Below are positions 1 through 36,276 of a stretch of 36,276 nt of DNA, in pieces. Source of the stretch: a virus; IMG/VR virus record IMGVR_UViG_3300010160_000120, positions 1 through 36,276 of that record, one strand, 5' to 3'. Position 1 is the stretch's first letter. Each line of letters starts with the position of its first letter. The notes beneath the pieces were generated by a model, which did not search any database, was not told the origin of the DNA, and saw only the letters and a list, made by a program, of their open reading frames with translations. The translations under genes were made by a program, and so were the position numbers.

Positions 1-1421
1 TGGAACACCACTGTATGTGGCAGGCCAATACGGTCCAGGTAGTAGGTGAGTCTGGCATTGAGATAGCCAAGATTCTGTTCAATAATCTTCTTACGGATAA
101 AACTGTCCTTGCTGGTCAACAGCTTTAACAAGAACTCTTGGTGATTTTTAAGTGTATTGAGTTCATTCACATGATCCCACGAGATATCCTGCATGGCAGT
201 GTGCTGTAGTTCGTCGATTTGTTCTTGATACGGATCTGACTCACCGGCTTTGACTGTTAGCTGTGTTTCCAGAGTTTTGAGATTGTTCTGATGTTTCAGT
301 GCTTGCTCAACAGAGTCATAGTAAGTATCGGGACGTTTTGACACTTCTCCAATGGCAACAATCTCTTTATTGATCTTGGCCAAGTCGCTGGTGACTTTGT
401 CTAGATATCGTTGTGCTTCTTCCAAATGCTTGACAGCAACAGCAGTCATCTCTTCGTGTTTGTGATCATGCAGATCCTGTTCACAAGCGTGACATTTTTT
501 ATCCTTTAACTTAGCAAGCTCGTCAGCGTACTTTTTTACGCTTCGCTCCGCTTGCGCTGTCGCGCTGTCTAATGTAGCCCGCTCCTTAGTTAGGCTTTTC
601 AGCTTTGCTGTCTGTTCTTCGAACAGCTTCAGGGCAGTATGCTTGGCTAGCTCAGAATTTATGTCTACATTTTCTAATTCCACAATAGCTCTTGCTATTT
701 TTTCCATTTCTTCTGAGTGTTGATTGTTCCAAGCATTTTGCCGTGACGTTAGCGAGTCAACGCTTTGTTGTATTTTTTCGTTGCTTTTTTTAGCGGCTTC
801 AATATCTGCATTTTCTTGATAGATATTGTCCTTGGTAGTCTTGATCATCTCTTTAAGACCTTCTGCTTTTTCACTCAACAGTGTAATACCAAGCAACTGT
901 TCAATAATAACTCTCTGATCATTGGCCTTCATAGATAAGAATGGTTCAGTGTATGTGTTAAGTGCAACAATATGCCTAAACATATCATGACTCATACCCA
1001 ACAAATCATCAAGATCTCGTTGCGTTTCCCGCATGTCGCCTTGTGCATCATCTGTTTCTTCTGTATCCTGTGCTTGATTATTAACAAAGAATTGCAATAC
1101 GTTGGGTTTACGACCACGCTCTATGCGATATTCAGTACCGTCCTTATCAAATGTAAGTGTAACCAACATGTTTTTGTTATTGATTTTGTTGATTAAATTG
1201 TCTTTCTTAATATTTGTAAGTGCATTGCCATACAAAGCATAACTTAATGCGTTTACAATAGTAGTTTTACCAGTACCGTTTCGACTCCCATTGTCATCAC
1301 CACCTTGGTCTAAGTTTTCACCCAGTACAAGAGTTAAGTTTTCCTTATCAAAGTTCACGGCTTGGGTTTGATTACCCACACTCATGAAGTTTTTTACTGT
1401 TAAATCTTTAATTTTTATCAT
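1..1421 (-). CDS. 46: gp46-like recombination endonuclease subunit (SbcC/Rad50 family), 3' end outside window
   Basis: ATPase subunit of the gp46/gp47 complex, which resects DNA ends for recombination-dependent replication and degrades host DNA in T4-type phages. I translated this strand by hand: the frame is open from the ATG at 1421 to the window edge (about 473 codons). Seen: an N-terminal start MIKIKDLTVKNF; a Walker A region with an extended loop, GENLDQGG (34-41) followed by SRNGTGKTT with K52; a coiled-coil-like stretch rich in K, E and Q from about residue 185; and a zinc-hook CHAC with the first Cys at residue 310, followed by a returning coiled coil. The C-terminal ATPase half (signature and Walker B) lies outside the window. 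The start codon overlaps the gp47 stop as ATGA, so the two subunits are probably translationally coupled. Family assignment is firm; activity is inferred from the family. Confidence 0.93.
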   Translation of the reverse strand, partial: MIKIKDLTVKNFMSVGNQTQAVNFDKENLTLVLGENLDQGGDDNGSRNGTGKTTIVNALSYALYGNALTNIKKDNLINKINNKNMLVTLTFDKDGTEYRIERGRKPNVLQFFVNNQAQDTEETDDAQGDMRETQRDLDDLLGMSHDMFRHIVALNTYTEPFLSMKANDQRVIIEQLLGITLLSEKAEGLKEMIKTTKDNIYQENADIEAAKKSNEKIQQSVDSLTSRQNAWNNQHSEEMEKIARAIVELENVDINSELAKHTALKLFEEQTAKLKSLTKERATLDSATAQAERSVKKYADELAKLKDKKCHACEQDLHDHKHEEMTAVAVKHLEEAQRYLDKVTSDLAKINKEIVAIGEVSKRPDTYYDSVEQALKHQNNLKTLETQLTVKAGESDPYQEQIDELQHTAMQDISWDHVNELNTLKNHQEFLLKLLTSKDSFIRKKIIEQNLGYLNARLTYYLDRIGLPHTVVF

Positions 1422-2431
1422 AGGCTATTATAAATGTTCAGCAACAAGTTCTTGTCAAATTCATCAGAATCAATGTTTACAATCTGACTACTGACGATTT
1501 GATCAACACTTTCAAATGATTGAATATCAATGTTGGTGTTGATCTCAATTTCTTTCTTTTCTGCAATTAGTGTAAGTTCGCGAATGTTGTAATCACTGAT
1601 AAATTTCTCTTTAATAAAACTTGCTTCTTCGTAACTGATGTCAATATCTAATGCAACACGCAAATGTTGTTTGGGTTTGATAATTTTATCAGCATCGTCG
1701 ATAAGTTGACTTAGTTTTACAGTTCTAAATGTAGGTTGTGCCGGCCAAGTATGGTATTCTGGAGTGCCATCCCACTCTAACGTCATCATACCGCGTTCGT
1801 CGTCCCATGTATCTGCATAGTTGTGCGGAAACGCATTGCCAATATAGATCATGTTCTGTTGTTGCTGGCGCTTGTGGAAGTGTCCGCTGAATCCTAGCTC
1901 ATAATTTTTAAAGCTATCCAGCTGAATCTCTCCGTGATCTGGCATCTGAACCATGGCATTCATAAAGAAGCTGGGCAGTTCAAAGTGGCCAAATATATAC
2001 TTGCCTCCTTTCTTGCCTACACTTCGCCATTCATCGCCTACAAGCCACGGACAGAGCGTAACATCCCCAATGGTAGTCGGTTCATGTACCACGGTGATTC
2101 CGGGAATATACTTTCCAAATTCGACAGAGTGTATATCCCGCTTGTCTTTGTAATATAAATCATGATTACCAGGGAAAAAGTAAAATGCATCAAACGCCTT
2201 GCCCAGCTTTTCCAAGGCCCTAAGACTATAGTCCATAGTAGTGATATTAAGACTATTGCGATTGTGATGCCAATCGCCCATAAAAATTCCAGTATCACAG
2301 CCTTCCTCCTTTGCTTTAGCAATGTACCAATCTACAAAATCTTCACAATCCTGATTGTGTACACTACTATTACTTTTTAATCCAAAGTGTATGTCCGTGA
2401 AACATGCTACCTTTTTAAACAAATTACTCAC
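1418..2431 (-). CDS. 47: gp47-like recombination nuclease subunit (SbcD/Mre11 phosphoesterase), GTG start
   Basis: Metallophosphoesterase partner of gp46. In the 337-aa form starting at GTG 2431 the calcineurin-like motifs are in order: D13-I-H15, G52-D53 with H55/H56, G88-N-H-D91, then a later GH (GHFELP) and GHFH (SGHFHKRQ), the metal-binding set of Mre11/SbcD enzymes. The frame stays open upstream to an ATG at 2470, but the GTG is favoured: it has a TGAGGA ribosome site 8 bases upstream, and its product begins SNLFKKVACFTDIH, so motif I comes near the N-terminus as usual for the family. The longer start would overlap gp55 by 47 bases with no visible ribosome site. The GTG overlaps the gp55 end by 8 bases and the 3' end overlaps gp46 by 4, placing all three genes in one operon. 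Confidence 0.92.
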   Translation of the reverse strand: MSNLFKKVACFTDIHFGLKSNSSVHNQDCEDFVDWYIAKAKEEGCDTGIFMGDWHHNRNSLNITTMDYSLRALEKLGKAFDAFYFFPGNHDLYYKDKRDIHSVEFGKYIPGITVVHEPTTIGDVTLCPWLVGDEWRSVGKKGGKYIFGHFELPSFFMNAMVQMPDHGEIQLDSFKNYELGFSGHFHKRQQQQNMIYIGNAFPHNYADTWDDERGMMTLEWDGTPEYHTWPAQPTFRTVKLSQLIDDADKIIKPKQHLRVALDIDISYEEASFIKEKFISDYNIRELTLIAEKKEIEINTNIDIQSFESVDQIVSSQIVNIDSDEFDKNLLLNIYNSL

Positions 2432-3257
2432 TGGACGTGTCCTCATTATGACGTTTAAGTGCGGCCGCATGTTCTCCTGCGCCGGTACGTGAATATGATG
2501 GGTTCATACCATTAATCTCTAAAATATCATCTCGAATATTTTGATTACGTTTTTCGATATTAATAACACGAACAAAACTGTTAGTAACAGCCGCAGTGAA
2601 ATACGCAAAAGGATTGTCTGATTTTGATTCATCAAATTGTAATCCTATCTGTGTTAATTGCAAAATAGCCTGACCCTTCATCTCATCATTGTAAGTATAT
2701 CCACGAACGTTACCCCGTGTGGCATACCGCTCACATAATTTTAACATCATTCGTGCTAAAGTTGGAGTAATTTGGCCCGCATCTTTGTCAAACTTGCCTT
2801 TGATCAAATCACCCTTCCAATGGCTTTTGCCCACACATATGAGTTCTTCTTTGTCATCAAACTTCCAATGTTGGAAAGGAGGAAAGTTTACCTTGTCTCT
2901 ATGATCAGCTAGTGTTTTTGGATTCTTCTTCCTGATACCGTTGAGTGGAATATGATCAAAAGTCATGATTCTAAACACCAAATCAGTCTTGAGCATTTTC
3001 TTATAGTCAACTTCACAATCAGCTTGTTTGACTTTTTCTCCAGCGGCTTTTCGACGTTGATATTCTGCGTCACCCAGCCGTTTTGCTCGCGCTCGTTTTG
3101 CCTCAGCCACGGTTCGAATATTAACCTTAGATACATCGGATAGGATTAGATCGTATTGATGAAAACTAGGATCTATAAAGCTACAATATGAGCTTTTACT
3201 TCTATGTATTTCCAACAACATATCCTTGTTGTTTAGGTAATTTACTTTTACTGTCAT
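2424..3257 (-). CDS. 55: gp55-like sigma factor for late transcription, enlarged
   Basis: Phage sigma factor that redirects host RNA polymerase to late promoters. The N-terminal VNYLNNKDML resembles the start of T4 gp55. The conserved core lies at about 163-250: RMMLKLCERYATRG, the GYTYNDEMKGQAILQL helix, FDESKSDNPFAYFT and RVINIEKRNQNIRDD, comparable to sigma70 region 2 as in gp55 proteins. At 277 aa it is clearly longer than T4 gp55 (about 185 aa); most of the excess is a basic then aromatic stretch at about 45-160 (including FPPFQHWKFDD and GKSHWKGDL) between the N-terminal motif and the core. The C-terminus is short and polar (LKRHNEDTSSE), with no obvious hydrophobic clamp-binding tail. 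It is first in the minus-strand operon, with GAGGAA (3265-3270) 7 bases before ATG 3257 and a sigma70-type promoter just upstream. Confidence 0.88.
   Translation of the reverse strand: MTVKVNYLNNKDMLLEIHRSKSSYCSFIDPSFHQYDLILSDVSKVNIRTVAEAKRARAKRLGDAEYQRRKAAGEKVKQADCEVDYKKMLKTDLVFRIMTFDHIPLNGIRKKNPKTLADHRDKVNFPPFQHWKFDDKEELICVGKSHWKGDLIKGKFDKDAGQITPTLARMMLKLCERYATRGNVRGYTYNDEMKGQAILQLTQIGLQFDESKSDNPFAYFTAAVTNSFVRVINIEKRNQNIRDDILEINGMNPSYSRTGAGEHAAALKRHNEDTSSE
2440..2445 (-). promoter_or_regulatory. Ribosome binding site that decides the gp47 GTG start
   Basis: TGAGGA on the minus strand, inside the end of gp55 and 8 bases before the GTG at 2431-2429. Neither upstream ATG in the gp47 frame (2470, or the one that overlaps this site) has a comparable purine-rich site before it. 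Confidence 0.6.
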
Positions 3258-3279
3258 TAGATAGTTCCTCGCAAGTTAC

Positions 3280-3308
3280 ATTATAAACTACGCAGTTAAT
3301 AAAGTCAA
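3280..3308 (-). promoter_or_regulatory. sigma70-type (early/middle) promoter of gp55-gp47-gp46
   Basis: Read on the minus strand: -35 TTGACT (3308-3303), a 17-base spacer, and -10 TATAAT (3285-3280), close to the bacterial consensus. A start about 7 bases past the -10 box would give a leader of roughly 15 bases that includes the GAGGAA ribosome site. The -35 box touches the first base of the plus-strand late promoter box (3308-3315). Confidence 0.75.
3289..3301 (+). repeat. 13-bp box, copy 1 (upstream of late promoter)
   Basis: TACGCAGTTAATA, ending 6 bases before the AATAAATA box. An identical copy at 8910-8922 sits at the same distance from the next late promoter. In this copy the box also lies mostly within the 17-base spacer of the minus-strand gp55 promoter and forms part of an imperfect hairpin (3281-3302, 8 of 9 pairs, loop ACGC). 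Confidence 0.65.
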
Positions 3309-3315
3309 ATAAATA
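3308..3315 (+). promoter_or_regulatory. Late promoter before the gp48-gp25 block
   Basis: AATAAATA followed by ATACA, matching the T4 late consensus TATAAATA at 7 of 8 positions, 23 bases before the gp48 ATG (3339). Single hits to such an AT-rich octamer are expected by chance in a genome like this. The support comes from five such boxes sitting in five short intergenic gaps directly upstream of genes, and from a gp55-like sigma encoded next door. Confidence 0.7.
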
Positions 3316-3338
3316 ATACACCAAAGAGGAATATTATT

Positions 3339-4367
3339 ATGGGTTTATTTGATACAGGCGCTGGGCTTACTTCTACTCTAGGAGCATCTGCAAACGCTAT
3401 AGGAGCAGTCGGCAGTGCGGTAGGCACAGCCAGCCGACTGAGTTCCGCTATTGCATCTGGATTTAACTCAGATGGCGGCGGCAATATTGCTGGCGCCATT
3501 CGATCAATAAACTTACCAGCCGCAGGTGAAGCAATTGGTGATATTATGGGGGCTGTTGCTGAATTCACAGACTCTAGTAATGCAAATGATTGGCGTGTTA
3601 GGTTAAGCATGGCTAAATGGACCAGTTTTAGAGGCAGTCCAGTATTACAACCTTTGAAAGATGCAGGCGGATTAATATTTCCTTATACTCCTAAAATTAG
3701 TATTGCGTCATCGGCGTCGTATGGAACAATTAACACAACACATACAAATTATACTCACCAGGCTTTTAAAAATAGCGATCCAGGTAAGATAACTATTGTA
3801 GCACCTATGTATGTTTCAGATGCTGCCGAAGGTTTATATTGGATTGCTATGGTGCATTATTTAAGAAGTTTAACCAAAATGTTTAGTGGAAATGATCCTA
3901 AGGCAGGAAACCCACCACCTATCATCATGTTAAACGGTTATGGAAATTATGTTTTTAAAAATGTTCCAGTTGTTGTTACTAACATGACAGTGGGTTTAGA
4001 AAATACCTGCGACTATATCAGTGTACCAGTAGTAGGCTCAGCCGCAGGCGAAATAGAAGGCCTTGCTGATTCAATTGGTGGTACTGCCAGTGCGCTGGGC
4101 GGACTTGCAGGCGGCGCATTTGGCGGAGCAGTGGGCAGTATCACAGGAGCCATCGGCAGTATTGCTGGCGGCATTGGACAAGTGGCAGGCCTTGCAGGCA
4201 GTTTAGGACTGGGCGGATCAGTGAGTGGCGGCACAGCACACGTTCCTACCAAGAGTTCATTCAGTGTAACATTGCAACCAATTTACAGTAGAAACAGCAG
4301 TCGCAAATTCAGTCTTGACAGATTTGTATCAGGCGGTTATTTGAACAGCCCAGTTGGATATATTTAA
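3339..4367 (+). CDS. 48: gp48-like baseplate tail-tube cap protein
   Basis: Structural protein expected at the junction of baseplate hub and tail tube. The conserved part (about 86-235) has the pattern of gp48 proteins of environmental T4-like phages: DWRVRLSMAKW, GGLIFPYTPKI, a THTNYTH stretch, YWIAMVHYLRSLTKMFSG, PPPIIMLNGYGNYVFKNVPV and DYISVPV, then VPTKSSFSVTLQPIYSR and the C-terminal SPVGYI. Two Gly/Ala/Ser-rich low-complexity stretches stand out, at the N-terminus (about 8-75) and at about 233-298 between DYISVPV and the C-terminal strand. The start has an AGAGGA site at 3326-3331. It is the first gene of a late unit and is followed after one base by gp53. The name gp48 rather than the related gp54 is the less certain part. 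Confidence 0.78.
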   Translation: MGLFDTGAGLTSTLGASANAIGAVGSAVGTASRLSSAIASGFNSDGGGNIAGAIRSINLPAAGEAIGDIMGAVAEFTDSSNANDWRVRLSMAKWTSFRGSPVLQPLKDAGGLIFPYTPKISIASSASYGTINTTHTNYTHQAFKNSDPGKITIVAPMYVSDAAEGLYWIAMVHYLRSLTKMFSGNDPKAGNPPPIIMLNGYGNYVFKNVPVVVTNMTVGLENTCDYISVPVVGSAAGEIEGLADSIGGTASALGGLAGGAFGGAVGSITGAIGSIAGGIGQVAGLAGSLGLGGSVSGGTAHVPTKSSFSVTLQPIYSRNSSRKFSLDRFVSGGYLNSPVGYI

Positions 4368-4368
4368 A

Positions 4369-4671
4369 ATGGCCGCAACTTATAAAAACACTAGCCCATG
4401 GTTTACCACACCCATTAAAAAGAACTATCTTGATGTGTTACGAATTAGAACAGTCAGTGCTGAGCCAGACGATTTTTTATACGGAATAGAAAGCCAATAC
4501 ACTTACAGACCTGACCTGTTGGCATTTGACTTGTATGGTGAACCTGCGCTATGGTGGGTGTTTATACAACGCAATCTTGATGTGTTACAAGATCCAATAT
4601 TTGATTTTGTGCCCGGCAAGAAAATATATGTTCCAAAAAAATCAAGTTTGTTTAACATACTGGGATTATAA
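4369..4671 (+). CDS. 53: gp53-like baseplate wedge protein
   Basis: A 100-aa wedge component. The pattern is typical of short gp53 proteins of environmental T4-like phages: SPWFTTPIKKNYLDVLRIR, a DDFLYGIESQYTYRPDLLAFDLYG segment read in pieces, the highly conserved PALWWVFIQRN, and a C-terminal F-VPGKKIYVPK that looks like a LysM-type end. The frame extends upstream to a TTG at 4354, but that would overlap gp48; the ATG at 4369 starts one base after the gp48 stop and is preferred. No strong ribosome site is visible, which fits translational coupling to gp48. The next gene starts at the base after its stop. Confidence 0.82.
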   Translation: MAATYKNTSPWFTTPIKKNYLDVLRIRTVSAEPDDFLYGIESQYTYRPDLLAFDLYGEPALWWVFIQRNLDVLQDPIFDFVPGKKIYVPKKSSLFNILGL

Positions 4672-6921
4672 ATGAGTTTTTTAGATAAAGCAACCAGTGC
4701 AGTGGGCAAGGCGGCAGCAATTGCCGGCGTTGCTGTTGTAGCATCCAAAGCAGTCACCAGTTTGGGCGCGGCAACCGGCTTGTCGTCCTTGGTTGATGCA
4801 GTGACTGGTGCATTTAAATCGTTTAACAATTTGTTTAAACAGCTAGACGGAGTGTCATTGCCGTTACCCAATCCGTTACATGCATATGCAAGTTATAATT
4901 ACATATTGGGGTTGGGCATATTGACAGACGCTGAACTAAACGATCCAAATGCAACCTATATGGGAGGTGCTAGACCTCGATTACTTTGTAAATCGGCATC
5001 AACTGATCCCAACAATCGTGTGCAAACTCCCTACGGAAAATTTGATTACTATATTGAAGATTTAGTAATGGAACATCAAATGGGATTTGAAGATGGCGAA
5101 AACACAAACGTCACCAATGTTTCATTCAAAGTTGTTGAACCCTACAGCATGGGTATGTTTTTAACTGCGGTACAACAACTTGCACTGGAACAAGGTCATG
5201 ATACTTGGACAGAAGCGCCGTTCCTGCTAACAATTGAATTTAGAGGAAACAAAGAAACAGGACAAATGGTTAACGTTCCAAACACTTCACGATATATTCC
5301 TATTCTCATCAGCGATATCGATTTTACCGTTAGTCACGAAGGATCTGTGTACACTGTTCAAGGCATGCCATGGGGCGGTACTGGGCTTACTGATGCTAAC
5401 AACAACCTTACTAGCGACGTAACAGCATCCGGCGCCAGTGTACAACAATTATTACAAACTGGCGAAAAAAGTTTGCAGGTAGCACTTAACAAACGTCAGC
5501 AAATGCTGGTTGAAACGGGCGTAATTGATGTGCCAGACGAATATCTTATATTGTTTCCTCAAGATTTATCGTCCAGTGCAACTAGTGGTGCAGGCGGCGA
5601 TACAGAAAACTTTTCTCCGGCCAGCGGCAGCACAGATGCTGGCAGTAGTTCTGATGTTGAAAAATTGTTAGGAGTCACTCGTGGCGGCCCTAATAAAAAT
5701 TTACAACAATCTGGAGATCAAGCTAATGAAATAGGCAAAGCGTTACTGGACTATGACAAAGATAGTGCTACAAAAGATGCAGTACCAATTGGAAAAGAAA
5801 GTGAAGTTTACGACAGCAAGTCTGGAACATTTTTTAAAGGCAAGTTAACCATAACCCCCGGTCAGAGTGATTTTAAATTTTCGCAAGACAGTGATATTGT
5901 CAATGCAATTAATCAAGTAGTGTTAAAAAGTACATACATTAAAAAAGCATTTAACACAGAAAATTTAAGTCCTGAGGGTTACCGAAATTGGTGGAGGGTT
6001 GATTGTCAAGTGTATAACATTGGACCAGTTAGGGCAGACACTGGAACCAAACCCAAATTGTTTGTTTACAGAGTTCACCCTTATAACGTGCATTCCAGTA
6101 GATTGATGCCAGCCGGCCACAGAGCTCCAGGATATGATAATCTCAAATTGCAAGTAGTAAAAGAATACAACTATATCTATACCGGAGCCAATGTAGATGT
6201 TATAAAATTTGAGATAAAATTTAATACTGGATTTTCTTATGAAATGGCCGCAGACGGTTTACAACGAACACAAGACAGTGTTAAAGAAACAGCAGAAGGC
6301 GGCGCAAAAGACAAAACAAAAGAAGTAATAAATCCATTACCTCCAGGCAAATTGCCGCAACCAGGCAGTACTCCAACAATTGTAAAATTTATTAAAACAT
6401 TAACTGGAACTGACCGAGGCGGCGGCGGCGGCCCTGATAATCAAGGCGTACGAGCGGCAAGGTTGTTCCATGATGCTGTTACCAACACGCAAACAGCCAT
6501 GATGGATCTTGAGATGGAAATTATAGGAGACCCTTATTTTATAGCACAAAGCGGAATTGGCAATTACACAGCATCGGCCACGCAGTATGCTAATTTAAAT
6601 AATGATGGAAGTGCAAATTATCAAAACGGCGAAGTTGATATAATGGTAAATTTCAGAACTCCAATTGACATCAATCAAACTACAGGATTGTACACGTTTG
6701 CGGGCGGCACAACTAGATTAGATCAGTGGAGCGGTTTGTACTCAGTACTAAATGTAACCAGTACTTTTAAATCGGGACAATTTAAACAGGTATTGACAGG
6801 CATGCGTCGACCGTTACAAGAATTGCAAGAAGAGTCCACTCCAGCAGACACATTTGTGGCTAATAAAGACGCTCCTCCAGAAGATAGAGAAGTAGCCACA
6901 GGGGACGAATATGACTATTGA
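4672..6921 (+). CDS. Probable baseplate hub protein (gp27-like), 749 aa
   Basis: Likely the hub component that partners gp5. Seen: a small-residue-rich, helix-like N-terminus (1-55); a conserved hub-like block at about 65-245, including YIEDLVMEHQMGFEDG, NVSFKVVEPYSMGMFL, APFLLTIEFRGN and ISDIDFTVSHEGSVYTVQG; a long polar, low-complexity middle (about 250-420) rich in Ser, Gly, Ala and Asp; then a second conserved block with AARLFHDAVTNTQ, MMDLEMEIIGDPYFI, VNFRTPIDINQTTGLY and WSGLYSVLNVTSTFKSGQF. This two-part layout, with DP-Y and WSGLY/FxxGxFxQ patterns, is what I associate with hub proteins of marine T4-like phages, usually annotated only as virion structural. It lies directly before gp5 and overlaps it by 11 bases. 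A five-glycine run at about 585 separates the blocks. The gp27 assignment rests on pattern and position. Confidence 0.55.
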   Translation: MSFLDKATSAVGKAAAIAGVAVVASKAVTSLGAATGLSSLVDAVTGAFKSFNNLFKQLDGVSLPLPNPLHAYASYNYILGLGILTDAELNDPNATYMGGARPRLLCKSASTDPNNRVQTPYGKFDYYIEDLVMEHQMGFEDGENTNVTNVSFKVVEPYSMGMFLTAVQQLALEQGHDTWTEAPFLLTIEFRGNKETGQMVNVPNTSRYIPILISDIDFTVSHEGSVYTVQGMPWGGTGLTDANNNLTSDVTASGASVQQLLQTGEKSLQVALNKRQQMLVETGVIDVPDEYLILFPQDLSSSATSGAGGDTENFSPASGSTDAGSSSDVEKLLGVTRGGPNKNLQQSGDQANEIGKALLDYDKDSATKDAVPIGKESEVYDSKSGTFFKGKLTITPGQSDFKFSQDSDIVNAINQVVLKSTYIKKAFNTENLSPEGYRNWWRVDCQVYNIGPVRADTGTKPKLFVYRVHPYNVHSSRLMPAGHRAPGYDNLKLQVVKEYNYIYTGANVDVIKFEIKFNTGFSYEMAADGLQRTQDSVKETAEGGAKDKTKEVINPLPPGKLPQPGSTPTIVKFIKTLTGTDRGGGGGPDNQGVRAARLFHDAVTNTQTAMMDLEMEIIGDPYFIAQSGIGNYTASATQYANLNNDGSANYQNGEVDIMVNFRTPIDINQTTGLYTFAGGTTRLDQWSGLYSVLNVTSTFKSGQFKQVLTGMRRPLQELQEESTPADTFVANKDAPPEDREVATGDEYDY

Positions 6922-8455
6922 AAATAATTTTAATCAAGCATCATCTGGATCCAGCGACGCTCGCCCTGGTCCGTTTTTAGCAACTGTGGTCGGCCACCAA
7001 GATCCAACATTCATGGGCACCATTGAAGTTGAATTGTTGCGCCCAACTGGTAATAACAGTGACGAAACTGCTTTGCACCAAGTAAAATACATGAGTCCAT
7101 TCTACGGTGTTACTTCGGCCGCTCATCTTGGTTCAAATAATGATTATGCAAGTACACAAAAAAGTTATGGTTTTTGGATGGTGCCGCCTGATGTGGGCAC
7201 AACAGTAGTGGTAATTTTCATAGACGGTGATCCAAGACGCGGATTCTGGATTGGGTGTGTGCAAGATCAAGGTATGAATTTCATGTTGCCTGGACTTGCT
7301 GCCACGCAAAAAGTCGAAGAAGATGTTGAGGCTGACAAAGCAGGAAGATACGGTAGAGTTCCTGTTGCTGAATACAACAAAAAAGTTACCGGGTTTGAAA
7401 ATCCTGATGGCACACAAACTTGGAAACCCAAACATCCGTTAGCAGATGCGCTAGGTAAACAAGGACTATTATTTGACGACATTAGAGGAATCACATCAAG
7501 CAGTGCCAGACGAGAAGTGCCAAGTATGGTGTTTGGTATCAGTACACCTGGGCCGGTGGATAAAAGAAACGGCGCTCCACGTGGCCGCATTGGCAAGGAA
7601 GAATGGAAGATTGATAATGCGTTTGTAGGCAGACTTGGAGGCAGTACATTTGTAATGGACGACGGCGATGCTAGATATTTGCGAAAGAAAACAGCTAGTG
7701 AAGGCCCTCCTGAGTATGCATCTTTAGAAAACGATGAATCTGGCGGCAATGTAGAAATTCCTCATAACGAATTAATACGTTTAAGAACACGCACTGGGCA
7801 TCAAATACTTTTACACAACAGCGAAGATTTAATTTACATTACTAATTCTAGAGGTACTGCTTGGATAGAGTTATCTAGCGACGGCAAAATAGATGTATAT
7901 TCTAAAGATAGTATTAGCATACGAACAGAGAACGATTTGAATTTTTATGCAGATAGAGATATCAACATGGAAGCAAAACGTAATGTTAATATCAAAGCCG
8001 CAAAGCGTTTTCAGAACGAAGCAGGAAAAGATTATAAGCTACTTGTTACTGAAAATGGATTTATAACCACCAAAGGTATATTTCATATAAACACCACGGG
8101 TAATAATAATTTTACATCAGCAGCCGCAACTAATATTAGAAGTGCTGGCAACCATGTAGAAACTGCGGCACAAATTCATATGAATGGCCCAGCCGCTGCC
8201 ACAGCTACAAAAGCAGAAGTTTTGACTACATTTAAATTACCAACAGATATAGAAGGCGACACTGTGGAAAGTATTTTATTAAGAGTACCAACAACTGAAC
8301 CGTATCCCCATCATGAAAATTTAGATCCAGAAAATTTTAAAACAGACAAAACAGATAGAGAAGCGGGCGCCGCCGGCACTGTTCCGGACTTGTGGAAAAC
8401 TTACTCAACCGGGCCTGACGATACATTTACAGTTAGACCGCCTGTGGCCACTTAG
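6911..8455 (+). CDS. 5: gp5-like baseplate hub/spike protein without a lysozyme domain
   Basis: Central spike of the baseplate. The N-terminal OB-fold of gp5/VgrG type is clear at about 15-125: GPFLATVVGHQDPTFMGTIE, YMSPFYGVTSA, YGFWMVPPDVGTTVVVIF and DGDPRRGFWIGCV. The C-terminal third begins with GHQILLHNSEDLIYITNSRG and continues into a repetitive beta pattern (about 320-375: KIDVYSKDSISIRTENDLN, then YADRDINMEAKRNVNIKA), as in the trimeric beta-helix of gp5 and VgrG spikes. The middle (about 130-290) does not look like T4 lysozyme; I see no Glu-Asp-Thr catalytic arrangement there. Either cell-wall penetration is done elsewhere or no enzyme is needed. The ATG at 6911 has GGGGA just upstream and lies inside the end of the preceding gene. 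Confidence 0.85.
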   Translation: MTIENNFNQASSGSSDARPGPFLATVVGHQDPTFMGTIEVELLRPTGNNSDETALHQVKYMSPFYGVTSAAHLGSNNDYASTQKSYGFWMVPPDVGTTVVVIFIDGDPRRGFWIGCVQDQGMNFMLPGLAATQKVEEDVEADKAGRYGRVPVAEYNKKVTGFENPDGTQTWKPKHPLADALGKQGLLFDDIRGITSSSARREVPSMVFGISTPGPVDKRNGAPRGRIGKEEWKIDNAFVGRLGGSTFVMDDGDARYLRKKTASEGPPEYASLENDESGGNVEIPHNELIRLRTRTGHQILLHNSEDLIYITNSRGTAWIELSSDGKIDVYSKDSISIRTENDLNFYADRDINMEAKRNVNIKAAKRFQNEAGKDYKLLVTENGFITTKGIFHINTTGNNNFTSAAATNIRSAGNHVETAAQIHMNGPAAATATKAEVLTTFKLPTDIEGDTVESILLRVPTTEPYPHHENLDPENFKTDKTDREAGAAGTVPDLWKTYSTGPDDTFTVRPPVAT

Positions 8456-8463
8456 GAGCAATA

Positions 8464-8907
8464 ATGAGTTCAAATTCAAAATTATATAAAAAAATAACAT
8501 TGCCAGCAGTGAGTCAACCTGATAATCTTGGCGAAAAAAAATACAAAGGATTTAGTACAGTTAACACTAATACGGAAAATTTTAATCTCTATGATTTTGA
8601 ACTAATAAAACAGGATTTATTCAATCATTTTTATACACGCCAGGGCGAGAGATTAATGCAGCCATCATTTGGCACAATTATATGGGATTTGTTATTTGAA
8701 CCCTTAACGCCTGAAATAAAGAACTTAGTTTTAGAAAATATTAATCAAATAGTTAACTATGATCCTAGAGTCAAAGCAGAGAATGTGACAGTGACAGCGT
8801 ATGACCAGGGCATACAGGTGCAATGCACCTTGGTATTCTTGCCTTATAACATATCACAAACACTTCAACTACGCTTTGATCAAGCCAACGGACTATTGAT
8901 GCAGTAA
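8464..8907 (+). CDS. 25: gp25-like baseplate wedge protein (GPW/gp25 family)
   Basis: A 147-aa wedge protein of the GPW/gp25 family, related to the small wedge component shared by contractile phages and type VI secretion. Seen: YDFELIKQDLFNHFYTRQGE, the family signature QPSFGTIIWDLLFEPLTPE, the helix VLENINQIVNYDPRVKAENV and the final strands LVFLPYNISQTLQLRFDQ. The ribosome site AGGAG overlaps the gp5 stop region (TAGGAG) 8 bases upstream. It ends the first late unit; a late promoter follows in the 46-base gap before gp6. In T4 gene 25 lies elsewhere, so its place between gp5 and gp6 is a rearrangement relative to T4. Confidence 0.93.
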   Translation: MSSNSKLYKKITLPAVSQPDNLGEKKYKGFSTVNTNTENFNLYDFELIKQDLFNHFYTRQGERLMQPSFGTIIWDLLFEPLTPEIKNLVLENINQIVNYDPRVKAENVTVTAYDQGIQVQCTLVFLPYNISQTLQLRFDQANGLLMQ

Positions 8908-8909
8908 AA

Positions 8910-8922
8910 TACGCAGTTAATA
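8910..8922 (+). repeat. 13-bp box, copy 2 (upstream of late promoter)
   Basis: TACGCAGTTAATA, identical to 3289-3301 and likewise ending 6 bases before an AATAAATA box. Here there is no convincing minus-strand promoter and the hairpin of copy 1 is not kept, so sequence and spacing rather than structure are conserved. Confidence 0.65.
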
Positions 8923-8928
8923 TTTGAA

Positions 8929-8936
8929 AATAAATA
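8929..8936 (+). promoter_or_regulatory. Late promoter before gp6 and the giant gene
   Basis: AATAAATA followed by CAATAC, in the 46-base gap between gp25 and gp6 and 17 bases before the gp6 ATG. The ribosome site AGGA (8944-8947) follows it. Confidence 0.7.
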
Positions 8937-8953
8937 CAATACTAGGATAACAT

Positions 8954-11900
8954 ATGAGCTCCATTGATAGACAAAATAACTTGCTAATTACTGAAGATTG
9001 GAAAAAGATTTACCAGTCCTTTAAAAATGCCGATTTCCAAAGCTATGACTTTGAAAACTTGCGTAGGACTATGATTACCTATCTGCGTACAAATTATCCT
9101 GAAGATTTTAACGATTATATTGAGTCCAGCGAATACCTTGCCCTTGTGGATCTTATTGCGTTCTTGGGACAAAGCATAGCTTTCCGCGTTGACTTAAATG
9201 CTCGTGAAAACTTCTTAGAGCTAGCAGAACGCCGTGACAGTGTATTACGTTTAGCAAGATTAATCAGCTACAACGCCAAGAGAAATATCGCCGCTAACGG
9301 TTTACTAAAATTTACCACAGTTAGAACAACAGAAACTGTAGTAGATAGTAATGGACGTAATTTATCAGGACAAGTTATTACATGGAACGATCCGTCAAAC
9401 ACCAACTGGTTAGACCAATTTACTAAAATTATGAACTCCGCAATGCCTGCAACACAGCAGTTTGGAAACCCAGCGGCTAAAGCAGATATTTACGGTATTC
9501 CAACAAGTCAATATAGATTCCAAGGTTCAAATACTGATGTGCCGGTATACACTTTTTCGAAATCCGTAGCAGGTAAGTCTATGAATTTTGAAATTACCAG
9601 CACAACTTTTAGTGGCGAAGAGTATATCTACGAAGAAGCGCCAAAGGTTGGCAATAGCCCGGCATGCATTTATAGGGACGACGGCCACGGCGCCGCCAGT
9701 ATCAATACAGGATTCTTTTTTAATTTTACGCAAGGTACATTAAATGCTGGAGCATTTACAATCAGTCAACCAAGTACAAATGAATCAATTGATATTGCAA
9801 CACAAAATATTAATAATACAGATGTATGGCTATATAGATTAGATCAAAACGGTAAAGAAGCTGAACTATGGACAAAAATTCCAGAGCTAACTGGAAACAA
9901 TGTCATTTATAACAGTCTTAATAAAAGTATAAAAAATATATATGCAGTAGTTACACGGACAGGCGATGCAGTGAGTCTGGCATTTAGCGACGGCACGTTT
10001 GGTACACTGCCTATTGGTGATTTTAGAACTTATTATCGTATCAGTAACGGATTTTCGTATATTATAAATCCCGCAGATATTAGAAATATTTCTATATCTA
10101 TTCCTTATACTTCTCGTAAAGGTCAAAACGAAACATTAACAGTTACTTTGAGTTTAGTCAGCACAGTATCTAATGCAGAATCTACAGAAACTAATGCATA
10201 TATTAAAGCAAATGCATCAGCAACTTATTATACACAAAATAGAATGATAACAGCAGAGGACTATAATATCAGTCCGTTGTCTGTAAATCAGCAAGTTGCC
10301 AAAATAAAATCTGTAAACAGAACTTCTAGCGGTATTAGTAGATACTTTGATCTTAAAGACCCTACTGGAAAATACAGCAGTACAAATTTATTTGGAAATG
10401 ACGGAGTCATATTTCAAGAATCCTATGTATTGCCTATAAAATTTAAATATAGTACTAAGGTAGATATTGAGGGAATTATATATAATAAAATTATTGATAT
10501 AATTAAAAATCCAGATCTAAGAAATTTTTATTATTCAAATTTTATTAATTTTTTATCAACTAGTTTAAATATTATATGGTACAACAAAACATCTGACACT
10601 GCTTCAAGCACAGGCTATATTGGCGAATTAAACGATATACGACCATATCCTGTGGGCTCATATACCTCAACAGATTTAAAATACTTAACAGCCAATGCTT
10701 TAGTAAAATTTACAGCACCAACCGGTTATTATTTCGATCTTAACAACAATAATGCTCTAATTCTTGGAGATGCTACTCTGTCTAACAGGGTGTCTTATAT
10801 ATGGGCTCAAGTAGTATCGGTTAGTGCCAACGGTACTGCCGCTGGAACTGGTCTACTATCTAACGGACTTGGTCCAATTACTTTAAATCAAGTAATACCA
10901 ACAACTGCCCAAATAACTCAGATTATTCCAAAATTATCCTTATCAATTTCTAATTCTGTTATTACTACAATGATAGATTTAATATACAGTAATAGACCGT
11001 TTGGGTTAAGGTATGATGCAACTGATCAGAGCTGGAAGATAATTTTTGAAAATAATCTAGATTCAATTTCAGGATTTAGTTTATCAAATCAAGGCAACGA
11101 TTCTAATTTAAAAAACGATGCTAGTTGGATCTTACTATTTACAACTGATAATGATTTTTATACTGTCACTACTAGATTACTAAGATATGTATTTGAAAGC
11201 GATGATGAAATACGATTCTTTTTTGAAGATAATTCAACAGTTTATGATAATACAACTAACTCAGTGGTTAAAGATTCAATTAATATATTAAGCATAAATC
11301 CAAAACCAGGCCCAACCGGAAAACCGTTTACACAGGATTTAAAATGGGACATTGTGTCGTCTTTTAATGGATTAGATGGTTATATTGATAATAAAAAGAT
11401 AATAATATCGTTTCAAGATTCTGATAATAATGCTGTTGTTGACAATCCTCAGTTATTTCTTGACATTGTTGATTACACAAATATCACAAATCCTTACATA
11501 GTACAAGAAAAATACGCTATTTCTGCAGGACAAAACGATTATCGTTATAGAGATAATTCAGATAATAAAATAAGATTTTTTTCAACACAATCTAGTGTAG
11601 GATCTTTGTCAAATTATGCCAACGGCCAGTATTTTTATTTTGCTGATACTGGTGTTGTTAAAAAATTAAATTCAACAAAATCAACATTAGTTCCAACCTT
11701 GGATTATAAAATATATGTTGGCAGAGACAATTTAAAATTTCAGTATATTCACAGAGCAGATTATCAATCAAGAATAGATCCAGGCGCAAGTAATATAATG
11801 GACATATATGTTTTAACTAAAAATTATGATACATTGTTCCGACAATGGCTAGACGGATCAACTACAGCACAACCGTTACCGCCAAGCTCTGCTGAACTGT

Positions 11901-12406
11901 ATAATTTAATTGCACCTAAATTAAATCTAATTAAATCTATAAGCGATGAAATTGTATATCATCCAGTAACATACAAATTGTTATTTGGAGCAAACTCATC
12001 TATTGATTTACAAGCTAGTTTTAAAGTTACAAAGAGTCTAAATTCAGTAGTATCAGAAAACGATATTAAATCTCGTGTAATAACAGCAATTAATCAATTC
12101 TTTACTCTTGATAATTGGAACTTTGGTGATATATTTTATTTTACAGAACTATCAACTTATGTAATGACACAGCTTGCTCCTGATATCACTAATTTTATAA
12201 TTGTACCAAGACAAGACGGCGCCTATTTTGGTAGCTTATTTGAAATAAAATGTCCAAGCGATCAAATTTTTATTAGCAGTGCTACTGTAGACGATATTGA
12301 AATAATTACCGGAATAACTTCGGGGAATATTAAGTCAGTTACCGGCCAAGCACTTAGTGCAGTATCTTCACAAAACACAACAAGTTCAACATACGGAAAT
12401 ATCTAA
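8954..12406 (+). CDS. 6: gp6-like baseplate wedge protein, enlarged (1150 aa)
   Basis: Main ring-forming wedge protein. The N-terminal 125 residues match gp6 well in pattern: TEDWKKIYQSFKNADFQSYD, FENLRRTMITYLRTNYPEDF, ESSEYLALVDLIAFLGQSIA, FRVDLNARENFLELAERRDS and LRLARLISYNAKRN. The C-terminus (about 1000-1130) also fits gp6: SFKVTKSLNSVVSENDIKSR, a NFGDIFYFTELSTYV helix and IVPRQDGAYFGSLFEIKCPS. T4 gp6 is about 660 aa, so the middle carries several hundred extra residues. These are rich in Asn, Ser, Thr and Ile and look beta-structured, with no domain I can name. Its stop overlaps the start of the giant gene as TAATG, so the two are probably coupled. Confidence 0.88.
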   Translation: MSSIDRQNNLLITEDWKKIYQSFKNADFQSYDFENLRRTMITYLRTNYPEDFNDYIESSEYLALVDLIAFLGQSIAFRVDLNARENFLELAERRDSVLRLARLISYNAKRNIAANGLLKFTTVRTTETVVDSNGRNLSGQVITWNDPSNTNWLDQFTKIMNSAMPATQQFGNPAAKADIYGIPTSQYRFQGSNTDVPVYTFSKSVAGKSMNFEITSTTFSGEEYIYEEAPKVGNSPACIYRDDGHGAASINTGFFFNFTQGTLNAGAFTISQPSTNESIDIATQNINNTDVWLYRLDQNGKEAELWTKIPELTGNNVIYNSLNKSIKNIYAVVTRTGDAVSLAFSDGTFGTLPIGDFRTYYRISNGFSYIINPADIRNISISIPYTSRKGQNETLTVTLSLVSTVSNAESTETNAYIKANASATYYTQNRMITAEDYNISPLSVNQQVAKIKSVNRTSSGISRYFDLKDPTGKYSSTNLFGNDGVIFQESYVLPIKFKYSTKVDIEGIIYNKIIDIIKNPDLRNFYYSNFINFLSTSLNIIWYNKTSDTASSTGYIGELNDIRPYPVGSYTSTDLKYLTANALVKFTAPTGYYFDLNNNNALILGDATLSNRVSYIWAQVVSVSANGTAAGTGLLSNGLGPITLNQVIPTTAQITQIIPKLSLSISNSVITTMIDLIYSNRPFGLRYDATDQSWKIIFENNLDSISGFSLSNQGNDSNLKNDASWILLFTTDNDFYTVTTRLLRYVFESDDEIRFFFEDNSTVYDNTTNSVVKDSINILSINPKPGPTGKPFTQDLKWDIVSSFNGLDGYIDNKKIIISFQDSDNNAVVDNPQLFLDIVDYTNITNPYIVQEKYAISAGQNDYRYRDNSDNKIRFFSTQSSVGSLSNYANGQYFYFADTGVVKKLNSTKSTLVPTLDYKIYVGRDNLKFQYIHRADYQSRIDPGASNIMDIYVLTKNYDTLFRQWLDGSTTAQPLPPSSAELYNLIAPKLNLIKSISDEIVYHPVTYKLLFGANSSIDLQASFKVTKSLNSVVSENDIKSRVITAINQFFTLDNWNFGDIFYFTELSTYVMTQLAPDITNFIIVPRQDGAYFGSLFEIKCPSDQIFISSATVDDIEIITGITSGNIKSVTGQALSAVSSQNTTSSTYGNI

Positions 12407-15400
12407 TGACTGATTTTACAAATCCATCCGGCTCTAAAGGACTTAGTGTAAATTTAATACCTAACTTTTTTAAAACAGATGCTAACAAAAGATTTTTACA
12501 AGCCACAATTGATCAACTAGTAACACCTGGAGCTGTCAAAAAAGTTAATGGTTTTGTAGGAAGACAATACTCTAAATCAACCAGCGGGACAGATTTATTT
12601 GTTGAAGCCGCTGATACCGCCCGACAGAATTACCAGTTAGAACCATCACTAACTGTGCAAGATACGCTAGGCAACAACACATTTTTTAAAGATTACATAG
12701 ACTACATTAATCAGCTAGAAGTGTTTGGAGCCAATACAACTAATCATGCAAGACTTAATAAGCAAGAATTCTATTCATGGAACCCGCACATTGATTGGGA
12801 CAAATTTGTTAATTTCCAAAATTACTACTGGTTATCCTATGGCCCTAGCACCATTACAATTTACGGTCAGCAATTAACTGCGGAAAGCACATATAAAATT
12901 TCTTTAGAGTACCAAGGTCAAAATAATCAATATGTTTTTACTCCAGACGGATTAACACCAAACCCCTCAATACGACTTTATAGAGGACAGACTTATAAAT
13001 TTATTGTATCCAGTCCAGGTAATCCAATCAGTATTAAAACTGCAAGATCGTTAGGCATTGCTGATCGGTATGTGATTTCAGGTATTGATTCTTACGGAAT
13101 TGAAAACGGCGTAATAACTGTAACAATCCCAGTAAATTCTCCAAATGTTTTATATTACCAAAGCGAAACCGATATCAATCTAGGCGGCGTCTTTGAAATA
13201 TATGATATAGATGAAAATTCTTTTATCAACGTTGCAACAGATATTTTAGGAAAAATTACGTATACATTAAGTAATGGGGTTGCATTGTCCAACGGTATGA
13301 AAGTGTCGTTTGGCGGCCAGGTTTCTCCTTTGGAATACGCAACAGGCGAATACTATGTTGAAGGAGTAGGCACAGCAATTAAATTAATTGAAAAATCTAT
13401 TTTAGAAATATCTACAACCTATACAGAATCTGAAACATTGCTGTTTGACTCGAACAATTTTGATACAGACGCCTTTAGTGATTCAACCGGCTTTGCAAAA
13501 ACATTAGATTACATGGTTATTAATCGAGCCAGCCGAGACCATAACCCTTGGTCTAGATACAACAGATGGTTCCACAAAGATGTAGTAACTGCCAGTGCAA
13601 CATTTAACAAGACCACAGCGTCTTTAGATCAGAGTCTTCGAGCAGTTAGACCTATTTTAGAATTTGATGCCAACTTAAAATTGTTTAATTTTGGTACAGA
13701 TGCTATAGCTGATATTGACTTAGTTGACTCGTTTACTACAGATGCATTTTCAACAATTGAAGGTAGCTTAGGATACAGCATTGATGGTATTAGTTTATCA
13801 GAAGGTCAAAAAATCTTATTCTTATCAGATACGGATAGACTAGTTAAAAATAAAATCTTTAAAGTGGAATTTATTGATGTTAAACACTTGTCAAGCAATT
13901 CTAGACAAATTCATCTAGTAGAATTACATACGCCGGTTATCAACGAAGTAGTGCTAGTTAAACAAGGAAAAGCCAACCAAGGATTAATGTATTGGTTTAA
14001 TGGCACCACGTGGGTACTAGCACAACAAAAATCAGATACTAATCAATTTCCATTGTTTGATGTTGTTGACAATGACGGAATTAGTTTTGGAAATTTAGAA
14101 AAATACGACGGTAGTACATTTAAAGGAACTCACTTATTTTCATATAAAGTTAATGCTGACGGGATTATTGATACTAATCTTGGATTTGGATTATCATATA
14201 GAAATATAGAAAACGTAGGCGATATTGTTTTTAATTTTGATTTTGATATTGATACATTTTCTTACAAAAAAATAACCAATATTATATCAAGCCCAATTAA
14301 CACAGGATATTTACTGACAAAGGATTATGCAGGAAATACAGTTTATACAAATGCATGGGAAAAATGTAACGTAAAAACAACTCAACCTGCTATTCGAATT
14401 TATAAAAATTCAAACACTGTTAATAATTTTAAATTAGATATTTTTGATAATGTGCTAGATCTTGCAGATCTACTAGTTCGAGTCTACATTAACGGAAAAC
14501 GTATAGCTAAAGATAAGTGGTCAATAGCAGATAGTTCAGATTATAAAATTATAAAATTTAAAACTGATGTTTTAATCACTGACGTTATTACGATTAAGGC
14601 ATATGCCGCCCAGCCAGTTAATGATAATGGATTTTATGAAATTCCTGTAAACTTGCAACATAATCCTATGAACAGCGCATTATCGTCGCTGACATTGGGA
14701 GAAGTAATTGATCACGTTGACAGCATTGTTGATAACATTTATATGGATGATATCAACATAGAAAAAACTAACTTTGATACGTCAACTGCTCTTACTTTTG
14801 TTGGAACATTTCCAGGAGCAAGCAATTTACGAGATTTAGGTAATATTACCCCGTACGGCACAAAATTTGTTCAACACAGCGGCCCAGCAAGTATTTCTTT
14901 ATATCATATCACAACTGATACTAATAATGTAATACGATCAGTGCAGGAAAGTAGAGACAAATATGTTCAATTCAAAAAGAATTTCTTAGCAATTGCTTTA
15001 AATTTGGGGGTTGAAACAACCCCTGCAAAACAAGTTGATTTAATATTAGAAAAGATTAATAAAGATTATTCAAAGACAAATTCGTATTATTTTAGTGACA
15101 TGGTTCCGTATCGAGCAAGCACAACAACCAATATAACTGTAGTCGATGCTCGTATAAAAACATATCCTTTAAAAACAGCATTCACTTTAGACACATTGTC
15201 TAGCAGGGCAGTTATTGTTTATGTTAATAATGACCAATTAATTTATAACAAAGATTATTATTTCAGCGAGCAAGGATTTGTTGTTATCTCAATAAATTTA
15301 CATGAAAGCGATGTTATAACTATTTCTGAATATGAAAGTACAGACGGCTCGTATGTCCCTGAAACTCCTACAAAATTAGGCATGTGGCCAAAATATGAGC

Positions 15401-18400
15401 CAAAAATTTATCTTGATACAACGTTGGTCACTCCAAGATTGATGATACAAGGACATGATGGTAGCCATATATTGGCTTATGGTGATTACAGAGATGGTAT
15501 TATACTTGAACTAGAAAAACGAATTTTTAATAACATCAAAATAGAATATAACACAGAAATTTTTGATATTGCAGAGTTGTTACCTAGCTATAATCGACCC
15601 GGTGACTATTCTCGTACAGAGTTCAATCAAGTACTGGCCCCGTCATTTTATCAGTGGTCATCATTAGTTGATAGAGATTTCACAAAGCCTTTGAGCTTTG
15701 ACAGAAATAATCCGTTTACTTTTAAATACAATTCTTTTAGTACACCAGACGGAAAAGAAGTTCCAGGTTACTGGCGCGGAATTTATCAATGGATTTATGA
15801 TACAGATAGACCCAATCTATGCCCGTGGGAAATGCTAGGATTTAGTTTAGAACCTAGTTGGTGGCAAGGCTCCTACGGCCCTGCACCGTACACTAGTGAT
15901 AATCTTGTAATGTGGAAAGATATTTCAGAAGGGTTTGTAAGAAAACCTGGCGTTCCTGCAATACAATTAAAGAAATATATTAAACCATTTTTAATACAGC
16001 ACTTGCCGGTTGATAACGAAGGTAATTTAGTTAACCCATTAGTTTCTGGATTTGTGAATGGAACAATAACATCAAATTCTCAAACAGATTTTGTATTTGG
16101 TGATGTTGGTCCTGTTGAAAATGCATGGCGACGTAGTAGTCATTATCCGTTCAGCGTAATATTAAGTGCAATTTTATTAAAACCAGCTGACACTTTTGGA
16201 AAATTATTAGATAGATCCAGAATCAAACGAAATCTATGCGGCCAACTAATTTATAGTGAGACAGGATTACGAATCAAAGTATCAGATATTACATTACCAA
16301 GCATTTATTCTAGTGAAGGCCGTGTGCAAACATCTGGTATTATTAATTATATTGTAAATTATATTCTGAGTGATAATTTAAAATCATACAACAACTACAT
16401 TTATGATTTGTCTTATTTGAATACACAATTAAGTCATAGGATTGGGGCATTTACAGCAAAGGAAAAATTTAAATTATTATTAGATTCTAAATCTCCAATC
16501 TCTACAACAAGTGTGTTTGTCCCGCCAGAGGATTATACACTAATATTAAATTCATCGTCTCCTATAAAACGATTAGTTTATAGCGGAGTTATCATTAGTA
16601 AAATAGCTGATGAATATGAAATTAAAGGATATAGTAGGACTGCTCCTTATTTTAAATATTATCAATATCAGCAATCTGGAGCCACTATAAATATTGGCGG
16701 CATTTCAGAAAATTTTGTTGCATGGACATCGGGCGAGAAATATGCAATAGGTACGTTAGTTAAGTATAACAACAAATATTTTAGATCAACAGCAACGCAT
16801 ACTAGTGCAACTACCTTTGACATATCATTCTATCAATCGTTGCCACGTTTGCCAGTAATTGGCGGCAGAGATGCAATACTTAGAAAATCATGGGATAAGT
16901 CTAGTGTTAATGTAGCTTCTTATGGTACTAAATTTAGCGCAATACAAGATGTGGTTGATTTTCTACTAGGGTACGGCGAATATTTAAAAGATCAAGGATT
17001 TATATTTGATGAATTTAATCCTGTATTAAAAGCAGTTACTAACTGGGAAACTAGTGCAAAAGAATTTTTATTTTGGACGACACAGAATTGGTCCAACGGT
17101 CAAGACAAATGGAAAGATTGGATTCCAGGCATACGTCTGAAATATGGTGACATTGTTCGTTACAACGGAGATTACTATAAATCCAACAAAGATGCAACCT
17201 CTAGTATATTTTTAGAATCTGCATTTACAAAACTTGACGAATTAGCTAGCAATGGCGCCGCCGCAATAAGTTTAAGTCCCGCCGCCGCAAAACTAACATT
17301 TAAAACAGCATTAAGCGTAATAGATGATATCCGTAATCCTTTTAACGGATACGAAATTTTTAAAGTTGACGGCACCCCGCTTGAACCAAGTTTTATAAAT
17401 TCTTTTAGAGAAGACAATGCAGTCAGTTATAGTCCACGAGGTGATGCTGGTATTTACGGAGCAACCTTTTATCTAATACAACAAGAGCATGTTGTCTTAT
17501 TAAACAACAGCACAATATTTAATGATACAATTTTTAAACCAGAAACAGGATACAAACAAGACAGGATTAAAGTTTCTGGATATGTTAGCACAAATTGGTA
17601 CGGCGGACTAGATATTCCAGGTTTTATCCTTGATGTAGCTAAAATACAAAACTGGACTCCATGGGAAGATTATGACTTAGGAGATATTATAAAATATAAA
17701 CAATTTTATTATACTGCAAGTAAATTCTTACCCGGTGCAGTATCTTTTGTTAGCGAAGATTGGATATTACTCGATAAAAAACCAACGACTCAGCTGTTGC
17801 CTAACTGGACCTATAAAGCAGAACAATTTACTGATTTTTATAGTTTAGATAGTGATAATTTTGATACAGCACAGCAAACATTAGCTCAACACTTAATTGG
17901 ATACCAAAAAAGACAATATCTTACAAATATTATTAAAGATGACGTAAGCGAATTTAAATTTTACCAAGGAATGATTCGTGAAAAAGGAACTCAAAACAGT
18001 TTAAACAAATTATTTGACGTAAAATCAGCCTCGGCCGAAGAAAGTCTAACATTCTACGAGGAATGGGCGATTAGAACAGGACAATATGGCGCCAGCGAAG
18101 CATTTGAAGTTATCGAGTTTACACTAGACGAATCAAAAATTAGAAGTAACCCGCAAGGATTCTACTTATCGGAGAATAGTGATGATCCTAACGATTTTAT
18201 TATTACATACAATGCAAACCAATTATATTTAAAACCTTCCGGGTATAAATCAAACCCATGGCCCGAGTTAAAAACATATCACCCTTATTTAAGAAGTGGT
18301 GGATATTTTAGATCGGATGAAGTATCTGTAACCTTAGTTTCTTTAAATGACATCTTATTAAAAGACCCAGCTGATTTTAAACCAAACTCTTATATAGCAG

Positions 18401-21400
18401 TTACCTTTGAAGGAATAAGTTGGAATGTGTACCGGTATGTTGATGCAAATGTTACGGTTACTGCGGTAGATTACAGTAATGGAACAAAGACATTAACTTT
18501 AACAGTAAACCAGTTGGTGGACTTTCCAGTAGGGTCTTATGTTGGAATTGACCAAGTTGATTTAATAAAAGGATTTTATAAAATTGTTGCGGTATCTTTG
18601 AATACATTTACAGTTTCTGCAACAATTTCAAGTTGGGCTCCTCCATTTACACAATCAGAAAATCTAATAATTTTTAAATTAGTTAGCCAACGCTCTCTGT
18701 CTATGGATGCTGTTGATAGTGTGGTTAGACCAACACTAACCAACGGCGACAAATTATGGATAGATTCTAACAGCAATGGTAAATGGTCTGTGTGGGAATA
18801 CTCACCAGTTTACAGCAGAAAACTTATTCCAAATTCTTCCCCAATTGATGGTATAAATTACGGAAAAATTATTTCTTCTACAAAGTTAGGTAAAATTATT
18901 GCAATTGGTTCTAACACCGGCGAATTAGAAATTTGGGATAAAGCTGGATACAATTCTCAATGGATTCAACGACAATTAGTTACTAAACCTTTTATTAGCT
19001 ATTCTAGCAATACTGGAAAAATTGCCACCGCTGTTGCATTATCGTATGATGGAAAATGGTTGGCAACTGGATCACCGTTAGCAAGCAATGCTTATACCAA
19101 ATTTAAAGGAACATTTATTGGAGGTAGCGGGTACGTTACTGAAGATATAGTATACATAGATAACGTAGGGACATACACTGGTTTTTATCAAGCATTGAGC
19201 AACAACAATGGAAGCACAATGCCTCGCCCAGACGGATTACTAGGATTGATTCCAAATGTTGTATATTGGAAAAAAATAAAGTATGCTCCGACATTACTAT
19301 CTGGAGCTAACAGTAACTTGTCTGCTCAAGGTGTTATTAGTCTTTATAGCAAAGATGCAAATAATATTTTTACACTAGTTGATACTATTATTAGCCCGTT
19401 CCCAGCCGCAAATGAACAATTTGGATCTCAGCTGGCCTTTGCAGATAATGCATTGTATGTGTCTGCAATTGGATACAGTGGTAATACTGGAAGAATTTAT
19501 AAATTAAAATATTCAACAGATGTACAAGCATCCACATATTATAATCCTGTTGGTAGTCTGGGCACTGTATTAAAACTTACCTCTACAACTGGCATATTAC
19601 CAGGTATGGTTATTTCTGGTGTTGGCTTTACTTCAAACCAAACAGTATCATCTGTAATAAATCAAACTACTATAACAATCTCACAACAGCCCGACACTAC
19701 TCCAGCATCAATTATTAATTTTTCAATTGTAGGTTGGGGATTTGATTTATCAGCAACTATAACAGGTGATATTGTTGGAAGACAGCTTGGCGCTGGAATT
19801 GTAACAACCGATAATGATAGTACATTAGTTGTTTCGTCTAATAATAGTACATTATCTGGACAAGTTAAAATTTATAAATTAGGAGTACTGGCGCAAACTA
19901 TAACTGGTACAAATTTAAATTTTGGAAAAAGTGTTGATATTTCTGATAATGCCGACTATCTAGTAATTTCTGATAGTTTATCAACTAATGAAAAACCTAA
20001 TTCGGGCATTGTAAATATTTACAAATTCACACAATCTGCATACGTGTTATATCAGTCATTAAAAAATCACAAACCAGAAAATTCAGGATACTTTGGTAGT
20101 AAAGTAGCCTTTGTAGACAACTATAAAACGATAGTGGTATACAGTTCAGATGAAGATACTATTTTAAATACTACGTTTGATAAAAATTCAACATTATTTG
20201 ATAAAGAATCTACAAACATATCTCAAATAGCAGGCGAGTCTGGACGAGTTGATGTTTATGATATGTACGAATCTAAATGGATTTATAGTGAAACTTTAGA
20301 AAATTTACAAACAAGCGGCTCAGGTTTTGGTCAAGCAATTGCTACAGGTAATAATCATATTTTTGTAACTGCGCCTTTTGAAATGGATCAAAATTTACAA
20401 TCAGGCATTGTTATTGATTATGAAAAACGAGAAAATACATTTAGCTGGAATATCAAACATCAACAAATTGACATACCAGATGCTAAAAAAATCAAATCTG
20501 CATTTTTGTATAACAAAACCACTGGCGAATTAATAAAATATATTGATGTTATTGATTTAGCACAAGGAAAAATTGCAGGAATTGCAAGAGAAGAAATTAA
20601 ATATTCGTCTTATTATGATCCTGCAACATATTCTATCAACACTAACAGCAGTGATATAACAGTGGACGCTGATGCCCCGTGGGGAAAAGCACAAGTTGGT
20701 CATGTTTGGTGGGATTTAAGAACTACTAAACTTGTTGATGCATACGATGATGAAATTGTATATAGAAACAGCGTATGGAATTCTCTTGCAACTGGAGCAT
20801 CGGTAGATTTATACGAATGGGTTGAAAGTACGTTGCTGCCAGCGGCATGGGATGCACAAGCCGATACAGAAACAGGAGTTGCCAACGGCATCAGCGGAAC
20901 TAGTTTATACGGAAATAATGTTTACTCCGTAAAAGAAAGATACGATACCACGTCTCAGACTAAAAAATACACTTATTATTATTGGGTAAAAAATAAAAAA
21001 ACTATTCCAAATATAGCAGGTAGAAATTTGTCCGCCCGCGATGTTTCAAGTTTAATTGCAAATCCTCGAGGCTCAAATTATACGTATCTTGCATTAACAG
21101 CAACTAATTCTTTTAGTTTAATAAATGCGGCACAATATTTACAAGATACAAATGTTGTGTTGTCAGTTGAATACTGGATAGTAGATAACATATTACAAAA
21201 TATCCATAGTCAGTGGAAAATTATTAATAACGATGCCCTAACAGTGATTCCATCACAGATTGAACAAAAGTGGTTTGATAGCTTGTGTGGGAAAGATACT
21301 AGCGGTCGAGATGTTCCAGATTCTACATTGCCAGATAAAATTCGATACGGCGTTGAAAACAGACCACGTCAGGGTATGTTTATAAATCGATTTGAAGCAT

Positions 21401-24400
21401 TGAAACAGCTGGTTGAAGAAGCAAATATAGTATTATTGAATAATCCAATATCTGAAAGTAGAAATATTTCAAATATTGATGTAAAAGACGCATACCCTAA
21501 TAAAATATTAGGACTATATGACACAATACAAAATACTTCAGAAGAATTAAGATTTGTCAATGCGGGCGCATTTAAACGTCCAATTTTAAGTAACTGTGTA
21601 ATAGTTGATGGAAAAATTACCGGAGTCAATATAACATATGCAGGCCGAGGATACCTAGTTGCTCCTTATATCTCAATCTTGGGCAGCGGTGAAGGAGCAA
21701 TAGTAAAAGCTGTATTACATAGTAACGGCACTGGGCAAGTTGTAGGAGTAACAGTTATAAATGCAGGCGAAGGTTACGATGATAGCACCATTGCATCAAT
21801 TCGTGATTATTCAGTATTAGTTCAAACTGATTCAGAAGCTCAAGGAGTGTGGAGTATATATTCTTATGATCCGACAGGTAAGGTATGGTCTCGAACTAAA
21901 TCACAGGCATATGATGCAACAAAATACTGGAGTAAAACTGATTGGTATGCAACCGGCTATAATCAATTCACAGCTATAGACCATGCAGTTGATATAGTAT
22001 CTGACTTAAAAACAACAAATGATTCAGTCGGGCAAATTATTAAAGTTCGAATTAATTCAACTGGTTGGTCGTTATTGGAAAAAATTTCAGATGTTGATTC
22101 GTTTGATTACACACAAATGTACAAAGTTGTCGGATTAGAAAACGGTACGATTCAATTAAGCCCGGCGTTATATTCAGCATCAAACATCAGCACTGGCTAT
22201 GATGGAACCACATATGATGGTAATGCGTTTGATAACTCTCCTAATTTAGAACTTCGTATTATTTTAAACTCTTTGAAAACTGATATTTTTGTTGATGATT
22301 TAAAAATATATTATTTAAATTTATTTTTTACTACGGTAAGGTATGCATTAAGCGAACAAGTTTACTTAGATTGGATTTTTAAAACAAGTTTTATTAAGGC
22401 TCGACATAATGTTGGATCACTATCAACACCTGTTACTTATAACAATGATAATTTAACTAATTTTCAAGATTATATAAATGAAGTAAAACCATTCAAATCT
22501 AAAATACGAGAATATGTCAGTAGTTATCAGTTAGTAGATTCTAATGAAACCATGGTCTCGGATTTTGATTTACCGCCAATATATAGAAATAATGCAATAA
22601 CAACAATAAACACAAGCGCAACTAACGGAACTATTTCTGCAGACGATTCTGTTATCAGACAATATCCTTGGAAGAATTGGTTAGACAATGTTGGACTTAT
22701 TGTAACAGATATAAAAATTATTAGCGGAGGATCTGGATATATCTTAGAACCCGTGGTGACTATAAACAGCAATTCTGGTTCTGGCGCAACTGCTAGAGCT
22801 TTTTTCACAAACGGAATTATTAATAGAATTATATTGCTTACTTACGGATCTGGATATTTATCAGCACCCACAGTTTCAATTTCAGGTGGATTATTGGCAA
22901 CTGGCACCCCTGCTAAAGCAGTGGCAATCATTGGAAATAGTGTTTTAGCTAACAGCCATCACGGTGTTGTTAGAACAAGTTTAATTAAAATAAAATTTGA
23001 TAGAACAACAAGTTCTTATTTCTTTGTAGATTTAAAAGAAACTGAGTTTATTAATACTACTGGAAATTTACAATATAAACTTACATATGCTCCCGATACC
23101 ACTATTGGAAATACAACTGTTACGATAAATGATATTCCGTTATTAAGAGAAAATTACAAATTAACAACAGTTACTTCTACCACTGATTATACAAAGTATT
23201 CAGGATTAATAACATTCACAGCTGGAACACAACCTGCTACTGGAAAAATAATTAAAATTGTTTATTTAAAAAATCAGTCATTATTAAATGCAGCCGATAG
23301 AATAAATCATTTCTACAATCCGCAAGATGGCGACATTGGAAAAGACTTATCACAGTTAATGACTGGTGTTGATTACGGCGGCGTAATAGTTCAAGGACTT
23401 GGCTTTGATGTTAGTGCTGGCTGGGGAACTATACCTTGGTTTACAGATAAATGGGACAGTTTTGATCCATCATTTGATGACTATATTATAACAGTTTCGG
23501 CTAATAATCACGCTTTTACATTACCGTATGTTCCAACTAGCGGCACTAAAATTAATACTTATTATGTTGGTTTAAATTTAACTACTATACCAGTAGTAAC
23601 AAATCAATTAACTTATACATACAATTATATTGGAGTCAACCCAACTGCTACATTAACTCGCAATGTAGCAACAGGCGGCACAACATCAAACTACATACCA
23701 ATTGGTATATATAATCCAGCATCTGTTGTTATAGCAGTTGCAAGTGTTACTGGAATCCTAGCGGGAATGTCTGTGATAGGCACGGGCTTTTTGTCAAAAC
23801 AACGAGTATTATCAACTAGTGCCATCAGTAACACCGTTACATTAAGTGCTCCGCCTAATTTACAGCCTAACGGAACTTTATATTTTACTAAAAGTATAGC
23901 AGGATCAACTACATTATCATTATCCAGCACCGCGGGGCTACAAGTAGGAGACACGCTAGCAACTTCGTCAGCGTCATCATTTGGCGTTGATACAGTTATT
24001 AATACTATTGTAAATAGTACAGAAATTATTTTAAATCAGATAATTTATGTTACAGTTCCGTCCTCTGCAACTATTATTTTTACTAGGCCGTTGAGAAAAT
24101 ACACCGATATAGCAATAACTAACGGGTTTGTAAATTTAACAACCCCGTTAGTGTCGGGTAGTGTAATCAATATTTCAAGCACATTGCCCAGTATTAAACT
24201 AGATGATGAATATTTTGGAACACCTCAACAAACCAATGCTAACGCAATAATAGCTACTTTTATTGGCAACGGAATTGCAAACACAATAACAATACCAAAT
24301 ACATTTGTAGTATCTGCTGGCGACAAATTTATTCTTAGAAAAAGCACTAGTGATGGATCGCTAACTCCGCAAGACACCGATTACGATTCATTGGTAACTG

Positions 24401-26883
24401 GCGGTGATATGAACTATTCTACAGCATCGGGACTAGCGGCTGATGATATATTGATGGACGGCGATAACTTTGTTACGCCAACATCTAGTCCTGCACCGGA
24501 GGAAGTGGTTCCAGGGCAAGTGGTTGATGCGGTTGCAATTAAAGTATACGACCAGCCGCAGTCTGGATCTGCAAGCATCAAAGTTGATAATTTTATTGCC
24601 AATGGTTCTGCAACACAATTTAAACTGTCACAAAATCCAAGTAGTGCAGAATCAATAATTATTAAAAAATCAGCCACTATTTTAAATTCTAATCAATACA
24701 CACTTGATTATAGAAATAGAACAGTAACTTTAGTAGATGCGCCAACTGCCGGAGAAATACTAAGCATTTATAATATTGGATTCAGCGGCAGCAATATTTT
24801 AGATATTGATTATTTTATTGGCGACGGACAAACAACTGAGTTTATTACCAAAGCTCCGTGGTTGTCGGCAGTTACTCATATTGTTTATATAGACGGCGTT
24901 GTTGCAACTCCGGTTTTATTCCAAACAGATGCAACTTATGAAACAGCCAACCGTGTTGCCTTGCGATTTGCAACACCTCCTGCTGTTAATTCTTTGATAA
25001 ATTATGTAATTGTGTCAGGTAGCCAACAAACATTTGCAATAACTAAAAAAGAAAAAATTGCAACAGACGGTAGATTTAATGTTGACCCGGTAACTGGTTT
25101 GTATTCAGGTACATCATCATATACATTAGCATACTCTGTGGGTAATAATTTACCAGCAGAAGCAAATATGATTGTTCGAGTAAACCAAACAATTTTACCA
25201 TCACCAATTAGCACTTATTTTACAATAAAGAATAATAAACTAACTTACAAAGTTGATCCAACAAAAATTGTTCCGTACTCTACTCCTATTACAAATATCT
25301 TAGTTATTGTTGGTACTGAAATATTAAAATTAGGAACAGATTACACAGTTGATCCTGGCGGCTTAACAATTAAAATTAACAAAATTACCTATGCAATTCA
25401 TGTTAATAAAACATTGGTCATTACAGTGAATTCCTCTCAGGGTTATGTATACAATGCAATCAATAATAATATTATATTTTCACAAGTTTACACAAGTAGC
25501 GATATAGTAGAAGTTGTTAGTTCGTACAACCATGATATTTTAGATATACAGCGTACTGCAATTACTATCAGCACCAACTTATCAATAACACAGAATACCG
25601 CTGAATATTACACTTATAAAGAATTGTTGTCTGGATTAATTGCCCTTGACAGAACTGTGATTTCTGATGAATATGTCTGGGTAGTACAAAATGCCACATT
25701 GCTAGTTCCTTCTGTAGATTATAAATTAAATGATAATAAACAAAGTATACAATTGGCAATTAAACCATCTGTTAACGATGTGTTTACTTTAATTACTTTT
25801 AGTAGTAATGTATTGGGATCAACAATTTCTTACATGCAATTCAAAGACATGCTAAATCGTGTGCATTTCAAACGTCTAAGTCAAAATAAACAAACCCAAC
25901 TATCACAACCGCTGGCATTTAACAGTACTACTATTGAAGTTGAAAATGCAAGTAATTTTGATGCTCCAAACCCTTCTATTAATCGTCCTGGCATAATTGA
26001 AATTAGGGGCGAACGAATTGAGTATTTTGGACTTGTTGGAAATACACTAAGCAAACTACGTCGAGGCACATTGGGTACGGGTATACCAACGATTCACACT
26101 GCTGGCACCTTAGTGCAAGATATAGGTCCGTCAGAAACGTTACCGTATAACGAATCTTCTGTAGTACAACAAGTAGAATCGGACGGATCTGCTATCATCA
26201 ATTTAAATTTTGTTCCAGTAAAAGTTATAGAAAATGCAATAGATTTTACTATTAATCGACAATATACAATTGTTACATTGGGTACAACTGATTGGAATAG
26301 CGTTGCCAACACAACAGGCATATTATACAATGTTGGAAATACTATCACTGTTATCAAATCAGCAACTGGTACAGGAACAGCAATAGCAATATCATACGGA
26401 CAATGCAACGAGCTTGAAGTTTTTATAGGCGGGTATAATATCGATACTGTATGGAATAGCAATATTGTTTATGCAACCGGTGATATTGTTATTTCAGGAA
26501 GTTACACATACCAAGCTAATTTTAATCATACTAGCAGTATATCTTTTAAAGAAGATTATAATACTGGAGCCTGGAAACTATTTGTTGGCAATACTCGATT
26601 GAAAAAGAAACCTTATAAAGTACATCACGAATTACAAAGTTCAAATCCATTGTTAAATCCAACAAATTTTGACCAGTTGTTAGATGCTGAATTTACTGTA
26701 GATGGAACATCGTCAGCTATCAAACTAACAAATCCGGTTGACATTGGAGTTAAGGTAACTGTAGTTAAGAGAATGGGTACAGATTGGGATAGTGCGTTAA
26801 ATATACAATACGATTCGGGTGCTATAACTGAATTTTTAAAAGCTACTCCGGGAATTTGGTATGCTCATTCTCCTCTAAAATAA
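12406..26883 (+). CDS. Giant mosaic baseplate/tail structural protein (4825 aa) in the gp7 position
   Basis: One uninterrupted frame of 4825 codons starting on the gp6 stop (TAATG). It sits where T4 has wedge gene 7 (about 1030 aa), but I see no convincing gp7 similarity. Parts visible: an N-terminal region with FYSWNPHIDWDKFVNFQNYY; a Trp/Tyr-rich block near 945-1190 (IQGHDGSHILAYGDYRDG, PWEMLGFSLEPSWWQGSYGP); CBM5/12-like modules near 1440-1480, 1569-1611, 1750-1791 and 4683-4729; FG-GAP-like propeller blades at about 2160-2690 (FG at 2339, 2506, 2563, 2641); a region near 2750-3000 with VWWDLRTTKLVDAYDDE and ENRPRQGMFINRFEAL; paired GxGY repeats near 3070-3130 and 3430-3500; TGI-GM modules near 2395, 3782 and 3843; and a C-terminal strand block near 4510-4605 (IIEIRGERIEYFG, RRGTLGT). 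Large size and beta-rich adhesin-like modules suggest a peripheral baseplate or host-contact role. This is inference; similar giant proteins occur in environmental T4-like phages. Confidence 0.72.
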   Translation: MTDFTNPSGSKGLSVNLIPNFFKTDANKRFLQATIDQLVTPGAVKKVNGFVGRQYSKSTSGTDLFVEAADTARQNYQLEPSLTVQDTLGNNTFFKDYIDYINQLEVFGANTTNHARLNKQEFYSWNPHIDWDKFVNFQNYYWLSYGPSTITIYGQQLTAESTYKISLEYQGQNNQYVFTPDGLTPNPSIRLYRGQTYKFIVSSPGNPISIKTARSLGIADRYVISGIDSYGIENGVITVTIPVNSPNVLYYQSETDINLGGVFEIYDIDENSFINVATDILGKITYTLSNGVALSNGMKVSFGGQVSPLEYATGEYYVEGVGTAIKLIEKSILEISTTYTESETLLFDSNNFDTDAFSDSTGFAKTLDYMVINRASRDHNPWSRYNRWFHKDVVTASATFNKTTASLDQSLRAVRPILEFDANLKLFNFGTDAIADIDLVDSFTTDAFSTIEGSLGYSIDGISLSEGQKILFLSDTDRLVKNKIFKVEFIDVKHLSSNSRQIHLVELHTPVINEVVLVKQGKANQGLMYWFNGTTWVLAQQKSDTNQFPLFDVVDNDGISFGNLEKYDGSTFKGTHLFSYKVNADGIIDTNLGFGLSYRNIENVGDIVFNFDFDIDTFSYKKITNIISSPINTGYLLTKDYAGNTVYTNAWEKCNVKTTQPAIRIYKNSNTVNNFKLDIFDNVLDLADLLVRVYINGKRIAKDKWSIADSSDYKIIKFKTDVLITDVITIKAYAAQPVNDNGFYEIPVNLQHNPMNSALSSLTLGEVIDHVDSIVDNIYMDDINIEKTNFDTSTALTFVGTFPGASNLRDLGNITPYGTKFVQHSGPASISLYHITTDTNNVIRSVQESRDKYVQFKKNFLAIALNLGVETTPAKQVDLILEKINKDYSKTNSYYFSDMVPYRASTTTNITVVDARIKTYPLKTAFTLDTLSSRAVIVYVNNDQLIYNKDYYFSEQGFVVISINLHESDVITISEYESTDGSYVPETPTKLGMWPKYEPKIYLDTTLVTPRLMIQGHDGSHILAYGDYRDGIILELEKRIFNNIKIEYNTEIFDIAELLPSYNRPGDYSRTEFNQVLAPSFYQWSSLVDRDFTKPLSFDRNNPFTFKYNSFSTPDGKEVPGYWRGIYQWIYDTDRPNLCPWEMLGFSLEPSWWQGSYGPAPYTSDNLVMWKDISEGFVRKPGVPAIQLKKYIKPFLIQHLPVDNEGNLVNPLVSGFVNGTITSNSQTDFVFGDVGPVENAWRRSSHYPFSVILSAILLKPADTFGKLLDRSRIKRNLCGQLIYSETGLRIKVSDITLPSIYSSEGRVQTSGIINYIVNYILSDNLKSYNNYIYDLSYLNTQLSHRIGAFTAKEKFKLLLDSKSPISTTSVFVPPEDYTLILNSSSPIKRLVYSGVIISKIADEYEIKGYSRTAPYFKYYQYQQSGATINIGGISENFVAWTSGEKYAIGTLVKYNNKYFRSTATHTSATTFDISFYQSLPRLPVIGGRDAILRKSWDKSSVNVASYGTKFSAIQDVVDFLLGYGEYLKDQGFIFDEFNPVLKAVTNWETSAKEFLFWTTQNWSNGQDKWKDWIPGIRLKYGDIVRYNGDYYKSNKDATSSIFLESAFTKLDELASNGAAAISLSPAAAKLTFKTALSVIDDIRNPFNGYEIFKVDGTPLEPSFINSFREDNAVSYSPRGDAGIYGATFYLIQQEHVVLLNNSTIFNDTIFKPETGYKQDRIKVSGYVSTNWYGGLDIPGFILDVAKIQNWTPWEDYDLGDIIKYKQFYYTASKFLPGAVSFVSEDWILLDKKPTTQLLPNWTYKAEQFTDFYSLDSDNFDTAQQTLAQHLIGYQKRQYLTNIIKDDVSEFKFYQGMIREKGTQNSLNKLFDVKSASAEESLTFYEEWAIRTGQYGASEAFEVIEFTLDESKIRSNPQGFYLSENSDDPNDFIITYNANQLYLKPSGYKSNPWPELKTYHPYLRSGGYFRSDEVSVTLVSLNDILLKDPADFKPNSYIAVTFEGISWNVYRYVDANVTVTAVDYSNGTKTLTLTVNQLVDFPVGSYVGIDQVDLIKGFYKIVAVSLNTFTVSATISSWAPPFTQSENLIIFKLVSQRSLSMDAVDSVVRPTLTNGDKLWIDSNSNGKWSVWEYSPVYSRKLIPNSSPIDGINYGKIISSTKLGKIIAIGSNTGELEIWDKAGYNSQWIQRQLVTKPFISYSSNTGKIATAVALSYDGKWLATGSPLASNAYTKFKGTFIGGSGYVTEDIVYIDNVGTYTGFYQALSNNNGSTMPRPDGLLGLIPNVVYWKKIKYAPTLLSGANSNLSAQGVISLYSKDANNIFTLVDTIISPFPAANEQFGSQLAFADNALYVSAIGYSGNTGRIYKLKYSTDVQASTYYNPVGSLGTVLKLTSTTGILPGMVISGVGFTSNQTVSSVINQTTITISQQPDTTPASIINFSIVGWGFDLSATITGDIVGRQLGAGIVTTDNDSTLVVSSNNSTLSGQVKIYKLGVLAQTITGTNLNFGKSVDISDNADYLVISDSLSTNEKPNSGIVNIYKFTQSAYVLYQSLKNHKPENSGYFGSKVAFVDNYKTIVVYSSDEDTILNTTFDKNSTLFDKESTNISQIAGESGRVDVYDMYESKWIYSETLENLQTSGSGFGQAIATGNNHIFVTAPFEMDQNLQSGIVIDYEKRENTFSWNIKHQQIDIPDAKKIKSAFLYNKTTGELIKYIDVIDLAQGKIAGIAREEIKYSSYYDPATYSINTNSSDITVDADAPWGKAQVGHVWWDLRTTKLVDAYDDEIVYRNSVWNSLATGASVDLYEWVESTLLPAAWDAQADTETGVANGISGTSLYGNNVYSVKERYDTTSQTKKYTYYYWVKNKKTIPNIAGRNLSARDVSSLIANPRGSNYTYLALTATNSFSLINAAQYLQDTNVVLSVEYWIVDNILQNIHSQWKIINNDALTVIPSQIEQKWFDSLCGKDTSGRDVPDSTLPDKIRYGVENRPRQGMFINRFEALKQLVEEANIVLLNNPISESRNISNIDVKDAYPNKILGLYDTIQNTSEELRFVNAGAFKRPILSNCVIVDGKITGVNITYAGRGYLVAPYISILGSGEGAIVKAVLHSNGTGQVVGVTVINAGEGYDDSTIASIRDYSVLVQTDSEAQGVWSIYSYDPTGKVWSRTKSQAYDATKYWSKTDWYATGYNQFTAIDHAVDIVSDLKTTNDSVGQIIKVRINSTGWSLLEKISDVDSFDYTQMYKVVGLENGTIQLSPALYSASNISTGYDGTTYDGNAFDNSPNLELRIILNSLKTDIFVDDLKIYYLNLFFTTVRYALSEQVYLDWIFKTSFIKARHNVGSLSTPVTYNNDNLTNFQDYINEVKPFKSKIREYVSSYQLVDSNETMVSDFDLPPIYRNNAITTINTSATNGTISADDSVIRQYPWKNWLDNVGLIVTDIKIISGGSGYILEPVVTINSNSGSGATARAFFTNGIINRIILLTYGSGYLSAPTVSISGGLLATGTPAKAVAIIGNSVLANSHHGVVRTSLIKIKFDRTTSSYFFVDLKETEFINTTGNLQYKLTYAPDTTIGNTTVTINDIPLLRENYKLTTVTSTTDYTKYSGLITFTAGTQPATGKIIKIVYLKNQSLLNAADRINHFYNPQDGDIGKDLSQLMTGVDYGGVIVQGLGFDVSAGWGTIPWFTDKWDSFDPSFDDYIITVSANNHAFTLPYVPTSGTKINTYYVGLNLTTIPVVTNQLTYTYNYIGVNPTATLTRNVATGGTTSNYIPIGIYNPASVVIAVASVTGILAGMSVIGTGFLSKQRVLSTSAISNTVTLSAPPNLQPNGTLYFTKSIAGSTTLSLSSTAGLQVGDTLATSSASSFGVDTVINTIVNSTEIILNQIIYVTVPSSATIIFTRPLRKYTDIAITNGFVNLTTPLVSGSVINISSTLPSIKLDDEYFGTPQQTNANAIIATFIGNGIANTITIPNTFVVSAGDKFILRKSTSDGSLTPQDTDYDSLVTGGDMNYSTASGLAADDILMDGDNFVTPTSSPAPEEVVPGQVVDAVAIKVYDQPQSGSASIKVDNFIANGSATQFKLSQNPSSAESIIIKKSATILNSNQYTLDYRNRTVTLVDAPTAGEILSIYNIGFSGSNILDIDYFIGDGQTTEFITKAPWLSAVTHIVYIDGVVATPVLFQTDATYETANRVALRFATPPAVNSLINYVIVSGSQQTFAITKKEKIATDGRFNVDPVTGLYSGTSSYTLAYSVGNNLPAEANMIVRVNQTILPSPISTYFTIKNNKLTYKVDPTKIVPYSTPITNILVIVGTEILKLGTDYTVDPGGLTIKINKITYAIHVNKTLVITVNSSQGYVYNAINNNIIFSQVYTSSDIVEVVSSYNHDILDIQRTAITISTNLSITQNTAEYYTYKELLSGLIALDRTVISDEYVWVVQNATLLVPSVDYKLNDNKQSIQLAIKPSVNDVFTLITFSSNVLGSTISYMQFKDMLNRVHFKRLSQNKQTQLSQPLAFNSTTIEVENASNFDAPNPSINRPGIIEIRGERIEYFGLVGNTLSKLRRGTLGTGIPTIHTAGTLVQDIGPSETLPYNESSVVQQVESDGSAIINLNFVPVKVIENAIDFTINRQYTIVTLGTTDWNSVANTTGILYNVGNTITVIKSATGTGTAIAISYGQCNELEVFIGGYNIDTVWNSNIVYATGDIVISGSYTYQANFNHTSSISFKEDYNTGAWKLFVGNTRLKKKPYKVHHELQSSNPLLNPTNFDQLLDAEFTVDGTSSAIKLTNPVDIGVKVTVVKRMGTDWDSALNIQYDSGAITEFLKATPGIWYAHSPLK

Positions 26884-26899
26884 GAAAGTACGGATAACC

Positions 26900-26930
26900 A
26901 GTAATTATTAAACTAGCAGATAATAATACT
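26900..26930 (+). other. Hairpin just upstream of a late promoter
   Basis: AGTAATTATTA (26900-26910) pairs with TAATAATACT (26921-26930): 10 base pairs with one bulged A and a 10-base loop. It follows the giant-gene stop by 16 bases and ends one base before the GATAAATA box. There is no U-tract, so an ordinary intrinsic terminator is not supported. Confidence 0.5.
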
Positions 26931-26931
26931 T

Positions 26932-26939
26932 GATAAATA
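26932..26939 (+). promoter_or_regulatory. Late promoter before the 203-aa structural gene and two fibre genes
   Basis: GATAAATA followed by TAATAC, in the 76-base gap after the giant gene and 20 bases before the ATG at 26960. It matches the T4 late consensus at 7 of 8 positions and shares a following AATAC with the boxes at 8929 and, shifted, 3308. Confidence 0.68.
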
Positions 26940-26959
26940 TAATACAAAGAGAGTTCACT

Positions 26960-27574
26960 ATGCAGAGTCAAGAAACAACCGGAATTCACATCGAAGGACA
27001 TATTAAAATATGGGATCCTGAGTCTAAAACCGTCTATATTAACAAGCGTAATGCTATTCATTATGAAAATATCAGTATAGCGTTAGCTAACAGCATAGCA
27101 AATAGCGGTAAAGGATTTGTTTATGAAATGGCATTTGGCAACGGTGGAACAGCTATTGATCCAACAGGTATTATAACTTATTTGACACCAAATAGTTCGG
27201 GGTCCAATGCCAGTTTGTACAATCAAACCTTCCAGAAAGTAGTTAATCAAAATTCTGTTAATAACAAAGACCCCAGTAGAAATTTAATTGAAGTTAGGCA
27301 TGTTACTGGTACAAATTATACCGATGTGTTTGTAACATGTTTGCTAGATTACGGTGATGGCAACACTTCAGGACAGCAAGCCTTTGATAACACAATAGAT
27401 GCAAACGGTTCGTTTGTCTTTGACGAATTAGGATTAAAATCTTATAGTGCTTCTGGAAATAGTTTGTTATTAACACATGTGATATTCCATCCTGTGCAAA
27501 AAAGTCTTAACAGATTAATTCAAATTGACTATACTGTTCGGGTACAAAGTCTAACTGGCATTGTAGGAGTATAA
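26960..27574 (+). CDS. Conserved virion-associated protein of T4-like phages (204 aa)
   Basis: I recognise the pattern as a conserved protein of environmental T4-like phages but know no function. Seen: IHIEGHIKIWDPESKTVYIN, KRNAIHYENISIALANSIAN, GFVYEMAFGNGGTAIDPTG, IITYLTPN, LYNQTFQKVVN, VFVTCLLDYGDG, FVFDELGLKSYS and a beta-rich C-terminus ending in RLIQIDYTVRVQS. There is no signal peptide or membrane segment. It occupies the place of T4 gp8, but I do not see gp8 motifs. The frame opens with a TTG at 26930, but that lies on the hairpin and promoter; the ATG at 26960, with GAGAG (26949-26953) upstream, is preferred. It sits between the giant baseplate protein and the first fibre, which suggests a baseplate or fibre-attachment role. 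Confidence 0.75.
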   Translation: MQSQETTGIHIEGHIKIWDPESKTVYINKRNAIHYENISIALANSIANSGKGFVYEMAFGNGGTAIDPTGIITYLTPNSSGSNASLYNQTFQKVVNQNSVNNKDPSRNLIEVRHVTGTNYTDVFVTCLLDYGDGNTSGQQAFDNTIDANGSFVFDELGLKSYSASGNSLLLTHVIFHPVQKSLNRLIQIDYTVRVQSLTGIVGV

Positions 27575-27577
27575 CGA

Positions 27578-29701
27578 ATGAGCTATCAAGTTACGTTTAC
27601 TGAAACAACTAACCCTGCAAAACCTGCGTTAACTGTAGCAGATCAAACTTTAAACACACAAACTAGTTTAACGTTTGTAGGGAAAAACTATGCAGGATAC
27701 GCTCCTGTTGTTGCAAATAATTTTTTACATTTATTAGAAAATTTTGCAAATAACTCAGCACCAGCTAATCCCATTGAAGGACAGTTATGGTACGATAATA
27801 CCAGCGGCGTAAGTTTGCTAAAAGTATTTGACGGAACCATTTGGACATCAGCCGGCTCTGTTAAAAAAGCCGGCGCAGCCCCGTTAGCGGCAAATAGTAA
27901 CCCAGGAGATTTGTGGGTCAATACTACAACTGCTCAGTTATATGTATTCTCCGGAAGTAACTGGTTATTAGTAGGTCCTCAATTTAGTTCAGGCAGTTTA
28001 ACAGGTACTGTAGTAGATACAATTATTGACACTTCAAATGTAACGCACAGTGTTATATCTCTGTATGCCAACAACTATCAGTTAGCAATTATTAGTAAAG
28101 AAACATTTACGCCAAAATCAACAATTGTAGGATTCACCACTGTTAACCAAGGTTTTAATTTAAGCAATATTGATTCAACAAATACAACAGGTTTATCTAG
28201 AATATGGGGCACAGCTAGTAATGCTGATGCATTACTAGTTACTGGTGTATCAGTTCCATCCGCAAACTTTTTAAGATCTGACACATCTAGTACTAGTAAT
28301 TTTCCATTGACAATACGAGCTGACGGCGGCTTAACTATTGGTAGCAACTCTAGTTTTAATATAGGTAGAGACGGCACTAGCACAATTTTATATTCAAAAT
28401 CCAGTGGCGATAGTGTAGATTTTAAATTAAACAACAACAGCACACCAGTTACTGTATTACATTTAAATGCATTATCTAGAGTAGGCATTGGTTCTAACAA
28501 TACTGCACCCACAGCCACATTAGATGTTGCTGGTACGGTTACAGTCAGTGGTGATTTATCAGTAACAAGTACCACTGATGCAACATCGCTAGTTACTGGA
28601 AGTATTAAAACTGCCGGAGGCATTTCAGTAAGCAAAAATATTAAAATTGGTAACAATGCAACTATCAATGGTAAACTATATTTAAATACATTAGACCCAC
28701 TAACTGGGTTAGAAACTCCAGGGTCTGTAATATTACCATCCAGTACTGGAATATTTGATATTGGATCTAGCATTGCTAAATTTAGAAATGTTTATGCTGA
28801 TTCGTTTGTGGGTGATTTTTCAGGAACATTTACAGGAACATTGCAAGGTAGTATTAGCGGATCAGCCGCTCGATTAGCCAGCCCAACGACATTTAGTATG
28901 ACAGGGGATGTAAGTAGCGACAATATTAGTTTTACCGGCCAAAGTTCTTTTGGCACAGCAACATTTACTACAACAATTAGCCAAAATTTTATTAGTAATA
29001 AACCAGCAGTAGATGATTCTCTTTTATCAGACCAACTATTAGTTTATCGTAGTGGTAGTGCTAATCTAGTAAAGATGACGAAAGAAACATTACTAAAGCA
29101 TGTGGCGACAGTGCCAATTGGGGTAATAATGCCATTTGCAGGAACTATCATACCCGAAGGTTACTTGTTGTGTGACGGTAGCGAAGTTAAAACAGCAGAT
29201 TATCCAGGGTTATATGGAGTCATTGGATACACATATAAATCAGCTACATTACTATCTGGAGCCGCAACATTTTGTTTACCAGACCTACGAGGCAGATTCC
29301 CGTTAGGTAGAGATAACATGGATAACGATCAACGTATTCCATCTCGTGACGATGCAAGTATTTTAATTGATGCAGGCGGCGGCCCAGCAAATAGAGTAAC
29401 CGATGTTACAGCTGACATAGTCGGAACCGGCTCAGGCGCCCAAACAGTTACTTTATCAATTAATAATTTACCAGACCACAAACATAATCTCAGCAGTACA
29501 TCTGCCCAATATTATGCTGCCGGCCTTCCTAGCGGTATTAGCGATACTTCAGCAGTACCAGGACTAGGACTTCCAAATTCAAGCACAGGCTCTGGTTTGC
29601 CAAATAGTGGAGGAATCATTTCAAGTACACTAGGTTCTGCGTTAACTATAATGAATCCGTATACAACTATAAATTATATAATTTTTACTGGTGTCCTATA
29701 A
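27578..29701 (+). CDS. Tail fibre protein with phage tail-collar domain (gp12-like C-terminus)
   Basis: Likely host-binding short fibre. The N-terminal 135 residues form a domain shared with the next two genes (VGKNYAGYAPVVANNFLHLL, then ENFANNS, IEGQLWYDN, KVFDGTIW, GDLWVN), presumably the baseplate attachment region. The middle (about 290-460) is a repetitive fibre shaft with RVGIGSNNTAPTATLDVAGT, IKTAGGISVSKNIKIGNNA and FRNVYADSFVGDFSGTF. The C-terminus from about 510 is a phage tail-collar domain: PIGVIMPFAGTIIPEGYLLC, DGSEV, FCLPDLRGRFPLGRDNM, then LPDHKHN with H634 and H636, like the His-x-His that binds metal in trimeric T4 gp12. It ends with MNPYTTINYIIFTG, the usual terminus of such fibres. 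The ribosome site TAGGAG is 9 bases upstream; the stop overlaps the next gene as TAATG. Confidence 0.85.
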   Translation: MSYQVTFTETTNPAKPALTVADQTLNTQTSLTFVGKNYAGYAPVVANNFLHLLENFANNSAPANPIEGQLWYDNTSGVSLLKVFDGTIWTSAGSVKKAGAAPLAANSNPGDLWVNTTTAQLYVFSGSNWLLVGPQFSSGSLTGTVVDTIIDTSNVTHSVISLYANNYQLAIISKETFTPKSTIVGFTTVNQGFNLSNIDSTNTTGLSRIWGTASNADALLVTGVSVPSANFLRSDTSSTSNFPLTIRADGGLTIGSNSSFNIGRDGTSTILYSKSSGDSVDFKLNNNSTPVTVLHLNALSRVGIGSNNTAPTATLDVAGTVTVSGDLSVTSTTDATSLVTGSIKTAGGISVSKNIKIGNNATINGKLYLNTLDPLTGLETPGSVILPSSTGIFDIGSSIAKFRNVYADSFVGDFSGTFTGTLQGSISGSAARLASPTTFSMTGDVSSDNISFTGQSSFGTATFTTTISQNFISNKPAVDDSLLSDQLLVYRSGSANLVKMTKETLLKHVATVPIGVIMPFAGTIIPEGYLLCDGSEVKTADYPGLYGVIGYTYKSATLLSGAATFCLPDLRGRFPLGRDNMDNDQRIPSRDDASILIDAGGGPANRVTDVTADIVGTGSGAQTVTLSINNLPDHKHNLSSTSAQYYAAGLPSGISDTSAVPGLGLPNSSTGSGLPNSGGIISSTLGSALTIMNPYTTINYIIFTGVL

Positions 29702-31533
29702 TGAGTTATACAATTACAAAAACTGATGGCACAACAATAACACAAATTGTTGACGGTAGTTTAGATCAAACTTCAACTGATTTAACACTTATTGGAAAAA
29801 ATCTGGCAGGTTACGGTATTTTTATAAATGAAAATTTAGTAAAATTATTAGAAAATTTTGCAAGTACTTCGCAACCATCTTATCCATTAACTGGCCAGCT
29901 ATGGTTTGATACTACTGAAAACAGATTAAAAGTATATGACGGTAGCAATTTTAAAGTTAGTGGTGGAACAATAGTTTCACAAACACCCCCAAGCAGTATT
30001 TCTGCTGGAGACATTTGGATTGACAGTGCTAGACAACAATTATATTTTAATGACGGATTGTCCACAAAACTTGCAGGACCGTTATACACATCAACTCAAG
30101 GCATAACAGGGTTCAATGTTGAAGAAATAGTTGATACTGTTGGAGTGACACATACTATTTTAAAATTATATGTAGCACAATCGTTAATTGGAATTTTTAG
30201 TAAAGATTCTTTTACTCCAGGTTCAACAATAGCAGGATTTGCAGGTGCGATCTCAACTGGATTTAATGTTAGTGCATTGTCTGGAGTAAAGTTTTCCGTA
30301 GCTTCATCTCAAGCAGATTCTTTACTGGCAGCAGACGGTACACCAAGAACTGCTGCCAACTTTTTATCAACATTAGATGATTCGTCAACAACTGGAACAA
30401 TATCTATTCAAAATGCAGTTCCGTTAGTGTTAGGTGAAGGCGCCAGTACTGAAATAAATGCAACAACATCAATCTTCCAATTTAAATCAAATACTAGTAA
30501 TCAGAATTTTGGTGTTAATCTATTAAGTGGAAGCGGATTATCAACTGCATTTTTTATCAACGCTACAACACAGCGTATGGGAGTTTACACAGAACTACCA
30601 ACAGCAACCTTAGATGTTAACGGCGACGCAAGGATCAGAGGAAGTTTAACGGTAGAAGGCAACGTAACATCTGTTAATACAACAAATGTTGAAATAGCTG
30701 ACAAATTAATTGAACTTGCAAAAGTCGCTTCTCCTTCAAATGCAACTGCCAACGGCGGTGGTATATCAATAGAAGGCGGAACAGACGGCGATAAAACACT
30801 TACGTGGACTAGTACTGGGTCAACATGGACGTCATCTGAAAATTTTAATTTAGCAATTAATAAAGTATATAAGATTAACGGATTTGATGTATTGAGTCAA
30901 ACATCATTAGGAACAACAGTAGCAAGTGCTCCAGGTCTGACTAGTGTTGGCACATTAACTAGTTTACAAGTTAGTAATTTAAGTGTTAACGGTACTACAA
31001 TATCAAGCACATCAGTTAATTCTAACATTATATTAAGCCCAAATGGATCTGGAACAATCAGCATGAACAATGCCAAAATTTCAAATCTAGGTACTCCTAC
31101 TGATCCAACCAACGGCGCCAACAAATCTTATGTAGATTATACTGTACGTTTTGCACCACTGGGATTAAGCGCAGATACAACTGGACTTACACCTCCACAA
31201 ATAAACTCAGAAATACTTATAAAGATTTTCCCGTGGCAGGATCACGAAGCAGGCACTAAATTACGATTGATTTGCACAGATAAAGCGGCCAACGGGTACG
31301 ATCAAGGAAGCTCCTACAATAGTCGTTATAAACTGTTTGTGTTAACAGCAACAGGAATAGGTGATGCTAAAATTTGGCAATACGGCGGCCCAATATATGA
31401 AACTTGGGATTCGGGTACTTCGTATGTTAGTGGCAGTGTTGTTTCGTACCTAACTGGGTCATATATTGCTATTTTAGCTTCACTGAATCAACCACCTTCG
31501 TCGTCTCCAACGTATTGGACTCCGCTAGTATAA
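29701..31533 (+). CDS. Tail fibre paralogue 2 with a C-terminal CBM5/12-like module
   Basis: A 610-aa paralogue of the preceding gene. It shares the N-terminal domain (LIGKNLAGYGIFINENLVKL, LENFAS, LTGQLWFDT, KVYDGSNF, AGDIWID) and the fibre-shaft style (TATLDVNGDARIRGSLTVEG, LSPNGSGTISMNNAKISNLG). It lacks the collar domain. Its C-terminus (about 500-610) instead has an unassigned block with IKIFPWQDHEAG, then a module at about 569-610 (ETWDSGTSYVSGSVVSYLTG, SYIAILASLN, YWTPL). The W-x-Y-x-x-G-x-x-V-x-Y pattern and terminal Trp resemble carbohydrate-binding CBM5/12 modules, also seen in the giant protein. A fibre that contacts surface polysaccharide is a reasonable inference. It is coupled to the previous gene; the stop lies inside a hairpin next to a late promoter. 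Confidence 0.78.
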   Translation: MSYTITKTDGTTITQIVDGSLDQTSTDLTLIGKNLAGYGIFINENLVKLLENFASTSQPSYPLTGQLWFDTTENRLKVYDGSNFKVSGGTIVSQTPPSSISAGDIWIDSARQQLYFNDGLSTKLAGPLYTSTQGITGFNVEEIVDTVGVTHTILKLYVAQSLIGIFSKDSFTPGSTIAGFAGAISTGFNVSALSGVKFSVASSQADSLLAADGTPRTAANFLSTLDDSSTTGTISIQNAVPLVLGEGASTEINATTSIFQFKSNTSNQNFGVNLLSGSGLSTAFFINATTQRMGVYTELPTATLDVNGDARIRGSLTVEGNVTSVNTTNVEIADKLIELAKVASPSNATANGGGISIEGGTDGDKTLTWTSTGSTWTSSENFNLAINKVYKINGFDVLSQTSLGTTVASAPGLTSVGTLTSLQVSNLSVNGTTISSTSVNSNIILSPNGSGTISMNNAKISNLGTPTDPTNGANKSYVDYTVRFAPLGLSADTTGLTPPQINSEILIKIFPWQDHEAGTKLRLICTDKAANGYDQGSSYNSRYKLFVLTATGIGDAKIWQYGGPIYETWDSGTSYVSGSVVSYLTGSYIAILASLNQPPSSSPTYWTPLV

Positions 31534-31545
31534 CATCAAACTAGC
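31524..31545 (+). other. Hairpin spanning a stop codon and touching a late promoter
   Basis: GCTAGT (31524-31529) and ACTAGC (31540-31545) are perfect inverted repeats with a 10-base loop that contains the stop codon of the fibre gene. The last base of the hairpin is the first base of the CATAAATA box. Confidence 0.45.
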
Positions 31546-31552
31546 ATAAATA
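31545..31552 (+). promoter_or_regulatory. Late promoter before fibre paralogue 3
   Basis: CATAAATA, 22 bases before the ATG at 31575, in a 41-base gap. It matches the T4 late consensus except at the first base. The ribosome site AAGGAA (31560-31565) follows. Confidence 0.62.
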
Positions 31553-31574
31553 ATGAAATAAGGAAAAGAGCGCA

Positions 31575-33050
31575 ATGGCATACACTATAAACAGATATAA
31601 CGGAGCACAAATTACAGTAGTTGCAGACGGCACTATTGATACTACGCTTGATATTAAATTAATCGGAAAAAATTACGCAGGTTACGGAGAAATACAAAAC
31701 GAAAATCTTATATTCTTGCTTGAAAATTTCTCAAGCCCAACGCAACCTCCCCGCCCAATTTCAGGACAAGTATGGTTTGATAGCTCTAATAACAAATTAA
31801 AATTTTACGACGGTACAAAATTCAAAACTACAGGCGGCGCAGAAGTTTCAACAACCCCTCCTACCGGATTATCCGAAGGAGATTTTTGGTGGGATAGAGC
31901 AAATACCCAATTGCATGCCTGGACAGGTTCAAGATTTGAATTAATTGGCCCGCAAGGGGTTGCTGGTTCAGCCACAACACAAATGCGTTCAGTTAGTTTA
32001 ACAGATACTAACGGAGCACCTCACGCAGTTATACAGGGTATTTCTAATGGACAAACTATCTTCACTATCAGTTCTGATGCTGATTTTACCTTAAATGCCG
32101 CCGTAAATGCAATTACAGGATTTACAAAAATTCGTCAAGGTGTTACGTTGTGTTACACTAATTCGGAAGGTCCATTACTAGGACAAACCACCAGTAATCA
32201 TAGATTTTTTGGAACTTCTACAAATTCAGAAAGATTAGGCGGCTATGATATCAGTGCGTTTGTACTAGCAGGCGCCACCAGTTTTAGTTCATCTATTAAT
32301 TTTGCTGACGTGGGTTTTACAGTTGGTAACCCAGTTGTTAAATTACGTGTGTTTAATGATAGTGCTACCACTCCAACAATTTATAATCAGCAAGGCGACA
32401 CTATTGTTTTTAAAACAACTGTATCAAGTGCTGAAAAAACTCCACTAAAATTGGTAGGAACAGATGTGTTACCTGGTATAAATCTTACATCTAATTTGGG
32501 TTCACCTACTTTAAAATTTAACAACTTGTATGCAAATTATATCTACGGAACAATCGAACAAGCAGATAAACTAACAGTCAATGGTACCTATAGATCCGCA
32601 AGTACAGACCCAGGCGTTAATACCATTGCTGCCAGAGATGGAGTAGGAACTCTTTCAGCAATCTTATTCTCAGGTGTAGCAACACAAGCCAACTATGCTG
32701 ACTTGGCGGAAAAGTATCTTGCTGATGCAGAATACGAAGTTGGTACAGTTCTAATGGTTGGCGGCGAAAAAGAAGTCACTGCTTGTACAATTGGCGCCAG
32801 AGCAATTGGGCCAGTATCTGCAAATCCTGCTTATCTAATGAACAAAGATTTAGAAAACGGAACAGCTATTGCATTAAAAGGCCGAGTTCCAGTAAAGATT
32901 ACAGGGCCGATAGTCAAAGGACAGCATTTAGTAGCTGGGCCAAATGGAACAGCACAATCTGCCGGTTCGGGTAATCCAGACACATTTGCTATAGCATTAG
33001 AAAGCAATACTGATCCTTTAATTAAATTAGTTGAATGTTTAATACTATAA
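31575..33050 (+). CDS. Tail fibre paralogue 3 with a C-terminal 'ADLAEKY' domain
   Basis: A 491-aa fibre-type protein. Its N-terminus (about 1-135) is homologous to the two preceding genes (LIGKNYAGYGEIQNENLIFL, LENFSS, ISGQVWFDS, KFYDGTKF, EGDFWWD). The C-terminus (about 372-491) has NYADLAEKYLADAEYEVGTV, LMVGGEKEVT, AIGPVSANPAYLMN, IALKGRVPVKITG and KGQHLVAGPNGTA. This resembles the C-terminal domain found on many T4-like structural proteins and related in pattern to Peptidase_G2-type autocleaving chaperone domains. I cannot identify catalytic residues, so self-cleavage is only a possibility. The upstream segment SNLGSPTLKFNNLYANYIYG is typical of fibre shafts feeding such domains. It has its own late promoter and is followed by the 293-aa gene after 10 bases. 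Confidence 0.78.
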   Translation: MAYTINRYNGAQITVVADGTIDTTLDIKLIGKNYAGYGEIQNENLIFLLENFSSPTQPPRPISGQVWFDSSNNKLKFYDGTKFKTTGGAEVSTTPPTGLSEGDFWWDRANTQLHAWTGSRFELIGPQGVAGSATTQMRSVSLTDTNGAPHAVIQGISNGQTIFTISSDADFTLNAAVNAITGFTKIRQGVTLCYTNSEGPLLGQTTSNHRFFGTSTNSERLGGYDISAFVLAGATSFSSSINFADVGFTVGNPVVKLRVFNDSATTPTIYNQQGDTIVFKTTVSSAEKTPLKLVGTDVLPGINLTSNLGSPTLKFNNLYANYIYGTIEQADKLTVNGTYRSASTDPGVNTIAARDGVGTLSAILFSGVATQANYADLAEKYLADAEYEVGTVLMVGGEKEVTACTIGARAIGPVSANPAYLMNKDLENGTAIALKGRVPVKITGPIVKGQHLVAGPNGTAQSAGSGNPDTFAIALESNTDPLIKLVECLIL

Positions 33051-33060
33051 AGGAAATTAT

Positions 33061-33942
33061 ATGGCTGGCCTAAATACTGCTGTTCTAGCAACCGATTATA
33101 ATACAATACAATCAAAAATTAATAATATACTTGGTAGTGGATCGGGTGACTACGGTTACGGACAAACTGTAACCAGTAGTCAAGTTGCTAGAACTAACAG
33201 AATTACTGTTGCTCAGTGGAATGCGTTGCGCAACGATCTTTTAAAAGCACGTAATCATCAAACAAATGTTAATGAAAGTGCCTTACTAACGATTGCATCG
33301 ACTACTATCCGTATTAAGGAAGCAGATAGATTAGCTTACGGTACATTTGCCGACGTCGTAACAACAAATAGGCTAGTTTCTCCGCCAAGCGATCAAGCAT
33401 CATTAACAACCTTACAAACTGTTACAAGAACTGCGCCATGGGCTACCACAATCAGTCATCAAGTAACTGTAGCATTTTTATCAGAAAATGATAGTAGATT
33501 TTTCTTTAATAGTGGCAGTTCTGTAAAATTTAGTTCAGGATTAACCGGGTTTTCAACTGGAATCAGTTTACTAGTTAATCAGTCTTGGCAAACTTTATTA
33601 GCAAACATGGGAATTATCAGCTTCAATGCGTATTCAACTACCAAGACTGGAACTGGTACAGCACAAGCAATTGGGTTTTACAACTTAACAACTACTAATC
33701 AATTGGTGTTTACAAAACTAGTTGAAGCTGGAAATCAGTATACACCTAATCAATATGAACTTTATGTAAAAAAATCTGGTAATTCTATAATTTTTACACC
33801 CACGTGGAGCTATGTTTCTGATGGAAATTACGGAAATTTTGAACCGGCAGATGGTACACTAACTAGTTTAGTACAAATATACACAGCAACTGGCTCAAAT
33901 GTCTCAGTGACTGCCCCAACTAGTTCCACAACTAGTTTATAA
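33061..33942 (+). CDS. Virion-associated protein, paralogue A (293 aa)
   Basis: Function unknown. It has a paralogue directly downstream: both begin MA-GL, then DYN-IQ, GSGDYGYGQ-VTSSQV, TV-QWN-LRNDLLKAR and HQ, and both continue with W-TL--NMG, NQ/DQL-F-KLVE-G and QYTPNQY. Size 293 aa, beta-rich and polar, ending in a Ser/Thr-rich tail with no membrane segment. Similar N-termini occur in structural proteins of environmental T4-like phages near the fibres, so a fibre-associated or decorating role is likely. The ribosome site AAAGGAAA lies 6 bases upstream. It shares the late unit of fibre paralogue 3, and a hairpin and a new late promoter follow it. Confidence 0.7.
   Translation: MAGLNTAVLATDYNTIQSKINNILGSGSGDYGYGQTVTSSQVARTNRITVAQWNALRNDLLKARNHQTNVNESALLTIASTTIRIKEADRLAYGTFADVVTTNRLVSPPSDQASLTTLQTVTRTAPWATTISHQVTVAFLSENDSRFFFNSGSSVKFSSGLTGFSTGISLLVNQSWQTLLANMGIISFNAYSTTKTGTGTAQAIGFYNLTTTNQLVFTKLVEAGNQYTPNQYELYVKKSGNSIIFTPTWSYVSDGNYGNFEPADGTLTSLVQIYTATGSNVSVTAPTSSTTSL
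33139..33161 (+). repeat. 23-bp exact repeat between paralogues A and B, copy 1
   Basis: 23 identical bases beginning GGATCGGGTGACTACGG, coding the GSGDYGYG motif; the second copy is at 34094-34116 in the same reading frame. It is the longest exact match I noticed between the two genes and a possible recombination point. Confidence 0.7.
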
Positions 33943-33958
33943 AATGTGTAAGTCAGAG

Positions 33959-33987
33959 TATTGTTAAATGCCAATGCTTTGACAATA
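33959..33987 (+). other. Long hairpin overlapping a late promoter
   Basis: TATTGTTAAATGC pairs with GCTTTGACAATA: 12 pairs including one G-T, one bulged T and a CAAT loop. The 3' arm includes the first four bases of the AATAAATA box at 33984. No U-tract follows. Confidence 0.55.
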
Positions 33988-33991
33988 AATA
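33984..33991 (+). promoter_or_regulatory. Late promoter before paralogue B
   Basis: AATAAATA followed by CACATA, 21 bases before the ATG at 34013, in a 70-base gap. The ribosome site AGGGGA (34002-34007) follows. Its 5' half is inside the hairpin at 33959-33987. Confidence 0.68.
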
Positions 33992-34012
33992 CACATATAA
34001 TAGGGGACACTA

Positions 34013-35602
34013 ATGGCAGCAGGTCTTGGATCTAAAGTAGAATATTTAGATTATAATGAAATACAAACTATAGTCAACACCGTTTTTGGAATAGGATCGG
34101 GTGACTACGGTTACGGCCAAAACGTCACTAGTAGTCAGGTTTCTCAACATGCAATTGTCACAGTTTCTCAGTGGAACTCATTACGAAATGATTTACTTAA
34201 AGCAAGACAGCATCAAAGCGGAGTTGATGAGACTGGAAATTTAGGCCTCCCTACACTTGATATTCGATTAGCTGATGCAGATAGAGCCGCGTATCTAAGC
34301 ATGGCTAATTTGATAAAGAATAATAGATTAATTGCACCTCCTAGCGGCGAAGCTAGTTTTGTTACACTTACAACAGCAAACAGAGCATCTGGATGGAATT
34401 CTTCTACAAGCCATACTGTAACTATTGAATTTGCAACAGCAAATAGACTTCGTTGGTTTTTTAATTCCGGCGGTAACTTTCAGCTCAGCGCCACTCTTAC
34501 AAATTACATTACAACAGGCGACAGCAGATTAGTTACTGAATCATGGGCAACTTTATTAACCAACATGGGCACTATAAAGTTAACTAACAACTCAACCACA
34601 AATACCGGTACCGGAACTCCAGCTACCAATATTGGTTTTGTTAACCTAACTTCAACTGACCAATTAATTTTTAGTAAATTAGTTGAAGGCGGAAGTCAAT
34701 ATACACCAAATCAGTATGATTTATATGCAAGGATATCCGGAGGATCAGCGTTGATACTCACTCCAACTTGGTCGTACACTGATGCAGGCAACGACGGCAC
34801 TTATAGAGTATTTGAGCCAGTCATTGGAACATTAACTAGTATCTGTCAAATGTATATTGCTTCAGGCGCCAATGTTGCAATACCTTATCCAACGGTAAAC
34901 GTTGTTGGATCTGGTTGGAGCTATACTTCAGCATATGTTACTCCACCACCAACGTACAGTGTTAGCCCAAGTGTTACATTAGTAAACGAAGGAAACACTA
35001 TTACGTATACTGTTAATACTAGCGGAGTGGCAAACGGTACTGTGTTATACTGGACTAATAGTGGAACAACTTCTGCACAAGATTTTACCAGTAATACAAA
35101 TTCAGGATCGTTTACAGTTTCAGCTGACTCAGGCTCCATAGTTAGACAGTTAAGTTCAGATTTAACAACAGAAGGATCTGAAACTATTATTTTACAAATA
35201 CGAACAGGATCAATATCAGGACCAGTTGTGGCAACTTCTTCTATTGTTACAATAACAGATATATCGGTGACTCCAGTATCAGTAACAATAACCACCGGCA
35301 CGTTGTCAATAGATGAAGGGCAAACTATTACCTTTGCTATCAATACAGCTGGAATTGCCAATGGAACAGTGTTGTATTGGACTAATACCGGCACCACAGT
35401 TCCTGGGGATTTTGCAGATACAACAAACAGCGGATCTTTTATTGTAAATTTAAATCTTGGTATAGTAACAAGACCACTGTCAGCTGATTTAACGACAGAA
35501 GGCCCAGAAAGTATTGTATTAAATGTACATTCTGGATCAATTACCGGGCCAATTATAGCAACCTCGTCTACAATTGTGGTGGCTGACGTTTCTCGATCCT
35601 AA
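34013..35602 (+). CDS. Virion-associated protein, paralogue B, with two C-terminal Calx-beta-like repeats (529 aa)
   Basis: The first roughly 300 residues are homologous to the upstream 293-aa protein (FGIGSGDYGYGQNVTSSQV, VSQWNSLRNDLLKAR, SKLVEGGSQYTPNQY). After a short linker with VTPPPTYS, residues about 315-418 and 419-529 are two copies of a beta domain. Each copy has NEGNTITYTVNT / DEGQTITFAINT, ANGTVLYWTN-GTT, DF, NSGSF, a DLTTEG-E segment and SGPVVATSS / TGPIIATSS, ending in a V-ITD / VADVS strand. The EG-T-TFT-(N/D)T and TEG-E patterns resemble Calx-beta domains, found in surface adhesins and often calcium-binding. The addition probably extends the particle's surface. It is transcribed from its own late promoter and is the last late structural gene visible. 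Confidence 0.75.
   Translation: MAAGLGSKVEYLDYNEIQTIVNTVFGIGSGDYGYGQNVTSSQVSQHAIVTVSQWNSLRNDLLKARQHQSGVDETGNLGLPTLDIRLADADRAAYLSMANLIKNNRLIAPPSGEASFVTLTTANRASGWNSSTSHTVTIEFATANRLRWFFNSGGNFQLSATLTNYITTGDSRLVTESWATLLTNMGTIKLTNNSTTNTGTGTPATNIGFVNLTSTDQLIFSKLVEGGSQYTPNQYDLYARISGGSALILTPTWSYTDAGNDGTYRVFEPVIGTLTSICQMYIASGANVAIPYPTVNVVGSGWSYTSAYVTPPPTYSVSPSVTLVNEGNTITYTVNTSGVANGTVLYWTNSGTTSAQDFTSNTNSGSFTVSADSGSIVRQLSSDLTTEGSETIILQIRTGSISGPVVATSSIVTITDISVTPVSVTITTGTLSIDEGQTITFAINTAGIANGTVLYWTNTGTTVPGDFADTTNSGSFIVNLNLGIVTRPLSADLTTEGPESIVLNVHSGSITGPIIATSSTIVVADVSRS
34094..34116 (+). repeat. 23-bp exact repeat between paralogues A and B, copy 2
   Basis: Identical to 33139-33161; see that entry. Confidence 0.7.
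34955..35599 (+). repeat. Tandem Calx-beta-like coding repeats
   Basis: Two adjacent units of about 104 and 110 codons (about 34955-35266 and 35267-35599) that align along their length at the protein level, for example VLYWTNSGTT against VLYWTNTGTT and DLTTEGSE against DLTTEGPE. Codons differ at many positions, so the duplication is not recent. Confidence 0.65.
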
Positions 35603-35621
35603 TTTCAATATCCGTAACCTC

Positions 35622-35650
35622 TTGACTAGATAATTATAATAGTGTATTAT
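35622..35650 (+). promoter_or_regulatory. sigma70-type promoter before the 117-codon gene
   Basis: -35 TTGACT (35622-35627), a 17-base spacer and -10 TATTAT (35645-35650). The -35 hexamer and spacer length are the same as in the gp55 promoter. A TATAAT at 35635-35640 has no matching -35. This marks the switch from late to early/middle-type genes. Confidence 0.6.
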
Positions 35651-35658
35651 TACACTAT
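35639..35658 (+). promoter_or_regulatory. Perfect palindrome centred on the -10 box
   Basis: ATAGTGTA-TTAT-TACACTAT: two perfect 8-base arms around a 4-base centre, covering the -10 box (35645-35650). It could be an operator, or a hairpin at the 5' end of the transcript just before the ribosome site GGAG (35662-35665). No U-tract follows it. Confidence 0.55.
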
Positions 35659-35671
35659 CTCGGAGTTATCT

Positions 35672-36022
35672 ATGGACGAAAAAATTGAAAAAGCATTTGA
35701 AGTTGTCAACTACATGGCAACGCTTTCAAATCAAAGGCGATTATTGGCCGAAGAAGTTGATCAAAAACTAATTTACTATACTAACGGATCAACATTCAAA
35801 ATCACACCTGCATTAATTAATTTTGTAAAATTAATGATTGATTTGGATCGAGTAGCGGATGCAGTGTTTATAGATGATAATAATAATCCAGTTGTGGTAG
35901 CTGATGTACAAGAATTTTTTGACAGTATTACAAAACAATATTTTGAAGTAACAGACACATACTCCACTAGATTCTTGGCTATCAAATCCAAAAGAAAAAT
36001 AAGCGATTTGATTGATCTATGA
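35672..36022 (+). CDS. Conserved hypothetical protein of T4-like phages (116 aa)
   Basis: A small, mostly helical, acidic protein of unknown function. The pattern (KIEKAFEVVNYMATLSNQRR, LLAEEVDQKLIYYTNG, FKITPALINFVKLMIDLDR, VFIDDNNNPVVVADVQEFF, then IKSKRKISDLIDL) is one I recognise as widespread in environmental T4-like phages, always annotated as hypothetical. The frame is open from a GTG at 35642, but that lies inside the palindrome and on the promoter; the ATG at 35672 with GGAG 6 bases upstream is preferred. It is the first gene of a non-late unit and overlaps the next gene as ATGA. Confidence 0.8.
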   Translation: MDEKIEKAFEVVNYMATLSNQRRLLAEEVDQKLIYYTNGSTFKITPALINFVKLMIDLDRVADAVFIDDNNNPVVVADVQEFFDSITKQYFEVTDTYSTRFLAIKSKRKISDLIDL

Positions 36023-36276
36023 AAACTGTTGGCGCGGTTATTTTTGCTCAAAATAATTCATCCATTGACTATGTCAAGCTGGCAATTTTTGCCGCCACAC
36101 GAATAAAAACTTTTTTAAATATACCAGTCAGTGTTATAACTGATTGTGCAGATTGGATGTTGTCAGCATATCCTAAAGAATCCATTGTGTTTGATCAAAT
36201 TATCGAGATAGAATACACATCATCATACAATCAAAAAAGATTCAACGATGGCACACTATCATCAAAATTTTTAGAA
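36019..36276 (+). CDS. Start of a glycosyltransferase-like or conserved hypothetical protein (partial)
   Basis: 86 codons are visible, with the 3' end outside the window. The start overlaps the upstream stop as ATGA. The N-terminus MKTVGAVIFAQNNSSIDYVK, followed by AIFAATRIKTFLNIPVSVIT and D, has a strand-helix-strand pattern like the nucleotide-sugar-binding start of GT-A-type glycosyltransferases (hydrophobic strand, helix, P-V-x-V-I-T-D). Later residues (NQKRFNDGTLSSKFLE) fit proteins of this type in environmental T4-like phages, usually called hypothetical. The coding call is firm because of the coupled start and continuous frame. The enzymatic call is tentative because the DxD region is not in the window. 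Confidence 0.72.
   Translation, partial: MKTVGAVIFAQNNSSIDYVKLAIFAATRIKTFLNIPVSVITDCADWMLSAYPKESIVFDQIIEIEYTSSYNQKRFNDGTLSSKFLE

Follow-up and report, generated by a model that had tools for sequence, protein, structure and literature searches.

A promoter pair fused with a palindrome upstream of gp55 in giant T4-like phages looks like a built-in early-to-late switch

Late promoters of T4 and the gp55 locus of its giant relatives

The textbook promoter of T4 late transcription has a lone −10-type box, which is read by gp55 with gp33 and the sliding clamp gp45, the clamp acting as activator. T4 middle promoters have a MotA box near −30 in place of the −35 element. In the accessible part of PMC2988020, T4 late promoters show no sequence conservation at −35 and have no upstream or −35 element, gp33 is placed near −39 and −36/−35 without reading the sequence, and nine late promoters have A at −13. 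For phages CBB and GAP32, the accessible part of PMC5259590 describes an ATAAATA late motif at 35 places in addition to RpoD-like promoters, which in CBB are said to have a UP-like element. The same text places the CBB gp55 gene just downstream of an RpoD-like promoter with a variant −35, which belongs to a divergent second RpoD-like class whose members lie near DNA-synthesis genes.

The DNA analysed here (the window) is a single virus record of 36,276 bases from a jumbo T4-like phage. The named phages closest to it belong to the PA5oct group of Pseudomonas phages (∼45% identity), followed by Phosso, RaK2, 121Q and others. Its gp55 locus resembles a T4 late promoter region in having a TATAAATA-type box of the A(−13) variant, an adjoining gp55 homologue and a structural gene as the driven gene. 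It differs from the T4 promoters, as far as these are described in the accessible part of PMC2988020, in having a palindrome that is conserved and spans about −38 to −21 in T4 numbering. With CBB it shares the ATAAATA late motif, a gp55 gene behind an RpoD-like promoter and a divergent gp55 locus, whereas the CBB gp55 promoter has a variant −35 and that of the window the consensus-type TTGACT (comparison with the accessible part of PMC5259590). This part of the CBB account makes no mention of an upstream late element or of a back-to-back promoter pair, and an open-access literature search at the level of titles found no report of a T4-type late promoter bearing such a dyad. The gp55 promoter had been labelled early in a previous reading of the window from its sequence alone (the sequence-only reading); the promoter is indeed of sigma70 type, but the label is doubtful given the class of its CBB counterpart.

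The junction between gp55 and the structural operon

The features of the locus, together with a second late promoter of similar build, are as follows.

3–1418, minus strand: gp46, SbcC-like subunit (phrog_77, E 2e-69), cut by the window start
1418–2470, minus strand: gp47, SbcD-like nuclease subunit (phrog_100, E 3e-66), overlapping the end of gp55
2424–3257, minus strand: gp55, late-transcription sigma factor, 277 aa (phrog_12791, E 1e-73)
3280–3308, minus strand: sigma70-type promoter of gp55–gp47–gp46, with TTGACT at 3308–3303, a 17-bp spacer and TATAAT at 3285–3280
3283–3300, plus strand: 18-bp imperfect palindrome (dyad), ATWAAMTACGCASTTAAT / ATAAACTACGCAGTTAAT, ending 8 bp before ATAAATA
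3308–3315, plus strand: late box AATAAATA, ending 23 nt short of the structural-gene ATG; base 3308 is common to both promoters
3339–4367, plus strand: virion structural protein (phrog_12050), first gene of the divergent late operon
8904–8936, plus strand: second predicted bipartite late promoter, upstream of gp6 (8954), with a dyad at 8904–8921, 8 bp from ATAAATA at 8930–8936

Three minus-strand genes, gp55, gp47 and gp46, point leftwards, and a baseplate/structural operon runs rightwards from 3339. The positions given in the sequence-only reading for both the minus-strand TTGACT-17-TATAAT promoter (−35 at 3303–3308) and the abutting plus-strand late box from 3308 are right to the base. The predicted gp55 matches the T4 gp55 chain 7d7c_F by profile (E 4e-8, query residues 144–236 on chain residues 22–116), and its N-terminus is about 120 residues longer than that of T4 gp55. 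The AlphaFold model of gp55 has a mean pLDDT of 69.6 and is best in the N-terminal half; a Foldseek search of the PDB gave no match at E ≤ 0.001 and no fold match for the extra N-terminal part, and gp55 matched no Pfam family. The PF02916 profile matched none of four records, the controls likewise being without a match. Downstream of gp6, a plus-strand ORF of 4825 aa occupies 12406–26883.

The sigma70-type site matches the consensus at 11 of 12 positions with a spacer of 17, and transcription from it is expected to start near 3273. It is the only 11/12 site among those listed for positions 1–18000. The whole window holds two (Markov-1 mean 2.8), whereas 0.003 such sites would be expected by chance on the gp55 strand of the 81-bp gap. 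No further promoter-like site is among those listed for the minus strand of 1–3257, and gp55, gp47 and gp46 therefore probably depend on this one sigma70 promoter. The other 11/12 site, at 34077–34050 on the minus strand, falls within the beginning of the ORF at 34013, in antisense orientation, and is expected by chance at the rate of the window. What makes the late box credible is that no heptamer is more enriched upstream of genes in this phage group than ATAAATA (87 genes against 2.7 expected, or 32-fold, among 750 in seven group sequences); it stands just upstream of an ORF start in 126 of 259 occurrences, compared with 8–16% for ten other AT-rich heptamers. If the box is numbered as in T4 (−13 to −6), the late start would be expected near 3321. 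CTAAATA, a variant that many relatives have at their gp55 junction, is weaker than ATAAATA: it is found upstream of genes 16 times against 1.9 expected, and just upstream of an ORF start in 28 of 182 occurrences, no better than some control heptamers.

Comparison of the gap in related phages, which the sequence-only reading had proposed as a check, bears out the abutment. We used the best 80 (L001–L080) of at least 596 IMG/VR relatives, a sample biased to close kin, of which 79 are readable and one is cut before the promoter. In 77 of the 79 the seven-base box joins the −35 directly and the spacer is 17 bp, so that the unit TATTTA[TG]TTGAC...17...TATAAT is kept at zero offset, with 55 distinct cores. 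In L066 the late box overlaps the −35 by one base; L064 has its sigma70 promoter 45 bp away and keeps the dyad and late box; L061 keeps the box and the sigma70 promoter and has lost the dyad. Mean identity to the window over the 77 relatives is 0.876 for the 36-bp core and 0.791 for the spacer, compared with 0.39 for the third positions of conserved degenerate gp55 codons, a value exceeded by the core in all 77 relatives and by the spacer in 76. Since the junction is kept while the synonymous sites of gp55 are near saturation, we conclude that the promoter pair is real and selected. The distance from the core to either start codon varies (mostly 16–26 nt), and insertions are tolerated on both outer sides. 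The string TATTTAKTTGAC occurs once per contig, at gp55, in 11 of 12 large contigs, the twelfth having TTGAT instead. A sigma70 spacer has by itself no reason to be conserved in sequence; that of the relatives is kept, unlike those of usual host sigma70 promoters, because the 18-bp dyad of the late promoter lies within it.

A palindrome at a fixed distance from late boxes

Most of the sigma70 spacer is taken up by the dyad, which extends 3 bp into the sigma70 −10. Both this conserved element and the recurrence of back-to-back early/late pairs had been overlooked in the sequence-only reading. At gp6, where there is no divergent gene, a second copy precedes an 8-base box AATAAATA from 8929. The 12 inner bases, taken from the gp55 junction and the gp6 copy, served as the seed of a search covering 334 late boxes adjoining an ORF in 22 group sequences. 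Matches peak at 7–8 bp from the late box, with 28 hits against 16 over 38 other distances, and a dyad at 7–8 bp was found for none of 459 late boxes not adjoining a gene. Three of the 28 are gp55 junctions (G004, G014 and G031), leaving 25 other late promoters, several of which are orthologues (the G007 and G021 sites are near-identical). The six outer bases, absent from the seed, are also conserved in 24 sites outside gp55, where the palindromy of the 18 bp is 0.67 against 0.39 (reached in none of 300 permutations). Among strong dyads, 36 of 40 nearby same-strand late boxes lie 25–26 bp from the dyad start. In related sequences chosen by gp6 protein homology alone, the dyad stands 7–8 bp before the late box in 21 of 21 at a threshold of at least 13 of 18 matches, a level reached by 1.3% of shuffles. 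At the junction itself the dyad scores above the random 99.9% level in 78 of 79 relatives, L061 being the exception, a result that is partly circular owing to the origin of the seed; the spacing peak, the six outer bases and the gp6 set are independent of that origin.

L064 keeps the dyad and late box while its sigma70 promoter stands 45 bp away, which indicates that the dyad belongs with the late box. Given its fixed distance and the lack of an upstream or −35 element in T4 late promoters, the late promoter with a dyad is, on its sequence, a bipartite late-promoter subclass. Most other late boxes are without a dyad. The dyad and late box also precede the tail-tube gene (phrog_13438) and a phrog_11259 gene annotated without a function. 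The dyad is weak among the more distant isolates: one was found at the gp55 junction of Atu_ph07 and one elsewhere in the 300 kb of Phosso that were read; dyads are at chance-level scatter in PA5oct and absent from RaK2, with no convincing dyad regulon in either. The exact pattern ACGCASTTAATN{7,8}ATAAATA, which is too strict, matched none of 20 further contigs.

Several other assignments of the dyad were rejected. That it is part of the sigma70 promoter only does not agree with gp6, which has a dyad and late box with neither a sigma70 promoter nor a divergent gene, nor with L064. An upstream element common to all late promoters was dismissed on a pooled profile of 126 boxes, which is flat apart from AT content, as are the pooled profiles of the PA5oct and RaK2 late boxes. 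By analogy, a sequence-specific factor near −30 at a fixed distance from a −10 element would work much as at T4 MotA promoters, except that it would be paired with the late box and bind a palindrome. The gp55 promoter also has a consensus −35, and no MotA-type box was seen by eye in its spacer on the gp55 strand. A further T4 comparison is DsbA, which according to the accessible part of PMC2988020 binds DNA at AT-rich sites that overlap a pair of late promoters, though with low affinity and with no effect in vitro.

The tail-tube genes with a dyad and late box are, in contig coordinates, at G004 34622(−), G005 3204(−), G006 94432(+), G009 5225(−) and G012 7700(−). Just 4–5 nt separate the late box from the ATG, so the late tail-tube mRNA may be leaderless or nearly so. 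The strong dyads at G020 13629(−) and G007 18330(−) overlap the late box or start region rather than lying upstream.

Use of the shared block

As judged from its sequence, the fusion of the two promoters with the palindrome in giant T4-like phages looks like a built-in early-to-late switch. We put at about an even chance the reading that the 36-bp block is a conserved two-way promoter in exclusive use, with a dyad-binding factor that helps the late promoter and shuts the sigma70 promoter. Host sigma70 polymerase would start gp55–gp47–gp46 on one strand and polymerase carrying gp55 would start the baseplate operon on the opposite strand; since the promoters share DNA, one polymerase at a time would occupy the block. 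The palindrome would be read by a factor, which might be a dimeric activator of its own or belong to the late polymerase. Since the dyad at gp55 lies between the −10 and −35 of the sigma70 promoter, its occupation would shut that promoter as well as help the late one. Once the gp55 polymerase and the dyad factor had taken the site, transcription of gp55–gp47–gp46 would stop and gp55 would limit its own gene.

The footprint of sigma70 polymerase extends from about −55 to +20 and that of the late form is of similar size. With these sizes both complexes could not occupy the junction together, nor could a dimer on 3283–3300 coexist with sigma70 polymerase. Mutual exclusion at gp55 is plausible and is probably reinforced by whatever binds the palindrome; we infer which proteins bind at the block, this exclusion and a feedback by which late transcription would hold down the gene of its own sigma factor. 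The sequence-only reading had gp55 polymerase at the late box probably blocking sigma70 polymerase on the other strand. The geometry, zero offset and core identity fit such exclusion, but the dyad is at least as likely an agent of the switch as steric block by the late polymerase alone. The strict spacing of the dyad points to a factor that touches the late polymerase, as activator or polymerase part, rather than to a plain repressor. The N-terminal extension of gp55 is a candidate reader, although phrog_12791 also covers RaK2-type gp55, where no dyad regulon was seen. The absence of the dyad from L061 and the 45-bp separation of the sigma70 promoter in L064 mean that some of the phages do without one overlap or the other. 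In T4, gp46 and gp47 are needed late in infection, so a strong shut-off would be workable only if the proteins already made were stable.

A wider proposal, possible but put forward tentatively, is that T4-type late promoters come in two classes in these phages, the second with a sequence-specific palindrome as a −35-like element that either a dedicated factor or the gp55 N-terminal extension would read, and that at the gp55 locus the bound element both activates the late baseplate operon and represses the sigma70 promoter from which the sigma gene is transcribed. Such a one-site toggle, if true, would end the early phase as the late one begins. The overlap of the dyad with the promoter of the late sigma gene offers a concrete model, open to testing, of how the early-to-late transition could include negative feedback, and the bipartite subclass suggests that some late promoters of giant T4 relatives have a further sequence-specific input.

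The closeness of the promoters might instead be compact packing, two promoters placed end to end in a short divergent gap with every base serving one of them and no regulatory exclusion, which we consider unlikely. A 372-kb relative (G001) has 38 consensus sigma70 sites, of which 8 are opposed by a late box no more than 46 bp away, where 0.59 would be expected; the seven pairs other than gp55 are freely spaced, with the late box −1 to 22 bp upstream of the −35, and seven of the eight have a divergent ORF. Such loose spacing counts against a switch, as the closeness may reflect compact divergent gaps; early/late closeness is either partly a matter of such gaps or occlusion is a general device. 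The distant isolates likewise keep both promoters at other distances. The gp55 gene is divergent from the structural operon in all eight jumbo isolates compared, from PA5oct to Salicola SCTP-2 (it is not divergent in cyanophage S-SSM5), and in all eight gaps an opposing late box lies 0 to 72 bp from the best −35 (RaK2 2, 121Q 4, CBB 4, SCTP-2 11, PA5oct 22 and Phosso 72 bp). In Atu_ph07 a TTGACA abuts the late box with no −10 at the right distance. The gp47 and gp46 genes are annotated downstream of gp55 in most of these isolates, SCTP-2 excepted. Exact abutment is thus not needed in every phage, PA5oct and Phosso being wider. Against packing alone, 77 of 79 relatives keep one and the same offset at gp55 while the other G001 pairs are freely spaced, insertions are tolerated on both outer sides of the junction, and overlapping binding sites would exclude each other physically even so. 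What is special at gp55 is only the fixed offset and the dyad. Proximity as such, in which the sequence-only reading saw an arrangement that could act as a switch, recurs at seven other consensus sigma70 sites of G001, with a late box within 22 bp.

The dyad could also be an operator for a phage repressor of gp55 and a few late operons rather than an activator site. Its position between the −35 and −10 of the sigma70 promoter would suit a repressor, as would its overlap with the late box or start region in G020 and the closely similar G007 and G021. A repressor operator needs no strict spacing, yet 36 of 40 late boxes keep theirs, and RHH_1 and HTH_3 proteins were found in none of the four records searched, two of which are fragments; we regard this explanation as distinctly improbable. 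Less probable by far is that TATTTA is a UP-like part of an extended sigma70 promoter and its late-box reading coincidental. It is AT-rich and at the usual place of a UP element, of the kind attributed to the CBB promoters in the accessible part of PMC5259590. However, among the 39 sigma70 matches listed in G001, TATTTA[TG] joins a full −35 only at gp55, with one further match overlapping it by a base; the box points to the structural gene, whose start is mostly 16–26 nt away, and the association of ATAAATA with gene starts is strong. The idea that TATTTA is an extended −35 used generally in these phages was rejected as well.

The loosely spaced back-to-back pairs of the 372-kb relative suggest that promoter occlusion may be a wider strategy. 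The seven pairs other than gp55 are at minus-strand sites 318688, 315148, 289688, 286992, 245222, 243067 and 225707.
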